64,000 bases of DNA from Croceivirga sp. (GTDB lineage: Bacteria > Bacteroidota > Bacteroidia > Flavobacteriales > Flavobacteriaceae): contig JANQSA010000001.1 of assembly GCA_028284285.1 (NCBI GenBank), positions 434,001 through 498,000 of the forward strand, given 5' to 3'. Of the stretch, positions 1-64,000 are shown piece after piece. Each line of letters starts with the position of its first letter. The stretch's first letter is position 1. Under the pieces are notes generated by a model. That model was not told where the DNA came from. It ran no database searches and was given only the letters and a program-made list of their open reading frames with translations. The position numbers and the translations under genes were made by a program.

Positions 1-174
1 AATGGATGAGGATAGATTATTGATTCCATTAAGGTTAAAGATAATACGCTGCTCAAGGGTCTCCTGAAATGAGTAGGCAAACATACTACTCTTGTCAAAA
101 TTAATGATAAAGAAAAAAGGTTCCTTCTCCATGAGAAACCTTGAAGTCCTGGTTATAAACTGCTTTGCAGTCAT
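1..174 (-). CDS. Chorismate-binding enzyme, PabB-like (5' end only)
   Basis: The reading frame starts with ATG at 174 on the minus strand and runs off the window, so only about 57 N-terminal residues are visible. They contain a PFFFIINFD stretch followed by a basic segment and LNGINN. This resembles the first strands of the short aminodeoxychorismate synthase component I (PabB) proteins of Bacteroidota, which typically open with a PFLFI(I/V)DF-like strand and an N-G-x-(S/T)N turn. PabB converts chorismate to aminodeoxychorismate for folate synthesis. The catalytic chorismate-binding part lies outside the window, so an anthranilate synthase I relative cannot be excluded. The gene follows purA after an 8-base gap and is probably co-transcribed with it. 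Confidence 0.6.
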   Translation of the reverse strand, partial: MTAKQFITRTSRFLMEKEPFFFIINFDKSSMFAYSFQETLEQRIIFNLNGINNLSSSI

Positions 175-182
175 CTATGAAA

Positions 183-1451
183 TTAACGATGAATGGTCTG
201 TTTCCTATCGGGCCCTACCGAGACAATTGTAATGGGAACATTTAATGCTTTTTCCAGGAAATCAATATACGCTATTAAAGCGGAGGGTAATTGTTCTGCT
301 TTGGTCATTTGGGTAAGGTCTTTTGCCCAACCTTTAAATTCCTGATATACCGGAGTTACATAAGCACTATCTATATCATACGGTAAATGTTGAACTTGTT
401 CTCCATTATAACGATAAGCCGTACACACCTTTATCATGTCAAATCCGCTCAGCACATCTGCTTTCATCATCATTAAGTGGGTAACACCGTTAATTTGTAC
501 CGCGTATTTAAGCGCCACCAAATCCAACCAACCGCATCGTCTGGGTCTTCCGGTGGTAGCTCCAAACTCATTTCCGACACGCCCCATAGTTTCTCCGTAA
601 CTATCAAATAATTCCGTGGGAAACGGGCCACTGCCCACTCTGGTGGCATAGGCTTTAAAAATACCAAGGACCTTCCCGATTTTTCCGGGGGCTACCCCCA
701 ATCCGGTGCAGGCGCCGGCAGCAGTGGTATTGGAAGAAGTGACAAACGGATAAGTGCCAAAGTCAATATCGAGCAATGATCCCTGGGCGCCTTCCGCCAG
801 AATTTTTTTCCCCTGTGCCATCGCATCAAACATATACGCCTCACTATCAATAAAAGTCAGTTTTTTAAGTGTGGCTATACCTTCGCAAAACTCATCTTCC
901 AGTTCCTGAAGGTCGTATTCTATATCTACACCGTGGAACCCTAAAAGCGCTTCATGTTTATTGGCAAGGGTGCGATATTTTTCCTTCCAGTTATCAAATT
1001 CCAGGTCCCCGATACGCATACCGTTTCTGCCGGTTTTGTCCATGTAGGTTGGGCCAATTCCTTTTAAGGTAGAGCCTATTTTTGCTTTTCCTTTGGAAGC
1101 CTCAGATGCGGCATCCAACAATCTGTGGGTGGGTAGAATTACGTGTGCTTTTCTGGAAATCAGTAGTTTGGATGTAATATCAATAGCAAATTTTTCCAGA
1201 TTGTCTAACTCCTTTTTAAAAATAACGGGATCGATTACTACGCCATTTCCTACTACATTGATCGCATTTTTATGAAAAATACCCGAAGGAATGGTATGCA
1301 ACACGTGCTTTATTCCATCAAACTCAAGGGTGTGACCTGCATTTGGCCCCCCCTGGAATCGCGCAATAATATCATATTCCTTTGTTAAAACATCTACAAT
1401 TTTTCCCTTCCCCTCGTCGCCCCATTGGAGCCCAAGTAATAAGTCTACCAT
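183..1451 (-). CDS. purA: Adenylosuccinate synthase
   Basis: Cytosolic enzyme of AMP synthesis that joins IMP and aspartate using GTP to give adenylosuccinate. The N-terminal P-loop GDEGKGK is at residues 11-17, with the expected catalytic Asp12, and the GGPNAGHT motif places the catalytic His at residue 40. IGTT/IGPT-like segments and a GRPRRCGWLD stretch typical of PurA are also present. At 422 residues it has normal family length. It follows the Fur-family gene after a 10-base gap and precedes the pabB-like gene, forming a minus-strand run rel-fur-purA-pabB. The rel, fur, purA order is familiar from Flavobacteriaceae. The residue before QWGDEGKGK is Leu rather than the more usual Ala, which is a minor variation. 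Confidence 0.97.
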   Translation of the reverse strand: MVDLLLGLQWGDEGKGKIVDVLTKEYDIIARFQGGPNAGHTLEFDGIKHVLHTIPSGIFHKNAINVVGNGVVIDPVIFKKELDNLEKFAIDITSKLLISRKAHVILPTHRLLDAASEASKGKAKIGSTLKGIGPTYMDKTGRNGMRIGDLEFDNWKEKYRTLANKHEALLGFHGVDIEYDLQELEDEFCEGIATLKKLTFIDSEAYMFDAMAQGKKILAEGAQGSLLDIDFGTYPFVTSSNTTAAGACTGLGVAPGKIGKVLGIFKAYATRVGSGPFPTELFDSYGETMGRVGNEFGATTGRPRRCGWLDLVALKYAVQINGVTHLMMMKADVLSGFDMIKVCTAYRYNGEQVQHLPYDIDSAYVTPVYQEFKGWAKDLTQMTKAEQLPSALIAYIDFLEKALNVPITIVSVGPDRKQTIHR

Positions 1452-1461
1452 GTAGTTTGGG

Positions 1462-1917
1462 TTAGTCAGTTACCTTTTCTTCTTTGTTTCGGGTGCCATA
1501 GAAGTACAAGGAGTGCGTATTGATCTTTATATCAAAAACTTCCTCTATGGTCTTTTTGATGGACTGGATTCGTGGATCACAGAATTCCACAACCTCTCCT
1601 GTATCCGTGAGAATGACATGATCGTGTTGGCGATCGAAATACGATTTCTCGTATTGTGCCTGGCTTGTACCAAATTGGTGCTTTCGGACGAGCTTACATT
1701 CCAGCAACAGCTCTATGGTATTGTATAAGGTGGCCCGGCTTACCCTGTAATTTTTGGTTTTCATTTTGATATACAGGGACTCTACGTCAAAATGATCATC
1801 GCTGTCATAGATCTCCTGAAGGATGGCATAACGTTCAGGGGTTTTTCTATGCCCGTTCTCTTCCAGGAAGGTGGTAAAAACGTTTTTGACTATTTCCTGA
1901 TGTTTATTTTTATCCAT
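1462..1917 (-). CDS. Fur-family transcriptional regulator lacking the CxxC zinc motif
   Basis: A winged-helix Fur-family repressor of about 151 residues. The DNA-binding part carries [13 protein letters not shown] and the recognition helix region [12 protein letters not shown]. The dimerisation part has the metal-site motif QHDHVIL and ends near residue 150. Classical Fur proteins have HDH..C-x2-C after this point; here the sequence reads [10 protein letters not shown], so the first CxxC pair of the structural zinc site is missing, and no C-terminal CxxC exists either. The metal sensed (iron, zinc or peroxide) cannot be told from sequence. I chose ATG at 1917. An upstream in-frame ATG at 1944 lies inside or beside a promoter-like box and would not be on a transcript starting there. 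Confidence 0.9.
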
Positions 1918-1941
1918 TTTGGCATATACATTCCTATGGTG

Positions 1942-1949
1942 CAAAGGTA
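1942..1949 (-). promoter_or_regulatory. Bacteroidota -7 box before fur
   Basis: The minus strand reads TACCTTTG, a full match to the Bacteroidota -7 consensus TAnnTTTG. It lies 24 bases upstream of the chosen fur start. A clear TTG at the -33 position is missing; a GTTAGG stretch lies near the expected spacing. It would allow fur-purA to be expressed separately from the upstream rel gene. Confidence 0.4.
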
Positions 1950-1960
1950 CATCGAATTTA

Positions 1961-4174
1961 TTATACCCTAACTACCTTCTCAATCCCTGCGATCTGTTTG
2001 AGATTGTTAATCAACTTTTTAAGTATGGTATTGTTTTTCACCACCAGGGTGATCTTTCCCGTGAACGTACCACCCAATGCACTAAAGTTCAAATTACGCA
2101 TGTTCACGTGCATATTGTCCGAGATGATGTTGGTGATCTCATTTACAAGGCCCAGATTATCTATTCCGGTAATTTTGATATCCGCAGTGAATTCTTCCTG
2201 GGTAGAGTCTATCCATTTTGCAGAAATAATGCGATAGGCGTAGTTGGATTGCAATTGGATGGCATTAGGGCAGTCTTTTTTATGGACTTTTATGCCATCG
2301 TTAACACTTATAAAACCGAATACATCATCTCCTGGTATAGGATTACAGCATTTGGAGAGCTTGTAGCTCAGTTTTTCTTCCTCACTCCCGAATACCAACA
2401 TATCATACTTGTGGGTAATCTCCTCTTTGTTGATATCTTCGGAAACCTGTGTTCTTCTTATTTTGCTTTTAAAGAAGTTGATGAATGCGTTATTGTAGGA
2501 AGAAGCGAAATCTTTTATTTTTTGATTGTCAATGGCTCCGTGTCCCACCCGGTAAAACAAATCAAGACTGGTTTTTAACTTAAAATAGTTCACCATTTTG
2601 TTCACTACATCCTCGCTAAGCGTAATTTTCTGTGATTTTAGTTTACGCCGTAACATTTCCTTGCCTTCCTGAGCAATCTCTTTTTGTTCTTCCCGAAGTG
2701 AGGACTTTATTTTAGCCCTGGCGCGGGCAGTTTGCGCATAATCCAACCAGTTTTGATTAGGTTTTGCTATTTCGGAAGTGATAATTTCTACCTGGTCGCC
2801 GCTTTTCAGGGTAGTATTCAGCGGTACTAACTTGCCATTAACCCTGGCCCCCCTGGTTTTCATGCCAACTTCGGTGTGTATGTGAAAGGCAAAATCCAAA
2901 GGAGTGGCCCCCTTGGGTAAAGATTTTAATTCTCCTTTGGGGGTGAAAACAAAAATTTCTTTGGAATAGAGGTTAAGTTTGAACTCTTCCACAAAGTCTA
3001 CGGCATTGCCATTAGCACTCTCCAGAGCCTCCTGCAAACGATTTAACCACTGCTCTATACCTTGTTCATTCTGATCTCCATGCTTGTATTTGAAATGCGC
3101 AGCGTATCCTTTTTCCGCAATCTCGTGCATTCGCTCGCTTCTTATTTGCACTTCCACCCATTTACCACCCGGCCCCATAACTGTAATATGCAGGGCTTCA
3201 TAGGCTGTGGACTTGGGGGAAGTAATCCAATCCCTGAGTCGAACCGGATTTGGAGTAAAGTGATCCGTAACAACGGAATAGATCTTCCATGCGAGGAACT
3301 TTTCATTTTTACGATCGGACTTATAAATGATACGGATCGCAAATTTGTCATACACCTCTTCAAAGCTGATGTTCTGTGCTAACATTTTTCTCCGAATGGA
3401 GAAAATAGATTTCATCCGCCCTTTGATATTGTAGTTCAGGCCTTCTTCATCCAGGGAGTCTTCTATTACCTTAGAAAACGCGTTAATGTAGGCTTTCTGT
3501 TCTTCTTCGGTATCCTCAATTTTGCTCAAGATATCCTGGTATACCTCGGGTTCGGTATATTTTAGGCTTAGATCCTCTAATTGCGATTTAATGTTATACA
3601 GTCCTATTCTATGTGCTAAAGGGGCATAGATGTATAGTGTTTCGGAAGCAATTTTCACCTGTTTCTGCTCTGGCATGGCGTCCATGGTGAGCATATTGTG
3701 GTAACGGTCGGCTATTTTAATAATGATAACCCGAACATCGTCATGCAGGGTAAGCAGCATTTTCCTGAAATTCTCTGCTTGCTGACTTATGTTTTTGTCC
3801 TTTTTGAGGTGCGCAATTTTGGTAAGTCCGTCCACTATACGTGCTACCGTTTCCCCAAACATCCGTTCTATATCGGCTAAGGTATAGGGCGTATCTTCCA
3901 CCACATCATGAAGCAAGGCAGAGGCAATGGAAACTGCGTCCATCCCAATTTCTGAAGCCACAATTTTAGCTACGGCAATAGGGTGGAAGATGTAGGCTTC
4001 TCCGGACTTTCGTCTTTGGTTTTTATGCGCATCAACGGCAACATCAAAGGCAGAACGTATCAGTTGCTTATCTTCCCGGGTAAGCGTCTGATAACTCACA
4101 CGGAGCAACTCCTTGTATTGCTTTGCAATTTCTTTGTTCTCTCTTTCTATTGCCGTTTGGGTCATAGAACTCAT
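1961..4174 (-). CDS. Bifunctional (p)ppGpp synthetase/hydrolase, Rel/SpoT family
   Basis: Long RSH-type enzyme that makes and degrades the alarmone (p)ppGpp. The N-terminal HD hydrolase domain is intact, with His64, and HDVVEDT at residues 89-95. A synthetase domain follows around residues 240-360, with RLRDWI, YEALH and a WVEVQIR strand. A TGS domain (about 400-460, [16 protein letters not shown]) and a C-terminal ACT domain (about 660-735) complete the usual four-domain layout at 737 residues. With an active-looking HD site it should be bifunctional, as is usual when one long RSH serves the cell. The start ATG at 4174 is followed three codons later by another ATG. It heads the rel-fur-purA run. 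Confidence 0.95.
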
Positions 4175-4336
4175 TTAAACTTTTTCAATTGGCTAAAAAA
4201 CCATCCTTTTTCACCTGCTTTTTGTCTTTTTTTTCCTTCCGTAACTCTGCTATGCAACTCAAAAAAGCCTTCAACCGGGCAAAAAATGACCGGTTTTCGC
4301 TTCAATCAAAAAAGATTAAGTGAGTTCATAGTAAAT

Positions 4337-4367
4337 TAAAGTTACCACAATCTTTCTTTGAAAACAA
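4337..4367 (-). promoter_or_regulatory. Candidate promoter of rel
   Basis: On the minus strand TTG (4367-4365), a 20-base spacer and TAACTTTA (4344-4337) match the Bacteroidota promoter pattern with one mismatch in the last base of the -7 box. It would leave a leader of about 160 bases before rel. The region 4175-4373 shows no convincing gene. Confidence 0.4.
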
Positions 4368-4373
4368 CAAAAA

Positions 4374-5603
4374 CTATGCCTTAAGGTTTTGGATGCGATC
4401 CAGGAGCGGTGGGTGGGAATAGTGTACAAAAACATAGGCAGGATGGGGAGTCAGATTGCTCAGGTTGTTTTTGGAGAGCTTTTTTAGCGAACTGATCAAG
4501 GCTGTGGCATCAAAGGTTTCTTTAGCAAAATTGTCCGCCTGAAACTCAAATTTCCTGGAAAGGAAGTTCATCAAAAGACCGGTAATAGTGGATATGGGGC
4601 TGTAGAGTAGCAAAAATGCCAAAAGCGCAGCATGGTAACTAGGCTCTTGCACGCCCAAAGCCAGTGAAAGTTGAGGGGTAGTAATGAAGAGGGATAAAAT
4701 ATAGAGCATAAGACCCGTGAGTAGTATGGAAATCAAAAGAGTATACACAATATGTTTTCGTTTGTAATGTCCTACTTCATGCGCAAGTACGGCAACGATT
4801 TCTGTTTCGGACAGATCGTTGATAAGGGTGTCAAACAAGGTCACTTGTTTTTGCCTTCCCATACCGGAAAAGTAGGCATTAGCTTTGGTGGATCGTTTGG
4901 AACCGTCAATCACAAAAATTTTCTTCAGATCAAAACCTACTGTATTGACATATCGCTCTATGGATGTCTTTAAACTTCCGCTTTCCAGAGGAGTTTGTTT
5001 GTTAAACAAAGGGACAAAGATCTTGGTGTAAAATACGTTAATACAAAGGGTTAAAATAGTAAATGCACCCCAGGCATACCACCAAAAATTTGTACCTGCA
5101 AGCTGTAAGAACCAGATGAGCAAAGCGAGGATCCCACCCCCTAAAACAAGTGTCAATAATCCGCTTTTTAGGATATCGGTGAAAAATGTCCGCTTTGTTG
5201 TTTTATTAAAGCCAAACTTTTCTTCTATCGTAAAGGTTTGGTAATAGGAAAAGGGGAGAGCGATCCAACTATTTCCCAAAAGCAGCAGGCCAAAAAAAAC
5301 CAATGCCTGGACAATGGGATTGGGCGTCATGCTTTCTGCAAATCCGGCTATCCAACCAAATCCTCCTAAAATCAAGAAGGCGAGTAATATCGCGAGGGAT
5401 ACACTGTCTTTAACTACGCCAAATCGATAGTTTTCCCAATGATACTGTTGTGCTTTTTGGTATTCTTCGGTATCAAAAATGGTATTTAGTTCCTGGGGAA
5501 CAGTATGGGAAAATCGTTTAGCATTTAAATAGTCCAATAGCATATCAATACCATACTGCACCAACAAGATTCCGAGGATACAATAAAACAGAATATTCGG
5601 CAT
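4374..5603 (-). CDS. M48-family (Ste24/CAAX protease-like) membrane metallopeptidase
   Basis: Integral-membrane zinc peptidase of about 409 residues, close to the length of eukaryotic Ste24. The zinc motif HEVGH is at residues 275-279, followed by YKRKH. The third ligand is expected in the C-terminal FEFQADNFA segment, which fits the family E-x3-D pattern. Several hydrophobic helices precede the active site (residues 3-22, 65-90, 98-118, 145-200), with another pair around 285-345. I start the gene at ATG 5603. A TTG two codons earlier (5609) directly abuts the stop of the upstream RNA methyltransferase gene. Bacteria do not prenylate CAAX proteins, so the role is more likely general membrane-protein or peptide processing. 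Confidence 0.9.
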   Translation of the reverse strand: MPNILFYCILGILLVQYGIDMLLDYLNAKRFSHTVPQELNTIFDTEEYQKAQQYHWENYRFGVVKDSVSLAILLAFLILGGFGWIAGFAESMTPNPIVQALVFFGLLLLGNSWIALPFSYYQTFTIEEKFGFNKTTKRTFFTDILKSGLLTLVLGGGILALLIWFLQLAGTNFWWYAWGAFTILTLCINVFYTKIFVPLFNKQTPLESGSLKTSIERYVNTVGFDLKKIFVIDGSKRSTKANAYFSGMGRQKQVTLFDTLINDLSETEIVAVLAHEVGHYKRKHIVYTLLISILLTGLMLYILSLFITTPQLSLALGVQEPSYHAALLAFLLLYSPISTITGLLMNFLSRKFEFQADNFAKETFDATALISSLKKLSKNNLSNLTPHPAYVFVHYSHPPLLDRIQNLKA

Positions 5604-5609
5604 AACCAA

Positions 5610-6398
5610 TTAAGCTTCGCGTTGACGGATAGCTTCAAAGATAAGTATTGCTGCAGACACGGATACATTCATGGAATCTATCTCCCCTCTCATCGGGATA
5701 CGAATGTTTTGATCGGAATGCTCCAGCCAAAGGGGGCTTAACCCCGTGGATTCTGTTCCCACAACAATAGCCGCAGGTGTTTGGAAATTGGAGTTGGTAT
5801 AGTTTTGGGAAGCGGACAAAGTTGCACAAAAAATGGTAATACGATTTTGTTTTAAAAAACGGATGACCTCTTCGGAGGATCCCATCCCAATTGTGGTGGT
5901 AAAAGCACAACCTACACTGGAGCGTATAATATTGGGATTGTAGAGATCACTTCGTGGATTTGCGATAAGCACAGCGTCTAAATTGGCAGCATCAGCGGTT
6001 CGCAATAATGCTCCAATATTCCCTGGTTTTTCGGGAGCTTCGGCCACCAGGATCAACGGGTTGTCGCTGAGTTGAATAGAAGGGAGATCGTGCTTTTTAG
6101 CATTTGCTATAGCCAATACCCCTTCGGTAGAACCCCGGTACGCCAGTTTTTCGTAAATCGGTTTTGAAAGTGCTATCCGGGGAAGATGGGAGAGCTCCGT
6201 TTTGATCCCTGGAAAGATATCAGGGCATATTAGTAATGTTTCTATGGTATACCCCCCTTTCATTGCTAACACCAACTCTTTTAGGCCTTCAATGACAAAG
6301 CGCCCGGTCTTTTTTCGCTCCCGGCTCTTTTCCTTTAGCAATCGTATTTGCTTAATTAAGGGGTTCTGTACACTGGTGATGATTGTACCCTGGGTCAT
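5610..6398 (-). CDS. TrmH/SpoU-family RNA 2'-O-methyltransferase
   Basis: A 262-residue knotted (SPOUT) methyltransferase that uses S-adenosylmethionine to methylate a ribose 2'-OH in rRNA or tRNA. An N-terminal substrate-binding region (about 1-100, with QNPLIKQIRLL and RFVIEGLKEL) precedes the SpoU domain (about 110-260). That domain has the three signature motifs EKPGNIGALLRTADA, VVGTESTGLS and IPMRGEIDSMNVSVSAAI. The specific RNA target cannot be inferred. It lies directly upstream of the Ste24-type gene, with at most 6 bases between them. Confidence 0.92.
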   Translation of the reverse strand: MTQGTIITSVQNPLIKQIRLLKEKSRERKKTGRFVIEGLKELVLAMKGGYTIETLLICPDIFPGIKTELSHLPRIALSKPIYEKLAYRGSTEGVLAIANAKKHDLPSIQLSDNPLILVAEAPEKPGNIGALLRTADAANLDAVLIANPRSDLYNPNIIRSSVGCAFTTTIGMGSSEEVIRFLKQNRITIFCATLSASQNYTNSNFQTPAAIVVGTESTGLSPLWLEHSDQNIRIPMRGEIDSMNVSVSAAILIFEAIRQREA

Positions 6399-6433
6399 GG
6401 TCTAAAAATAGTGAAATCAAAGAAAGCCGGAGG

Positions 6434-7270
6434 TCACATTACGGTATCCAGCGCAATACGAATCCTATTGCCAACTTCCATATCTTTTGTCGTAGCACTG
6501 GGCAAAGTGAGTTGTAAGGTCTGTCCCTGGACCTTCACACGGACTACCGATGTATTCCCTTCTACCTCAATTGATACTATTTCTCCATCTACCTGTGATG
6601 CGACGGTCAAGGTTTCCTGAGGGGAACCCTGAGTGATGAGCCGTCCTTTTTCAAGTACCATGACGTAATTGGCTAACTTTTGGATTTCATTAGCATCATG
6701 ACTTACCATAATGGTGGTGATTTCAAAATTCCGATGCACATCCAAAAGACAATCCTGAAGGCGTAGTCTTGTAGAGGGATCTAAAGCTGACAATGGTTCA
6801 TCCAGTAGCAGCAATTTAGGGCGTTGTGCCAGTGCCCGGGCCAGGGCTACACGTTGTTGCTGCCCTCCGGAAAGTGTTGGCGGTTTTTGATCGGCTAATT
6901 GTCCCAATTCCATAAGCTCTAAAAGCTCGGAGATGTGTTGAGGCTGTTTTTGTGCGGATGCAAATTCAAGGTTTTCCCGCACGGTCATATGCGGAAAAAG
7001 CGCGTAATCCTGGAACACAAAACCCAATTGTCTTTGCCGGGGTTTTAGGTTGATGTTCTGTTGTGCATCAAACCAAATCTGATCATTTACCGTGATGTTA
7101 CCACTATCCGGGCGCATTAACCCGGCTAACATCCTCAATACTGAGGTTTTACCGGCACCGGAGGCACCGTAGAGCGTTACCAATTGGTTTTTTTTGATGT
7201 TGAGGGCAACATCCAGAGTCATTTCACCCTCCGCTCCCTTTAGCTTTTTTTGGATATGCATTGCTATCAT
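6434..7270 (-). CDS. modC: Molybdate ABC transporter ATP-binding protein
   Basis: ATPase of the molybdate (possibly tungstate) importer, on the cytoplasmic face. It has Walker A GASGAGKTS, Q-loop FQDYALF, ABC signature LSGGQQQR, Walker B LLLLDEPLSAL and the switch His in VSHD. A C-terminal TOBE-type domain (about 215-278) is typical of ModC and serves in oxyanion-dependent regulation. I place the start at ATG 7270, which overlaps the modB stop in an ATGA junction and implies translational coupling. A TTG two codons upstream and an ATG three codons downstream are alternatives. Confidence 0.92.
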   Translation of the reverse strand: MIAMHIQKKLKGAEGEMTLDVALNIKKNQLVTLYGASGAGKTSVLRMLAGLMRPDSGNITVNDQIWFDAQQNINLKPRQRQLGFVFQDYALFPHMTVRENLEFASAQKQPQHISELLELMELGQLADQKPPTLSGGQQQRVALARALAQRPKLLLLDEPLSALDPSTRLRLQDCLLDVHRNFEITTIMVSHDANEIQKLANYVMVLEKGRLITQGSPQETLTVASQVDGEIVSIEVEGNTSVVRVKVQGQTLQLTLPSATTKDMEVGNRIRIALDTVM

Positions 7271-7938
7271 TTCCAAAATTGTTTTAGGTACCCCCCGTTC
7301 ACAAGATATACCAATAGTAAAATGGCGAAAGTAATGGCAAGAAGTATTCCGGAATAAAAATTGGCACTACCGTAGTTTAAAGCCTCTACCTCTTCATATA
7401 TCGCAATAGAAGCCACTTTGGTTTTGCCGGGAATACTGCCTCCAATCATTAAGATTACCCCAAACTCTCCAACCGTATGCGCAAAGGTGAGTACTATTCC
7501 TGTGAGTAGCGAAGGTTTTATATTCGGCAGCAGCACTTTAGTCAGGGTGGTCCAACGGGATTTCCCCATAAGGTAGGCAGCCTCCTTTAAGGAGGAAGGG
7601 ATCCCGGTTAGCCCTGATTGAATGGGATGCACCATAAAGGGTAAACTATAGATAATTGAAGCCAGTACCAGACCTGAAAATGAAAATACCAGGCGCACCC
7701 CGAACCATTGGTCCAGCCAATTACCAAATGTATTATTTGGACTAAAAGCGATCAAAAAATAAAAACCCAACACAGTAGGGGGAAGGACCAGAGGCATGCT
7801 TACTACAGTTTCGATTACCGGTTTTATCCTTGACCTGGAATACGCTAACCAGTAGGCCAGAGGGATAGCCAGCAAAAAGAGCAGAAAAGTAGTAAGCAAA
7901 GCTAATTTGAACGTTAAAATAATAGGACTCCAATCCAT
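7267..7938 (-). CDS. modB: Molybdate ABC transporter permease
   Basis: Inner-membrane channel subunit of the molybdate importer, 223 residues with about five to six hydrophobic helices. The coupling-helix EAA region is visible as LKEAAYLMGKSRWTTLTKVLLPNIKPSLLTG read in pieces around residues 130-165, and the family GEFG motif follows in HTVGEFGVILMIGG. The ATG at 7938 sits one base after the modA stop. A TTG eight codons upstream would overlap modA and is less likely. Confidence 0.93.
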   Translation of the reverse strand: MDWSPIILTFKLALLTTFLLFLLAIPLAYWLAYSRSRIKPVIETVVSMPLVLPPTVLGFYFLIAFSPNNTFGNWLDQWFGVRLVFSFSGLVLASIIYSLPFMVHPIQSGLTGIPSSLKEAAYLMGKSRWTTLTKVLLPNIKPSLLTGIVLTFAHTVGEFGVILMIGGSIPGKTKVASIAIYEEVEALNYGSANFYSGILLAITFAILLLVYLVNGGYLKQFWK

Positions 7939-7939
7939 G

Positions 7940-8710
7940 CTAATTCGCTGAAGAATACCCAAAGTTCTCTAAAATTTCTTTTGCTTCCTTAGAAAATAGA
8001 AATTCCTGAAATTGTATGGCTTTGGTTTGGAACCGACTTTTATTCTTTAAAACCACTACGGCCTGGGCAATGGGTGCGTATTGGTCAGTATCCAAAACTG
8101 TCCATTTCCCGGTTTGGGCCAGGTTTGGGGACAATACCACGGATTTTGCCGTGAACCCGATATCTGCGCTCCCGGAAATGATAAACTGATTGGTTTGCGC
8201 TATGCTTTCGCCATATACGAGCTTCTGTCTAACCGTTTCCCATAGATTGTTTTTTTGGAGGAACTCCGCCGTGGCTTTACCATACGGAGCGATTTTAGGA
8301 TTAGGTAACGCAATATATGCAACGTTTTGTGAGGTTAGTGCTTTTACCTCAGGCACAACTCCTGCTTTTGTTGTCCACAGTACCAGGTGGCCGTAAGCAT
8401 AGATCTCAGGAGCTGCTATCGTCCGTTCCTTGTGGTAGAGTTCCAGGGGATATTTATGGTCCGCAGAAACGAAAATATGAAAAGGGGCTCCTTCCTGGAT
8501 TTGAGCGGTGAGTTTACCGGAAGAGCCTACTACCATTTCGCAAGCAACATCGGATTGTTTCGAAAACTCCTTGATCAATGCTTCCATAGGATATTGCATG
8601 TTGGCCGAGGTAGCTATGATCAACGTATTGGGGTTCCTATTGGGAATGCAAGCATCAAATGCTACTAGTATTAGTAGGAATAGCAGCCATATTTTAAGTT
8701 TAAATTTCAA
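7940..8710 (-). CDS. modA: Molybdate-binding lipoprotein, periplasmic
   Basis: Substrate-binding protein of the molybdate importer, about 256 residues. The best start is TTG at 8710: it gives a compact lipoprotein signal (MKFKLKIW, then a Leu/Ile-rich core ending FDAC) and is followed by the IIATSANMQYPMEAL segment typical of ModA. SSGKLTAQIQ and YGESIAQTNQFI are further family segments that line the oxyanion site. Longer in-frame starts exist (TTG at 8758, GTG at 8728) but would push the signal peptide inwards. The TTG overlaps the stop of a short upstream frame in a TTGA junction. Downstream genes modB and modC complete the operon. Confidence 0.88.
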   Translation of the reverse strand: MKFKLKIWLLFLLILVAFDACIPNRNPNTLIIATSANMQYPMEALIKEFSKQSDVACEMVVGSSGKLTAQIQEGAPFHIFVSADHKYPLELYHKERTIAAPEIYAYGHLVLWTTKAGVVPEVKALTSQNVAYIALPNPKIAPYGKATAEFLQKNNLWETVRQKLVYGESIAQTNQFIISGSADIGFTAKSVVLSPNLAQTGKWTVLDTDQYAPIAQAVVVLKNKSRFQTKAIQFQEFLFSKEAKEILENFGYSSAN

Positions 8711-8790
8711 GGAATATTGGGAAAGCACTCCTGGGTGATTAAGGCTACACCAGGCCAAAAAAAGACGAATGCCAGGAGTCTCATTTTCAT
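8707..8790 (-). CDS. Possible 27-codon leader ORF coupled to modA
   Basis: ATG at 8790 opens a short frame (MKMRLLAFVFFWPGVA..., 27 residues) whose TGA stop overlaps the proposed TTG start of modA by four bases. A weak -7-like box (TACCTTTA on the minus strand) lies a short distance upstream. It may be a leader peptide allowing coupled initiation at the poor TTG codon, or simply chance in the 147-base gap between the DUF3810 gene and modA. No family is recognised. Confidence 0.25.
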   Translation of the reverse strand: MKMRLLAFVFFWPGVALITQECFPNIP

Positions 8791-8857
8791 ATAGGGTTGT
8801 AATAGTAATTCGTCAGTTTTTAAAGGTAACAGAATAGCAAGGATTTTAAAAGAGTAT

Positions 8858-9925
8858 CTAAAAATTGTATTGTTTGTGATAGTTAACAAGCAGCCCTACC
8901 ACCCGGTTATAACTCTGGATCCCTTCTTTTTGACTGTTCGCTTTTAAGTAGGCGTTAAATATGGATTTAAAAATCGGTTCGGTCGGGTTTTCGTAACGTT
9001 CCCAAAACTTACGGATTTCCTGGTAGTTCTTTTTGACCCCTACATTTACCTCCTCCCAAAGGATATTGAATTTAGAAGGGTCTTTCCGTCTAAGGTCGGA
9101 TAAACAATAGGCCAGGGCATGGGAATAACCGGCATACCTGAAATAGGGATCTGTATTCTTAGCACTGATCAAAAACCCTAAAAAATTGGTAGCAGCTTCT
9201 GAGGAATATCCTACCTGATGTCCAATTTCATGAGTGCTCACAGTTGGATAACGGACTATCGGGATCTTTCCATTCACTTGAGCTTCTCCGGTAAAAGGGT
9301 TAAGGTACCCCCCATACCCCATGTAGGTTAATGCTAAACTATACAACGATTTTTTAATGCTAGGGTTACGGTACGCAAAAGAGGGATAAGTGTGTTCTAT
9401 CTCCCGGTAGGCAAAAATAGATTTTTCAAAGATCTCTGCTCGGGTATAAGGGACTTGAACCGCTTCCGAAACGTCCTTGGTAATAGCTACCTGGCTTTGG
9501 TTGGCCTGGTGCACAAGATAGGTGGTAAATACTTCCAAATCCGCTAAGGTGTATTCTTTTTCCATACCTAGTTTTTCTTCTAGTGGAAGGCGATAATAAT
9601 TCAGGCCCCATAAGAAATGGAATATGAAGTAGGCGATGGAAAGCACTATTCCCAGATGTGTCAAAAAAGTAATCGGCCTTTTCAGGATAGATCTTCCATG
9701 CAAATACAAATATCGTATTGCCGAGAAAATCAGTAAGGTGTAAAAAAGATCGCCTACGGAGAAGGGGATCCAACCGAATAAAACCCGAAGGAATTGTGAA
9801 ATGTACGGGTAGATTCCCTGAGCATAATAGGTTTCCACCCATTCGGGATGGTTGCCCAGCCATTTCACCAAAACAATTTGAGGGATTATCGATAGGGCCA
9901 GTATTCTTTTTGTTTTTGTATTCAC
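8858..9925 (-). CDS. DUF3810-type membrane protein with HExxH motif
   Basis: A 355-residue protein of the DUF3810 type found widely in Bacteroidota; function unknown. It begins with three hydrophobic segments (about residues 8-24, 45-65 and 85-105) followed by a soluble domain. That domain carries THEIGHQ, an HExxH zinc-peptidase-like motif, then a downstream YSSEAATNF segment with a possible third ligand Glu. This arrangement suggests a membrane-anchored metallopeptidase, but activity is an inference. The start codon is GTG at 9925, only four bases after a -7-like box, so the transcript may be leaderless. A strong terminator separates it from the upstream PPIase operon. Confidence 0.85.
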   Translation of the reverse strand: MNTKTKRILALSIIPQIVLVKWLGNHPEWVETYYAQGIYPYISQFLRVLFGWIPFSVGDLFYTLLIFSAIRYLYLHGRSILKRPITFLTHLGIVLSIAYFIFHFLWGLNYYRLPLEEKLGMEKEYTLADLEVFTTYLVHQANQSQVAITKDVSEAVQVPYTRAEIFEKSIFAYREIEHTYPSFAYRNPSIKKSLYSLALTYMGYGGYLNPFTGEAQVNGKIPIVRYPTVSTHEIGHQVGYSSEAATNFLGFLISAKNTDPYFRYAGYSHALAYCLSDLRRKDPSKFNILWEEVNVGVKKNYQEIRKFWERYENPTEPIFKSIFNAYLKANSQKEGIQSYNRVVGLLVNYHKQYNF

Positions 9926-9929
9926 TGTT

Positions 9930-9957
9930 CTAAAGTAGCTATTCTGTGATTTCCCAA
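9930..9957 (-). promoter_or_regulatory. Candidate promoter of the DUF3810 gene
   Basis: On the minus strand TTG (9957-9955), a 17-base spacer and TACTTTAG (9937-9930) match the Bacteroidota promoter pattern with one mismatch in the -7 box. The GTG start at 9925 follows after four bases. Confidence 0.4.
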
Positions 9958-9961
9958 TAAA

Positions 9962-9986
9962 AAACTCCGACGGAAAGTCGGAGTTT
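9962..9986 (-). terminator. Intrinsic terminator of the nrnA-gldI-PPIase operon
   Basis: A perfect 10-bp stem (AAACTCCGAC at 9962-9971 paired with GTCGGAGTTT at 9977-9986) with a five-base loop. Read on the minus strand it is followed by a run of T. It lies 20 bases after the PPIase stop. Confidence 0.9.
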
Positions 9987-10006
9987 GTTTGACAACATAA
10001 ATCGTT

Positions 10007-11110
10007 TTATTGAATTCCTGTGATCTCAAGATCAAAAATGAGGGTAGACCCTCCCGGAATAGGGCCGTAATCATTATCTCCATACCCTAAATGCGGAGGG
10101 ACAAACAGCCGGACTTTATCTCCAACTTTCATGGTTTGTAAGCCTTCCTTGAAACCGGGGATCATTTGTGCTTCCGGGCTGTAATCCATAGGGAGTGGTT
10201 GATAAAGCCCCTGATCTCTTTTACCTGCATTGTATTTATCAAATTTCTCTTCTATTTCCGGAATATTACTGTCAAATAAATTGCCGTCTGTAAAGTATCC
10301 GGCGTAGTTTACCAATACTTTTTGTCCTGTTTTTGGTTTTTCCCCGGCCCCTTCCTGTAGGGATAAGATTTTAAGACCACTGTCCAATTCCTTGGCTTTT
10401 GTTTCCTGAGCGGCAAATTCTGCAGCCAGGTCCTCCTTCATTTTTTTCATGGCGGCAATGCTCTTTTTTTCTTCCTCAAAGTAATCCGTCATGATTTGGA
10501 CGGCATCAAATTTTTTAGCTTCTTTCCCTTTTCGGATGATTTCCACCTGTTCCATAACTATATCTACTTCGGGCTTGTCCTGAGGCACTACTTTTACATT
10601 CGCAATGGTATCTACAACTTCAATGCCTTTCACTACTTCACCAAAAACCGTATGTTTCCCATCCAACCATGGCGTAGGTTTATGGGTGATGAAAAACTGA
10701 CTCCCGTTGGTCTTTGGACCGGAATTGGCCATGGAAAGCAATCCTTTCCTGCTGTGTTTTAAGCTGTCTACAAACTCATCCTTGAATTTGTAACCGGGAT
10801 TTCCTCTTCCCGTGCCGTCCGGATCACCACCCTGGATCATGAAATCTTTGATCACCCTGTGAAATATGATACCGTCGTAATAGTTTAGATCCTTGTATTT
10901 TTCATCCACAAAAGGGTTGTTACCTTCGGCCAGGGAAACGAAATTGGCTACGGTTACCGGAGTGGCCTCGTGATAAAGTTGTACAACAATATCGCCTTTA
11001 GTGGTCTGAATATCAGCGAAAATGCCTTCATCCAAATCCGCATACTTTCCTGTTTTACAACCGAATAGCATTAGTAATAAGGCGCTAAAGCCAAAAAGGA
11101 TTCTTTTCAT
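10007..11110 (-). CDS. Lipoprotein with fused cyclophilin and FKBP peptidyl-prolyl isomerase domains
   Basis: A 367-residue lipoprotein (signal ends LMLFGC, Cys18). Residues about 30-195 form a cyclophilin-type isomerase, with [21 protein letters not shown] and NGSQFFIT read as separate pieces and a [12 protein letters not shown] end. A linker with a charged helix (about 200-245) leads to an FKBP domain (about 255-366) with [27 protein letters not shown] and PPHLGYGD segments. Both domains retain the recognisable fold motifs. Likely a periplasmic folding catalyst for exported proteins. It overlaps gldI by an ATGA junction, so three PPIase domains are encoded in succession. Confidence 0.93.
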
Positions 11111-11667
11111 GGTTCTTTATTTAAATTGCTACTGTCTTTTTGTATGTCTAACAAAGCGAGACTGGATTTCAAGGGAATGTTAGATCCAATCTTATGGTTA
11201 TCCCCTTTGTATCCATACCCCTGGCTGGACGGAAAGAGAAAAGTGGCTTTTTCCCCTTTCCGCAATAGTTTTATGGCATTTCTAAGTCCCGGGAATAACT
11301 GTGATTTATCTATGGCATGTTGTACCAAACCAATATCTTCGGCCGGGTAGAGGGTATCACCGGAAAGTGTCATCAGGTTGTAGGTCAGGAGCACCACATC
11401 ATTGGTTTTTGGTTGATATCCTGCCGTGTCTTCTTGTGTTTCATAGTAGTACCAGAAACCAAAAGGACTTGAATGATAGTCCTGAAGACTATCTCTTTGA
11501 ATTATTTCCAGAATTTGTTGCTGTTCGTATTCCAATAGTTTTTTGCTGCGTGCTACCGATGCTTTCATAAAACTACCGGATCGTACTTGAACAGGTCTTC
11601 GGGGTTCTGGTTCTCCACAGGAGAACAAAAGCAACAATCCGATCAAAAGGCAACCGTGTTTTCTCAT
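11107..11667 (-). CDS. gldI: Gliding-motility-associated FKBP-type lipoprotein GldI
   Basis: A 186-residue lipoprotein (signal ends LLLLFSC, Cys17) with a C-terminal FKBP-like domain (about 85-180; [21 protein letters not shown] in two pieces, then [11 protein letters not shown] and [10 protein letters not shown]). The N-terminal segment with [16 protein letters not shown] and [10 protein letters not shown] is the one I associate with GldI of gliding Flavobacteriia, which is needed for gliding and supports T9SS component folding. It overlaps nrnA upstream and the double PPIase downstream by four bases each, indicating a coupled operon. Its presence predicts a gliding and T9SS-positive lineage, in agreement with the T9SS adhesin at 54-63 kb. 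Confidence 0.9.
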
Positions 11668-12680
11668 TCCTGTAGTTGGGATTTGTAGTGTGCTAATAAA
11701 GAAACAAATCGCTTAGTGGTCTCCTCCAGGTCAGTGGTACTCCGTCCCCCGGCGGCATTGATATGTCCGCCTCCATCAAAGTGAGACCGGGCAAAATCAT
11801 TGACCGAAAACGCACCGGCCGAGCGGAATGAGATTTTAATAATTCCTTCTTCTTTATTCTCTATAAAGATCACGGCAAAAACAATACCTTCCAAAGTTAA
11901 TCCGTAGTTAACAAAACCTTCGGTGTCGCCCTTGAGATAATGATGTTGGTCCAGTTCTTCCTGACTCAGCGTAATATAGGCGGTGCGGTACTCCTCCAGG
12001 ATCACCATGTTGTTCAGAGCAACTCCCAAGAGGCGGAGTCGGGCTGGAGAATTCGTATCAAAAACCTGTTGATGGATAAGCATGTTCTCTGCGCCGCTAT
12101 CAATTAAATTCGCTACCACCCGGTGCGTTCTACTGGTGGTAGAAGAGAATTTAAAGGAACCGGTATCCGTCATAATTCCTGTATAAAGGCATGTAGCGAT
12201 ATCTTTTGTAATTGCTTCCGTTTCGCCAAAAGCCTCTATAGTGTTGTATACCATTTCGCAAGTAGAACTCATATGTACATCCGAGTACGTCACCGTGGCA
12301 TAGGTGTCCGGTTGCTGATGGTGGTCTATCATTACAAAACGGGCGCTTGCATTTTTGAGGACCCCTTCCATTCTTCCGGTTCGGGAGAGGTCATTAAAGT
12401 CCAGTGTAAAAATCAAATCCGCTTTTTCCAGGAGTTCAAGGGCCGTACCATTTTTTTTTTCAAAATTCAGGATGTCTTTACTGCCCGGAATCCATTTGAG
12501 AAATTTGGGATATTCATTGGGAACAATGATAATCGCCTTTTTATTTAGGATTTTTAGGAAATGCTGTAGTCCCAAAGAAGAACCTATAGCGTCCCCATCG
12601 GGATTTTTATGGGGTACGATCACAATATTTTCAGATTGCAAAAGCAGTTCCTTTAGCTTGGCGACATCTGTTAAATTCAT
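11664..12680 (-). CDS. nrnA: DHH/DHHA1 phosphoesterase, NrnA-type oligoribonuclease/pAp phosphatase
   Basis: A cytosolic enzyme of 338 residues predicted to degrade very short RNAs and/or dephosphorylate 3'-phosphoadenosine 5'-phosphate. The DHH domain shows HKNPDGDAIGSSLGL (the first metal motif), DFNDLSR and the signature IDHHQQPD. The DHHA1 part ends with FDGGGHINAAGG, which binds the substrate phosphate. ATG 12680 is preferred over an in-frame ATG at 12743 because a full -7 box TATCTTTG ends only five bases before it. The gene is first in a coupled operon with gldI and the double PPIase, an order seen in Flavobacteriaceae. Confidence 0.93.
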   Translation of the reverse strand: MNLTDVAKLKELLLQSENIVIVPHKNPDGDAIGSSLGLQHFLKILNKKAIIIVPNEYPKFLKWIPGSKDILNFEKKNGTALELLEKADLIFTLDFNDLSRTGRMEGVLKNASARFVMIDHHQQPDTYATVTYSDVHMSSTCEMVYNTIEAFGETEAITKDIATCLYTGIMTDTGSFKFSSTTSRTHRVVANLIDSGAENMLIHQQVFDTNSPARLRLLGVALNNMVILEEYRTAYITLSQEELDQHHYLKGDTEGFVNYGLTLEGIVFAVIFIENKEEGIIKISFRSAGAFSVNDFARSHFDGGGHINAAGGRSTTDLEETTKRFVSLLAHYKSQLQE

Positions 12681-12685
12681 GCGCC

Positions 12686-12715
12686 CAAAGATACAATAAT
12701 ATAACATTGCCATAA
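12686..12715 (-). promoter_or_regulatory. Candidate nrnA promoter (leaderless)
   Basis: On the minus strand TTA (12715-12713), 19 bases and TATCTTTG (12693-12686). The -7 box fits the consensus fully and ends five bases before the nrnA ATG, so the mRNA should have almost no leader. It overlaps the divergent plus-strand promoter by about nine bases. Confidence 0.55.
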
Positions 12716-12735
12716 TTTGGGGCGCATTAAATTTG
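12707..12735 (+). promoter_or_regulatory. Candidate promoter of the PhoD-like gene
   Basis: TTG (12707-12709), an 18-base spacer and TAAATTTG (12728-12735) match the Bacteroidota promoter fully. The ATG at 12759 follows after 23 bases. Confidence 0.55.
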
Positions 12736-12758
12736 AGGCACAATTCATATTGGGCAGC

Positions 12759-13808
12759 ATGAAGAAAATTGGGCTTTTAATTACGGTATTGCTATTGGTT
12801 TTAGGGTGTAAGTCCGCAGCATTGTCAACCAATGCAACAGAAGGTGATCTTTCCGGGGGCACCTCAGGGACCAAAATGGTGGTGGCTTTTGGTTCCTGCA
12901 ATAAGTATGATGAAGAAAATGTATTCTGGGATGATATCCTGGTACTGGCTCCGGATGTTTTTATCTGGGGCGGTGATAATATCTATGCGGATACTGAGGA
13001 TATGGCTATCATGCAACATATGTACGAAGAACAGCAAGCGCTTCCGGCCTATGCAGCGCTGACCAAAACAGTCCCGGTAACAGGTACCTGGGATGATCAC
13101 GATTACGGTAGTAATGATGGGGGGGAGGAATATGTGAAAAAGAAAGAGAGTTTACAATTATTCCTGGACTTTATGAAGGTACCTAAGGACGATCCCAGAA
13201 GAAGTCAGGAAGGGATATATTCTTCCCAATTCATTTCAAAACCTGGCGGAGGGGTAAAAATTATTAACCTGGATACCCGCTATTTTCGTACATCGTTGAC
13301 CCAGAGCAAAGCAAGAGATATGCGTTACCAGCCGAATTCATACGAGGAGGGAACGATATTAGGGGAAACCCAGTGGCAATGGTTGGCAGAAGAGCTTTCC
13401 AATTCAAAGGCGGATTTTAATCTTATCGTTACCAGTGTTCAGTTTTTATCCAATGCCCACGGATTTGAGAAATGGGCCAACTTTCCACATGAAGTGGATA
13501 AAATGAAAGCGATGATCCTGAATTCCAAAGCAAAGGGAGTGATTTTTTTGTCCGGAGACCGTCATATTTCTGAATTTTCCAGGATGCCATTGGAGGGGCT
13601 TACCTATCCGCTTGTAGACTTCACCAGTAGTGGATTAACCCATTCCTATTCCGATTTCAGTGGGGAACCCAATCCTTTCCGGGTGGGGGAAGTAGTGTCT
13701 ACTACAAGTTTTGGTGTTGTAGAGTTGGATTTGGAAGCTGGGGAAGCGACTTTTAAAATTATGGGAGAGCAGGGAAATGTCCTTCAAGAATTAAAACAGG
13801 CGTATTAG
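12759..13808 (+). CDS. PhoD-like (alkaline phosphatase D family) metallophosphatase lipoprotein
   Basis: A 349-residue predicted lipoprotein: the signal starts MKKIGLL and ends LVLGC (Cys17). The mature part carries PhoD-type metal-binding motifs: FGSCNKYD near the start, WGGDNIYAD, TWDDHDYGSND and, towards the end, LSGDRHISE. These line up with the metallophosphoesterase pattern D-x-H / GD / GNHD-like / GH. It probably releases phosphate from organic phosphoesters on the cell surface or in the periplasm. The start at 12759 is preferred over ATG 12717, which would add 14 residues before the signal and lies in the promoter. No Pho box is visible, so phosphate control is not demonstrated. Confidence 0.9.
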   Translation: MKKIGLLITVLLLVLGCKSAALSTNATEGDLSGGTSGTKMVVAFGSCNKYDEENVFWDDILVLAPDVFIWGGDNIYADTEDMAIMQHMYEEQQALPAYAALTKTVPVTGTWDDHDYGSNDGGEEYVKKKESLQLFLDFMKVPKDDPRRSQEGIYSSQFISKPGGGVKIINLDTRYFRTSLTQSKARDMRYQPNSYEEGTILGETQWQWLAEELSNSKADFNLIVTSVQFLSNAHGFEKWANFPHEVDKMKAMILNSKAKGVIFLSGDRHISEFSRMPLEGLTYPLVDFTSSGLTHSYSDFSGEPNPFRVGEVVSTTSFGVVELDLEAGEATFKIMGEQGNVLQELKQAY

Positions 13809-13820
13809 TTACAATTGTAC

Positions 13821-13850
13821 TTGTTGCTTTGTTGAAAAGGCTTACTTTTG
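13821..13850 (+). promoter_or_regulatory. ndk promoter
   Basis: TTG (13821-13823), a 19-base spacer and TACTTTTG (13843-13850) form a full match to the Bacteroidota promoter, 18 bases before the ndk ATG. Confidence 0.7.
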
Positions 13851-13868
13851 CGCAAAATTTTTAAGACC

Positions 13869-14288
13869 ATGACAGGAAACAGAACCTTCACCATGATCAA
13901 ACCCGATGCTGTGGAGAAAGGATACATTGGTGCTATCTTGGAAAAGATAACCGGGGCAGGATTTAAGATCGTGGCTATGAAATATACACAGTTGAGCCGT
14001 AGGGATGCAGAAACGTTCTATGCTATTCATAAAGAACGTCCTTTTTTCGGGGATTTAGTGGAATTCATGACACGAGGTCCCATTGTGGCAGCTATTTTGG
14101 AAAAGGATAATGCGGTAGAGGATTTCAGGGCATTGATTGGGGCTACTAATCCCGAGCAGGCAGCTGAAGGTACCATACGAAAACTATATGCCGCCAATGT
14201 TGCGGAAAATGCGGTGCACGGGTCCGATAGCGACGCCAATGCTGTTATTGAAGGCACATTTCATTTCTCCGGAAGGGAGGTTTTTTAA
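13869..14288 (+). CDS. ndk: Nucleoside diphosphate kinase
   Basis: Cytosolic enzyme of 139 residues that transfers the gamma phosphate of ATP to nucleoside diphosphates by way of a phosphohistidine. The start [12 protein letters not shown] is diagnostic, and the active-site segment [12 protein letters not shown] holds the catalytic His. Family length is normal. ATG 13869 agrees with the promoter at 13821-13850; the earlier in-frame ATG at 13848 lies in the -7 box. It is a single-gene unit with its own promoter and terminator. Confidence 0.97.
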
Positions 14289-14312
14289 GAACTACTCCGA
14301 TGCAATCTTGAT

Positions 14313-14335
14313 AAAGCTGCCTTACGGGCGGCTTT
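14313..14335 (+). terminator. Intrinsic terminator of ndk
   Basis: A 9-bp stem (AAAGCTGCC at 14313-14321 with GGCGGCTTT at 14327-14335, one G-U pair) followed by TTTTAT. It lies between the convergent ndk and dciA-like genes. Confidence 0.85.
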
Positions 14336-14339
14336 TTTA

Positions 14340-14636
14340 TTAGCGCAATACTAACTTTTTGACCAACTCCCGTCCCAATTCTTCATTAAGCATAGTAATA
14401 ATCTTGGTCTTTCCATAGGAAAGCTCCTCCCGGAGTACAGAAGAAGAAAGCGCAACGTAAAGTACTTCGCCTTTGAGTTCAACACTTACCGTATAATTGT
14501 TTACGCCGTTGCCCATAAGGTTTTTCCAGGCTTCCCTGGCATCAACACCGTCCAATCCCTTTTGCAAACGATTTTCTTTTAAAAACTCGTTCAAGGCCTC
14601 TCCCAGATTTAAATGTTCACTGTGTCTCTTGGGCAT
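14340..14636 (-). CDS. DUF721/DciA-like protein
   Basis: A 98-residue protein of the DUF721 type (DciA-related). The sequence NEFLKENRLQKGLDGVDAREAWKNLMG and the later VLYVALSSSVLREELSYGK (both quoted as landmarks in a longer fold) match the KH-like core expected for this family. DciA proteins help load the replicative helicase in bacteria lacking DnaC. The context supports a replication link: it lies in one minus-strand run with recF. It overlaps the lipoprotein gene upstream by one base (TAATG). Confidence 0.85.
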   Translation of the reverse strand: MPKRHSEHLNLGEALNEFLKENRLQKGLDGVDAREAWKNLMGNGVNNYTVSVELKGEVLYVALSSSVLREELSYGKTKIITMLNEELGRELVKKLVLR

Positions 14637-15055
14637 TAATTCTGTGTGTTTAAGGGTTGATAACGGTTATAGCTGTAGGTAATATTTTCCGGGTTTTTTA
14701 CCGAAAATGTATGGGGTGATACTGCCAGGAGTACCTCTTCCCAGGTAGTAGTACCGTTGCGGTATTGTATTAAAAATTGCCCGTCCTTTTCCAGAATAAC
14801 AAACGGTTCGGCATCATTTGAGGTACGATAGGTGCCCGTTACGTTAGGTTGTACTTTTTTTCTGAAACCCTTCAAATCATTGATTTCAATAAAATCTATA
14901 CTGGTGTTAACAGTGTATTCTTTCTTCCTTCCATCCGGGAACTTTACCTGTGATATTTCCCAATACCCGTTTAGATGATCAAGGTCTTCTTTTTGAATTT
15001 TGTTATCGCAACCTACAAGTACCAAAAGAAATATAAACAGACAGGTTCTTGACAT
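14636..15055 (-). CDS. Lipocalin-like lipoprotein of unknown role
   Basis: A 139-residue lipoprotein (signal ends LLVLVGC, Cys16). The mature part begins with LNGYWEISQVKFPDG and alternates short beta strands to the end, which resembles the lipocalin-like small beta-barrels common in Bacteroidota, though I cannot assign a ligand. It is placed between recF and the DciA-like gene with a 1-base gap and a 1-base overlap, so it is certainly co-translated with them. There is no evident functional link to replication. Confidence 0.8.
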   Translation of the reverse strand: MSRTCLFIFLLVLVGCDNKIQKEDLDHLNGYWEISQVKFPDGRKKEYTVNTSIDFIEINDLKGFRKKVQPNVTGTYRTSNDAEPFVILEKDGQFLIQYRNGTTTWEEVLLAVSPHTFSVKNPENITYSYNRYQPLNTQN

Positions 15056-15056
15056 A

Positions 15057-16136
15057 CTACAAGGTAAAGATTTTATAGCTCTGGTGTGTGCTTTTTACCA
15101 CTTTTTCCGTTCGCTGTGCATGGGTATCACTGATGAACAGTTGTCCGAAATGTTCGTTTTTTACCAGACTTACTATATGTGCTACCCTGCGCTCATCCAA
15201 TTTGTCAAAAATATCATCTAACAACAAAATGGGTGTGGTCTTAGACTGTTCCTTTATGAAATGGAACTGGGCTAGTTTTAAGGCTACCAAAAACGATTTT
15301 TGCTGTCCCTGGCTTCCAAATTTCTTTATGGGAAAGCCTTCAATAGAAAAATCCAAATCATCTTTATGCACCCCAACACTGGTGTATTGCAGTGCGCGGT
15401 CCTTTTCTACAGCTTGTTCCAATGCTGCCAACAAGGAGTGTTCCTTTAGGTGGGATACGTATTTCAAGTCAATAGCTTCTTCCTTGGCAGCAATGTTCTG
15501 GTACTGGATTTTAAAAACTGGAATAAAAGATTCCAGGAAAGCCTTTCTCTTTTGAAAAATCAGGGTACCGTATTCATGAAGTTGATCATTGTACACGGAA
15601 AGCGTATCCGAATCAAAGGTCTGATTAAGCGCAAAGTATTTTAGCAGGGAATTGCGTTGCGCCAGTATTTTATTGTAGCGTATCAAATTTTGCAAATACC
15701 CTTTATCCGATTGCGAGATGACCCCGTCCATAAACTTTCTCCGGGTCTCACTGCCTTCAATAATAAGATCCCTATCTGCCGGAGAAATAATGACAACAGG
15801 TAAAAGCCCTATATGCTCAGAGAACCGATCGTACGGTTTTCCATTGCGTTTGATCACTCTTTTCGCTCCTTTTTTTAAACTACACACAATTTTTTCTGAG
15901 CGTCCTTCTTTATCAAACTCCCCTTCTATCACGAAAAAATCGGTACCGTGCTTTATATTTTGAGTGGCTACCGGATTGAAATAGCTCTTTCCGAAAGACA
16001 AATGATAAATGGCATCCAGAATATTGGTTTTCCCTATTCCATTTTCCCCCACAAAGCAGTTTATGGTGGGGTCAAAAATGAAACTCTTGGTTTCAAAACT
16101 CTTGTAATTAACTAATGATAAGTGTTTTAAAAACAT
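15057..16136 (-). CDS. recF: DNA replication and repair protein RecF
   Basis: SMC-like ATPase of 359 residues that helps load RecA at single-strand gaps. Walker A is GENGIGKTN at about residues 33-41. The signature motif lies in the [18 protein letters not shown] region at about 270-290, and Walker B is [13 protein letters not shown] at about 305. Family length and gene order (recF, lipoprotein, DciA-like) are typical of Flavobacteriaceae. A -7-like box TATTTTTG sits on the minus strand at 16197-16190, about 53 bases upstream of the ATG; no clear -33 element accompanies it. Confidence 0.96.
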
Positions 16137-16211
16137 TTCGAGCAGCCATTGGGATGAATTGAATTAAGGTGTCACCAGCGTTAAGCCTTCAAAAATAAGG
16201 ATTAATTTACC

Positions 16212-16242
16212 TTTCGTTTTTAGTGGAAAACAATTACTTTTG
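16212..16242 (+). promoter_or_regulatory. Promoter of the TPR-ribH operon
   Basis: TACTTTTG at 16235-16242 is a full -7 box; a T-rich TTTCG stretch near 16212 is a weak -33 match with a 20-base spacer. The TPR gene ATG is at 16261. The divergent recF box lies at 16190-16197. Confidence 0.5.
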
Positions 16243-16260
16243 CGCGACTAAAAAAGAACG

Positions 16261-17025
16261 ATGGCCACTTATAAGAAGCGAGGTTACAAACCTAAAAATA
16301 AGGCAGAAGAAGCAGAGCTGGATAAAGAAAGTAGCACAACGGCCGAAGTATTCAGCACCCTGGATGAAAGTGCATCGAAAACCGAAGCATGGGTTTCCAA
16401 AAATCAAAATTATATTTTGGGAGGAATTATCGCTATTGCTTTAGGGGTTTTGGGGTATCTGGCCTACAATCAATTTGTAATAAAACCGAAAGATGCCAAT
16501 GCGGCCAATGAGTTTTCATATCCCATGCAACATTTTAATGATGCTTTGGGTAACGAAGAGCAAAAGGATTCCTTGTTTACATTGGCCTTGAACGGTGCCG
16601 AAGGAAAATTCGGGTTTTTGGATATCATAGAGGAATACAGTGGAACACCTACCGCTAATTTAGCAAAGTATTCTGCCGGTATGGCGTATCTTAACCTTCA
16701 GCAATATGATGAAGCTATTATGTATCTGGAGGATTTTTCTTCGGATGACGAAGTGTACCGACCTCTTGCCTTAGGGGGTATAGGGGATGCCTTTTCCCAA
16801 TTGGAACAACCGGAAGAAGCCCTGGAGTATTACGAGCGGGCAATTTCTGCAGCTGGAAAAAATGAATTCACCACGCCTAAATTCCTGTATAAAGCGGGTG
16901 TAGCGGCAATGGAATTAGGAAATCGGGAAAAAGCCCTGGGTCATTTCACCCGAATCAAGGAGGATTTTCCAGATGCCAATGAGGCGAATAATATAGACGC
17001 TCTGATTGGTTTTGCCCAAAATTAG
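16261..17025 (+). CDS. Membrane-anchored tetratricopeptide protein
   Basis: A 254-residue protein with a basic N-terminus (KKRGYKPKNKAEEAELD), one hydrophobic helix at about residues 57-75 (IIAIALGVLGYLAYNQFV) and a periplasm-facing domain. That domain contains helical pairs of TPR type, for example QYDEAIMYLEDF, EALEYYERAIS and REKALGHFTRI. This layout resembles the YfgM-type TPR proteins that associate with envelope assembly, but no direct role can be read from sequence. It is followed by ribH after four bases. Confidence 0.85.
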   Translation: MATYKKRGYKPKNKAEEAELDKESSTTAEVFSTLDESASKTEAWVSKNQNYILGGIIAIALGVLGYLAYNQFVIKPKDANAANEFSYPMQHFNDALGNEEQKDSLFTLALNGAEGKFGFLDIIEEYSGTPTANLAKYSAGMAYLNLQQYDEAIMYLEDFSSDDEVYRPLALGGIGDAFSQLEQPEEALEYYERAISAAGKNEFTTPKFLYKAGVAAMELGNREKALGHFTRIKEDFPDANEANNIDALIGFAQN

Positions 17026-17029
17026 CGGC

Positions 17030-17512
17030 ATGGCTACTGAAAATAAGAACCTTTCCCACTACAATCGTGATGAGGCACCAAATGCCAAAGGCCTTCGCTT
17101 TGGGCTGGTGGTTTCGGAATGGAATGAAGAAATTACCGAAAACCTTTTCCAGGGAGCCTTAGAGACCTTGCTGGACTGTGGTGCCGAATCGCAGCATATT
17201 ACGCGATGGAACGTTCCCGGTAGCTTTGAACTCATTTACGGTTGTAAAAAGATGATCACCACAAAAAATCTGGATGCCGTAATTGCTATAGGAAGTGTAA
17301 TCCGTGGGGAAACATCGCATTTCGATTATGTCTGTAGTGCTGCCTCCCAGGGTATAAAGGATTTAAATGTAACAGGTGAAGTTCCTGTTATCTTTTGTGT
17401 ACTAACGGATGATACTTTACAACAGGCAAAGGATAGAAGCGGGGGTAAGCATGGCAACAAGGGGACCGAATCGGCTATCGCTGCTATAAAAATGGCCGTA
17501 CTGGGAAAATAA
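17030..17512 (+). CDS. ribH: 6,7-dimethyl-8-ribityllumazine synthase
   Basis: Penultimate enzyme of riboflavin synthesis, 160 residues, forming lumazine from the ribityl-pyrimidine and dihydroxybutanone phosphate. Family motifs are GLVVSEWNEEIT (substrate pocket), the NVPGSFELIYG segment, AIGSVIRGETSHFDYVC with the catalytic His, and the C-terminal GGKHGNKGTESA. ATG 17030 is chosen; an in-frame ATG at 17006 lies inside the TPR gene. No FMN riboswitch is visible. Confidence 0.96.
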   Translation: MATENKNLSHYNRDEAPNAKGLRFGLVVSEWNEEITENLFQGALETLLDCGAESQHITRWNVPGSFELIYGCKKMITTKNLDAVIAIGSVIRGETSHFDYVCSAASQGIKDLNVTGEVPVIFCVLTDDTLQQAKDRSGGKHGNKGTESAIAAIKMAVLGK

Positions 17513-17597
17513 GGCCATCGTTCACAACGGATTCGCGATGCCCTCGAAAAAGGACAGTTCAGGATTTTGTACTGTTAACATTTTTTGTGATGTGCCC

Positions 17598-17629
17598 TTA
17601 AAGCCTTTTTTTGTTTTTAAGTACCTTTG
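17598..17629 (+). promoter_or_regulatory. Candidate promoter before the small protein and mutL
   Basis: TTA (17598-17600), a 21-base spacer and TACCTTTG (17622-17629), a full -7 box. The ATG of the small protein is at 17650. Confidence 0.45.
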
Positions 17630-17649
17630 AAGCTAGAGGAAAAGGGAGC

Positions 17650-17934
17650 ATGCGTAATTTTTTAAAACTTCGTAAAAATCGCAGTTTTGAGTATAAGCCC
17701 AGATTCTACAAGGGTGAAGGTAATCCCTTTAAAATTGAGCATAAACTGGACAAATTTAGAACCACAGCCCAAAATCAAAGAGGATTAAAGAACAAGTTTT
17801 CCAATGCCTTTGAAGATTTGAAAAATGAGGGGGACAAAAACATGAAAATGCGGTTTTTGATTATTTTGGGTATTTTGATTTTGATATTTCTTTATATCAT
17901 AGATTTTGATTTGTCCATATTCTTTGGGTTCTAA
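17650..17934 (+). CDS. Small conserved-type protein with C-terminal membrane helix
   Basis: A 94-residue protein with a strongly basic N-terminal half (MRNFLKLRKNRSFEYKPRFY) and a C-terminal hydrophobic helix of about 20 residues starting at FLIILGILIL. Proteins like this, sitting between ribH and mutL, occur in Flavobacteriaceae and have sometimes been labelled riboflavin synthase beta subunit because of their neighbour. Nothing in the sequence supports that enzyme function. The stop overlaps the mutL start by one base (TAATG), so the two are co-translated. Confidence 0.8.
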   Translation: MRNFLKLRKNRSFEYKPRFYKGEGNPFKIEHKLDKFRTTAQNQRGLKNKFSNAFEDLKNEGDKNMKMRFLIILGILILIFLYIIDFDLSIFFGF

Positions 17935-19775
17935 TGGCAGACATTATCAAATTGTTGCCCGACCATGTGGCCAATCAAATAGCAGCTGGTGAAGTGGTAC
18001 AACGCCCGGCTTCGGTAGTCAAAGAACTCCTGGAAAACTCCATAGATGCCGGGGCAAAAAATGTTAAGCTTATTGTTAAGGACGGCGGGAAGACGCTCAT
18101 ACAAGTAGTGGACGATGGTCTGGGCATGAGCGAAACAGATGCCCGCTTGTCATTTGAACGTCATGCTACTTCTAAAATTTCATCAGCTGAAGACCTGTAT
18201 AACCTACATACCAAAGGATTTCGCGGGGAAGCCCTGGCGTCAATAGCTGCTATTGCTCATGTAGACTTATTATCTAAGACAGAACAAGCAGATGTGGGTA
18301 CCCACATTAAAATTGAGGGTAGCGAAGTGGTATACCAGGAGGTAACCGTTACACCTAAAGGTACCTCCATATCGGTAAAGAACTTGTTTTTCAATATTCC
18401 CGCCAGACGTAATTTTTTGAAATCGGATCAGGTCGAATTACGGCATATTATTGATGAGTTTCAAAGGGTGGCCCTGGTGCATCCCAATGTGTCTTTCAGG
18501 ATGTATAACAATGGGACAGAGTATTTCAATCTGTCCGGAGAAAGTTTCAGGCATCGTATTGTCCATATTTTTGGAAATAAGATGAGTGAACGTTTGGTTC
18601 CAGTGGAAGAGGAAACCGAAACGGCCAGGATTAGCGGTTTTATTTGTAAACCGGAATTTTCCAAAAAGAGCAGGGGAGAGCAGTTTTTCTTTGCAAATCA
18701 CCGTTTTATTAAAAGTCCGTATCTGCATCATGCCGTGGTTTCAGCTTTTGAAGGGCTGCTTAAACCAGATACGTATCCCGGGTATTTTTTACAACTTGAA
18801 GTAGATCCCAAGGCGATTGACATCAATATTCACCCCACAAAAACAGAGGTTAAGTTTGATGACGAACACACGCTTTATGCCATTTTACGAGCTGCAATAA
18901 AGCACAGTTTAGGGCAATTTCATATTGCTCCGATAATCGACTTTGAACACAACCAAAACCTGGATACCCCCTATCAATACAAGACTAAAGAGGCACAATT
19001 ACCTACAATTACCGTGGACGCCGATTTTAATCCTTTTCAGGAAGGGAATTCTCGTTCCGGTTTAAAGGGCTCCAGGGCGCCAAAGAGTACAGAAGGTTGG
19101 AAAGAGTTGTATGATTTTGAGAATAGTAGTTTAGGGAATAGAGGTGTATTGCAGGTGGAGTCCGGTGTAGTTTCTCCTGAAGTTTTTGAGAGTGATGAAG
19201 AAAACCTTACCGTACAGCAGACTACGTTTCAGCTACAGCGAAAATATGTGATAAGTACTGTAAAATCGGGATTGTTGGTGATTAACCAAAGCCGGGCACA
19301 CCAACGTATTCTTTATGAACGATTTTTGGCGGAAATAACCGTAAAACAGGGAATAGTACAACAATTGCTATTTCCGGAAACCCTACAGTTTACAGCAAAG
19401 GAAATGGATACCTTACGATCCATGCAGTCTGAGTTATCCAATTTAGGTTTTGAAATGGTGTTTGATTCCAAAGAGCAGTTGAAGGTCACGGGAATACCTA
19501 ATATCCTTAAGGATGGTATGGTTGCCCAGGTTCTGGAAGATCTACTGGATAGTTATTCCGGTGAAAAGGGGATAGATCAAGCGTTCTCCCAAACAGAATG
19601 GCTTTCCAGAACCCTGAGCAAGTCTTTGGCCATTAAAACGGGCCAATATCTGTCGCCGGAAATGCAAACAGCTTTGGTGAATGACCTTTTTGCCTGTAAA
19701 GAACCCAAATTAAGCCCCTTTCAAAAAACAATCTACGTCATTATTGACGGCAATGAAATAGCGAATAAATTTTAA
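17934..19775 (+). CDS. mutL: DNA mismatch repair protein MutL with altered endonuclease motif
   Basis: A 613-residue MutL. The N-terminal GHKL ATPase is intact: ENSIDAGA, VDDGLGM, FERHATSKI and TKGFRGEALASIAA. A linker (about 340-420) and C-terminal dimerisation domain follow. The motif that in endonuclease-type MutL reads DQHA-x2-E-x4-E appears here as NQSRAHQRILYE starting at Asn451, so the first Asp, the His and the first Glu are all changed. A nicking activity therefore looks doubtful. The gene is coupled to the small protein upstream and is followed by two rhomboid genes. Confidence 0.96.
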   Translation: MADIIKLLPDHVANQIAAGEVVQRPASVVKELLENSIDAGAKNVKLIVKDGGKTLIQVVDDGLGMSETDARLSFERHATSKISSAEDLYNLHTKGFRGEALASIAAIAHVDLLSKTEQADVGTHIKIEGSEVVYQEVTVTPKGTSISVKNLFFNIPARRNFLKSDQVELRHIIDEFQRVALVHPNVSFRMYNNGTEYFNLSGESFRHRIVHIFGNKMSERLVPVEEETETARISGFICKPEFSKKSRGEQFFFANHRFIKSPYLHHAVVSAFEGLLKPDTYPGYFLQLEVDPKAIDINIHPTKTEVKFDDEHTLYAILRAAIKHSLGQFHIAPIIDFEHNQNLDTPYQYKTKEAQLPTITVDADFNPFQEGNSRSGLKGSRAPKSTEGWKELYDFENSSLGNRGVLQVESGVVSPEVFESDEENLTVQQTTFQLQRKYVISTVKSGLLVINQSRAHQRILYERFLAEITVKQGIVQQLLFPETLQFTAKEMDTLRSMQSELSNLGFEMVFDSKEQLKVTGIPNILKDGMVAQVLEDLLDSYSGEKGIDQAFSQTEWLSRTLSKSLAIKTGQYLSPEMQTALVNDLFACKEPKLSPFQKTIYVIIDGNEIANKF

Positions 19776-19778
19776 CCT

Positions 19779-20525
19779 ATGGGAAGACTCACAGAGGCCA
19801 TAAAGCATTTGATCATTATTAATGTGCTGTTGTTCATTGCCGGGATTACAGGCCTTGGAGATACGCTTTATCAATATTTTGCACTCTGGTTTCCGGAAAA
19901 CCCCAACTTCCAGTGGTGGCAGGTGGTGAGTCATATGTTCCTGCACGATTTCTCTGGTTTTTTCCATATTCTGTTCAACATGTATGCTCTTTGGGCCTTC
20001 GGATCGCCATTGGAGCGCATGTGGGGAAGGAATAAATTTCTGTTCTTCTATTTCTCGGCCGGGATTGGGGCGGCCTTATTGCATACCTTGGCGAATTACT
20101 ATTTTTTCAATCAAGGTCTGGATTTGATTGCCACTTCCGGACTTTCAAAAGAAAGCGTAATCGATATTCTGGCTTCCGGAAGGTATAGTCCGGACTGGTA
20201 TAATTTGGCATCCCAAGGGACCATAGATCGTTTTATGGCTTCCTTTAACGCTCCGGCCGTCGGGGCTTCCGGGGCAGTATACGGTGTATTGGTGGCCTTT
20301 GCTTTTATGTTCCCAAGGGCAGAGCTTATGCTGATCTTCTTACCGGTACCTATAAAGGCAAAATATTTTGTCCCGCTTTTAATACTCGGAGATATTATTT
20401 TTGGATTTAGTAATGTAAACACCGGAATCGCTCATTTTGCTCACGTGGGAGGGGCATTGATAGGATTTATTATGATGTGGTATTGGAAAAAGAATCAGTT
20501 TAACAAAAATCGCTGGGATAATTAA
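19779..20525 (+). CDS. Rhomboid-family intramembrane serine protease (first of a pair)
   Basis: A 248-residue membrane protein with about six to seven hydrophobic helices. The catalytic dyad is visible: GASGAVYG places the Ser at 164, and HFAHVGG supplies His222. The upstream HILFN segment at about residues 63-67 fits the oxyanion-side motif. A polar insert of about 40 residues (about 115-158) separates helices before the active Ser. Rhomboids cut transmembrane proteins within the bilayer; the substrate is unknown. It starts three bases after mutL and abuts the second rhomboid gene. Confidence 0.92.
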   Translation: MGRLTEAIKHLIIINVLLFIAGITGLGDTLYQYFALWFPENPNFQWWQVVSHMFLHDFSGFFHILFNMYALWAFGSPLERMWGRNKFLFFYFSAGIGAALLHTLANYYFFNQGLDLIATSGLSKESVIDILASGRYSPDWYNLASQGTIDRFMASFNAPAVGASGAVYGVLVAFAFMFPRAELMLIFLPVPIKAKYFVPLLILGDIIFGFSNVNTGIAHFAHVGGALIGFIMMWYWKKNQFNKNRWDN

Positions 20526-21404
20526 ATGGCAAACGGAGGATTACAGTATTATTTTGCCCGCTTGAGTATTTCGGAAAAGCTCATCGCTGTTAATGTGGCC
20601 ATTTTTATTTTAGCAGGCCTGGCTGCTGCCTTGTTTGGCGCTTCAACAGATACCGTTTTGTATTGGTTTGAACTGCCGAAGGACTTTTTCGCTTTTCTGG
20701 GAAAACCCTGGACCCTGGTAACGTATTCCTTTTTTCATGCCGGGATTTGGCATATTTTCTGGAATATGATAATGCTTTATTTTGCCAGTCGTATTTTCCT
20801 TAACCTTTTTGATAATCAGCGTTTCATCAATGTTTACTTTTTAGGGGTTATTCTAGGTGGGCTGGTCTTTTTGTTAAGCTATAATATCTTTCCGACGCTG
20901 CTGGACAAAAATACTGCTTTGATCGGGGCTTCCGCCGGGGTAACTGCTGTATTGATTTTTATTTGCGCTTACATTCCCAATCAGGAAGTACGCATCCTGT
21001 TCTTTAATGTAAAACTATGGCATGTTGGTGCATTTTTTGTGTTGGTAGATTTGATCCAGATCCCTTATGGGGGTAATATCGGCGGACGGCTGGCACATCT
21101 TGGAGGAGCGTTTCTCGGATACTTTTATGCCCGCCAGTTGCTAAATGGTAAAGATATTGGTGAAGGGTTTTCCCGGCTCCTGACGGGCATTGGGAATTGG
21201 TTTAAACCAAGGCAAAGAAAAGGACCGTTGAAAACGGTATATAGAAAGCGTGCTAAGGGAAAAGCCAAAGGCGACATAAATTACGACAAAGAGACGCGTC
21301 AACGGAAAATAGATGCCATTTTAGATAAAATCAGTAAATCCGGTTACGAAAGCCTTTCCAAAGAAGAAAAAGACTTTTTGTTTAAGGCGGGTAAGGAAGA
21401 CTGA
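20526..21404 (+). CDS. Rhomboid-family intramembrane serine protease with C-terminal cytosolic tail
   Basis: A 292-residue rhomboid. The active Ser is in GASAGVTAV (Ser136) and the His in LAHLGGAFLG (His191); HIFWN at about residues 76-80 is the oxyanion-side motif. After the last membrane helix a basic stretch (RQRKGPLKTVYRKRAKGKAKG, about 235-255) leads to a short helical tail (about 265-292) ending KEEKDFLFKAGKED. Such a tail occurs on Bacteroidota rhomboids. The gene follows the first rhomboid with no gap, so the pair may have arisen by duplication, although the two sequences are now quite different. Confidence 0.92.
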   Translation: MANGGLQYYFARLSISEKLIAVNVAIFILAGLAAALFGASTDTVLYWFELPKDFFAFLGKPWTLVTYSFFHAGIWHIFWNMIMLYFASRIFLNLFDNQRFINVYFLGVILGGLVFLLSYNIFPTLLDKNTALIGASAGVTAVLIFICAYIPNQEVRILFFNVKLWHVGAFFVLVDLIQIPYGGNIGGRLAHLGGAFLGYFYARQLLNGKDIGEGFSRLLTGIGNWFKPRQRKGPLKTVYRKRAKGKAKGDINYDKETRQRKIDAILDKISKSGYESLSKEEKDFLFKAGKED

Positions 21405-21423
21405 TTTTTTAAACAAAATGTAA

Positions 21424-22431
21424 ATGCTCCGCAAGTTAATTATTACACTAAACCTTCTATTTGTGTTTTTAATGCTGGGAATTGTGATCGCGTCGTACAA
21501 TTTTAGTGGAGCTTTCGGTTTTTTTTCTGTTCTCCAGCTTTTTACACCATTGATCTTTGTGGTGCATGTGTTTTTTGCCATTTTCTGGATGTTTAGGGAA
21601 AGGAAATGGAGCTTGATCTCTTTTGCCACTTTGCTGATTGCATGTGGTGTATTTGGAACGTTTTATAAGTTTGATCAAACTTCCAGCGTAAAAGGGGAAT
21701 TCTCTGTAATGAGCTATAATGTGATGGGATTTAACAGGTTTGGCTGGATTCCTATACCAGATGCTGGTGACAAGATTTCTAATTTTATACGAGAAAGTAA
21801 ACCGGATATATTATGTATTCAAGAGCACAGGAGGCTCCGTTGGAGAGATTTAACCCAATATCCCTACAGAACAGAGACTCCTTATAGGGTTTCAAGAAGT
21901 ATTCAAGCCATTTTTTCTAAGTTTCCAATAATTGATAACGGATCACTGAACCCTCCAGGTACAGGGAACAACATAATCTATGCAGACATAGTGCTTCAGC
22001 GAGATACTGTAAGGATTTATAATGTACATTTAGAATCTTTTAAAATAGTCCCGTCGGAAACTGATCTGTCCCATGAAGCATCCACAATGCTCTATCGCCG
22101 AATGTTGTCCACCTTTAAAGCGCAATCGGAACAAGCCATGATGTTGAAAAGACATCTTCAAAGTTGTCCCTACAAAATTCTGATTTGTGGTGATTTTAAT
22201 AATACACAATTTTCCAACGTATATCGGATATTAACTAAAGAGATGAACGATTCCTTTTTAACTGTGGGTAGTGGCCTTGGAAAAACGTATGCCTTGAATG
22301 GCTTACCTATGCGAATTGATTATATTTTAGCCTCGGACGCGTTTATTATTACTGCGCATAACAATTTTGATATCAAGTACTCTGACCATTATCCGGTAAT
22401 GGCTACTTTGAAGTTGAAATCCGGAGAGTGA
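21424..22431 (+). CDS. Endonuclease/exonuclease/phosphatase (EEP) family membrane protein
   Basis: A 335-residue protein with two to three N-terminal membrane helices (about residues 5-27, 33-55 and 65-80) and an EEP domain (about 95-330). Family motifs: MSYNVMGFN, ILCIQEH (the metal-binding Glu), ICGDFNNT and, at the end, IDYILAS with SDHYPVMATL. The fold hydrolyses phosphodiesters or phosphomonoesters. With membrane anchoring the domain probably faces the periplasm, where it could act on nucleic acid, lipid headgroups or inositol-type phosphates. It is the last gene of the plus-strand run starting at the TPR gene. Confidence 0.9.
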   Translation: MLRKLIITLNLLFVFLMLGIVIASYNFSGAFGFFSVLQLFTPLIFVVHVFFAIFWMFRERKWSLISFATLLIACGVFGTFYKFDQTSSVKGEFSVMSYNVMGFNRFGWIPIPDAGDKISNFIRESKPDILCIQEHRRLRWRDLTQYPYRTETPYRVSRSIQAIFSKFPIIDNGSLNPPGTGNNIIYADIVLQRDTVRIYNVHLESFKIVPSETDLSHEASTMLYRRMLSTFKAQSEQAMMLKRHLQSCPYKILICGDFNNTQFSNVYRILTKEMNDSFLTVGSGLGKTYALNGLPMRIDYILASDAFIITAHNNFDIKYSDHYPVMATLKLKSGE

Positions 22432-22460
22432 ACAACAGCGTTTCGTGATTAAATGTCTGC

Positions 22461-23093
22461 CTACTCATCTAAAAAAGATAAGTGCTGCCGCTTGAGGTAG
22501 GTTAGTGCATTACCGCCTTCGTTAAAAAGTAAATCCAAGGTGCTGGTATTTTTAATAAATCCATGCCTATCCCCAAATACCTGAATGTAGGGGGCTTGTT
22601 CAAAATGGAGGTTAGTTTTGGCATTGACCAAAAATCTGCCCTCTACTGCCTGGTTAACAGTAGTGGCATACCCCGTTGTTTTAGCGGTAGTAAGGGATAT
22701 TCCCATAGATTCCCATAGAAACCGTATACTTTCCCAGTTAAAATCGATAAGGAAGATAAACTGCTTTTCAAACAAAGGAGCTAAAGCGTCTTCATAGAAT
22801 TCGAAAAAAGGCGAGGTCCTGTAAGCGGTTTGCAGGGTGCGCCAGTGTTGTTTTTGCCATGAATACGTATTGTCTACCCGAACATCCCGGTAGGTTTGTC
22901 GTCCATAGGCACCGCCTACATGACGGATAGGAATAATAAGCTTGTGAAGCCCACGGTCCGTGCAAATATGGTATCGGTTCCGGTAGGTTTGTTTTTGAAA
23001 ATTATCGTGTATTTCCCAAAGTACTCCATGTTGTATCCCGGCGGACAAAGTGGCAACGTTTGGAAAACTGCTTGGATGGAGAAGGACAGGCAA
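22461..23093 (-). CDS. WbqC-family protein
   Basis: A 210-residue protein of the WbqC type. The opening VLLHPSSFPNVATLSAG and the next segment with DNFQKQTYRNR match the family core, and SWQKQHWRTLQTAY follows. WbqC proteins are linked to sugar or O-antigen metabolism in some bacteria, but the reaction is not established. The only sensible start is TTG at 23093, five bases after the lepB stop, so the gene probably depends on translation from lepB. The order parA-parB-DUF5683-dapB-lepB-wbqC is a known Flavobacteriaceae arrangement. Confidence 0.85.
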   Translation of the reverse strand: MPVLLHPSSFPNVATLSAGIQHGVLWEIHDNFQKQTYRNRYHICTDRGLHKLIIPIRHVGGAYGRQTYRDVRVDNTYSWQKQHWRTLQTAYRTSPFFEFYEDALAPLFEKQFIFLIDFNWESIRFLWESMGISLTTAKTTGYATTVNQAVEGRFLVNAKTNLHFEQAPYIQVFGDRHGFIKNTSTLDLLFNEGGNALTYLKRQHLSFLDE

Positions 23094-23098
23094 GGTAA

Positions 23099-24808
23099 TC
23101 AGGCAACTTTTTTAGCTTTTCTTTTTTTTCGGAAGAAATCAAATACAAACCAGCCTGCCAGGGCGATCAGAAAATACCGGAAGTATGAAACAGGTTCACC
23201 GCTTCCGCCAACGGTAGTGAATACCCTATCCCAACGCATTTTCTCATTAAATCGAATGCCGTCCTGGAAATTGTCAAAACTCAACCAAATGAAAACAGGT
23301 TTACCCACAATGTGGTCCTCTGCTACATACCCCCATGCCCTGCTGTCTTCGGAATGGTCACGGTTATCTCCCATCATCCAATAATAGTCTTGCTTAAAAG
23401 TGTAAGACGTGGCAGCAACACCATTTATAAATACGGTATCCCCGGTGACCTTCACTTCGTTTTTTTCGTAATCCCGGATGATCTTTTTGTAGAGCGGAAT
23501 AGTTTTATTGTTGATAGCCACTGTGGCTCCAGCTTCCGGTATGAAAATAGGGCCAAAATTATCTACATTCCATCTATAGTAGGGACTCTGAGGAAATACG
23601 TTAAAGCCCGGATCTCCTTTGGGCTCAATCTCCATAACCACAGAATCAATACGCTGATCGCTTTTAAGCCGAGCAACCATTTCATCTGTGAGATTAGCAA
23701 CACGTGCCCTGGAGGTTTCCTCTTTTAACCCAAGGCGAAGTTCCCGAATAACCTGAGTAGGGATGCCTTTCTTATCGGTATACAGCTCAATTTGTCCATC
23801 ATCGCGTCGGGTAGCTCCTTTTAAAAAGGGAGTAAGTTGGGTATATTGATTTTGATTCAGCGCCGGGGAGATAAATTTCCGGTCAAAATTATCTGCACCT
23901 ACTTCATTCAACAATCTACTGGATACCCCTTTACTACTGTAAACCACATAATTGTGCATCACTTTGGCCCGGTCGGAAAGTTGTAACTTCTCACCATTAA
24001 TGTGAACAAAGCCGTCAATTATGGCTAGAGAGTCTCCGGGAGTGCCTACACATCGTTTTACGTAGTTGGATTTTTTGTCGATAGGCTTTTCAACACCTTC
24101 CTCTGCTTTAAAGAATACCCTCACCGTATCAGCAGGCCAGCTAAACACCACAATGTCGTTTTTCTTTATTTTTTGAAATCCGGGCAATCTGAAATACGGG
24201 ATTTGTGGTTTTCGCAAATACGACCTGGTTTTAAGAACAGGTAAGGTATCATGCACCATAGGAGCGGCTACAGCGGTCATAGGAGCTCTGGCCCCATAAT
24301 GAAATTTACTCACAAACAAAAAATCCCCAATGCGTAGCGTACGTTCCAAAGAACCAGTAGGAATTACATAAGGTTGTATAAAGTAGGTATGTACAAAGGT
24401 GGCAGCTACTATTGCAAAAACTATAGAACTCACCCATTCGCCCCATCCGGTTCTGGGCTTTAAACTGCGATCCGCAAGATGCTCCGCCTCAGTGGCATAG
24501 TTCACATAGTAGATATAAAAGCCAAACGTGAGAATGACTACCCACGTCTGCCACAATTTGCTATGGCCAAAACTTCGGATCGTCTCTACCCAGATTACCG
24601 GGAACATCAACAAATTAATTATGGGGATAAACAACAAGAAAACCCACCATTTGGGGCGATTGATGATTTGCATCAAGACAATGCCGTTGTAAATAGGAAC
24701 TGCGGCTTCCCAGGCTTTTCTACCCGCCTTTACATAGAGTTTCCAGGTACCCAAAAAATGGATAATTTGCACCAATAATATGAATACAAGCCATTGTGTT
24801 CCGTCCAT
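23099..24808 (-). CDS. lepB: Signal peptidase I, long Bacteroidota form
   Basis: Inner-membrane protease that removes signal peptides, 569 residues, about twice the E. coli length in its soluble part. An N-terminal region with four hydrophobic helices (about 1-105, DUF5684-like) precedes the S26 domain. The catalytic Ser is Ser153 in PTGSLERTL, and the general-base Lys is Lys251 in YVKRCVGTPGDS. A long insert (about 265-470) separates this from the final MMGDNRDHSEDSRAWG box at about residues 488-503. A C-terminal membrane helix and a Lys/Arg-rich tail (FRKKRKAKK) end the protein. Confidence 0.95.
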   Translation of the reverse strand: MDGTQWLVFILLVQIIHFLGTWKLYVKAGRKAWEAAVPIYNGIVLMQIINRPKWWVFLLFIPIINLLMFPVIWVETIRSFGHSKLWQTWVVILTFGFYIYYVNYATEAEHLADRSLKPRTGWGEWVSSIVFAIVAATFVHTYFIQPYVIPTGSLERTLRIGDFLFVSKFHYGARAPMTAVAAPMVHDTLPVLKTRSYLRKPQIPYFRLPGFQKIKKNDIVVFSWPADTVRVFFKAEEGVEKPIDKKSNYVKRCVGTPGDSLAIIDGFVHINGEKLQLSDRAKVMHNYVVYSSKGVSSRLLNEVGADNFDRKFISPALNQNQYTQLTPFLKGATRRDDGQIELYTDKKGIPTQVIRELRLGLKEETSRARVANLTDEMVARLKSDQRIDSVVMEIEPKGDPGFNVFPQSPYYRWNVDNFGPIFIPEAGATVAINNKTIPLYKKIIRDYEKNEVKVTGDTVFINGVAATSYTFKQDYYWMMGDNRDHSEDSRAWGYVAEDHIVGKPVFIWLSFDNFQDGIRFNEKMRWDRVFTTVGGSGEPVSYFRYFLIALAGWFVFDFFRKKRKAKKVA

Positions 24809-24853
24809 TTGCTTTTTGTTTTTGAGACGCTAATTAACGGCAATTGTTACCAA

Positions 24854-25561
24854 CTACCCAATATTTAGCACGTCTTTCATAGAAAATACTCCGTTCTTTC
24901 CCAGGATCCATTCTGCTGCAATAATGGCACCCAGGGCAAAACCGTTCCGGTTATGGGCAGCATGTTGTATCACCAAATCATCTACAGCGCTGGCGTAGGT
25001 TATTGTATGGGTACCTGGGACTTCTCCCTCTCTTATCGCAGTGATAGGAATCTCATTTTCCGCGGCACCTACTAACTTCCAATTGATGTAGGCCGAATTT
25101 TCAATTATTCCTTCAGCCAGAGTGATTGCCGTACCGCTCGGTGCGTCCAGTTTCTGTGTATGATGAATCTCTTCCAGGGCCACCTTGTATTCTTTTACGG
25201 TATGCATCATCTTAGCCAAGTGCTTGTTTACCTCAAAGAAAATATTCATTCCCAAGCTAAAGTTAGAGGCATAGAGGAATGCGCCATCAAGCGTATTACA
25301 CAATTCAACAATGCTATCGTACTTTTCCAACCAACCCGTGGTTCCGGAGACTATCGGAATCTGGTGTTCCAGACACCATTTTATGTTTTCAAAAGCAGCT
25401 TCAGGGGTGCTAAAATCAATAGCCACATCTATTGTTGAATAGTCGGTGGTGGCCAGATCCTGAGGGTTATCAATTTTAGCTATTATAGAATGCCCTCTTT
25501 CTGCTCCTGTTTTTTCGAGCAGTTGCCCCATCTTTCCGTATCCAAAGAGTGCTATTTTCAC
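24854..25561 (-). CDS. dapB: 4-hydroxy-tetrahydrodipicolinate reductase
   Basis: Lysine and diaminopimelate pathway enzyme of 235 residues, slightly short for the family. The N-terminal Rossmann motif is GYGKMGQLLE. The catalytic region has ALEEIHHTQKLDAPSGTA, which includes the HH pair, Lys and the substrate-binding GT. The middle segment IVSGTTGW fits the NAD(P)H site. Diaminopimelate is needed for peptidoglycan, which fits its place beside signal peptidase in an envelope-related cluster. Confidence 0.95.
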   Translation of the reverse strand: MKIALFGYGKMGQLLEKTGAERGHSIIAKIDNPQDLATTDYSTIDVAIDFSTPEAAFENIKWCLEHQIPIVSGTTGWLEKYDSIVELCNTLDGAFLYASNFSLGMNIFFEVNKHLAKMMHTVKEYKVALEEIHHTQKLDAPSGTAITLAEGIIENSAYINWKLVGAAENEIPITAIREGEVPGTHTITYASAVDDLVIQHAAHNRNGFALGAIIAAEWILGKNGVFSMKDVLNIG

Positions 25562-25564
25562 CAG

Positions 25565-26206
25565 TTAAAATTTAACAACTAATGCCAAACCAAAGTTGGG
25601 GTCTCCGGTTATAGCATTTAGATCTAATGCAGGTTTAATGTCAAAAGCCAACCTGTCGCTCACATTGTACTGTTTTAAATGAGCATCCACATTGGCGTCT
25701 ATTATGTTCAACGCATAAAATCCAATCGTAACCACCAGCCAAAGATCCCGATTTCGTTGTAGACTTTCCTGGGCATTCTGCAGTGAAGAATCCGAGACAT
25801 CCGGTCCGGTTCCATCATTGTTAATATCAAAAAATTCGTCATCTGTAAAACCTGCTCTTCTACGCTTAAAAGCGTCCCGAAAACGATTGTAATCTGTATT
25901 ATTGATACTGTAATTGTAAATCCCCACCCCTATGGCTCCCCACACAAGGGGTAATTTCCAGTACCTTTTATTATAGATCTGACCCAATCCGGGGAGTATA
26001 GCAGAATAAAAAGCCGCCTTGCTTGGCGCTAAAGGATTTATCTCCCTTTGTACGGATATTTCTTCAACGGTAATGCCTTTTTGTTTTAAATCGGTTCTAA
26101 GAGAATCTGCGGGATTTTGCGCGGGAAGCGAATCATTTTCAACCTGGGAGAAACCAAAGACCGATATAAAGAGAAATACAATTAAAGTTAGGGGTGTGCT
26201 ATTCAC
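25565..26206 (-). CDS. DUF5683-type outer-membrane or periplasmic protein
   Basis: A protein of about 213 residues starting at GTG 26206. The start gives a signal peptide (MNSTPLTLIVFLFISVFGFSQ in two parts: hydrophobic core then FGFSQ) and overlaps the parB stop by eight bases; a longer ATG-like start at 26299 would run well into parB. The mature part has the family segment SKAAFYSAILPGLGQIYN and KRYWKLPLVWG, later DLWLVVTIGFYALNIIDANVDAHL. Function unknown; the family is typical of Bacteroidota and always near parB/dapB in this clade. Confidence 0.85.
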   Translation of the reverse strand: MNSTPLTLIVFLFISVFGFSQVENDSLPAQNPADSLRTDLKQKGITVEEISVQREINPLAPSKAAFYSAILPGLGQIYNKRYWKLPLVWGAIGVGIYNYSINNTDYNRFRDAFKRRRAGFTDDEFFDINNDGTGPDVSDSSLQNAQESLQRNRDLWLVVTIGFYALNIIDANVDAHLKQYNVSDRLAFDIKPALDLNAITGDPNFGLALVVKF

Positions 26207-27110
26207 CGGACAATAATTTTCTAAGGCGTTGGAATTCTTCTTGGGAATGGAAGGGAATGACAATTTTTCCTTTGCCAGATTCCGAAGCGGATATTTCAAC
26301 CTTGGCGGCTACATATTCCCGTATATGCTCCAGATGAGGAGATACAAAATTTGGAAGTGTTTTTGGAGCACTACTTTTCCTGGGACTACTCTTAACCGTA
26401 TTTCCTTCGTGATAAGATCTCACCAGTTGTTCGGTTTCTCTAACGGACAGGCCATCGGCTACAATCCGTTCATAAATATCGATTTGATCCTTCTTTTTCT
26501 CAATACCGATAAGCGCCCTCCCATGCCCCATACTGATGAAACCATCTCGCATACCGGTTTGGATGATGGGATGAAGTTTCAACAACCTGAGGTAGTTGGT
26601 TATGGTAGATCGCTTTTTTCCAACACGATCACTTAATTTTTCCTGGGTGACTTGAATTTCTTCGATTAGTCTTTGGTAGGACAGGGCAATCTCAATTGGG
26701 TCCAGATCCTGACGCTGAATATTCTCTACCAGGGCCATTTCCAAAGACTCCTGATCATTGGCAATACGTATGTATGCCGGAATGGTGTCCAGCCCCACTA
26801 TTTTTGAGGCGCGATACCGTCGCTCTCCTGAAACGAGTTGGTACTTGTCAAAATCAAGTTTCCGAACGGTAATGGGTTGTATGATGCCCAACTCCCTGAC
26901 AGAGCTTGCCAATTCCTGAAGTGCTTCATCACTGAAATTGGTACGTGGTTGAAAAGGATTCACTTCAATGGAATTCAAGTCCAATTCCACGACATTACCA
27001 ATAACTTTGTCGGCATTCTTATCACTTACCGATTTTATATCGTTTTCCGGATCTTTTAAAAGAGCAGAAAGCCCTCTTCCGAGGGCTTGTTTTTTTGTAG
27101 CCTTCGCCAT
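26199..27110 (-). CDS. parB: Chromosome partitioning protein ParB
   Basis: A 303-residue ParB/Spo0J. The N-terminal domain has the CTPase-type motif GERRYRAS and NPFQPRTNF. A helix-turn-helix follows (QRLIEEIQVTQEKLSDRVGKKRS read in pieces, about 150-175) and a C-terminal dimerisation region ends near residue 300. ParB binds parS sites and cooperates with ParA and SMC in chromosome segregation. I did not find a parS-like palindrome (TGTTnCACGTGnAACA) in the window. It abuts parA with no gap. Confidence 0.96.
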   Translation of the reverse strand: MAKATKKQALGRGLSALLKDPENDIKSVSDKNADKVIGNVVELDLNSIEVNPFQPRTNFSDEALQELASSVRELGIIQPITVRKLDFDKYQLVSGERRYRASKIVGLDTIPAYIRIANDQESLEMALVENIQRQDLDPIEIALSYQRLIEEIQVTQEKLSDRVGKKRSTITNYLRLLKLHPIIQTGMRDGFISMGHGRALIGIEKKKDQIDIYERIVADGLSVRETEQLVRSYHEGNTVKSSPRKSSAPKTLPNFVSPHLEHIREYVAAKVEISASESGKGKIVIPFHSQEEFQRLRKLLSGE

Positions 27111-27884
27111 CTAAACTTTCTCCTTGTTTTTGTTCAAAATTTCATTCGCCAGATTGAGATAATTTGAGGCTCCTTTGCTGCTGGCGTCATATTTAATGAT
27201 ACTTTCCCCGTAACTTGGGGCTTCACTCAGCTTCACATTTCTCTGGATAATGGTATCGAAAACCATATCGGCAAAGTGCTTTTTTACCTCTTCTACCACC
27301 TGGTTGGACAACCGAAGCCGGGAATCATACATGGTCAATAACATCCCTTCGATATCCAGGTCTGTATTATGGATGCGCTGCACACTTTTTACCGTATTCA
27401 ACAACTTTCCTAAACCCTCCAGCGCAAAGTATTCACACTGGATTGGAATCATAACAGAGTCCGCAGCGGTAAGTGCATTTAAAGTAAGCAGCCCTAAGGA
27501 GGGAGCGCAATCAATCAAAATAAAATCATATGCTTCCCGTAAGCCACCAATGGCTTCTTTCATCATGTACTCCCTGTTGTCCTTATCTACCAGCTCAATT
27601 TCAATAGCCACCAAATCAATATGAGCCGGAATAAGATCCACATTTGGGGAATCTGTTGAAACAATGGTATCCCTGGCGTCCAGGGTATGTTCTAACAGCT
27701 GGTAAGTACCTTTTTCAACATTTTCCACTTCAATTCCCAGACCCGACGTGGCATTAGCCTGAGGATCGGCGTCAATCAGAAGGACTTTCTTTTCCAAAAC
27801 TCCCAGGGATGCCGCCAAATTTACAGTCGTTGTAGTCTTTCCAACGCCACCTTTTTGGTTAGCAATAGCAATTATTTTGCCCAT
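27111..27884 (-). CDS. parA: Chromosome partitioning ATPase ParA/Soj
   Basis: A 257-residue ParA. The deviant Walker A motif KGGVGKTTT at about residues 11-19 and the ADPQANATSG motif A' at about 39-48 are diagnostic. The Walker B region is YDFILIDCAPSLG, and the ERNVKLSEAPSYG-like segment (QRNVKLSEAPSYG) is present near residue 215. It binds DNA non-specifically in the ATP form and positions ParB-parS complexes. It heads a minus-strand run parA-parB-DUF5683-dapB-lepB-wbqC. No clear promoter box is visible in 27885-28032. Confidence 0.97.
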   Translation of the reverse strand: MGKIIAIANQKGGVGKTTTTVNLAASLGVLEKKVLLIDADPQANATSGLGIEVENVEKGTYQLLEHTLDARDTIVSTDSPNVDLIPAHIDLVAIEIELVDKDNREYMMKEAIGGLREAYDFILIDCAPSLGLLTLNALTAADSVMIPIQCEYFALEGLGKLLNTVKSVQRIHNTDLDIEGMLLTMYDSRLRLSNQVVEEVKKHFADMVFDTIIQRNVKLSEAPSYGESIIKYDASSKGASNYLNLANEILNKNKEKV

Positions 27885-27949
27885 TCAATAACCTGAATTA
27901 GGTGTTAAAAATACGATTATTTGGCACGCTAAAAAATGGAATTTGTTAA

Positions 27950-27976
27950 CAGGGGGTGAATAAGTGCCTCCCCCTG
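27950..27976 (-). terminator. Hairpin between mutase and parA genes, possible terminator
   Basis: CAGGGGG (27950-27956) and CCCCCTG (27970-27976) form a GC-rich 7-bp stem with a 13-base loop. On the minus strand it lies downstream of the mutase large-subunit gene. There is no immediate T-run (TTAACAAATT follows), so termination is uncertain. Confidence 0.4.
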
Positions 27977-28032
27977 CGTTAAAGAAAGTTAAAGTTTAAA
28001 TTATTAAATCCTTACACCAATGTGAATACGGA

Positions 28033-30102
28033 TTATTCCCCCATGAATTGCAAAATTTCGATAGCTGCGTCACTTATTCTGGTGCCGGGCCCAAAAACCG
28101 CCGCTGCTCCGGATTCAAAGAGATAATCATAGTCCTGTTTTGGTATCACCCCTCCTACGATGACCATAATATCTTCCCTATTATATTGTTTTAACTCTTT
28201 GATCACTTCCGGGACAAGGGTTTTATGGCCACCTGCCAAAGAGGAAATCCCTAAAACATGCACATCGTTTTCCACCGCCTGTTTGGCTACTTCTGCCGGT
28301 GTTTGGAAAAGCGGCCCTATGTCTACATCAAAACCCAGATCGGCATATCCGGTAGCCACCACTTTAGCCCCCCTGTCATGTCCGTCCTGCCCCATTTTGG
28401 CGATCATAATACGGGGCCTTCTGCCCTCTGCCTCTGCAAAGACATCTGCCAATTCTCGGGCTTTTTTAAAGCTTGTATCTTCCTTAATTTCTTTTGCGTA
28501 CACCCCCGATACGGATTGAATTTGTGCTCTGTGCCTACCAAAAGCTTTTTCCATGGCATCGCTGATCTCTCCCAGGGTAGCCCTTTCCTTAGCGGCAATC
28601 ACTGCTAAAGCTAGTAAATTTTCACCGGTACCCATTTGCAACTTGCTCTTAGCTGTATTGGTAATATTTTCCAGGGCTTGCATTACTTTTGCCGAATCTC
28701 GCGTAGCTCTTACTTTTTTTAACCGTTCCAGTTGCTGTTGCCGCACTTTTTTGTTGTCTACTTCCAGGATCTGAAGTTCTTCTTCTTCATCCAAAACATA
28801 TTTGTTGACCCCTACAAGCACCTCCTGTCCGCTATCCAACCTGGCTTGTTTCTTGGCAGCCGCTTCCTCAATTCTAAGCTTGGGTATACCCGCTTCTATG
28901 GCTTTGGTCATACCGCCTAATTCCTCTACCTCCTGGATCAATTGCCACGCTTCATCAGCAATTTCTGCGGTCAACTTTTCCACGTAGTGACTTCCGGCCC
29001 AGGGATCTACCGTTTTGGTAATGTTTGTTTCCTGCTGCAGATAAATCTGCGTATTTCTTGCGATACGTGCACTAAAGTCTGTGGGTAGGGCAATAGCTTC
29101 ATCCAGGGCATTGGTATGTAAACTCTGGGTACCACCAAAAGCTGCTGCCATTGCTTCTATGGTAGTACGCGCCACGTTGTTAAAAGGGTCCTGTTCCGTT
29201 AAACTCCAACCGCTGGTTTGCGAGTGTGTCCGAAGCATTAAAGATTTTTCATTCTGTGGATCAAATTCTTTTATCAATTTGGCCCATAGCATCCTTGCTG
29301 CGCGCATTTTGGCGATCTCTGTAAAGTGTTTCATGCCAATGCCCCAGAAAAAAGATAGCCTCGGGGCAAAGCCATCCACCTTTAATCCTGCCTTTAATCC
29401 CGTTCTAATGTATTCAATGCCATCTGCCAGGGTATAGGCAACTTCCAGTGCAGCCGGGGCGCCGGCTTCATGCATATGATAACCGGATATACTTATACTG
29501 TTAAAACGCGGCATGTTTTGGCTGGTATACTCAAAAATATCGGCGATCAATTGCATAGATGGGGTAGGAGGATAGATATAGGTGTTACGCACCATAAATT
29601 CCTTAAGAATGTCATTTTGAATGGTCCCGGAAAGTTGATCCAGGGCAACACCCTGTTCCTCGGCTGCCACGATGTAAAATGCCATTACAGGGATTACCGC
29701 CCCATTCATGGTCATAGATACGGACATCTTATCTAACGGAATACCGTCAAAAAGAATTTTCATGTCTTCAACCGTGTCAATAGCCACTCCGGCTTTACCA
29801 ACATCGCCCACCACCCTGTCGTTATCACTGTCATATCCACGGTGGGTGGGTAAATCAAAAGCCACAGACAAACCTTTTTGGCCGGCAGCAAGATTTCTGC
29901 GGTAAAAAGCGTTGCTCTCTTCAGCGGTGGAAAACCCGGCGTATTGCCGTATGGTCCAGGGTCTTCTTACGTACATGGTGGAGTAGGGCCCCCGTAAAAA
30001 AGGTGGTATTCCAGCTGCAAAGTTTTCATGGGAATATTTAGGTTTTTTACTATTGCTCTTAGAGCGGTTAAGCTCAATGTCCTGCACATCTTTTTTACTC
30101 AT
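28033..30102 (-). CDS. Methylmalonyl-CoA mutase large (catalytic) subunit
   Basis: Adenosylcobalamin-dependent enzyme that interconverts methylmalonyl-CoA and succinyl-CoA. The N-terminal TIM barrel (to about residue 530) has [26 protein letters not shown] at its start, a hallmark of this enzyme. The C-terminal B12 domain (about 555-685) carries the base-off motif DGHDRG and later [12 protein letters not shown]. Length is 689 residues, normal for the large chain. Its start overlaps the small-subunit stop by eight bases. Together with the carboxylase genes on the plus strand it forms a route from propionyl-CoA to succinyl-CoA. Confidence 0.97.
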
Positions 30103-31492
30103 TTTCCAATCTTTTTTGTTCTATATCCTCAGCTAATCGTCTTTCAATAATGGGTTCCAATAAGGTCTTTCGCTTGTTCATTTCTACAAAGGGGCGCAAT
30201 TCCAGATGGTCTTTCATTTGGTCTTCGGGATTCTGGTATTTGTTTGTACCTAAAAGCACCAGTTCACCGGTATCGAACAATTCTTGCTCTTGTGCCGCAC
30301 TTTCTTTGATCTTCTTCTGTATACTCCCCTTCTTCAAGGCATTCAGGAATCCGCCTGAAGCTTCAATTTGTTTAAACAAGGCCAGCGCTTTGTACGCCAG
30401 TTGCTCCGTTAGTGCTCCAATGTAATAGCTACCTTCTGATGCCAGTAAGGCTTCATCAAAATAACTTTCTTCTTTTAACAGTAACAGTTGGTTCCTGGCA
30501 ATGCGTTCTCCAAAAGAGTTGTCTTTATGATAAATGGCATCATAAGGTAAATTATACACCGTATTTGCACCGCCCAATACGGATGCCATACATTCCGAGG
30601 TGGTTCTTAGTATGTTTACATTGTAATCGTACAAGGTTTTATTCCGTTTGGAAGGAGAAGCCAATATGTGACAGTCTATCGATAATCCATAAGAAGAAGA
30701 CAAGGATTCCCATAACCACCGCAAAGCCTTAATTTTAGCTATCTCAAAAAAGTAATTACCCCCTACGGCTACTTTAAAAGTAATGGGAGCAACTGACTTT
30801 AACAGTGCCGAATCCTTATTGGCAAAATAATTTAGATATTCGTTGGCATGGGCCATACCGTAGGCTAACTGCTGTACCATATTGGCACCGGCATTTTGAT
30901 AACAGCTGGTATCAACTCCCAAAACCGAACCAATTTCCGCAGTTAACGCTTTAGTAGCGATCTCCTCCAAAATTTGGTGGTCGTTTTGGTAGTCAACAAA
31001 CCAATTCCCGGTTTTTGCGAGCTGAACTATAGGATCCAGATTGAAATAGAGCTTAGCGGATTTTCCCTCAATATCCTCCAGAAGGCGAATGGGGGCGCTC
31101 GTTTCCAAAAATGGCATCTCCAAATAAACTGGAGCACTTTCCAGGGAAACTCCTGCGAATAGCTGTTGCCAGTCCGTATTTGCTTCCGGGACTTCCAAAA
31201 TCACGGCTGTAGCCCCTTTATCAAGTGCCTCCCGTACTTTTTTGTTGGCTTGGGCAACATTGTCGCAATAGATTTTTTGTCCGATGTTCCAGGTGTGCTC
31301 TTCAGGGAGCGCATGGGACGGAATGTTTTCCAGGTCTTCACCGGTATAAAAAGGTTTTATGTGGATGCCTTCCAGACTTTCCCATAGCAGGGTGTCATTG
31401 TAATCCGCCCCTTTTAGATCATATTGTATTTTTTGTTTCCACTGTTTTGCGGAAACTGCATTAAACTCTGAAAATAGTGAAGGGTCACTCAT
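30095..31492 (-). CDS. Methylmalonyl-CoA mutase small subunit
   Basis: A 465-residue partner of the large mutase chain, homologous to the TIM-barrel half. The opening [29 protein letters not shown] and later [15 protein letters not shown] are typical (both are landmarks read in the protein). There is no B12-binding D-x-H-x2-G motif at the end, so this chain is structural, as in the heterodimeric Propionibacterium-type enzyme. It lies between the FtsB-like gene (gap 4) and the large subunit (overlap 8). Confidence 0.93.
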
Positions 31493-31496
31493 GGGT

Positions 31497-31823
31497 TTAG
31501 TTTTTCGTTTTTACACTATCCTGATATTCTATTAAAAAGATTTCCTCTTTGTCTTTTTTCATGTAATAATTCTCTCTGGCATACTTTTCCAATTCCCCGG
31601 GATCTCTGAGTTGCTCCAACAACTCCTGGTCACGGGCAATTTCCTGCTGTAGAAATTCCCGTTGCTGTTCCAACTTATTGATTTCCTGCTGTAATTCCCT
31701 GTGGATCAAAAAGGAATTGGTATCAAAAAACGCCATCCAAATCACAAAAATGCTTACTACTAACACATAAGTATTTGTGAATATTTTGAACCATTTTTTT
31801 TGTGTTAGCGCCTTCCAACTCAT
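31497..31823 (-). CDS. FtsB/DivIC-type septum formation protein
   Basis: A 108-residue bitopic membrane protein: short cytosolic N-terminus, one helix at about residues 18-35 (YVLVVSIFVIWMAFF) and a periplasmic coiled coil (about 45-80; REL and QQ-rich heptads) ending in LRDPGELEKYARENYYMKK. The last segment matches the DivIC/FtsB consensus. The family stabilises the division complex with FtsL and FtsQ. It sits between uridine kinase and the mutase small subunit, an order known in Flavobacteriaceae. Confidence 0.9.
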   Translation of the reverse strand: MSWKALTQKKWFKIFTNTYVLVVSIFVIWMAFFDTNSFLIHRELQQEINKLEQQREFLQQEIARDQELLEQLRDPGELEKYARENYYMKKDKEEIFLIEYQDSVKTKN

Positions 31824-31824
31824 T

Positions 31825-32433
31825 TCAGGCCAATTTTTCGTTTATTATGATGCGTACCATATCCACTGCCACCGTATTGTAATTATTGTTGGGGATAATG
31901 ATATCTGCAAACTCTTTTGAAGGCTCAATGAACTCATTGTGCATGGGTTTCACCGCGTTTTGGTAACGGTATAGCGCTTTTTCCAGATTATGCCCCCTTT
32001 CTTTAATATCCCTTTGCAATCTGCGGATCAGGCGTTCATCGGAATCGGCATGGACGTAGATATTTATGTCGAACAATTCCCGAAGTCTGGGATTACTAAG
32101 CACCAATATTCCTTCAACAATAACCACTTTTTTAGGAGAGACCGTTGTGGTTTCCGCTAAACGAGTCTCTTCTATAAAGGAGTATACCGGAATTTCTATG
32201 GTATGCCCTTCTTTTAATGCCTTTAGTTGACGGATGAGCAGTTCAAAATCAATAGAATTGGGATGATCAAAGTTTACCTTACCCCGCTCTTCTTTGGTTA
32301 AATGCGAAAGATCCTTATAATAGGAATCTTGAGAAATAACAACAACTTCGTTTTCAGGAAGCTCCTGTACTATTTGGTTTACTACGGTAGTCTTGCCGCA
32401 ACCTGTTCCTCCCGCTATTCCAATAATCAGCAT
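31825..32433 (-). CDS. udk: Uridine kinase
   Basis: Pyrimidine salvage enzyme that phosphorylates uridine and cytidine, about 202 residues. The P-loop GGTGCGKTT is at residues 8-16; a DSYYKDLSHL segment and NFDHPNSIDFELL follow, as in udk. A lid region with RRLQRDIKERG contacts nucleotide. The start ATG 32433 places the P-loop at the usual N-terminal distance, and a full -7 box lies 17 bases upstream. Longer in-frame starts near 32508 add residues that are not family-like. Confidence 0.96.
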   Translation of the reverse strand: MLIIGIAGGTGCGKTTVVNQIVQELPENEVVVISQDSYYKDLSHLTKEERGKVNFDHPNSIDFELLIRQLKALKEGHTIEIPVYSFIEETRLAETTTVSPKKVVIVEGILVLSNPRLRELFDINIYVHADSDERLIRRLQRDIKERGHNLEKALYRYQNAVKPMHNEFIEPSKEFADIIIPNNNYNTVAVDMVRIIINEKLA

Positions 32434-32449
32434 CAACAATAGTTTATTC

Positions 32450-32457
32450 CAAATGTA
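32450..32457 (-). promoter_or_regulatory. -7 box of the udk-ftsB-mutase operon
   Basis: The minus strand reads TACATTTG (32457-32450), a full TAnnTTTG match, 17 bases before the udk ATG. A TTA lies about 17 bases upstream in place of TTG. Confidence 0.5.
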
Positions 32458-32580
32458 CACATTTGATAGCATCCTAAGAACTGATGATCTTTTATCTAGA
32501 TGGCACATAAGTACGACTAAACGGGGGAGAAAAACATGACTTTTTTCATGAAATGGCCAAATACTGCAACTTAATTTTGA

Positions 32581-32611
32581 TTGTCATTTTATCGGTAAAC
32601 TATTATATTCG
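32581..32611 (+). promoter_or_regulatory. Candidate promoter of the acyl-CoA carboxylase operon
   Basis: TTG (32581-32583), a 20-base spacer and TATATTCG (32604-32611), one mismatch from the -7 consensus, 25 bases before the biotin carrier ATG. Confidence 0.4.
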
Positions 32612-32636
32612 AAAAACAATTTTATCCAACCCTTTT

Positions 32637-33122
32637 ATGGCCAAAAAATTTAAGCTCAAAGTCAATGGTCAATTTGAGTATACATTCAACGAAGAGGACC
32701 AGGAATTTTTAGATTTGGTTCCAACAGCGGAAAACGCTTATCATTTACTTCAAGACGGCAAATCGTTCAACATTGCTATCACAGCCCGGGATTTTGATAG
32801 GAAGACCTATCAGGTTAAAGTGAATAACAGTCCTTATGAGATTGTTATAGCCAACCCTCTGGATCTGCTTATTGATGAGATGGGATTTGCGCTTAATTCT
32901 GCAAGCCAGGTTAGTAGTATTGAAGCACCTATGCCCGGTTTAATCCTGGAGGTTTCGGTTACCGAAGGCCAGGAAGTACAGGAAGGCGATCCGCTACTCA
33001 TTTTGGAAGCGATGAAAATGGAAAACATCATTACTTCTCCCCGAAATGGTACAGTCAAAGCCATCAGTGTAAAACAGGGGCAGGCAGTGGAAAAGAAGCA
33101 TCTTTTAATCACCTTTGAATAA
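32637..33122 (+). CDS. Biotin carboxyl carrier protein of an acyl-CoA carboxylase
   Basis: A 161-residue carrier. The biotinyl-lysine motif EAMKMEN is near residue 126 within a lipoyl/biotinyl fold that begins IEAPMPGLILEV and ends LLITFE. The N-terminal half is the extra domain usual for the acyl-CoA carboxylase subunit of Bacteroidota. ATG 32637 is preferred over ATG 32553, which would add a hydrophobic, unlikely extension overlapping the promoter. It is followed by biotin carboxylase after nine bases. Confidence 0.93.
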   Translation: MAKKFKLKVNGQFEYTFNEEDQEFLDLVPTAENAYHLLQDGKSFNIAITARDFDRKTYQVKVNNSPYEIVIANPLDLLIDEMGFALNSASQVSSIEAPMPGLILEVSVTEGQEVQEGDPLLILEAMKMENIITSPRNGTVKAISVKQGQAVEKKHLLITFE

Positions 33123-33131
33123 ACCAGCAGC

Positions 33132-34574
33132 ATGAAGAAAATATTGGTCGCCAATCGAGGCGAAATTGCAATTCGAGTGATGCGAACTGCAAAAAAAATG
33201 GGGATAAAAACCGTAGCGGTGTTCTCCGAGGCGGACAGAAACGCCCCACACGTAAAATTTGCTGATGAGGCAGTTTGCATAGGCCCTCCGCCATCCAACC
33301 AGTCCTACTTACTCGGGGATAAAATCATTGAGGTGGCAAAAGAATTGCATGTTGACGGGATTCACCCGGGATACGGATTCTTGAGTGAAAATGCCGATTT
33401 TGCCGAAGCCGTAGAAAAAAATGGGCTCATTTTTATAGGGCCAAAATCACATGCCATTCGGGTAATGGGAAGCAAATTGGCAGCAAAGGAAGCCGTAAAG
33501 AAGTACGATATTCCAATGGTGCCCGGCATAGATGAAGCGATTACTGATGTGGAGAAAGCCCATGCTATTGCCCGGGAAATAGGATTTCCCGTCCTTATCA
33601 AGGCCTCTGCAGGTGGCGGTGGTAAGGGGATGCGGATCGTGGATAAGGAAGAGGATTTGGAATCTCAGATGAAACGCGCTATTAGTGAAGCCACTTCCGC
33701 TTTTGGAGACGGTTCCGTTTTCATTGAAAAATATGTGACTTCACCGCGGCATATTGAAATTCAGGTGATGGCCGATACCCACGGTACTATTCTTCACTTT
33801 TTTGAACGGGAATGTAGTATACAACGAAGGCACCAGAAGGTAGTGGAGGAGGCTCCTTCCTCTATTTTAACTCCCGAACTTCGAAACGAGATGGGTATCG
33901 CAGCCACCAAGGTGGCGGAAGCATGTGATTATGTAGGAGCGGGGACCGTAGAGTTTTTAATGGACGCGGATCACAAATTCTACTTTTTGGAAATGAACAC
34001 CCGGTTACAGGTAGAGCATCCGGTTTCCGAATTGATTTCCGGAGTGGACCTGGTAGAACTGCAGATCAAGATAGCCCGTGGAGAGGAAATAGGGATAAAG
34101 CAGGAGGACCTGAAAATTAACGGCCATGCTATGGAACTTCGGGTTTATGCAGAAGATCCGTTGAACGATTTTCTTCCCAGTGTCGGCAAACTGGAACGTT
34201 ATCGCCTGCCGGAGGGAGAAGGTATTCGGGTAGACAATGGCTTTGAAGAGGGTATGGATATCCCTATCTACTATGACCCTATGTTGTCTAAACTGATTAC
34301 CTATGGAAAGACCAGAGAGGAATCCATTGCTTTGATGCTCAAGGCAATCGAAGATTACGAAATTAAAGGCGTACAGACTACTTTGCCCTTTGGAACTTTT
34401 GTGATGCAGCATGAGGCATTTCGTTCCGGGAATTTTGATACTCACTTTGTGAAACAATACTATTCGCCGGAAGCTATTCATCAAAATCAGGAAAAAGAGG
34501 CCCGTATTGCAGCGATGGTGGCACTGCGACAGTATTTGAACGACAAAAAACAACTAAGACTACCCATAAACTAA
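33132..34574 (+). CDS. Biotin carboxylase subunit of an acyl-CoA carboxylase
   Basis: ATP-dependent enzyme that carboxylates the biotin on the carrier, 480 residues. ATP-grasp motifs are visible: [13 protein letters not shown] (glycine-rich loop), [16 protein letters not shown], and [18 protein letters not shown] with the [12 protein letters not shown] catalytic segment. The N-terminal [17 protein letters not shown] is diagnostic. The last 30 residues form a short extension beyond the usual AccC core. It serves with the adjacent carrier and carboxyltransferase. Confidence 0.96.
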
Positions 34575-34581
34575 GCGGAAT

Positions 34582-36123
34582 ATGGATCCAAAGATTAAAA
34601 AACTTGAAGAAAGGGTTACCCTTGCCCATTTAGGGGGTGGCGAAAATCGAATTGAAAAACAACACGCCAAAAAGAAACTAACGGCCAGGGAGCGTATTGA
34701 TTATTTACTTGATGAAGGTTCCTTTGAGGAAATGGGAGTATTGGTTACCCACCGTACTACGGACTTTGGTATGGACAAAGAAGTCTATTTCGGGGATGGG
34801 GTAATAACGGGATACGGTACGGTTAATGGAAGATTGGTGTATGTGTATGCCCAGGACTTTACCGTATTTGGTGGGGCACTTTCTGAGACCCATGCCGAGA
34901 AAATATGTAAAGTAATGGATCTGGCCATGAAAGTAGGGGCACCGATTATTGGATTGAACGATTCCGGAGGGGCTCGTATCCAGGAAGGGGTAAAATCCCT
35001 GGGAGGGTATGCCGATATTTTTTATCGAAATGTACAGGCCTCCGGTGTTATTCCGCAGATTTCAGCTATCATGGGCCCTTGTGCAGGTGGGGCGGTGTAT
35101 TCTCCCGCCATGACGGATTTTATTATCATGGTAGAGCAAACCAGTTATATGTTTGTAACCGGTCCTAACGTGGTAAAAACCGTGACCAATGAGGAGGTTA
35201 CAGCAGAGGAATTGGGAGGCGCAAGTACACATGCATCAAAATCAGGGGTGGCGCATAAAACCTCACCCAATGATGTGACCTGCCTGGAGGATGTTAAGAA
35301 AATGCTGGAATATCTACCGCAAAACAACCAGGAAACTCCTGAGAAATTTCCTTATGAGCCCGGAGAGGAGCTCAGAGAGCAATTACGTGGGATTGTCCCG
35401 GATAACCCGAACAAACCGTATGATATGCATGAGGTAATTGAGGGTATAATAGATGAAGATTCCTTTTATGAGATCCATAAAGACTATGCGGAAAACATTA
35501 TAGTAGGCTTTGCGCGCTTGGGAGGGAGAAGTATCGGGATTATAGCCAATAATCCTATGTTCCTGGCCGGAGTATTAGGGGTGAAAAGCTCAACTAAAGC
35601 GGCCCGTTTTACGCGTTTCTGCGATGCCTTTAACATTCCGCTGTTGGTACTGGTAGATGTCCCTGGTTTTTTACCCGGTACGGACCAGGAATGGACCGGG
35701 ATTATCAATCACGGCGCCAAACTATTGTATGCCCTTAGCGAAGCTACTGTACCAAGGGTTACCGTAATTACCAGAAAGGCCTATGGAGGCGCTTATGATG
35801 TGATGAATTCCAAGCACATTGGAGCCGACTTCAACTATGCGTGGCCAACGGCGGAGATTGCGGTAATGGGAGCAAAAGGCGCTAGTGAAATTATATTCAG
35901 AAGGGAAATTGCGGCGGCGGATGACCCCGAAGCCAAACTCAAAGAAAAAGAGGCGGAATACGCGGAAAAGTTTGCCAATCCTTACCGGGCAGCAAGGCGG
36001 GGCTTTATTGATGAGGTGATCTTACCGGAAAACACCCGGAGAAAACTCCTCAAGACTTTTGCCATGCTGGAAACCAAACAGGTAGACACCCCCTGGAAAA
36101 AACATGGGAATATTCCGTTGTAG
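34582..36123 (+). CDS. Propionyl-CoA carboxylase beta (carboxyltransferase) subunit
   Basis: A 513-residue carboxyltransferase with two crotonase-like halves. The N-terminal half has [16 protein letters not shown] and [16 protein letters not shown]; the C-terminal half has [14 protein letters not shown] and [13 protein letters not shown]. The Asp in GGAYDVM (residue 406) corresponds to the position where Asp favours propionyl-CoA over acetyl-CoA in Streptomyces-type enzymes. Specificity for propionyl-CoA is therefore likely and agrees with the mutase genes next door. No methylmalonyl-CoA epimerase is in the window. The stretch 36124-36270 downstream holds no gene; TGCCTA and TAGGCA form a small hairpin at 36216-36236. 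Confidence 0.95.
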
Positions 36124-36270
36124 TTTTAACGGCTAGGTACGATTTAAAAGTGTAGGGGGATGGATGGTGTATCTCTAAGCTTTATAATTGAATAGACAAC
36201 TCTCAGGTTCGCATATGCCTATTACATATTTAGGCAGATGAACTTTATTAAGTTAAGCACATTTAAGGGA

Positions 36271-36298
36271 TGTCAGGTCGAGCGCAGTCGAGACCTCA
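36271..36298 (+). repeat. REP-like repeat, copy 1 (downstream of the GIY-YIG gene)
   Basis: Contains CGAGCGCAGTCGAG at 36279-36292, preceded by TGTCAGGT. The TGA stop of the GIY-YIG gene (36298-36296 on minus) lies inside its end. It is inverted relative to copy 2 at 36638-36663. Confidence 0.75.
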
Positions 36299-36616
36299 TC
36301 CCTTTTCCGGATCGTACTTATAATGCGTTGCATTTCTGCATTCCGCGAGAATTTGTAACAAATCAAAGTCGCCTCCGGCAAGTGCTAATTTCTTTTTTGC
36401 GCTCCATTTTTTGATCTTTTTCTCAAAATAAATAGCCTGTAGAACCTCGGTGAATTCTTGTTGGAAAACTAATTGAACTGGCCTTCTTTTGTAGGTGAAA
36501 GCCTCCTTGTTCAAGCCTTCATTATGTTCATGTAGTCTCCTTGAAATGTTGTCTGTGATTCCGGTATAAGTCCGTCCATCTGAACATAGCACTATGTAAA
36601 CATAATACGATTTCAT
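36296..36616 (-). CDS. GIY-YIG nuclease family protein (UvrC-type N-terminal fold)
   Basis: A 106-residue protein made almost entirely of one GIY-YIG domain: YYVYIVLCSDGRTYTGITDN supplies the two tyrosine motifs (here Y-V-Y...Y-T-G), RRLHEHNEG the arginine region and YFEKKIKKWSAKKKLAL the conserved Glu and basic helix. ATG 36616 is preferred; the longer reading from 36664 would translate the adjacent repeat (SLRAQSRSS). The gene fits tightly between two inverted copies of a short repeat, and its stop is inside one of them. That suggests a mobile or repeat-associated unit. Single-domain proteins like this are common and multicopy in Bacteroidota; the cellular role is unknown. Confidence 0.9.
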   Translation of the reverse strand: MKSYYVYIVLCSDGRTYTGITDNISRRLHEHNEGLNKEAFTYKRRPVQLVFQQEFTEVLQAIYFEKKIKKWSAKKKLALAGGDFDLLQILAECRNATHYKYDPEKG

Positions 36617-36637
36617 TTTATAGTATTGATAATCACT

Positions 36638-36663
36638 GCTTCTCGACTGCGCTCGAAGTGACA
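36638..36663 (-). repeat. REP-like repeat, copy 2 (upstream of the GIY-YIG gene)
   Basis: Minus strand contains CGAGCGCAGTCGAG (36655-36642), followed outwards by TGTCACTT-like sequence. It is the inverted partner of copy 1; a related CGAGCGTAGCCGAG occurs at 63738-63751. Confidence 0.75.
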
Positions 36664-36784
36664 AAGATCAAGTTTAATCAACCTTGCTTTTCTCCAACTG
36701 AATGTGTTCAACATATGGCAAACCCAAAGAAGCAAGTTAACAAAACTATCACACCCAAAAATTCAGCAGTCCAAAGGGTCTGAT

Positions 36785-36792
36785 TACATTTG
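36785..36792 (+). promoter_or_regulatory. -7 box of the efflux pump gene (leaderless)
   Basis: TACATTTG is a full match to TAnnTTTG and ends four bases before the ATG at 36797. A TTC about 20 bases upstream is a weak -33 element. Confidence 0.45.
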
Positions 36793-36796
36793 CCCC

Positions 36797-38011
36797 ATGC
36801 AAAGCAACACCCAGAATCCGAATTTTGAATTTGTAGCGTTAATGGCTGCCTTGATGTCTGTTGTGGCGTTGAGTATTGATACGCTGTTGCCTGCAATTTC
36901 GGACATAGGAGCCTCTATCAATAGTTTTGACCCCGCAGATAATCAAATGCTTATCACTATGATTTTCCTGGGTTTGGGTGTTGGGCAGCTTTTTTTTGGT
37001 CCGTTGTCAGATGCGGTCGGAAGAAAGCCGGTGGTATATCTGGGTATTTTGGTATTTGTAGTAGCCAGCGGTATTTGTCTGGCGGCTCCCAATCTGGAAT
37101 GGATGATCGCCGGGCGAATTCTACAGGGCATTGGTTTGTCCACTGCACGGACCATCTCTATTTCTATTATTCGTGATATGTATAAAGGAGACGTTATGGC
37201 CAAAGTAATGTCTTTTGTTACCGCCTTCTTTATTTTAGTCCCCATAGTTGCTCCGGCTATAGGAAAACTGATCTTGGAATGGGCCAACTGGCAGGCCATA
37301 TTTTACATACAGTTGGTATTTACTGTCCTCGTAGGAGTTTGGTTTTGGAAACGGCAACCGGAAACGCTGCGCCCCGAATACAAAATACCCTTTACCAATC
37401 ACTTGTTTATGGATGGGTTGAGAGAGTTATTGCGTTTTAAGGAAACCGTGGCATTTACCATTATCTCGGGATTGGTCACCGGTTCTTTTTTGGTGTACTT
37501 AAGCGCTTCGCAACATATTTTTGAAAACCAATACGGGCTTAAGGAGGTATTTCCCTATATTTTTGCCGGCCTGGCCATTTCCATTGGCGTATCTACTTTT
37601 TTGAACGGTACATTGGTATTGCGTTTTGGCATGCGGAAGCTTTCCCTATACGCCCTCATGGCATTCTGTGGTATAGCGGGACTTTATGTGGCGCTGTTTT
37701 GGGGTTCACCCAACAATCCAAGTGTGTTTATTTTGGTAGCTTTCCTTTCCTTACAATTCTTCTGTCTGGGATTTATGTGGGGTAATTTTCGCTCTATTGC
37801 TATGGAGCCTATTGGTCATATTGCCGGAATTGGAGCTGCCATCAATGGATTTTTCTCTACCGTTATTGCGATACCTATTGCCTCAGTAATCGGCAGTTTT
37901 GTGGAAGAGCGTGTATTGCCCTTGTTTTTAGGTCTGGCCATTTGCGGATTGTTTTCCCTTGTCATTTTCTTGTTTGTGCGTAAACCCAACCCGCTGCCTA
38001 CGGTACAATAG
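36797..38011 (+). CDS. Bcr/CflA-type multidrug efflux MFS transporter
   Basis: A 404-residue inner-membrane protein with 12 predicted helices. The MFS motif between helices 2 and 3 reads GPLSDAVGRKPV, and LSIDTLLPAISDIG in the first helix matches the drug/H+ antiporter family of the Bcr/CflA group. The GRILQGIGLSTART segment is its motif C/4-5 region. ATG 36797 is chosen; upstream ATG 36704 would start in the promoter. It is convergent with anmK (12 bases apart). Substrate unknown; sulfonamide or bicyclomycin-like compounds are typical for the family. Confidence 0.9.
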   Translation: MQSNTQNPNFEFVALMAALMSVVALSIDTLLPAISDIGASINSFDPADNQMLITMIFLGLGVGQLFFGPLSDAVGRKPVVYLGILVFVVASGICLAAPNLEWMIAGRILQGIGLSTARTISISIIRDMYKGDVMAKVMSFVTAFFILVPIVAPAIGKLILEWANWQAIFYIQLVFTVLVGVWFWKRQPETLRPEYKIPFTNHLFMDGLRELLRFKETVAFTIISGLVTGSFLVYLSASQHIFENQYGLKEVFPYIFAGLAISIGVSTFLNGTLVLRFGMRKLSLYALMAFCGIAGLYVALFWGSPNNPSVFILVAFLSLQFFCLGFMWGNFRSIAMEPIGHIAGIGAAINGFFSTVIAIPIASVIGSFVEERVLPLFLGLAICGLFSLVIFLFVRKPNPLPTVQ

Positions 38012-38023
38012 CATATCTTCCTC

Positions 38024-39094
38024 CTAGCAGGGATAAAAAATAACGCCACTGGAAGAATTCCGCCTGGCCCCGGTTACAGAAGCCAATACATTATCTTCGC
38101 CCAACTCCCGGAGTACACCCATAAATGCAAAAACCATCGCCTCTTTGTACGCAATGAATTTTTCAGGAGGTATAACTACCGTACAGACATTTTTTAGTTT
38201 TTCCCGGAGGGTATTCACAAAAAAGGTATTGAAGGCGCCACCACCCGTTACCAGGAGGGTACTGTCTGTCCCGGGATTTTCCTTTTTAATGATAGCTGCA
38301 ATTTGTTCAGCATTATGATGGATCACCGTATGAAGCAGATCTTCCGGGGCAGCATGGGTGGTATCTATCAGTGGTCGTACCTTTTGGGAAAACCATTCAA
38401 ATCCTGTAGACTTGGGGTAGGGGAGTTGATAGTACTCCAGAGCATTTAATTGTTGCAGCACCTCCGGGAGTAATTTACCTCTTTTAGCACGTTGGCCCCC
38501 AGCGTCGTATTTCAAGCCTATTTTTCCGGTGATATGATTCAAGGGCATATTCGCCATCCCAATATCAAACGCGAGGCGTTTCCCATCTTTGTGGAATGAA
38601 ATATTACTGATACCCCCAAGGTTCAGGCAAAAACTGTAACGGGCAAGTAATAATTCATCTCCAATAGGTACCAAAGGAGCTCCCTGTCCACCCAATTTCA
38701 CATCCAGAGACCTGAAATCACAGATTACTTTTTGTCCACTGGTGTTGGCTAGTTTTTGACCATCACCCAATTGAAAAGTATAGCCCTCTTCCGGACGGTG
38801 ATGCGAGGTATGCCCATGACTGGCCACAAAATCAACGGTTAAATCGTGTGAATGGAGAAATTCTTTCGCCCTTTCTCCCAGCCAAACGCCATACTCCAAA
38901 TGTAACTGGGAGTGTTCGCTTTCGGAAAGGTGAATGGCATTTTTTAATTTGTTATACAGCGCTTTGTTGTAGTTGATTGCGGTACATTGCCGGATCTCAA
39001 ATTCCCAGGTATCCTGTTCCTGCCAGAAATGACAATACGCCATATCCAATCCATCCAGGGAGGTACCCGACATTAATCCCAGTACTTTAAACAT
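38024..39094 (-). CDS. anmK: Anhydro-N-acetylmuramic acid kinase
   Basis: Cytosolic kinase of 356 residues that cleaves the 1,6-anhydro ring of anhMurNAc and phosphorylates it to MurNAc-6-phosphate. It opens with GLMSGTSLDGLDMAYCHF, the AnmK signature, and has FVASHGHTSHHRPEEG, LNLGGISNIS and LVTGGGAFN of the ASKHA ATPase fold. It overlaps the methyltransferase gene by eight bases and closes the minus-strand arm of the murein-salvage locus. Its product is the substrate of MurQ, encoded at 51454-52287. Confidence 0.95.
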   Translation of the reverse strand: MFKVLGLMSGTSLDGLDMAYCHFWQEQDTWEFEIRQCTAINYNKALYNKLKNAIHLSESEHSQLHLEYGVWLGERAKEFLHSHDLTVDFVASHGHTSHHRPEEGYTFQLGDGQKLANTSGQKVICDFRSLDVKLGGQGAPLVPIGDELLLARYSFCLNLGGISNISFHKDGKRLAFDIGMANMPLNHITGKIGLKYDAGGQRAKRGKLLPEVLQQLNALEYYQLPYPKSTGFEWFSQKVRPLIDTTHAAPEDLLHTVIHHNAEQIAAIIKKENPGTDSTLLVTGGGAFNTFFVNTLREKLKNVCTVVIPPEKFIAYKEAMVFAFMGVLRELGEDNVLASVTGARRNSSSGVIFYPC

Positions 39095-39764
39095 CTTTGC
39101 TGTGCTTTTTAATTACAATTATCAAAGAAACAGGGTGTTTATGATCATCTACTACCTCTGTAATTTGAAATGTAACCGTTTCAAGTTCCGAAATCAATGT
39201 ACTCCAATCTTCAAAAGTTCTGGCATACCAGGCATGACCGTTTTTGAAATTTCCCGGAAGTCCCTTCCAGGAATTGGAGAGCCATTGGGATTGATATCCT
39301 TTCCCGTTTTGAATTAAAAAATAGGGATGCAAGGTTTGAATGACCAAATGGCCGTCTGGGGTTAAAGCGTTTAGCGTGTTTTGTAATAATGGGGATAAAC
39401 CTTCCTCCAAATACAAGCAAAAATTGAAAACGGCAAGGTCAAACGGAAGGTTAGGAAGCGGGACGCCATTGATTATGGCTTCAAACGTGAACTGATGGTA
39501 GGTTTCAGGCCCTTTTGTTCGGGCATGCTCAATAAGTGGTGCTATGGCTTCAAAACCATAGGCCGTAATCTCCCTTTTGGTCAATTCGCGGGTGAGCCAC
39601 CCTTCTCCGCATCCCAGATCGGCAACTTTTTTAGGGCGTAGATTTACAATGACGTCCAGTACGGCTTGATTGGTGAACTTCCTGGAACCAATTTCCTGGT
39701 TTTGAATAACCTCAATCCATTCCGGGGCGTTCTCTTCCCAGGATTTTAATATTTCAGATTTCAT
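39087..39764 (-). CDS. Class I SAM-dependent methyltransferase in the murein-salvage operon
   Basis: A 225-residue cytosolic Rossmann methyltransferase. Motif I is VADLGCGEGWL at about residue 47; FDLAVFNFCLYLEE is the motif IV region and VIQTLHPYFLIQ follows. The N-terminal NAPEWIEVIQ and SRKFTNQAVLDVI resemble UbiG/Tam-like small-molecule methyltransferases. It overlaps nagZ by 11 bases and anmK by eight, so expression is tightly coupled. No known step of muropeptide recycling needs a methyl transfer; the substrate is unknown. Confidence 0.88.
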   Translation of the reverse strand: MKSEILKSWEENAPEWIEVIQNQEIGSRKFTNQAVLDVIVNLRPKKVADLGCGEGWLTRELTKREITAYGFEAIAPLIEHARTKGPETYHQFTFEAIINGVPLPNLPFDLAVFNFCLYLEEGLSPLLQNTLNALTPDGHLVIQTLHPYFLIQNGKGYQSQWLSNSWKGLPGNFKNGHAWYARTFEDWSTLISELETVTFQITEVVDDHKHPVSLIIVIKKHSKDV

Positions 39765-41313
39765 GTGAAATGGTTTTAAGTTGAACCGGTAGCTTCCCCG
39801 AGGCCTTTAATTTTCCCATAAAATGAGCGTATGCAATATCTTGAAAATCAGTAAAATCCTGATATACTACGGTAACCGCTATGGCATTTTTCCAATTCAG
39901 CAGATTTAACACAAAAGGATTTCCAAAGAGATAAAGTATTGTGCGCTTTTTTTCAAGGGTATGATGGATTTTTTCTAATTCCTGAGGGGTAAAACCAAAA
40001 TTATCTTTAGGTTTTACTTGTCTTGGAACTATGACCAGGAGTGCGTTTTCAGGATTTTTGGGAAAATCAATTACCGAGTTGCAAAAGGGTTGTTGCTGTT
40101 TTCCGATTAGGACGGTGTTAAACCCTTCGCTTCTAAAGGATGCCATATGGGAATCCGTACCTTTTAAAAGGGTAATGCTGGCTTTTGCAAGCGTTCTTAA
40201 AAAAGTGTCATGATCATCCGTGGAAAAACCGGAGGAACTATTTTCGGGAGGTGCAAAAGCCTTTTCTTTTAATTCCCATACCCGTTTAAAGCGTTGTTCA
40301 ATAGCATCCGTACTCCCCTTTTGTGAAATGATGCGTATTCCCTCTTCGATATGTTCCGAAAAGCAAAGGATATCTGTTCCGGCTTCGAATGCCGCATATT
40401 CCAGGGCTCCTTTCCCTGGAAATTGTTTTGAAACGGCTCTCATATTGAGGGCGTCCGAAATGACAACACCATTCCAGCCCAGTTCTCCACGTAAAAAATC
40501 TGTTATGATCTCTTTTGATAGGGAAGCGGAAATTGTTTTTCCCTTGCTCAAATAAGGAACAGCCAAATGGCCTATCATTACAGCATCTACATTGGGTTGC
40601 TGTAGATTGATGAATGGATAGAGTTCGTTCTCCAGTAACGCTACCTTCTGCTTCGTAATACAGGGCAAATCCAAATGAGAGTCAATTGTCGTGTCGCCAT
40701 GGCCCGGAAAATGCTTTATCGCATTCAAGGTTCCCGCAGACCACATTCCTTCCAAATAAGCCCTGGCATAGCGGGTTACCTGTTTTCTATCGGCCCCAAA
40801 AGAACGATATCCGATTACGGGATTTTCCGGATTTAAGTTAATGTCCACAACCGGGGCTAAATTCCAATGGATGCCGGCTTTTTTACAATCCAGGCCAATT
40901 CGCTTTCCAAGCTCAAAAATGAGGTCCTCTCCATTTTGTATAGCTCCCAGGGCAATAGCATAGGGGTACTGTGGGGTGTTTTCAATTCGCATGGCCAGGC
41001 CCCATTCGGCATCGATAGCTATGAGTAAGGGAACTTTCGCAGCGGTCTGATACCGATGGATCAGTTCCTGTAGCTTTTCGTAACTGGTATCGTTATATTC
41101 CGGTTGTTGTTTTGATTCAAAATTGGCGGCGGCGCTTGCACGGCTATGGAAGAAGCAGATACCACCTATGCGATACTTCCGGATAAGCGCTTCCAAATAC
41201 CGTACTTCCTCTTCTGTATCATTGATAAAAGCGGCGGGCATGAACAATTGCCCGACCTTTTCGGATAATGACAGCTCTTTTTTTGCTTTGCTATATGGGA
41301 TAATACTAGTCAT
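39754..41313 (-). CDS. nagZ: Beta-N-acetylglucosaminidase, glycoside hydrolase family 3 (NagZ type)
   Basis: A cytosolic enzyme (no signal peptide) of about 519 residues that removes GlcNAc from GlcNAc-anhMurNAc products of peptidoglycan turnover. KHFPGHGDTTIDSHLDLP near residue 200 contains the Asp/His dyad typical of NagZ, and VVISDALNMRAV contains the nucleophile Asp. A C-terminal domain (about 350-519) without the usual beta-lactamase fusion follows. ATG 41313 overlaps the ampG stop by eight bases; an upstream start at 41334 is less likely. Confidence 0.92.
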   Translation of the reverse strand: MTSIIPYSKAKKELSLSEKVGQLFMPAAFINDTEEEVRYLEALIRKYRIGGICFFHSRASAAANFESKQQPEYNDTSYEKLQELIHRYQTAAKVPLLIAIDAEWGLAMRIENTPQYPYAIALGAIQNGEDLIFELGKRIGLDCKKAGIHWNLAPVVDINLNPENPVIGYRSFGADRKQVTRYARAYLEGMWSAGTLNAIKHFPGHGDTTIDSHLDLPCITKQKVALLENELYPFINLQQPNVDAVMIGHLAVPYLSKGKTISASLSKEIITDFLRGELGWNGVVISDALNMRAVSKQFPGKGALEYAAFEAGTDILCFSEHIEEGIRIISQKGSTDAIEQRFKRVWELKEKAFAPPENSSSGFSTDDHDTFLRTLAKASITLLKGTDSHMASFRSEGFNTVLIGKQQQPFCNSVIDFPKNPENALLVIVPRQVKPKDNFGFTPQELEKIHHTLEKKRTILYLFGNPFVLNLLNWKNAIAVTVVYQDFTDFQDIAYAHFMGKLKASGKLPVQLKTISHEI

Positions 41314-42583
41314 TGGCACTTTCTTTTTTGCCATAATCTGCAGGGTACTTCAAAAAAGGTAATAAAAACAACGCCGGAAGTGCTCCAATGACCACCCAAA
41401 TGAAGAAACCGCCGTAGCCCAACCATTCCTGTACAAATCCGCTGAGCATCCCGGGAAGCATCATTCCCAGTGCCATAAAACCGGTTGCGATCGCATAATG
41501 TGACGTCTTTGATCTTCCTTCCGCTATATAGATCAGGTACATGAGGAAAGCAGCAAACCCAAAACCATACCCAAACTTTTCAAACACCACGGTGGCAGTA
41601 ACGGCAACAATACTGGTAGTCTTCGTAAATGCCAAGAAGGCATACAAAACATTAGGGATATTCAAGGAAAGTACCATAGGCAGCATCCACTTTTTGAGCC
41701 CATCCCTGGAAATTAAGATGCCCCCTAAAATTCCGCCGACAGACAACATAATAACACCAGCGGTACCGAAAATAGTTCCTAATTGTTCCGTGGAGTAACC
41801 AAGACCTCCCTTTTCCAACGGATCCAGTAAAAAAGGAGCGGCCATCTTAACAAGTTGGGATTCCCCTAAACGATAGGTAAGGATGAATGCCAGGGCCATA
41901 CCAATATTCGGTTTTTTAAAAAAGGACACAAAAACCTCCAAAAATCCCTTGGGTTTGTCCAGTGGGATGTTGCTTGACGTCTCGTATTTTGGAGTAGCAA
42001 AAAAATTGCAGGCGGTTAAGATCAACATCAGTAGGGCGGTTAGCGTCATGGTAATACTCCAGGCTCGGGTGTTGTCCCCGTAATAATTCTCCAGAAAACC
42101 CGCCAGGATCACAATAAGTCCTTCGCCGGTGACCATGGCTAAACGATAAAATGTACTACGGATCCCTACAAAAAAGGATTGCTTTTTTTCGCTCAGTCCA
42201 ATCATATAATACCCATCAGATGCAATGTCGTTGGTGGCTGAAGCAAATGCGGCCATCCAGAAACAGGCGAGGGTTGTAGTAAAGAACAGATTGGTTTGCA
42301 GGGAAAGGCCAACACCCAATATGGCCAGTGATATGACGAGTTGCATCGTCAGAAACCAGTTGCGCTTTGTGCTTTTCAGATCTACAAACGGACTCCACAA
42401 GGGTTTTAAAACCCAGGGCAAGTACAGCCAACTGGTATACAATCCAATATCGGCATTGCTAACACCTAACTTTTTGTACAGGATAACGGAAACGGTTACT
42501 ACAATAACATAGGGTAGTCCCTGTGCAAAATATAAAACGGGCACCCATACCCATGCGCGTTTGTCCTTGGGGATTTCCGCCAT
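41306..42583 (-). CDS. ampG: AmpG-type muropeptide MFS permease
   Basis: A 425-residue 12-helix transporter. FAQGLPYVIVVTVSVIL at the start and NDIASDGYYMIG in the middle are AmpG signatures; LGTIFGTAGVIM and a C-terminal GYGGFFIWVVIG stretch complete the pattern. AmpG proteins import GlcNAc-anhMurNAc, with or without peptide, across the inner membrane. Placement between a glycan hydrolase lipoprotein and NagZ agrees with that role. It overlaps nagZ by eight bases; the gap to the GHL10 gene is 61 bases. Confidence 0.92.
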   Translation of the reverse strand: MAEIPKDKRAWVWVPVLYFAQGLPYVIVVTVSVILYKKLGVSNADIGLYTSWLYLPWVLKPLWSPFVDLKSTKRNWFLTMQLVISLAILGVGLSLQTNLFFTTTLACFWMAAFASATNDIASDGYYMIGLSEKKQSFFVGIRSTFYRLAMVTGEGLIVILAGFLENYYGDNTRAWSITMTLTALLMLILTACNFFATPKYETSSNIPLDKPKGFLEVFVSFFKKPNIGMALAFILTYRLGESQLVKMAAPFLLDPLEKGGLGYSTEQLGTIFGTAGVIMLSVGGILGGILISRDGLKKWMLPMVLSLNIPNVLYAFLAFTKTTSIVAVTATVVFEKFGYGFGFAAFLMYLIYIAEGRSKTSHYAIATGFMALGMMLPGMLSGFVQEWLGYGGFFIWVVIGALPALFLLPFLKYPADYGKKESAND

Positions 42584-42644
42584 GACTATAATTTCAATGC
42601 TTTAAAGCGTTTTAACATCATTATTTCTAGACCAACCATATGGA

Positions 42645-44168
42645 TTATTTAAAATCGTACTCCTTAACGGGGATAGCATAGAATTCACTTTGGTTGCCAT
42701 AGGCATCAACAATCACTACACCCAGTCCTTTTCTTAAACTTTTGGGATCAGCCTGGATGCTTAGGCAAGCACCGGATTGATTTTCCGGAATATACGCTTT
42801 TCCCAGGAGCTGGTCAGGGGTTTTGGTATTACGATTTTTAAGACGAAATAGTCCTACGAATCTCGGTACGGAATCATAATGTGAAATGCACAGTTCCAGT
42901 TGCGCTTTGAATAAGCTTTGTGAGCGTATTCCCGGTTGGGGGATGTTTCGTGTCACCTTTTGGGGTAAAGGTGGGGTAAAAGCCGGATACGTATACAACC
43001 TTTTCCTGAGTTTTTTAACCACGTCGTCATGTTGGTATAGCAATGACTTTGCACTAAAAAAGACATTTCCCTGTATTTTGGGAAGGGAACGGGAGAACGA
43101 GAGTTGTTTTGGCAACTCCCTTTTTCTATTCCAGGCCTTATCCGCGTTGTTCCGGATTTTGTAAGGACCATTGCCTATGTACAGGTTAGTGGTTTTCACC
43201 GTATCTGCCCACCATGTGGTTATTTTCCGGTGTGAAGCCCTGGGGTAGTCCATGCTCCAATATACCTGGGGGACCAAATAATCCAACCATCCCTTTTGTG
43301 ACCAAAGAAGAGGGTCTGCGTATAGGTCTTCATAAGTTGTCTGACCAGCCTGAGTGTCTGAGCCCTTAAGGTCTGTACTTTTGTTTTTCCAGACACCGAA
43401 GGGACTAATACCAAACTGTACCCAGGGTTTTGTGCTTTTAATGGTTTTGTGAACTTTTTTGACCAGGGAATCCACATTACTTCTCCGCCAATCTTCAATT
43501 TTTTGATTAGGCAAACCGTAAGTCTGATACGTTAGGGTATCGTCAAAAACGGCCCCTTCTATTTTGTAGGGATAGAAGTAATCATCAAAATGAATGGCGT
43601 CTACCGGATAGTTCAGGACAATTTCTTCCACTACTTTTGAGAAATTTTCCTGAACTGCTGGTAACCCGGGATCATAATAGTATTTTTTGCCGTATTTCAC
43701 CATCCAATCCGGATGGGTATAAAAATCATGAGAAGTTGCTAAGGATAAGGTATCGAGATCAAAAGTGGCCCGATAGGGATTTAGCCATGCGTGAAACTCC
43801 ATGCCTCGTTTATGGGTTTCATGGATCATCCACTTCAGGGGGTCTTCAAAATCCTTTGGGGCTTCACCCTCTTTACCTGTAAGGTATTTGGACCAGGGTG
43901 CCAGTTTGCTGGGATAAAAAGCGTCGCCAGCCGTTCGTACCTGAACAATTGCCGCATTACAATTGAGTTGCTGATAAAAGTCCAGGATCTCAATGAAATC
44001 CTTTTTTTGTTGGGTTGCCTTATCGTTTCCATTCTTGGGCCAGTCTATGTTTACTACAGTAGCGATCCATACCCCTCTAAATTCATGTTTTGGGGTGGAT
44101 TTGTTATATCGACTAGCGGTACAGCCGGCTATGAGAATACCTAAAACAAGGAGTAGGAAGTAACGCAT
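42645..44168 (-). CDS. GHL10-family glycoside hydrolase lipoprotein (DigH/YngK type)
   Basis: A 507-residue lipoprotein (signal ends ILIAGC, Cys16). The catalytic TIM barrel starts with EFRGVWIATVVNIDWP and includes NAAIVQVRTAGDAFYPS, GMEFHAWLNPYRA and VDAIHFDDYFYPY, all typical of the GHL10 (DUF187) family. E. coli DigH, of this family, cleaves peptide-free peptidoglycan glycans. The C-terminal part after about 390 is an accessory beta domain. Lying downstream of susCD and before ampG, it could trim glycans in the periplasm or at the outer membrane to feed AmpG. Confidence 0.9.
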   Translation of the reverse strand: MRYFLLLVLGILIAGCTASRYNKSTPKHEFRGVWIATVVNIDWPKNGNDKATQQKKDFIEILDFYQQLNCNAAIVQVRTAGDAFYPSKLAPWSKYLTGKEGEAPKDFEDPLKWMIHETHKRGMEFHAWLNPYRATFDLDTLSLATSHDFYTHPDWMVKYGKKYYYDPGLPAVQENFSKVVEEIVLNYPVDAIHFDDYFYPYKIEGAVFDDTLTYQTYGLPNQKIEDWRRSNVDSLVKKVHKTIKSTKPWVQFGISPFGVWKNKSTDLKGSDTQAGQTTYEDLYADPLLWSQKGWLDYLVPQVYWSMDYPRASHRKITTWWADTVKTTNLYIGNGPYKIRNNADKAWNRKRELPKQLSFSRSLPKIQGNVFFSAKSLLYQHDDVVKKLRKRLYTYPAFTPPLPQKVTRNIPQPGIRSQSLFKAQLELCISHYDSVPRFVGLFRLKNRNTKTPDQLLGKAYIPENQSGACLSIQADPKSLRKGLGVVIVDAYGNQSEFYAIPVKEYDFK

Positions 44169-44180
44169 AGAAAGGAGAAA

Positions 44181-44210
44181 AAGGCCTGCTATTATTTTCC
44201 TGCAGGCCTT
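44181..44210 (-). terminator. Hairpin after susD, intrinsic terminator or attenuator
   Basis: AAGGCCTGC (44181-44189) pairs with GCAGGCCTT (44202-44210), a 9-bp stem. On the minus strand it is followed by TTTTTC. It lies between susD and the GHL10 gene and may reduce, rather than abolish, transcription into the downstream arm. Confidence 0.75.
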
Positions 44211-44236
44211 ATTTTTAATTATGGCTAACTCAAATT

Positions 44237-45568
44237 TTAAATTGAGGGATCCGGAGGAGTATTGGGATTACTGTTACGTTCAAGATCCGGATAAGGATAG
44301 AAATTCCTGTTCCGTTCCTCAGTAAAGTCCCTGGGCGCTCCGGAGGGTTCCGGCCTTCCGAATCTTCGGCTATCTTCCAAACTCATCCCGGTTAGAAAGA
44401 GCTCCGCCCTTCTGTTGCGATACACTTCATCTAAAAGCGCCTCAGCAGTGTTTGGACCGGAGTAGGCCGCTACATTGGCGTTCACCTCAAAAGGGTCATC
44501 CGTATCAGTGAGCACTTCATTTAAGGCCGTTGTGGCAGCTGCCAAATTAGGAGTACCTGTTCTTAGATTTGCCTCCGCAATAATGAGATTCATTTCGTCA
44601 GGAAGGTATACCGGGATCGGTTCTGTAACCTCATTAAAAAAACCGGAAACATCTTCAATAGGTAATCCGTTTGGGTTAGTCTCATCCAATGGAATAAAAT
44701 AAAAGGATAATCTACCATCATCAGGATCAAAGACAAATTCTGCGGGGAGCCCAAAATTATCCCGGGGTTTAAAATTGGGCGCATCATTCTGAATGATCCT
44801 GGCCCACATTGGATTAGGATTTTGAACATCATAGGCAAAAATGGAGGTAGAGGTCAAGTCCACATTACCGGCCGCAGAAATTGCCGCATCGTAGTTTCCG
44901 GCAAACAGATTATAGCGTGCTGTCATGGCAGCTATGGTATTGGGCAAATCAATATTACCCAGCGTTACTGCATCAACAAATTCACCGGAAGGGGCGTTAG
45001 CAGCCAACTCCGCCGCTGCCTCTGCCAAAAGGCCCAATGCTACTTGAAAACCTTCTGTTCTGGACACAAAGGCAGCATCATTTTCATTACTGGTAGCAAC
45101 AACGACTTGCTCATAGTTTTGTGCCAGACTGCCAATAGCCAGCGCTTTAAACAACTTGGCATGGGCCACTAGTCCACTTTGGGTCCCAGCTGCCAAGCCA
45201 ATATTAGGTGCACTGGCTTCAATTTGCTCTGCAACTCTCATCACCCGTAGCATAGTAGACCAGAGTCCCTGTACATTGGAATTAAAGTTGGGCAAAGCGG
45301 TACCGCCGTCTTCCAACTCGATCATGTTCTGAAAGGTAGTAGTGATCCCTCCTTCACGGGTAGTTACTGCCGGAGTCTCTGCAATCCATCTAATTCCCGT
45401 GGTAGAATAGACTTGTTGCAATCCTACTGCCGCAGCTAAAATCCCTTCCCTGGAGGAAAACACTTGGTTTTCCAAAGCTGCGTTGGGAGTATCAAAATCG
45501 GTTTCACAGGAAGCAAATCCTAAAAGCAATGAAACAGATAGCATAAAATATTTAAGATAATTTTTCAT
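44237..45568 (-). CDS. SusD/RagB-family outer-membrane glycan-binding lipoprotein
   Basis: A 443-residue surface lipoprotein (signal ends GFASC, Cys21). After the signal come the typical FDTPNAALENQVFSSREGILAAAVGLQQVY region (an opening helix pair), TPR-like helices and a C-terminal FLTGMSLEDSRRFGRP with ERNRNFYPYP. SusD proteins cap the SusC channel and trap glycans. It pairs with the susC gene 17 bases upstream. The substrate is inferred from context to be peptidoglycan-derived sugar, not read from sequence. Confidence 0.92.
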   Translation of the reverse strand: MKNYLKYFMLSVSLLLGFASCETDFDTPNAALENQVFSSREGILAAAVGLQQVYSTTGIRWIAETPAVTTREGGITTTFQNMIELEDGGTALPNFNSNVQGLWSTMLRVMRVAEQIEASAPNIGLAAGTQSGLVAHAKLFKALAIGSLAQNYEQVVVATSNENDAAFVSRTEGFQVALGLLAEAAAELAANAPSGEFVDAVTLGNIDLPNTIAAMTARYNLFAGNYDAAISAAGNVDLTSTSIFAYDVQNPNPMWARIIQNDAPNFKPRDNFGLPAEFVFDPDDGRLSFYFIPLDETNPNGLPIEDVSGFFNEVTEPIPVYLPDEMNLIIAEANLRTGTPNLAAATTALNEVLTDTDDPFEVNANVAAYSGPNTAEALLDEVYRNRRAELFLTGMSLEDSRRFGRPEPSGAPRDFTEERNRNFYPYPDLERNSNPNTPPDPSI

Positions 45569-45585
45569 CGTGCTTGTTTTTTTAA

Positions 45586-48500
45586 TTAGAAACTTACGTT
45601 GATCCCTAATTGATAGGTTCGTGGAATAGGTACTCCCGCAAAATCGAACCCTCTTACCCCGTTACTTTGACCGGCAGTGTTGATTTCAGGATCCCATCCC
45701 GAATAGTCATCCCATGATATGAGATTTCGCCCTACCAGACTTAACTGGACGTTTTCTATGCCATCTATTGGAGGTTTAAAATCATAACTTAATGCCAATT
45801 CCCTAAGTTTTACAAAGGAACCATCTTCCACAAATTCCTCAAAGATATTAGCCTGTGCGCCTCCAAATCCTTTTGGGCGGTTACCCAGGAGTTCCTGCCC
45901 TACGTTAAAGCCGCCACCGAAAATCACATTATCCAAAAGTCTTCGGTTCCAGTTAAAGACATCAAATCCCTGTACGGCATCCAGTTGAATACGCAGTTTA
46001 AAGTTTTTATACGCAAACTCGTTAATAAGCGAACCGAACCAATCCGGATTGGGGTCACCAATAACTTTATTGAGAATGGTTCCACTGGGCTGACCGTCTG
46101 TATCCCTCTCGGGAACATTGGTAAGGGTGTTACCCCTTTCAGGTTGCGGATAACCGTCTGGTGTCAACAAAAGACTGCCATCATCATTTCGTGCATAAAA
46201 TGCGCGATTAAAAACACCTAAAGGTTGTCCTTCTATCACGAAGTTGGTTGAAAAACTTCCTGGCAAAGCAAATTGGCCTCCTGCTACACGTGTGACGATA
46301 TTTTCATTTTGAGAAAAGGTGGCCGTCACATCCCATGAAAAGTCATTGGTACGGATAGGGGCTCCTCTTATCAGCAATTCAATCCCTTCATTTTCCAGGT
46401 CACCTACGTTTTCAATTCGGGTACCAAAACCGGTTGAAGGGGCTAACTCCCTTTCCAATAGCAGGTCGGTCACGTTTTGTTTATAGTAGGTGAATTCGAT
46501 ACCCAATCGGTTATTGAACAAACCGGCGTCAAATCCTATTTCAAATTCTTCCTGCCGTTCAGGAGCAATATTGAGGTCTCCCTGCTGCGTGTCAGGAAGT
46601 AGACTTGGGGAACCATTGATTGAAGATGGATTAAAGAGTGTAAATCTTTGAAAAGCCGACAAGGCAGTTAGGTTACCGGCCTGTCCCCAGGAACCTCTGA
46701 GCTTAAAGGTATTAAAAACGTCTCCAAAAGTATTTTTCCAAAAATCTTCTTCGGAGATGACATAGGATAAACTGGCTTTGGCATATAATTGGTTACGCTC
46801 GTCTTCTCCAAAAGTAGACGCGCCATCCAGCCGTATGGCCCCATTTACATACAATTTATTTTTAAAACTAAAGGATTGTTGCAAAAAAGTACCCCAGTAC
46901 GAAATCTGGTCCCTGTTTTCTCCTTGTGCAAACAAACTACCGTTGGCAGCTATCTCAACCACCGGTACCAATCCGTCAGCTTCAATACCTATTCGATCGA
47001 ATTCTTCGTATTGCCAGGACCCACCTAAGGTAGTGGTTGAGGAAATATCCTCGTTAATGCGGGTGTCATAAATCAAGTTTAAATCGTTATTGTATTGAAA
47101 GCTGTTTAAATCTGCCCGTCTGGAAAATCCATCCCCGTTGGGAGAAGTATTGTTTGTAGGAATAAAGGCCGTAGCGGATTGGTTATAGAAATCCAATCCC
47201 AAAATATAACTGGCGCGTAATTTGTCAGTTATTTTAGCATTCAGTGCTAAACTTGTAATCACCCGATTGACCTTTTGACCAAAATTAAAGCGTTCCACGG
47301 CCTCCAACGGATTGGTCCTGGGAACCAACAAAGAAGTTACTGGATAAATACCGGATTCATCCGGACGGGGATCTATGGAATTGTCGCTAAACACGAAGCC
47401 TGTGATGGCACCATAAGGTGCATTTATCCCGCCATTGGGAATATCGTTACTCACACTCCTTACGTAGTTAAGGCCCAAATTGATCTCCAGCCAATCCCAG
47501 GCCTGCTGGGTAAGGTTGGATTTGAATCCGATTCTTTGAAAGTCCGTATTCTTTATAATGCCTTCGTTGTCCAGAAAGGATCCGGAAATGTAGTATTTGG
47601 TCTTTTCATTACCTCCAGTAACGGAAAGGAAGTTTTCCACACCAAAACCTGAAGTAAAAAACTCGTCCTGAAGATTAAAGCGCTCAACGGGTACCGTTTC
47701 CAGATTGGTCCTGTCAAAAGGATCTACCCAGGCTAAAGGAACCGTATTGTAATCAATCTCTTTTCTTAACTCATTCACCCGGACATTGGTAGAAAAGTTG
47801 AACTTGGGAGCTCCACTGCTTCCTCTTTTGGTAAAGATCTGTACCACACCGTTACTTGCCCTGGATCCATAGATGGCAGCAGCAGCAGCGCCTTTGATGA
47901 TCTCTATGCGTTCAATATCGTTGGGATTTAAGTCTACCAGACGGTTTTGCGAGGTGCCTCCTAAGTCCACCAGATCATTACTGTTACTTGAATTATTTAC
48001 AAATATTCCATCTATAATATACAGCGGATCAGAACTCCCTAAGACCGTACTGGGGCCTCGTAACCGGATACTGATCCCTCCGGCAGGATCACCGGAATTT
48101 TGTTGCACCAGCGCTCCGGTAATTTTCCCTGAAATGGCCTGATCTACAGCAATGGCCCCGTTGTTCACCAGTTCTTCTGCTTTTACGGAAGAAATGGCAT
48201 TACCCAGTGTTCTTTTGTTCACCCCAACCGGATTACCGGTAACCACTACCTCGTCAAGACTTAACAGGTCTTCGAACAAGCTAACATCTGTGGTAATGGT
48301 GTAATTGGAACCTAATTGTAGTTCTAAATTTTGACTGGCATATCCCAAAGAACTGAAGGATAAAGTGTAGCTTCCTTCTTCCAGGGTAGCTGTAAAGCTA
48401 TAATTTCCATCAAAATCAGTGATTGTCCCAAGTGATGTACCCTGGATAAACACAGATGCCCCAATAATGGGTTGCCCTGTACTGTTGTCTGTCACTGTTC

Positions 48501-48609
48501 CGTTCAAAGTATACTGACTTTGTCCAAAACTAAAACCCATTACCGCTAAAATGGCAAGGAGCGATAGGCGGAAACGGTTTTTTCTTTCATAATCATAACG
48601 TCTTCCCAT
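45586..48609 (-). CDS. SusC/RagA-family TonB-dependent outer-membrane transporter
   Basis: A 1007-residue outer-membrane protein. A signal peptide (core LLAILAVMGFSFGQ) is followed by a carboxypeptidase-regulatory-like domain (about 30-110; GTVTDNSTGQPIIGASV), a TonB-box-like LDEVVVTG at about 118 and a plug with LYIIDGIFV and YGSRASNGVV. A 22-strand barrel ends with GINVSF, a terminal aromatic residue as expected. It is eight bases downstream of nagB. SusC takes up oligosaccharides with TonB energy. The barrel itself does not reveal the substrate. Confidence 0.95.
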   Translation of the reverse strand: MGRRYDYERKNRFRLSLLAILAVMGFSFGQSQYTLNGTVTDNSTGQPIIGASVFIQGTSLGTITDFDGNYSFTATLEEGSYTLSFSSLGYASQNLELQLGSNYTITTDVSLFEDLLSLDEVVVTGNPVGVNKRTLGNAISSVKAEELVNNGAIAVDQAISGKITGALVQQNSGDPAGGISIRLRGPSTVLGSSDPLYIIDGIFVNNSSNSNDLVDLGGTSQNRLVDLNPNDIERIEIIKGAAAAAIYGSRASNGVVQIFTKRGSSGAPKFNFSTNVRVNELRKEIDYNTVPLAWVDPFDRTNLETVPVERFNLQDEFFTSGFGVENFLSVTGGNEKTKYYISGSFLDNEGIIKNTDFQRIGFKSNLTQQAWDWLEINLGLNYVRSVSNDIPNGGINAPYGAITGFVFSDNSIDPRPDESGIYPVTSLLVPRTNPLEAVERFNFGQKVNRVITSLALNAKITDKLRASYILGLDFYNQSATAFIPTNNTSPNGDGFSRRADLNSFQYNNDLNLIYDTRINEDISSTTTLGGSWQYEEFDRIGIEADGLVPVVEIAANGSLFAQGENRDQISYWGTFLQQSFSFKNKLYVNGAIRLDGASTFGEDERNQLYAKASLSYVISEEDFWKNTFGDVFNTFKLRGSWGQAGNLTALSAFQRFTLFNPSSINGSPSLLPDTQQGDLNIAPERQEEFEIGFDAGLFNNRLGIEFTYYKQNVTDLLLERELAPSTGFGTRIENVGDLENEGIELLIRGAPIRTNDFSWDVTATFSQNENIVTRVAGGQFALPGSFSTNFVIEGQPLGVFNRAFYARNDDGSLLLTPDGYPQPERGNTLTNVPERDTDGQPSGTILNKVIGDPNPDWFGSLINEFAYKNFKLRIQLDAVQGFDVFNWNRRLLDNVIFGGGFNVGQELLGNRPKGFGGAQANIFEEFVEDGSFVKLRELALSYDFKPPIDGIENVQLSLVGRNLISWDDYSGWDPEINTAGQSNGVRGFDFAGVPIPRTYQLGINVSF

Positions 48610-48617
48610 AGAGTTGT

Positions 48618-50558
48618 TTAGTTTAAATTAGTATTGAGTTGATATCTCACAAAACCCTCGATGGCTTCATATTCAGCCATGCCCAGGGCATTGTATCGGT
48701 TAGCGGTCTCCTTGTTTCGTTGTTGGGCTCTTTGCCAAAATTCCCGGTCGTCATTTCCCGGAAACATAGCACTGTCTTTTTGCGATTGATGCTTGAATAT
48801 GGCATTGATCTTTCGCATCATATCTTTGGGACCAATGGGAACGGCCATTTCCATATCCGCAATATCCCATTCCTGCCATGCTCCTCTATACAACCATATA
48901 TAACAATCGTTTATCCAATCTGCGTTTTCGGCTACAAAGCGATCCAGGGTCTTGTAGATGATTTCCAAACAAACCCTATGTGTGCCATGAGGGTCGGAGA
49001 GGTCCCCGGCAGCGAAAATCTGTTGAGGTTGTAGTTCAGCCAATAAATCATAGGTAATTTTAATATCCGCCTCGGTATATGGCTTTTTCCGCACCGCTCC
49101 CGTTTCATAAAACGGGAGATTTAAAAAGTGTGCATTTTCTTCCGATATACCACAATATCGGCAGGCAGCCAAAGCCTCTCCTTTCCGTATGAAGCCTTTG
49201 AACTGTTGGATTTCCTGACTATCAATTTGCCCGGGCTTTTTATGGGCTAAAAATTCACGTACCTGGGTAAATTGTTTCTTAAGTATTTTATTATCCGCTT
49301 GCACATCGGTAGCGAAATCCAAAAATCGAATCACTTCGTCATCAAACACGGCAATATTTCCGGAAGTTTGGTAGGCTACATGGACCTTATGCCCCTGATC
49401 CACAAGTCGTAAGAGCGTACCTCCCATAGAAATCACATCATCATCAGGGTGAGGGCTAAAGATCAGGGAAGTTTTAGGATAGGGTAGGGCACGTTCCGGG
49501 CGCTGACTGTCATCGGCATTGGGTTTTCCTCCCGGCCAGCCTGTAATTGTTCTTTGTAATTGGTTAAAGACTTTAAGATTGATAGACTCAGCTGAACCCA
49601 CTTCGGCTATCAGATTCCCCATACCGTATTCGTTATAATCTTCATTGGTCAGCTTTAGAATTGCTTTATGGAGTTTTTCGGATAACCAAATGGTGGCCTT
49701 TTTTATAAGTTGGTCATTCCATTCACATTCGGAAACCAGCCAGGGGGTTCTCACCCGGGTTAAAAAGGAGGAGGCTGCATCGTCCAGGATAAAATCGCAA
49801 TTGGGATGATGCTGTAAAAATGTAGCAGGAACGGTTTCGCGTATAGGACCTTCAATGGTTTGTTGAATTATATCAGCCTTACCCTCTCCCCAGGCCATCA
49901 AAATAATTTTACGTGCACTCATAATAGTACCTACTCCCATGGTAATGGCCCGTAAGGGAACATTTTCTTCGCCAAAGAAATCACTGGCAGCATCAAGCCG
50001 TGTTACTCTATCCAAACGAATGAGACGCGTTCCGCTGGTTAAGGAAGATCCCGGTTCATTAAACCCTATGTGCCCTGTCCTTCCAATTCCAAGTACTTGA
50101 ATATCAATACCTCCAACTTCTTCTATGGTTTTTTCATAGGCCTTGCAAAACTCTTTGATTTCAGTATTTTGAAGGTCTCCCCTGGGAATATGAATATTTT
50201 CTTTAGGGATATCTATATGGTCAAAGAGGTGTTCATTCATGAACCGGACGTAACTGTGAATAGAATCCGGATCCATAGGATAATATTCATCCAGATTAAA
50301 TGTGATAACATTATGAAAACTGAGTCCTTCTTTTTTATGAAATTGCACTAAATACTCATATACCTTGGTGGGTGTTGAACCTGTTGCCAACCCAATGACC
50401 GCATGTTTACCAACTTTGCTACGGGATTGAATGAGATCGGCAATTTCTCTAGCTACATGAAATGATGCTCTCTGAGAAGTATCAAAAAGTAGGGTGTTTA
50501 CTTTTTCATACTTCAAACCTTCTTCCGGAAAGGGATCGACAGATTTTGCTGATATCAT
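48618..50558 (-). CDS. nagB: Glucosamine-6-phosphate deaminase fused to a PIG-L/LmbE-type deacetylase domain
   Basis: A 646-residue fusion without signal peptide. Residues about 20-280 are NagB: GLATGSTPTKVYEYL, NLDEYYP (Asp90, Glu91), GIGRTGHIGFNEPG (His163) and the flexible lid. Residues about 360-600 form a PIG-L/LmbE domain: FSPHPDDDVISMGG with HPDDD at 370-374, and a DPHGTHR segment that supplies the distal His ligands. NagB turns glucosamine-6-P into fructose-6-P and ammonia. PIG-L enzymes deacetylate GlcNAc derivatives, so the fusion may carry out deacetylation then deamination of GlcNAc-6-P. No nagA is near. The gene heads the minus-strand murein operon. Confidence 0.93.
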   Translation of the reverse strand: MISAKSVDPFPEEGLKYEKVNTLLFDTSQRASFHVAREIADLIQSRSKVGKHAVIGLATGSTPTKVYEYLVQFHKKEGLSFHNVITFNLDEYYPMDPDSIHSYVRFMNEHLFDHIDIPKENIHIPRGDLQNTEIKEFCKAYEKTIEEVGGIDIQVLGIGRTGHIGFNEPGSSLTSGTRLIRLDRVTRLDAASDFFGEENVPLRAITMGVGTIMSARKIILMAWGEGKADIIQQTIEGPIRETVPATFLQHHPNCDFILDDAASSFLTRVRTPWLVSECEWNDQLIKKATIWLSEKLHKAILKLTNEDYNEYGMGNLIAEVGSAESINLKVFNQLQRTITGWPGGKPNADDSQRPERALPYPKTSLIFSPHPDDDVISMGGTLLRLVDQGHKVHVAYQTSGNIAVFDDEVIRFLDFATDVQADNKILKKQFTQVREFLAHKKPGQIDSQEIQQFKGFIRKGEALAACRYCGISEENAHFLNLPFYETGAVRKKPYTEADIKITYDLLAELQPQQIFAAGDLSDPHGTHRVCLEIIYKTLDRFVAENADWINDCYIWLYRGAWQEWDIADMEMAVPIGPKDMMRKINAIFKHQSQKDSAMFPGNDDREFWQRAQQRNKETANRYNALGMAEYEAIEGFVRYQLNTNLN

Positions 50559-50595
50559 AGTAATGCTCTCTTAAAGTTTAATTAAAAATAACTAA

Positions 50596-50669
50596 AAAAT
50601 GGCAGGTAATAATATATTTTGCAATTTTTTGTTTATTATTTTTAAACAATTGCAAGAAATTGCCATTTT
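50596..50669. promoter_or_regulatory. Nested inverted repeats between nagB and the DeoR-type regulator gene
   Basis: Outer arms AAAATGGCA (50596-50604) and TGCCATTTT (50661-50669) enclose inner arms TTGCAATT...GTTTA (50619-50635) and TAAACAATTGCAA (50643-50655). The two sets are almost co-centred. They lie in the only intergenic stretch between the two divergent arms of the locus, so they are good candidates for the operator of the adjacent repressor. Confidence 0.5.
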
Positions 50670-50704
50670 CTTTATTTTTATTTCTGAAATTCAGTTATTG
50701 CCTT

Positions 50705-51454
50705 ATGCTTAAGGAGGAACGCCAGCAGATAATTCTGAATGAGGTGAGGATCCACAACAAAGTGTTGTTGACAGACCTTGCCTCATTTCTTGATGTTTCC
50801 ACGGATACGGTCCGAAGGGATATTAAGGAGCTTGATACCTTGAAGAAGCTCAAAAAAGTACATGGGGGAGCCATATCACTTGGATTTGATAATCATCCTT
50901 TGGTGGGTGATAAGATCTATGCCCTGGAAAAGAAATCACTTATCGCCCAAAAAGCACTTAGATTGATAAAAGAGGGGCAGGTGATATTGTTGAGCGGGGG
51001 CACTACTAACCTGGAAATTGCCAGAAGAATCCCCAATAAAGTCAGGCTCACCTGTTTTACACCCAGTTTACCCATTGCATTTCAGTTGTTGGAAAAACCC
51101 AATATAGAAGTCGTTTTTATTGGAGGCCGACTTTCCAGGGACTCACAAATTGCTGTAGGGGGTAGTGCAATAAATATGTTATCAGACATAAAGGTAGATT
51201 TATGCTTTATGGGAACCAATTCCATTCATTCGATAGAGGGCCTTACCGAATTTGATTGGGAGATAGTGCAAATGAAAAAGGCCATGATCAAAAGCTCAAG
51301 AAAAGTAATCTCACCATGTATTTCGGAAAAAATCGGTTCTTTGCAACGCTACAAAATCTGTGGGGCAGAAGAAGTTGATATTTTAGTAACGGAGCTGGAG
51401 CCATGGGACATGAAACTCGAAGTATTTAAAAATAAAGATATAGAACTGCTATAA
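50705..51454 (+). CDS. DeoR/GlpR-family transcriptional regulator
   Basis: A 249-residue repressor-type protein. The N-terminal HTH (about 3-55) contains LTDLASFLDVSTDTVRRDIKEL, a hallmark of DeoR, followed by KKVHGGAIS. The C-terminal sugar-phosphate sensor domain (about 75-230) has LSGGTTNLEIAR, VFIGGRLSRD and LCFMGTNSIHSIEGLTEFD. The likely inducer is a sugar phosphate of the pathway such as MurNAc-6-P, GlcNAc-6-P or GlcN-6-P. ATG 50705 is chosen over 50660, which would add a hydrophobic run before the HTH. Its stop overlaps the murQ start (TAATG). Confidence 0.92.
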   Translation: MLKEERQQIILNEVRIHNKVLLTDLASFLDVSTDTVRRDIKELDTLKKLKKVHGGAISLGFDNHPLVGDKIYALEKKSLIAQKALRLIKEGQVILLSGGTTNLEIARRIPNKVRLTCFTPSLPIAFQLLEKPNIEVVFIGGRLSRDSQIAVGGSAINMLSDIKVDLCFMGTNSIHSIEGLTEFDWEIVQMKKAMIKSSRKVISPCISEKIGSLQRYKICGAEEVDILVTELEPWDMKLEVFKNKDIELL

Positions 51455-52287
51455 TGAGTATTGAAACGCATAAGAAGATAACGGAGGCACCTTCCAATTA
51501 TGACAACCTGGAGTTAATGGCGACCTCAGAAATTATCAGCGGGATCAATCAGGAAGATAAAAAAGTAGCGGTTGCCGTGGAGAAAGTGCTACCAAAGATC
51601 ACAAATTTAGTAGATCGTATTGCGGAACGTTTTAAGGAAGGAGGTCGCCTCTTTTATATTGGTGCGGGAACGAGTGGTAGGCTGGGTATCCTTGACGCTT
51701 CTGAAATACCTCCCACATTTGGAATTCATGATCGGGTTATTGGACTTATTGCCGGTGGGGATGGAGCCATCAGAAAGGCTGTGGAATTTGCCGAGGACAA
51801 TACCCTACAAGGATGGAAAGATCTGGAAAAACACGCTATTACTACTACGGATGTTGTGGTAGGGATTGCCGCATCGGGAACTACTCCTTATGTTTTGGGG
51901 GCGATAGAGGATGCGAAAAGGCATGGCTTGTTAACTGCTTGTATTACCAATAATCCCGGTTCACCACTTGCTGAGGCAGCGGAAATCCCTATTGAGGTTG
52001 AAGTAGGCCCGGAGTTTGTTACGGGGAGTACACGAATGAAAAGTGGTACCAGTCAAAAATTAGTGCTCAATATGATCTCTACCGCCTTAATGATCAAAAT
52101 CGGTAGAATAAAAGGGAATAAAATGGTAGATATGCAACTGAGCAACAACAAGTTGTTAGATCGCGGTACCCGATATCTGGTAGAAGCATTGGATATTCCC
52201 TATGGTGAGGCAGAAAAAGCGCTTAAAAAATATGGCTCTGTACGGGCGGCCATCGCATATTTCAAACAAGGAAACACAAACGAGTAA
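51454..52287 (+). CDS. murQ: N-acetylmuramic acid 6-phosphate etherase
   Basis: Cytosolic enzyme of 277 residues that removes D-lactate from MurNAc-6-P to yield GlcNAc-6-P. The SIS domain shows FYIGAGTSGRLGILDASEIPPTFG, the diagnostic MurQ active-site segment, and EFVTGSTRMKSGTSQK. It begins within the regulator stop codon. It connects AnmK (making MurNAc-6-P) to the NagB fusion, and so closes the pathway. At 277 residues it is about 20 residues shorter than E. coli MurQ, mostly at the C-terminus. Confidence 0.95.
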   Translation: MSIETHKKITEAPSNYDNLELMATSEIISGINQEDKKVAVAVEKVLPKITNLVDRIAERFKEGGRLFYIGAGTSGRLGILDASEIPPTFGIHDRVIGLIAGGDGAIRKAVEFAEDNTLQGWKDLEKHAITTTDVVVGIAASGTTPYVLGAIEDAKRHGLLTACITNNPGSPLAEAAEIPIEVEVGPEFVTGSTRMKSGTSQKLVLNMISTALMIKIGRIKGNKMVDMQLSNNKLLDRGTRYLVEALDIPYGEAEKALKKYGSVRAAIAYFKQGNTNE

Positions 52288-52296
52288 TACCTACCC

Positions 52297-52440
52297 GTGG
52301 TGAAATACGGAGATGAATTTCAGTCTCCGGGCCAGAAAGTTGTTTTTACCGATACTTTGAAGGTATTGGTATCGGATTTAATGAAGCGCTTCTCCCCTAG
52401 GACCTTACGCAAAACTACATGTGCTATTGATTATGCATGA
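52297..52440 (+). CDS. Possible small ORF in frame with, and following, murQ
   Basis: GTG at 52297 opens a 47-codon frame ending TGA at 52438-52440. It is in the same frame as murQ, separated from its TAA stop by only three codons, and overlaps the next gene start by eight bases. The sequence (VVKYGDEFQSPGQKVVF...) is compositionally plausible but unrecognised. It could be a real short protein, a decayed C-terminal extension of murQ, or chance. Confidence 0.25.
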   Translation: MVKYGDEFQSPGQKVVFTDTLKVLVSDLMKRFSPRTLRKTTCAIDYA

Positions 52441-52951
52441 TTTCGAAAATCGTTTGAAAGGAGGGCATCCGAATTCCCTGGGCAACACTGTCGAAATTGT
52501 GGAAGAAGTGTTGAAGGCGCCTTCGTTATTTGAGGAGTTGTTCCGTTGTTATTTTAGCCGGGATGAAGTGGTTCGATTACGGGTATCTAATGCCATGAAA
52601 CGTATTTGCAGAGCGGAGAAAACCCTTTTGTTGCCCTATCTGGACCGGTTTTTAAATGAGATATCCGGGATCAACCAGGCTTCTACCCAATGGACGCTGG
52701 CCCAATTATTCCTGGAATTGGGAAAGGACATGACTACAAGCCAAAAATTAAAGGCTGTGGAAATCTTAAAGCATAACCTCGAGCATCATCAGGATTGGAT
52801 TGTACTTAACCAGACTATGGCAACCTTAGGAAAATGGGCTAAAACCGATAATGACCTGGAGGCCTGGTTACAACCGCATTTAGAACGGTTGAGCAAGGAT
52901 GAAAGAAAATCGCTGGCTAAGAAAGCCATGAAATTGAGGAATAAAAAGTAA
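52433..52951 (+). CDS. HEAT-repeat-like protein
   Basis: A 172-residue all-helical protein starting MHDFENRLKGGHP. Paired helices such as SLFEELFRCYFSRDEVVRLRVSNAMKRI and QASTQWTLAQLFLEL read as HEAT/ARM-like repeats (quoted as landmarks); the C-terminal WLQPHLERLSKDERKSLAKKAMKL is basic. It resembles small HEAT-domain proteins that act as binding scaffolds; no catalytic motif is visible. It follows murQ by 145 bases and may or may not share its transcript. It converges with the PQQ-type dehydrogenase gene. Confidence 0.75.
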   Translation: MHDFENRLKGGHPNSLGNTVEIVEEVLKAPSLFEELFRCYFSRDEVVRLRVSNAMKRICRAEKTLLLPYLDRFLNEISGINQASTQWTLAQLFLELGKDMTTSQKLKAVEILKHNLEHHQDWIVLNQTMATLGKWAKTDNDLEAWLQPHLERLSKDERKSLAKKAMKLRNKK

Positions 52952-52989
52952 AACACCCAAGGCGTCCGTGGGTACCACCTGTTGTATGG

Positions 52990-54108
52990 TTATTTCGGTT
53001 CCAGTAGATAAATCCCTTTTCCCTCAATACCTGCATAGATATAGCCGTCCGGACCTTGCTTGACACTTCTTACCCTGCCCATACCATCCAACAGTTTTTC
53101 ACGGTAAACCACCTTGTTGTTCTCCAGGACCAATCGCTCCAAATATTGAAAGGAAAGCGAGCCGGCCAGCACATTTCCTTTCCATTCCGGATATTTTTCT
53201 GAATTAAGGATTTCTAATCCGGAAGGCGCAATAGAAGGAATCCAATAATACACAGGTTCCTCCATGCCGGGTCGGGACGTCTCATCCGTGATTTTAGTAC
53301 CGCTATAATTTATACCATAAGTTACCACAGGCCATCCGTAGTTTTTCCCTTTTCTAATAATATTCAATTCGTCTCCTCCCCGGGGGCCATGTTCATGAAC
53401 CCATATTTCACCTGTAACAGGATGTTTTGCCATGCCTTGAGGATTGCGATGGCCATAGCTGTAAATGGCCTTTTTAGCCCCGTTCTTTTCAGTAAAAGGA
53501 TTATCCTCAGGAATTTTACCATTATCATGGATGCGATAGATCTTTCCTCCATCTCTGGTAATATCTTGTGGATTTTGATCGCGATTTCCTCTATCCCCTA
53601 TGGAAAAATACAAAAAGCCCGTATTGTCAAAAACAATTCGTGATCCAAAATGAAAAGGTTTACCCGTATTGGGGAGCCCCTTGTAGATCACTTGTTGTTC
53701 CGTTAATCGGTTTTCCTGGAGTTTGGCGCGCATAATGGCCGTATTTGCACCGCTTCCTGTCCCTTCCGAAGAGGAATAAGACAGATATATCCAATTGTTT
53801 TTTGTGAAATCAGGATGTAGTGCTACGTCCATTAATCCACCCTGACCCATGACCTTTACCTCCGGCACTCCGGAAATCAATGTCTTTTTCTCATCCTTAA
53901 AAAGGATAATCTTCCCGGATTTTTCCGTGATTAGAAGGCTGCCGTCAGGTAGAAAATCAAAACCCCAGGGAATCTCCAATTCAGGTACAATAAGTTTTGG
54001 AATGATCTGTTCTACTTCTGGTGTATTTATGGAAGTATCGACAGATTGCGCGCAAGATTGGTTGAGCAGTACAACGAAAAAATAGAGATGAAATGTACGC
54101 TTTTTCAT
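52990..54108 (-). CDS. PQQ-dependent sugar dehydrogenase (soluble glucose/sorbosone dehydrogenase family)
   Basis: A 372-residue exported protein with a signal ending LLNQSCAQS; the Cys gives an imperfect lipobox. The six-bladed propeller carries PWGFDFLPDGSLLITEKSG at blade 1, GGLMDVALHPDF, YFSIGDRGNRDQNPQDI and the catalytic-site-like GHRNPQGMAKHPVTGEIWVHEHGPRGGDELN segment read in two pieces. It oxidises aldose sugars with PQQ in characterised members; many bacterial homologues have unknown substrates. It is divergent from the giant adhesin gene across 157 bases with no clear promoter box. Confidence 0.9.
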   Translation of the reverse strand: MKKRTFHLYFFVVLLNQSCAQSVDTSINTPEVEQIIPKLIVPELEIPWGFDFLPDGSLLITEKSGKIILFKDEKKTLISGVPEVKVMGQGGLMDVALHPDFTKNNWIYLSYSSSEGTGSGANTAIMRAKLQENRLTEQQVIYKGLPNTGKPFHFGSRIVFDNTGFLYFSIGDRGNRDQNPQDITRDGGKIYRIHDNGKIPEDNPFTEKNGAKKAIYSYGHRNPQGMAKHPVTGEIWVHEHGPRGGDELNIIRKGKNYGWPVVTYGINYSGTKITDETSRPGMEEPVYYWIPSIAPSGLEILNSEKYPEWKGNVLAGSLSFQYLERLVLENNKVVYREKLLDGMGRVRSVKQGPDGYIYAGIEGKGIYLLEPK

Positions 54109-54265
54109 AAATTTACGTTATAATGAAGGAAAATATAGACGAAATGCAGCTTCCTGTAGTTCGTTTTATAGGTAAAAATAAAAAGAGATTTTTATAGAAT
54201 AAAAATTACAACTTGGAATATTAGGCCCCAAATCCCGGTATTCCCGACAAAACCGTACTTAACCT

Positions 54266-57200
54266 ATGCCCAGGAAAAATACAAGGCGACTTTTGTATGC
54301 CGTGCTATTGGTGCTATCTTCCATTGCTGTTTCTTCGGCTTTTCTTAAAAGTGAAATCAAGGATGTTGTTGCTGCTTTCGATTTGTTTTCAGAAAGTCAA
54401 AAAACTGCAGCATCTTCTGAGCTTAATACCATTGCCGTATCTGCTGCTCATAAAGAAGAGGTAGCTACCGCAATGCTGAACCCCATGTTTACGACTATCC
54501 TCCAGGGCGCGGATGAAGAGGTAGGATGTAGCAATAACGGATTTACTGTAGCACGTTTTAACCTTTGCGGTGATTCCGATAACAGGACGATCACCTTAGC
54601 CGGAGGACCTTACAGCTCCGTGGAGTGGCAGCTACTGGGAGGTTCCTGTACTCCAGATGTAAACGAAGATTGCCCGAACACCACCACCTCATGCTACACT
54701 ACAGTGAGCACCGGGCAGGCCTTTAACCTGGATGCCAGTACCGTTCCGGCAGGCTCCGGAGCAGAATTCAGAGTGGTGGCGGATGGACAGCAGTATTTCT
54801 TCAAAGTAAAGAAGAGTACTATTACCCAAACCCATGTGAAACGAGACTATATCTGTGGGGTAGACGGCCGTATACAGATTACTAACCTTTCCAGCGCCTA
54901 CGAGTTTAGTATTGATGATGGCACCGGTTTTGGTCCCTGGCAACCTTCTCCCATCTTTGACGGGCTCCCTCCCGGCACGTATATCGTAAAAGCACGTTTA
55001 GAAAACACCCCTAACACCTGCGAATATCCCTACGATCCCATTGTCATTGAACAATTGGACATAAGCATTGGTGTTGAATTTGAAGATGCCTTTTGCTTTG
55101 GGGATACGGGTAGCATAGAAGTTACCGTAAACGACGTGCCCGGCCCGTACAGATATACGCTATTAGATGAGCTGGGCACTCCCATTGAATTTACCACCTT
55201 TATTACCGCTAATCCTTATACCTTTAATGCTGTAGGTTTTGGTACCTATAGTGTACAGGTAGAAACACAGCAGTGTACAGGTGATATTGCTAACGGTATC
55301 CCGCCTCCACGACAAGATTTGGATATAACCGGAAATCCTATTGTTATAGGTGATGGGATCATTGCATTATCCGCTTCTACCGAGGTGAATGAGAGTTTGA
55401 GTACGGTACCTGCCTGTAACCCACTTGGTGGGGTCAATATTATTTTAAGAACCTTAGGAGGTACTCCACCTTATACGTACACCGTGAATGGTGTGCCAGG
55501 GGGCACCTTTAGTCCACCACAGACATTACACAATGTAACTGCGGCAGGCACCTATAATTTCGTGATTACGGATTCAAGTGATCCTACGGGAGTCAACAGT
55601 TGTATTATTACGGCATCCGCTGTTGTGGAAGAATTGACCCCGCCCGATGTTACCGTAAGTGGTGTAGATGGTACCTGTACCAATGGAGGGGCACGTTTGA
55701 ATTTCACAATTGTAGACGGTAAGGGGTATGATCTTAGTTTTAGGGCCACACCGGCAGATGCCTGGAGCACGAGTCCCAGTATCTCCGTACCGGCAGGTAC
55801 GTATGGCAATAGTAATCCTTCCGGATCAATGCAAGTACTTTACGAACAAGGGAGTTTCAGTTGTATTCTTGAATTGAATACTGATGTCACCGTCACCGAA
55901 ACAGGAGCCATTAATGGGACCACTCCCACGTTTACCAATCGCTCCTGCAATGCTTCAGGCGGTATAGACAATGGTTCCATTGAATTTCCCGGCACCTATT
56001 CAGGTGCTGGTGGCGGACCGTATCAATTCAGTATCAACGGCACTGATTTCTCTTCGCAACAGTTGTATACCAACCTGCCTGCAGGGACCTATACTCCGGC
56101 AGTACGGAATGCAGCTGGCTGCCGACGTGATTTTTCAGAAATTGAAATTCTTGACGTAGACCCACCCACTGATATTGCATTTACCCAAAGCAATACGAAT
56201 TGTGCCGCTAATACTTCTGATGTACAGCTAACACCAACCGCTAGTGCTACAATTGACCGCTACGAACTTATCAGTCCTATTACATTAGACAATAATACAA
56301 ACAACACCTTTACCGGATTGACCAATAATGTCAATCATGTCTTTAGGATTACCGACAGCAATGGTTGTACCTACGAAGAAAGTTTCACGCCTGCAGTGAT
56401 CAGTTCCATCCGGGCACGTGTCAAATCAGGCGGTGATTTGAGGGTTTGCAACGGGCAAACTGACGGTTCGGGAACATTTATCATTGATGGTTTTGGATCT
56501 AATTATACCTATAATATTGATGGAGGGCCCGAAAGTGCTCCCCAAAACGATTTGGAAGTCGATGTGAACACGCTCGGTGACGGTTCCTATACGATTACTG
56601 TGACCGATGTGGACACGGGTTGCACCGATACGGCTACATTGACCGTTGTTGAAGCGGCACTGATTGATTTGTCAACAAGTGTGGTAACCCCAATGAGTTG
56701 CGCCAATAACAATATTGGCAGGCTCCGGGTTAACGCAACAGGCGGATGGGGTAATTATGTGTACACACTCCAACCTCCTACAGGTCCACCCATAGTTAGA
56801 ACCGGTAGGAATTTTGGCGGTTTGACGCAGGCGGGTAGTTATACATTAACCGCTGAGGATGCCGAGGGGTGTACAGGAACATTTATGTTCACACTAGATC
56901 CACTCAATGCCCCTGTTTTAGCATATGATGCTGCTTCATCAGATCTATGTTATGTACCAGGCACGGGTGCTACTTTAGCCGTAACGGCGACATTGGGAGC
57001 AGGGTCTCCTGGTTTCCCTGCAGAACCCTACAGGATAAATGGAGGGGCATGGCAGGCGAGCCCTTCCTTTTCAGGCCTCCCTCCCGGGGATTATACCATA
57101 GAGGTGAGAGATCAAAATGACTGTAGAGATACTATTAATTTAACAGTTAATCCACAACTCCGCGTTTCGGCATCCTTAAATACAGAAATCCCATGCGGTG

Positions 57201-60200
57201 GTAGTCCGGGTACTATTGACGTTTCGGTCACCGGGGGATACACTACCGGGCCCGGGCCAAAACAATATGAAGTGAGCGCCGATAACGGTACTACATTCGG
57301 AACCCCTATACCATTGGCATCGAATAATTTCACTTATGACACAACTACTCCGGGTACTTATGTTTTTAGAGTAACGGACAATGAGGGTTGTGTTGCTGAA
57401 TCCAGTCCATTCATACTGGACCCTCCCTCGAGCATCGCAGACCCGACCCTGCAATCTTTTCCACCCGTATGTGGAGAGACCAATAGTGGTAGAATCATTG
57501 TCACCCCAGATGCCTCAAGTGGCGTGGCACCATACGAAATCAGTTTTGATGGTGGCCCTTTTACCAGTCAGACGATTTATTCAGGATTGAACCAGGGGCA
57601 AACGTATGCGGTTCAGGTTCGTGATGCCAGAGGTTGTTTGAGTGCAGTGGTTTCGGAAACGATACCAACTGCCGGTACGGCACCGGATGCCACGGTGGTT
57701 GCCAATTTGGCGACCTGTACTTCGGGTGTAATTGAAGGTACGATTGACGTAACAGGTGTAACGGGAGGAACTCCGAACTTTACGTATATTCTTCAAGACC
57801 AGTTCGGAACCGAAATTTCCAGGATAGGCCCTACGGCCAGTACTACCGAGACATTTACAGGTTTAGCACCTGATACCTATAGAGTGATCACCTTAGATGC
57901 CAATGGCTGTAGCGAGACGGAAATTGTTACGGTTACCCAAAATACCCTGGATATTGTTCCCGACCCGGTGCCTGCACCCACCTGTGCGCCGGGTGGCTTT
58001 ACCAATACGGTTCAGATTGTGGGGGGTGATGGATCTGCAGGTTTTGAGATTCGATTGGTGACCGATCCACCAAGCCCTTTCGTTCCGGTCAACCTCCCTC
58101 CCAGACGCCATACCTTCAGTGGGTTGCAATTTGGGGTTTCATACACGGTAGAAGTTCTTGACGTGGCTACGGGCTGTGTTTATGAGGAAACTATCGATCC
58201 GGTGGATGGTCCTTCACCGCTGGAAGTGACAGCAACGTCCACAGCCGGCTTTTGTGATGCTTCAAGAAATGGTCAGATAGAATACACCATAATAGGGTTC
58301 AATGTTGGTGATATTTTAAACATTGAAATCTATAATGTTGATGATGGTACTTTGATGGATACTCAAACAGTTACCACTGTTTCCGCACCACCCTATGTCG
58401 ATACTTTCGAGACACTTCCCGGTAATTATCAGGTCATTGTTACGAACCAAACCGATTCTTGTAATGATGGGGCTTTGATCACCATTGATCAGAATCTACC
58501 GGCAATTTTTGTCCTTGATGATGTTCCGGCAAATTGTAATGCAGATGGTCAATTTACTGTAACCGGTTTTGGTGGTGCAGGGGGACCTTATGAGTTCGCT
58601 TTAGGGCCAACAGGTTTTACCCCTGATTACGACGGCACAGCTACGCCAACCGATCCTAGTGATGATTTCAGTTCCAATACAACATTTGGCGGACCCGCCG
58701 GCAATTACGATATCTATGTGAGGGATGCTGCCGGATGTATCTCTTTTGATATAGCAACCATTATCCAGCAACAGGTACCGCCCATTTTGAATACCCCTAT
58801 CGTAGTCAATCAGTGTACTTTTGTGCCGGGTAATGATTTTGAGATAACGGTTAGCACGCCAAGCACCACGGATACCCCAAGATTTACATTGAATGGTACT
58901 ACCCAGTTGGGCGTATTAAACGGCACAGGTACTCTTTATGAAGCCACCTTTATGGTTAGTACACCAGGAGACTATGATGTATTGATCGAAGATGCTGATG
59001 GTTGTTCAAGTACCGGTGTCGCCCAGGTATATGAATTTTTGTCCGCATCAGGGGATTTTTCAACCGTACCTTCTTGTAACAATGCTGATGGTGAAATCTC
59101 GATTACCACAAACGGAGGTAGTGGAGACTTCGACTTTGATCTTACCGGTACTGATTATACGGGTAATCCGGTGACTATTTCTCAAACAAACAATGCTGTT
59201 TTCGCAAATATGGCCCCAGGGACATACACTATCGTGGTAACGGACAATATTGTTTTTGACGGCTCGGTTTTTTGCAGCTTCTCTGTCAATGTTACTCTTG
59301 AAGAAGCCACTGTGCCGGTTATTACCCCTATTACAGAACAGGATATTACCTGTTCTGGCGATGGTGATGGAAGCATTGATGCCATATTACAGCCCGGTAC
59401 TGATGTTGATGGCCCTTTTGTCTACACCTTATACGAGTCGGGCACCACTACTATAGAACAACAGAACAGTTCAGGGTCATTCACGGGTCTTGGGCCTGGC
59501 ACCTATGATGTGGAAGTGGTTTCGGCTCGAAATTGTACGGCAAGGCAGAATGGTCTTATTATTGACGAACCCGATCCATTTGGGATAACGGCCAGTGCTC
59601 CTGATTTTAGTTGTGAACCTGGGATCAATACATTCAGTTCAACCATTATTACCGTGGAAGTGGATCCGTCCAGACCAGGCACTGCAGCCGGCGGGTACGA
59701 ATACAGTATTACCGGTTTTGAAAATTATAAAGAGGGAAGTCCGGGGACAACCTTTGAGATCATTGATAATGGATTACCTCGGAATATTACGGTTTATGCA
59801 ATTGACGGCAATGGTTGTCAGACCACTTTTACCTTGCCTACTATAAACCCACCCACAGATGTTGTACCAACATTAACTGTGGAGCACATATTAGATTGTG
59901 CAGATCCTGAAACCGTACGTATTTCTGTGGCAGGCACTACCGATTTTACAGTAAACACCAATGGGCCTGTTGCCGTTGCTTCACGTACGAATACTCCGGG
60001 CGATACCTATGTGGATATCAATTTGCCTGTGTCCGGCGACTATCTTTTTGAAGTTGTTGACAATATAGGGGGATGTACCTATCCTTTACCGGTACATCAC
60101 GTAGATGAACCAGAGATTCCAAATGTTGTAATATCGGAAGCCACTCCGGTACGCTGTTCCGGGGAATTAAATGGGGCATTGAACATCGAAGTTACCAACT

Positions 60201-62905
60201 ACTCAGGTCCGTATTCGTATGAGGTTTTTGAGGTAGACAGTGCCGGTAATGAAACTTCAACCGGTATTACAGCAAGTCTTCATACGGATGATAATCCTGA
60301 AACTATTCCAGGTGTATCAGGGGGTAGTTATCGGGTTAGGGTAACATCTACAGGAACACCATTTTGTGCAAACACCAGTAATCTAACAACGGTACGGGAA
60401 CCTACTCCATTGGTACCTGATGCTGCTCAAACGGGTGAGGTGGGATGTAACAACACGGGTATCATTGAAGCAAGTCTAAGTGGGGGATGGGAAAATACTC
60501 CTGGAACACCTTATGAGTATCGGCTGCTGTACGATGCTGATAATGATGGTTTAAGTTATGAGACAGAACGCTATACCTGGAGCACCAATCCCCGTTTTGA
60601 AAACCTCTCAGGGGGAAACTATCAAGTAGAGTTTAGAGACTTTCAAGGATGTCCGACCTTTGTTCAACTCACCTTGGATAGCAGGGATCCCATTCAGGCA
60701 GGGATTCGTGAACCTCAGGGGCTGTTATGTCCGGGAGCCAATAATGCCGTTTTAGAAGCATTTGATCCAACCACCGGTGATGTTTTTACAGCAGTTCCAG
60801 GGGCAACAGGAGGTGTTCCGGGAGCAGGTTATATTTATCAATTGATCTACTACGCCGAGACGGATGCAAGTGCGGACCCCACCACCTTGACGGAAAGTTC
60901 ACGAAGTGGTCTGCAGGATGATCCTACTTTTATCGGTGCAGGTGGTGTAGGATATATTAGTCAAGGCTGGTACGCTATCGAAGTGAGTTCAAGCTTCGGC
61001 TGTGTTGGGATTACAGCACCTTATTTTGTGGACCCACCTCCGGCAGTTATCCCTAATTTGGTGCAAGTACAGGCTCCTGGCTGTGGCGGACTTGGCCAGA
61101 TGCGATTATCGGTCACCAACCCAGAGGCTGGTTTCGAATACGAGTTTAGACCATTGGCCACCATACCCAGCCATCCTGTCAATGGACCGGTTTCAGACGT
61201 TAATTTTACCAGATTTGAAGATGATTTAGGTAATCCCTCCACATCGATAGTTTTAGAGGGTACCGATGGTTTTTATCAATTCGAGGTAAGAAAAATAACC
61301 GTATCCAATCAGTGTAGCGCAGTTAATTCCAATGGCTTGAACCTAATTGATGCCCAGGATTTGGATCTGGTAGTTAACCAGCCCGATGACATTTCCTGTG
61401 CCAGCGAAATAGATGGTCGAATCGAATCTTTTTCTTCCGGTGGAGTAGGAAACAATACTTATACGTTATATCGTGGTAATCCTGTGGATGCCTTTAGTCC
61501 GGCAATGGGTGTGGTTTTGATTGAAAGTAACGATTTCGGAACTTTTGAAGGGCTGGATGCTGCGGATGATTACTATGTAGCAGTGATTAGTGGTAATACG
61601 TGTCAAGATATTCAAGGACCCTATGTGGTGTCAAGGCCAGAACCTATTGTTTTCAATGCAACGGCTACTCCAATAAGCTGTAGCGGAGAGGAAGATGGTA
61701 CCATTACCGTTGAAGTAAACAGTGGTGGTGTTGGCTTGGTGCAATTTGCCATCAGCCCTAATTTTAATGAATTCTTCAGCGATCCGGATAATCCAGGTAC
61801 CTTCACTTTTGAAGATCTGGAAGGAGATGCGAATGGCCGTTCCTATACTATTTTGATTCAGGATTCCGAAGGATGTTCAGAGACTACAGAAGTACTGATT
61901 AATGAACCCGATGAAATTGAAATCACCCAGGTTTCTACACCTGAGATCTGTCTTGGCTTTGCCGATGGTACCACACAATTGACTATCACAGGCGGGACCC
62001 CTTTCACAGACGCCCAGGGAATCCCATACTATGAAGTAGCCGTGAATTCTTCGGACGATGTCGATTTTGTAAGGAATGACAGCCTCTTCTTTGAGAACCT
62101 TTTAGGTGGCGAGACCTATGTGTATTTTGTACGGGATGCCAATGGTTGTGTGTCCAATATCATAGTTCCTATTGAAATTGGTGTGGATATTGCCGCAGAA
62201 CCTATAGTAGAATATGGATGTGAAGGGATCTTCCCCTTCAATACGGTGCGTATTGAGTCCCAAAACGGCACTTCGTTTTCGGATGTTTTGTTTGCTTTAG
62301 ATGTTGATGATATTGGCATAGCTACTACCGAACGGCAATGGGGTGATTTACCAGCCGGGGACCATACGGTGTATTTATATCACGCCAATGGATGTACCAC
62401 ATTTGTGGAGTTCACGATTGATCCTTATGAACCACTGCTCCTTGAAGCTTCTAAAACCGGTCCAAATGAGATTACCGCTATTGCTACCGGAGGATTTGGT
62501 GACTATGAGTATTTTTTCAATGGGGAATCCTTTGGCAGTACTAATGTGTTTACCATCAATATGGATGCAGACATTGCTATCATGGTACGGGACGCGGGAG
62601 GATGCGTAGCCAATATTGTGATGCCCTTTAACTTTGATGGGATGCCGGAGTTTCCCAATTTCTTCACCCCTAATGGGGATAACATGAATGATTTTTGGTA
62701 TCCGGAGAATAGCGAGTTCTTCCCGGATATTGAAGTGAAAATTTATGATCGCTATGGTCGGGTCGTTGCCATTTTAGATGATGTGAAAGGTTGGGATGGT
62801 ACATATGAGGGCAACCCCTTGCCTACGGGAGATTACTGGTATGTGGTGAATGCCAATGACAGGGAAAAACAGCAGTTTGTGGGTCATTTTACGCTATATA
62901 GGTAA
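54266..62905 (+). CDS. Giant repetitive T9SS-secreted adhesin-like protein (type B sorting domain)
   Basis: A 2879-residue exported protein. Signal peptide (MPRKNTRRLLY, core AVLLVLSSIAVSSA) is followed by a unique N-terminal region to about residue 190. Roughly two dozen SprB-like units of 80-110 residues follow, each with a pattern of Cys, G-x-I-x-V, Y-x-(Y/F)-(S/T)-I, F-x2-L-x2-G-x-Y and a D-x2-G-C end; I can see at least 20 of these ends. The last about 85 residues form the type B gliding-motility CTD, opening FPNFFTPNGDNMNDFW and ending in HFTLYR. Such proteins are exported by T9SS and act as cell-surface adhesins. No PorP/SprF partner gene follows in the window. Confidence 0.93.
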   Translation: MPRKNTRRLLYAVLLVLSSIAVSSAFLKSEIKDVVAAFDLFSESQKTAASSELNTIAVSAAHKEEVATAMLNPMFTTILQGADEEVGCSNNGFTVARFNLCGDSDNRTITLAGGPYSSVEWQLLGGSCTPDVNEDCPNTTTSCYTTVSTGQAFNLDASTVPAGSGAEFRVVADGQQYFFKVKKSTITQTHVKRDYICGVDGRIQITNLSSAYEFSIDDGTGFGPWQPSPIFDGLPPGTYIVKARLENTPNTCEYPYDPIVIEQLDISIGVEFEDAFCFGDTGSIEVTVNDVPGPYRYTLLDELGTPIEFTTFITANPYTFNAVGFGTYSVQVETQQCTGDIANGIPPPRQDLDITGNPIVIGDGIIALSASTEVNESLSTVPACNPLGGVNIILRTLGGTPPYTYTVNGVPGGTFSPPQTLHNVTAAGTYNFVITDSSDPTGVNSCIITASAVVEELTPPDVTVSGVDGTCTNGGARLNFTIVDGKGYDLSFRATPADAWSTSPSISVPAGTYGNSNPSGSMQVLYEQGSFSCILELNTDVTVTETGAINGTTPTFTNRSCNASGGIDNGSIEFPGTYSGAGGGPYQFSINGTDFSSQQLYTNLPAGTYTPAVRNAAGCRRDFSEIEILDVDPPTDIAFTQSNTNCAANTSDVQLTPTASATIDRYELISPITLDNNTNNTFTGLTNNVNHVFRITDSNGCTYEESFTPAVISSIRARVKSGGDLRVCNGQTDGSGTFIIDGFGSNYTYNIDGGPESAPQNDLEVDVNTLGDGSYTITVTDVDTGCTDTATLTVVEAALIDLSTSVVTPMSCANNNIGRLRVNATGGWGNYVYTLQPPTGPPIVRTGRNFGGLTQAGSYTLTAEDAEGCTGTFMFTLDPLNAPVLAYDAASSDLCYVPGTGATLAVTATLGAGSPGFPAEPYRINGGAWQASPSFSGLPPGDYTIEVRDQNDCRDTINLTVNPQLRVSASLNTEIPCGGSPGTIDVSVTGGYTTGPGPKQYEVSADNGTTFGTPIPLASNNFTYDTTTPGTYVFRVTDNEGCVAESSPFILDPPSSIADPTLQSFPPVCGETNSGRIIVTPDASSGVAPYEISFDGGPFTSQTIYSGLNQGQTYAVQVRDARGCLSAVVSETIPTAGTAPDATVVANLATCTSGVIEGTIDVTGVTGGTPNFTYILQDQFGTEISRIGPTASTTETFTGLAPDTYRVITLDANGCSETEIVTVTQNTLDIVPDPVPAPTCAPGGFTNTVQIVGGDGSAGFEIRLVTDPPSPFVPVNLPPRRHTFSGLQFGVSYTVEVLDVATGCVYEETIDPVDGPSPLEVTATSTAGFCDASRNGQIEYTIIGFNVGDILNIEIYNVDDGTLMDTQTVTTVSAPPYVDTFETLPGNYQVIVTNQTDSCNDGALITIDQNLPAIFVLDDVPANCNADGQFTVTGFGGAGGPYEFALGPTGFTPDYDGTATPTDPSDDFSSNTTFGGPAGNYDIYVRDAAGCISFDIATIIQQQVPPILNTPIVVNQCTFVPGNDFEITVSTPSTTDTPRFTLNGTTQLGVLNGTGTLYEATFMVSTPGDYDVLIEDADGCSSTGVAQVYEFLSASGDFSTVPSCNNADGEISITTNGGSGDFDFDLTGTDYTGNPVTISQTNNAVFANMAPGTYTIVVTDNIVFDGSVFCSFSVNVTLEEATVPVITPITEQDITCSGDGDGSIDAILQPGTDVDGPFVYTLYESGTTTIEQQNSSGSFTGLGPGTYDVEVVSARNCTARQNGLIIDEPDPFGITASAPDFSCEPGINTFSSTIITVEVDPSRPGTAAGGYEYSITGFENYKEGSPGTTFEIIDNGLPRNITVYAIDGNGCQTTFTLPTINPPTDVVPTLTVEHILDCADPETVRISVAGTTDFTVNTNGPVAVASRTNTPGDTYVDINLPVSGDYLFEVVDNIGGCTYPLPVHHVDEPEIPNVVISEATPVRCSGELNGALNIEVTNYSGPYSYEVFEVDSAGNETSTGITASLHTDDNPETIPGVSGGSYRVRVTSTGTPFCANTSNLTTVREPTPLVPDAAQTGEVGCNNTGIIEASLSGGWENTPGTPYEYRLLYDADNDGLSYETERYTWSTNPRFENLSGGNYQVEFRDFQGCPTFVQLTLDSRDPIQAGIREPQGLLCPGANNAVLEAFDPTTGDVFTAVPGATGGVPGAGYIYQLIYYAETDASADPTTLTESSRSGLQDDPTFIGAGGVGYISQGWYAIEVSSSFGCVGITAPYFVDPPPAVIPNLVQVQAPGCGGLGQMRLSVTNPEAGFEYEFRPLATIPSHPVNGPVSDVNFTRFEDDLGNPSTSIVLEGTDGFYQFEVRKITVSNQCSAVNSNGLNLIDAQDLDLVVNQPDDISCASEIDGRIESFSSGGVGNNTYTLYRGNPVDAFSPAMGVVLIESNDFGTFEGLDAADDYYVAVISGNTCQDIQGPYVVSRPEPIVFNATATPISCSGEEDGTITVEVNSGGVGLVQFAISPNFNEFFSDPDNPGTFTFEDLEGDANGRSYTILIQDSEGCSETTEVLINEPDEIEITQVSTPEICLGFADGTTQLTITGGTPFTDAQGIPYYEVAVNSSDDVDFVRNDSLFFENLLGGETYVYFVRDANGCVSNIIVPIEIGVDIAAEPIVEYGCEGIFPFNTVRIESQNGTSFSDVLFALDVDDIGIATTERQWGDLPAGDHTVYLYHANGCTTFVEFTIDPYEPLLLEASKTGPNEITAIATGGFGDYEYFFNGESFGSTNVFTINMDADIAIMVRDAGGCVANIVMPFNFDGMPEFPNFFTPNGDNMNDFWYPENSEFFPDIEVKIYDRYGRVVAILDDVKGWDGTYEGNPLPTGDYWYVVNANDREKQQFVGHFTLYR

Positions 62906-63095
62906 ATTCCGGATAGGGGTAGGATATAGCTGGTTTCTGAAATAATTTGTAAGAAGATTCATTTCAACATTTTTTTGTATTTTCATTGGCCGTCACCCGA
63001 CTATGATAGCAGGCCTTTTGACACGGGTGATACAGGCTGTAATTTGCAGTCAATAAGAAGTAACACAAGCTATCTTTATTTAAGTATATTGGTTA

Positions 63096-63395
63096 ATGAA
63101 AGACTGTTCCAAAACTGAATTTTTCTCCTTCCTATGTGATGGGAATCAGGAGTTAGATGCTGTTTCGTTGATAAAATTCAATCTTTATTTAAACACTACA
63201 GATCGGCGACTTAAACCTTACCAGATTGATTATAATATTCTGCTTTTGAGCTATCAAATGTGGAAAGGAAAGGATTTGGAAGAGTTCTGTGAAAAACAGA
63301 CCCTGAGTTATTTTCTGTTTAATCCCCTACATGATTCGGCAGAAGCCCGGGAGGCCATGTATATGGATATCAGAGAGTTTTTAATTGGTAAATAA
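63096..63395 (+). CDS. Small protein of unknown function
   Basis: A 99-residue, soluble, mixed-charge protein starting MKDCSKTEFFSFLCDGNQELD and ending EAMYMDIREFLIGK. No family is recognised. Predicted as mostly helical, with two Cys near the start. It follows the adhesin gene by 190 bases. That gap holds inverted GTCACCCG-like and CGGGTGAT-like arms (TCACCCG at 62993-62999, CGGGTGA at 63024-63030) and a TATCTTTA -7-like box near the start. Codon use looks like that of the neighbours, so I consider it probably genuine. Confidence 0.6.
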   Translation: MKDCSKTEFFSFLCDGNQELDAVSLIKFNLYLNTTDRRLKPYQIDYNILLLSYQMWKGKDLEEFCEKQTLSYFLFNPLHDSAEAREAMYMDIREFLIGK

Positions 63396-63509
63396 TCCTT
63401 TCCCTACCTTCGGTCTTTTAATTAGAATTAATATGTATTTTTGCAATCCAAATTTCAAAAGGGGTTGTGGCTATACGTTATGAGGATTTGAAATTTAAAA
63501 AAACTGAGT
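63396..63509 (+). other. Intergenic stretch with a -7 box and a 10-bp inverted repeat
   Basis: TATTTTTG at 63436-63443 is a full Bacteroidota -7 box. Downstream AAATTTCAAA (63450-63459) and TTTGAAATTT (63487-63496) form a perfect 10-bp inverted repeat with a 27-base loop. No ORF of useful length follows. The region could drive a small RNA or the repeat-rich tract and tRNA downstream. Confidence 0.35.
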
Positions 63510-63641
63510 AAAGATGCCAGCGCACCAGCTGGCCCCACGTTGCAAAAGATCTAGTAGACCTTTTGCGATCACTCGGTCCGGTATCCAGACTGCTAACTGC
63601 GGTAGACGGCTTTGAGATTTGGGTATTGTGTATTGAAATTT
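63510..63641 (+). repeat. Repeat unit A upstream of tRNA-Pro
   Basis: Starts AAAGATGCCAGCGC and ends with the 62-base segment 63580-63641. It carries a hairpin at 63542-63566 (12-position stem with one mismatch; GCAAAAG pairs with CTTTTGC at its base). Unit B repeats both flanks with a different central hairpin. Confidence 0.75.
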
Positions 63642-63655
63642 AGAAGTGTTAAAGA

Positions 63656-63828
63656 AAAGAAGCCAACGCGCCTGCTGGCCCGTTCGCTAAAAATGTCCAC
63701 TGGACATTTTCTTAACGCTCCGTCCGGGATGTGGCCCCTCGGCTACGCTCGGGATAGACTCCGTCTGGTACCCAGACTGCTAACTGCGGTAGACGGCTTT
63801 GAGATTTGGGTATTGTGTATTGAAATTT
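63656..63828 (+). repeat. Repeat unit B upstream of tRNA-Pro
   Basis: Starts AAAGAAGCCAACGC and ends with 63767-63828, which matches 63580-63641 at 61 of 62 positions. Its central hairpin is a perfect 10-bp palindrome (AAAATGTCCA, one base, TGGACATTTT; 63690-63710). It holds an extra insert of about 40 bases containing the REP-like CTCGGCTACGCTCG at 63738-63751. Confidence 0.75.
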
Positions 63829-63849
63829 TAAACAGTGAAAACTGTTTTT

Positions 63850-63923
63850 CGGGATGTGGCGCAGTCTGGTAGCGTACACGCATGGGGTGCGTGTGGTCGC
63901 TGGTTCGAATCCAGTCATCCCGA
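63850..63923 (+). tRNA. tRNA-Pro (anticodon GGG)
   Basis: A 74-base cloverleaf: acceptor CGGGATG (63850-63856) with CATCCCG (63916-63922) and discriminator A. The D stem is GCGC/GCGT. The anticodon stem is CACGC/GCGTG around loop ATGGGGT, giving anticodon GGG. The T arm is GCTGG-TTCGAAT-CCAGT. The 3' CCA is not encoded. A small hairpin AAACAGT-GAAA-ACTGTTT (63830-63847) ends two bases before the tRNA. Confidence 0.95.
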
Positions 63924-63948
63924 CTCAACTGTTTTCTTTTAGTTGCAT

Positions 63949-63978
63949 AACGTTGCAAATCGACTGATTTGCAACGTT
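63949..63978 (+). terminator. Intrinsic terminator after tRNA-Pro
   Basis: A perfect 13-bp stem (AACGTTGCAAATC, loop GACT, GATTTGCAACGTT) followed by TTATGTTTTT, 26 bases after the tRNA. Confidence 0.9.
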
Positions 63979-64000
63979 TTATGTTTTTGAGGGTTTCAAA

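Follow-up and report, generated by a model that had tools for sequence, protein, structure and literature searches.

Peptidoglycan recycling of the E. coli type runs through AmpG, NagZ, AnmK, MurQ, NagA, and NagB, and the steps from AmpG via NagZ and AnmK to MurQ represent an established pathway; to our knowledge, this type of recycling has no outer-membrane importer and includes NagA. The locus described here, from the marine bacterium Croceivirga sp., has four of these steps in common with E. coli-type recycling, but has no NagA above cut-off and carries NagB as a fusion to PIG-L. In the Bacteroidota, the ampG-murTKQ operon of Tannerella forsythia serves the use of external MurNAc sources and, like the locus described here, includes AmpG and MurQ (PMC5388701, PMC7670621). 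The available passages of these papers name a xanthan lyase, two glycosyltransferases, LytB, AmpG, YbbC, MurT, MurK, and MurQ, with SusCD, NagZ, and GHL10 not among the genes named; AnmK was predicted by the authors to be absent from the T. forsythia genome, unlike in our locus, and the promoter is activated by GppX, whereas our locus has a DeoR protein. As described in these passages, which do not deal with passage across the outer membrane, the known Bacteroidota importers of peptidoglycan pieces, AmpG and MurT, are inner-membrane proteins.

With regard to SusCD systems, NanOU, which serves sialic acid, resembles our locus in having SusC, SusD, and linked catabolic genes, as far as described in the passages available (PMC3969230); the predicted substrate of the SusCD pair reported here is, by contrast, peptidoglycan glycan. 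A literature search of titles and abstract openings, mostly of papers outside subscription, found no description of a SusCD for peptidoglycan. Cwp19 of Clostridioides difficile shares a GHL10 catalytic domain with a protein of the locus, but is described in the available passages as an autolysin with cell-wall-binding repeats (PMC6016235), whereas its counterpart here is a lipoprotein encoded within an import locus. Finally, in a passage of a laminarin study on Maribacter forsetii, a GH3 gene adjoins an AnmK gene, with a GH10 gene farther away (PMC11345257); these neighbors, which are given no peptidoglycan reading in that passage, are probably the same core operon as in our locus. We consider it fairly probable that the locus is a peptidoglycan-sugar PUL that originated when an importer-regulator cassette was added to a native recycling operon.

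Results

Organization of the locus

The window, i.e., the whole 64,000-nt stretch of DNA analyzed (Croceivirga sp., GCA_028284285.1, contig JANQSA010000001.1, positions 434,001 to 498,000), contains the locus at 38024..52287 (Table 1). All ten ORFs listed in the initial annotation were confirmed at their positions, and its description of most genes as overlapping or at most 20 bases apart is true of six of the nine junctions. Overlaps are found between AnmK and the methyltransferase (8 bases), the methyltransferase and NagZ (11), NagZ and AmpG (29), and DeoR and MurQ (1), and gaps between SusD and SusC (17), SusC and NagB (8), AmpG and GHL10 (61), GHL10 and SusD (68), and, divergently, NagB and DeoR (143). 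The start of DeoR was set at the ATG at 50702; the ORF list gives a TTG start at 50660. TGCAAA-type words are frequent in homologous nagB-deoR gaps, which is a lead only, as the shared-word search included no shuffle control.

Table 1. Features of the putative peptidoglycan-sugar locus (positions in the window).
Feature	Coordinates	Strand	Evidence
AnmK, anhydro-MurNAc kinase, cytoplasm	38024..39094	-	PRK09585.2-3 484.6 bits (cut-off 436); PF03702
Class I SAM methyltransferase	39087..39764	-	Methyltransf_23
NagZ-type GH3 N-acetylglucosaminidase	39754..41334	-	PF00933 221 bits; PRK05337 148.4 bits (cut-off 207)
AmpG-family MFS transporter, inner membrane	41306..42583	-	TIGR00901 190.9 bits (cut-off 350)
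GHL10 lipoprotein, Cwp19-like, predicted periplasm-facing lytic transglycosylase	42645..44168	-	PF02638 255 bits; Cwp19 match
Divergent SusD-like surface lipoprotein	44237..45568	-	Foldseek; lipobox; Pfam SusD_RagB 18.9 bits (cut-off 23.1)
SusC TonB-dependent outer-membrane transporter	45586..48609	-	TIGR04056 595.9 bits (cut-off 368.25)
NagB-PIG-L fusion: GlcN-6-P deaminase and PIG-L deacetylase domain	48618..50558	-	PRK02122 1046.4 bits (cut-off 384)
Intergenic region between the divergent arms, presumed to hold operator and promoters	50559..50701	.	Position
DeoR-family regulator	50702..51454	+	HTH_DeoR, DeoRC
MurQ, MurNAc-6-P etherase	51454..52287	+	TIGR00274 310.3 bits (cut-off 302)

AnmK and MurQ, which belong to the anhydro-MurNAc recycling pathway, both scored above equivalog cut-offs in profile searches. 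NagZ and AmpG match the right families with scores beneath the curated NCBIfam cut-offs, and their names are thus drawn from context and from membership in the broader families. The translation of the NagZ-type GH3 contains the stretch KHFPGHGDTTIDSH, which we take to be meaningful for NagZ identity; a signal peptide was not visible by eye. The methyltransferase family, which occurs in 54 of the 80 SusD loci described below and in 4 of the 10 stretches from congeners, is encoded immediately 3' of SusD in Maribacter- and Gramella-type loci.

A divergent SusD and a predicted periplasmic GHL10 enzyme

The locus combines the components of a SusCD PUL, i.e., a SusC that exceeds the TIGR04056 cut-off, a lipobox lipoprotein with a SusD-fold match encoded next to SusC, and linked glycan-active enzymes and a regulator (GHL10, GH3, and DeoR). 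The SusD-like protein misses the Pfam SusD_RagB cut-off, and its identity as a divergent SusD is supported by the predicted fold, with moderate TM-scores; 29 of the 50 PDB matches listed by Foldseek for the model have titles naming SusD or SusCD, and the remaining 21 are sugar-, glycan-, or nutrient-binding or unlabeled Bacteroides proteins (e.g., NanU and SGBP-A). Chitin-binding SusD-like proteins are among the listed matches (ranks 34, 41, 43, and 47), as are many others, and NagB would serve any amino sugar, as expected if SusCD is an importer of chitooligosaccharides or of some other GlcNAc-based glycan, with the MurNAc genes being mere neighbors that feed the same GlcNAc-6-P pool. We regard this explanation as quite improbable, since GH18 and GH20 domains are absent from the ten proteins and the recurring partners of SusD relatives are of the MurNAc type (AnmK in 51 and MurQ in 47 of 80 loci, plus NamZ in 3); AnmK and MurQ serve MurNAc.

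Acidic residues after the lipobox cysteine are described as a localization signal in the available part of a previous report (PMC5080379). The window SusD reads CETDFD after the lipobox, and 67 of 75 SusD lipoboxes have at least two acidic residues among the five after the cysteine (81 proteins, including 6 that had no pattern match and were left uncounted). The GHL10 protein has its lipobox cysteine at position 16 (Cys16), and none of the five residues that follow is acidic; the same five positions are free of acidic residues in 34 of 34 GHL10 lipoboxes (44 proteins, 10 of them with no pattern match and left uncounted); this signal pattern points to the periplasm and disfavors a surface enzyme.

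The GHL10 domain, which is characteristic of Cwp19-like lytic transglycosylases, predicts at the sequence level that this protein is a lytic transglycosylase. The initial annotation had pointed to the GHL10 member DigH; membership in the GHL10 family holds, but sequence comparison yielded a single relative of solved structure, Cwp19 (5oq2; E 2.3e-104 over 375 residues). AnmK is not known to accept unsubstituted MurNAc ends. According to the available passages, Cwp19 products include reducing ends with unsubstituted MurNAc (PMC6016235), which is a point against the route proposed here. With regard to MurNAc kinases, the cluster itself contains no MurK-type kinase, as first noted, but the same genome encodes one elsewhere that is related to MurNAc/GlcNAc kinases of solved structure.

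Linkage of SusD relatives to peptidoglycan-sugar genes

Of 451 SusD relatives, the best 80, chosen by likeness to the window SusD, were used to define loci, most of which come from few related genera and hence are not independent. Peptidoglycan-sugar genes were found within about 10 kb of SusD in 60 of these 80 named loci, or in 58 after subtraction of two weak matches (L065, linked through a single 765-aa GH3, and L067, through a single MurT-like protein at 38%); five others of the 60 (L126 and L128-L131) have a divergent AnmK as their sole link, confirmed in L129 by Pfam (311.9 bits). The MurT-like query was derived from L027, and its label is tentative; it matched zero Pfam families, and one relative matched HGSNAT_cat. 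In the other 20 near relatives, the neighborhood of SusD lacks all of the tested genes (9 are on stretches of <16 kb and 10 on stretches of at least 19 kb).

AmpG, NagZ, and AnmK occur together, with the importer in the same operon, in 39 of the 80 loci, 36 of which are from Allomuricauda/Flagellimonas/Muricauda or Arenibacter. Alternative gene sets were also found beside SusCD, including NamZ, a symporter, and MurQ with either a MurT-like protein (L063) or GH3 and NagB (L109), and Pontibacter and Rufibacter show the arrangement AnmK-SusC-SusD. Among 119 other genera of the family, four SusD orthologues scored >300 bits, all with peptidoglycan-sugar neighbors; two weak SusD relatives from the family, L028 and L029, are without any such neighbor. 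Linkage was weaker in a class-wide sample of 14 genomes with SusD, in which, with our genome and G119 uncounted, 5 of 12 were linked and 7 had no tested gene nearby; NamZ adjoins SusCD in G119, and counting this genome gives 6 of 13.

These seven unlinked genomes, together with the presence of susCD in only 1 of 11 genus genomes, would fit an unrelated transporter pair that landed by chance and has a substrate unconnected to peptidoglycan, an explanation to which we give little credence. Many different peptidoglycan-sugar arrangements occur in several families, and DeoR proteins of one family often adjoin SusCD, while AnmK, MurQ, AmpG, GHL10, NagB, NamZ, the window-type DeoR, and the methyltransferase were found at 0 of 20 other SusC loci in the same genome (partly overlapping stretches, 4 of them truncated by contig ends), the single exception being one 24%-identical GH3. 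On the basis of the control loci, we reject a chance landing for the near relatives, but not for the distant ones. The importer lies in the middle of the set of genes for reusing cell-wall sugars, and its frequent location beside cell-wall sugar genes in relatives points to a role in gathering wall fragments from the cell's surroundings. The initial reading of the locus as PUL-like and directed at peptidoglycan sugars is supported by the same-genome control and by the repeated association of members of this SusCD clade with varied peptidoglycan-sugar gene sets, with several of its details corrected.

Origin of the importer, regulator, and core genes

The genes nagB, GHL10, ampG, nagZ, and anmK, with divergent deoR-murQ, are clustered in 8 of the 10 stretches from congeners (L043 stops inside nagZ and L048 is without GHL10 and AmpG). 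A SusD orthologue was sought in the ten congeners and found in none, leaving this genome as the only one of 11 in the genus with a SusD orthologue, and no susCD relic was found in congener L042, where nagB and GHL10 are separated by a 1-kb gap. This gap contains another open frame of about 319 codons. The proposed gene-order check, under which unlinked halves in relatives would count against the initial reading, gave a mixed outcome, with both halves in the same operon in the 39 loci described above, but the importer absent from the congeners and unlinked in 7 of 12 class-wide genomes.

Gene trees compared the window with congeners and with outsiders; they had 24 to 29 rows for each gene and omitted the GHL10 sequence of L051 and the NagB sequences of L046 and L047. 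The outside set used for comparison is biased by the choice of the 80 loci for likeness to the window SusD. MurQ groups with congeners (99/99). The six nearest rows to the window AmpG are congeners, and a single clade was rejected both for window plus congeners (p 0.029) and for window plus outsiders (7e-7); for GHL10 and NagB, both groupings were likewise rejected. In the DeoR tree (33 of 75 rows), the window DeoR is separate from all 9 congener DeoRs, which sit behind a 100/100 branch (p-AU 9.6e-70 when forced together), and is of the type found with susCD in Allomuricauda/Flagellimonas/Arenibacter. The susC-facing DeoRs of L064, L067, and L072 fall on the congener side, and regulator type and importer are thus not strictly coupled. 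Overall, these comparisons suggest a source outside the genus for the regulator and importer and a native origin for AmpG, NagZ, AnmK, and MurQ.

The core genes that the congeners keep together without susCD resemble plain recycling, and a NamZ lipoprotein and a lipoprotein amidase encoded elsewhere in our genome could process the organism's own wall. SusCD may instead retrieve products of the cell's own wall turnover that escape across the outer membrane, which would make the locus an improved recycling system and not a means of scavenging from other cells; we consider this unlikely, if worth serious attention. Recycling runs without SusD in all ten congeners, and the regulator differs from theirs, although recapture is still compatible with both observations.

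A NagB-PIG-L fusion as a possible replacement for NagA

The initial annotation described a complete route to fructose-6-P; known enzymes leave a gap in this route, since NagA was not found above cut-off in any of the 11 genus genomes (best match in our genome, 19.6 bits versus 225.65). With no NagA above cut-off across the genus, its role may be taken over by the PIG-L domain fused to NagB. The PIG-L half matches PF02585 (66.4 bits over 28.2), and HPDD and DPHGTH are invariant in 16 of 16 fusion proteins; we take HPDD and HxxH to be the metal site of PIG-L/LmbE N-acetylglucosamine deacetylases. The fusion model matches NagB structures, with diacetylchitobiose deacetylase at ranks 47, 49, and 50 of the listed matches. 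Among 120 genera sampled from the family, 58 have the fusion above cut-off, and 47 of these 58 are without a strong NagA match. We thus newly propose, from sequence comparisons, that the fusion may be a GlcNAc-6-P deacetylase-deaminase; a literature search, mostly of papers outside subscription, found no paper joining NagB, PIG-L, and NagA.

Discussion

In the mechanism we propose, surface SusD and TonB-driven SusC would bring peptidoglycan glycan fragments into the periplasm, where the periplasm-facing GHL10 would, judging from Cwp19, cleave the glycan and leave 1,6-anhydro-MurNAc ends. AmpG would move GlcNAc-anhMurNAc into the cytoplasm and NagZ would then split it, after which AnmK would form MurNAc-6-P and MurQ GlcNAc-6-P, these enzymes being identified by family; the NagB-PIG-L fusion may deacetylate and deaminate GlcNAc-6-P to fructose-6-P, with the deacetylase step newly proposed. 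DeoR would have arrived with susCD and would control both arms; the tree itself shows only its distinctness from congener DeoRs. We infer that the SusCD substrate is peptidoglycan glycan and that it would be scavenged from outside rather than recaptured from the organism's own fragments.

A broader, joint reading, for which we see about even chances, is that this SusCD clade of Flavobacteriaceae and other families of the class, so far without an assigned role, represents a dedicated outer-membrane importer of peptidoglycan glycan fragments that, frequently accompanied by DeoR, entered peptidoglycan-sugar operons in several lineages and turned recycling into scavenging, and that NagB-PIG-L acts as NagA plus NagB in much of the family. 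If true, SusCD would name the outer-membrane step of peptidoglycan-piece import, bacterial cell walls would join the substrates of SusCD loci, and the acquisition of a transporter and regulator would have made a scavenging operon out of a recycling one. The proposed function of NagB-PIG-L would also supply the missing deacetylase of amino-sugar breakdown in 47 of the 120 sampled genera of the family.

SusCD linkage to peptidoglycan-sugar genes

For 80 named loci taken from 451 relatives in the SusD alignment, we searched a span of ~10 kb for AnmK, MurQ, AmpG, NagZ, NamZ, a family that we label MurT-like, the NagB-PIG-L fusion, GHL10, and a dipeptide-epimerase-like enzyme; relatives with 77-83% identity carried the labels Allomuricauda, Flagellimonas or Muricauda, which makes the window's source probably a flavobacterium close to these genera. 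At least one of these genes lay near SusD in 60/80 loci, of which 2 depend on a single weak match and 5 on a divergent AnmK alone. AnmK (51), MurQ (47), NagZ and GHL10 (44 each), AmpG (41), and NagB (32) were the common neighbors, while MurT-like (4), NamZ (3), and epimerase (1) genes were rarer. The initial annotation had proposed that susCD be compared with ampG-nagZ-anmK-murQ in relatives; AmpG, NagZ, and AnmK occurred together in 39/80 loci, 36 of them from Allomuricauda/Flagellimonas/Muricauda or Arenibacter and one each from Algicola, Aquimarina, and Fulvivirga records, but within the genus, none of the 10 congeners yielded a SusD orthologue (a single weak match had 21.5 bits). Other arrangements included DeoR-SusC-SusD-MTase-AnmK-symporter-MurQ (L064, L068), SusCD-NamZ-symporter-MurQ-MurT-like (L063), and AnmK-SusC-SusD (Pontibacter, Rufibacter). 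None of the tested genes lay within ~10 kb in 20/80 loci, 9 of them on stretches <16 kb and 10 with the methyltransferase (MTase) after SusD. In the family sample, a SusD orthologue above 300 bits was found in 4/119 other genera, all with peptidoglycan-sugar genes beside it (NagB-PIG-L and an epimerase-like gene; NamZ; AnmK and MurQ; NamZ, GH3, and a MurT-like gene).

As controls, we took the other 20 SusC genes over cut-off in the window's own genome (4.8 Mb, 99.9% complete), each in a stretch 12 to 20 kb long (certain stretches overlap); none had AnmK, MurQ, AmpG, GHL10, NagB, NamZ, or a window-type DeoR or MTase, and one had a GH3 at 24%. Class-wide, 14 of 395 sampled genomes, from 5 families, had the SusD with an E value no higher than 1e-60; with the window's own genome and one other (G119) set aside, 5 of the 12 fetched genomes had linked genes (3 of these from one family/genus code or its family) and 7 had none of those tested. 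Fisher tests against the 0/20 controls gave p 2.6e-10 (60/80) and p 0.004 (5/12), values that overstate the case because related genomes are not independent. Given these proportions, linkage is strong among loci close to the window's and becomes partial with distance.

Several further genes recur in these loci. One class I MTase family lies within the salvage operon or immediately after SusD in 54/80 loci; it is without a place in the known pathway. A GNAT acetyltransferase of ~160 aa adjoins GHL10 in 22 loci, every one with AmpG; the 61-base gap of the window lacks it. In 12 loci, none with AmpG, there is a gene of the sodium:solute symporter family, mostly near SusCD, whose product is a candidate for sugar import across the inner membrane. 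In L024, NagB-PIG-L and SusC are separated by a mandelate-racemase-type enzyme, perhaps a dipeptide epimerase that serves the use of murein peptides.

Features of the window and of related loci (L-numbers are fetched genome stretches carrying relatives)
Feature	Source	Position	Other stretches
MTase	window	39087-39764	same family: L064-L068, L071, L072, L074, L075, L077, L078, L084, L086
GHL10	window	42645-44168	
DeoR through GHL10	window	42645-51454	
NagB-DeoR divergent gap	window	50559-50701	
DeoR	window	50702-51454	
Repeat-rich protein	window	54266-62905	
Mandelate-racemase-type enzyme	L024	5305-6327	
GNAT acetyltransferase	L093	12889-13368	
Sodium:solute symporter family	L109	12716-14179	

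Probable mosaic origin of the locus

AnmK was found in 11/11 genomes of the genus, and 8/10 congener stretches shared the order nagB, GHL10, ampG, nagZ, anmK with divergent deoR-murQ, without susC and susD; of the others, one lacked GHL10 and AmpG and one was cut by a contig end. The MTase was also present in 4/10, and one congener (L042) had an additional open frame between nagB and GHL10. Best matches lay outside the genus for DeoR (79% outside versus 60% congener), NagB (81/77), GHL10 (71/59), and MTase (65/59), and solely there for SusC and SusD; DeoR through GHL10 form a single unbroken stretch. Closest to congeners were AnmK (70% congener versus 62% outside), NagZ (61/56), AmpG (89/80), and MurQ (83/77), as were the flanking genes for an MFS protein (84/82) and a carboxylase (94/90), while the two genes past MurQ favored neither.

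In the DeoR tree, the window's regulator falls in a 98/95 clade with Allomuricauda/Flagellimonas and Arenibacter regulators, including the second, susC-facing DeoR of operons with two; a 100/100 branch sets apart the 9 congener DeoRs together with the first, nagB-facing DeoRs of such operons. A constraint uniting window and congener DeoRs was rejected (p-AU 9.6e-70). No clean rule of regulator type follows, because three susC-facing DeoRs (L064, L067, L072) fall with the congeners instead. In the MurQ tree, the window and congeners formed one group (99/99). The six nearest rows in the AmpG tree were congeners, with a window-congener clade rejected at p 0.029 and a window-outsider clade at 7e-7; for GHL10 and NagB, outsiders were nearest, but both groupings were rejected, and congener NagBs are of two kinds (55-56% and 75-78% identity to the window's). 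We read these patterns as the insertion of a susCD cassette with a regulator into a native recycling operon, which displaced the resident regulator. The other congeners may instead have lost susCD alone, although such loss by itself would not account for the DeoR tree.

In 65 DeoR-facing gaps, TGCAAA-type words, a possible operator, were frequent, with TGCAAAAAA in 36/65 (raw counts, without a shuffle control). After the locus lies a repeat-rich protein of 2879 residues with, by eye, a signal-like start and a C-terminal stretch that resembles a gliding/adhesin-type end.

Predicted functions of the locus

All ten genes of the initial annotation were present as described. AnmK, MurQ, SusC, and the NagB-PIG-L fusion exceeded curated NCBIfam cut-offs; NagZ and AmpG belong to the correct families, yet fall below theirs. 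SusD is divergent (Pfam 18.9 bits versus a cut-off of 23.1). Among the best 50 of 790 PDB matches (E up to 10) to its AlphaFold2 model (21 input sequences, mean pLDDT 77.4, pTM 0.80), 29 had SusD or SusCD in their titles and the others, NanU included, were proteins that bind sugars, glycans or nutrients, or else Bacteroides proteins without a label; TM-scores were moderate (~0.4 to 0.6). Since at least two of the five residues past the lipid-bearing Cys were acidic in 67/75 SusD lipoboxes and none in 34/34 GHL10 lipoboxes, we predict a surface location for SusD and a periplasmic one for GHL10.

GlcNAc-anhMurNAc is the compound handled by AmpG, NagZ, and AnmK. In the predicted direction of flow, a Cwp19-like GHL10 would generate it for these proteins, and peptide removal would take place elsewhere, by enzymes such as the lipoprotein Amidase_2 that the genome encodes. 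The GHL10 domain aligns with Cwp19 across 375 residues; Cwp19 has lytic transglycosylase activity and yields some reducing-end products, according to PMC6016235, and the acidic pattern of SusD resembles the Capnocytophaga surface-export signal outlined in PMC5080379. The cluster indeed lacks a MurK-type kinase, as first annotated, but a kinase akin to solved MurNAc/GlcNAc kinases (E 2e-48) is encoded unlinked elsewhere in the genome, as are a ROK kinase and a NamZ lipoprotein.

MurQ yields GlcNAc-6-P, which requires a deacetylase before NagB. With known enzymes, the annotated route to fructose-6-P has a gap at this step, as NagA over cut-off was found in 0/11 genomes of the genus. Strong NagA matches (188-289 bits; next <38) occurred in 11/120 family genera, 5 above the curated cut-off, and the fusion over cut-off in 58/120, including all 11, so that 47/58 have the fusion without NagA; a PIG-L-less NagB lies within 10 kb of NagA in 8/11. 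HPDD and HxxH motifs are kept in the PIG-L half in 16/16. This half matches diacetylchitobiose deacetylases weakly in sequence (E 7e-5 over 49 residues), and these rank 47, 49, and 50, after NagB-type structures, for the fusion model (pTM 0.57). We propose that the fusion performs both deacetylation and deamination; a separate, unrecognised deacetylase may serve instead. Our literature search found no paper combining NagB, PIG-L, and NagA.

Distant SusCD members (L202-L206, L209, L210) are without any tested gene, two (L202, L210) having a DeoR gene, and the SusCD clade may therefore have further uses. Gene linkage and the DeoR tree are direct results, and the substrate, the direction of flow, and the deacetylase step are inferred. 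The window's locus itself is best called a polysaccharide utilization locus that is ordinary in its architecture and unusual in its predicted substrate.
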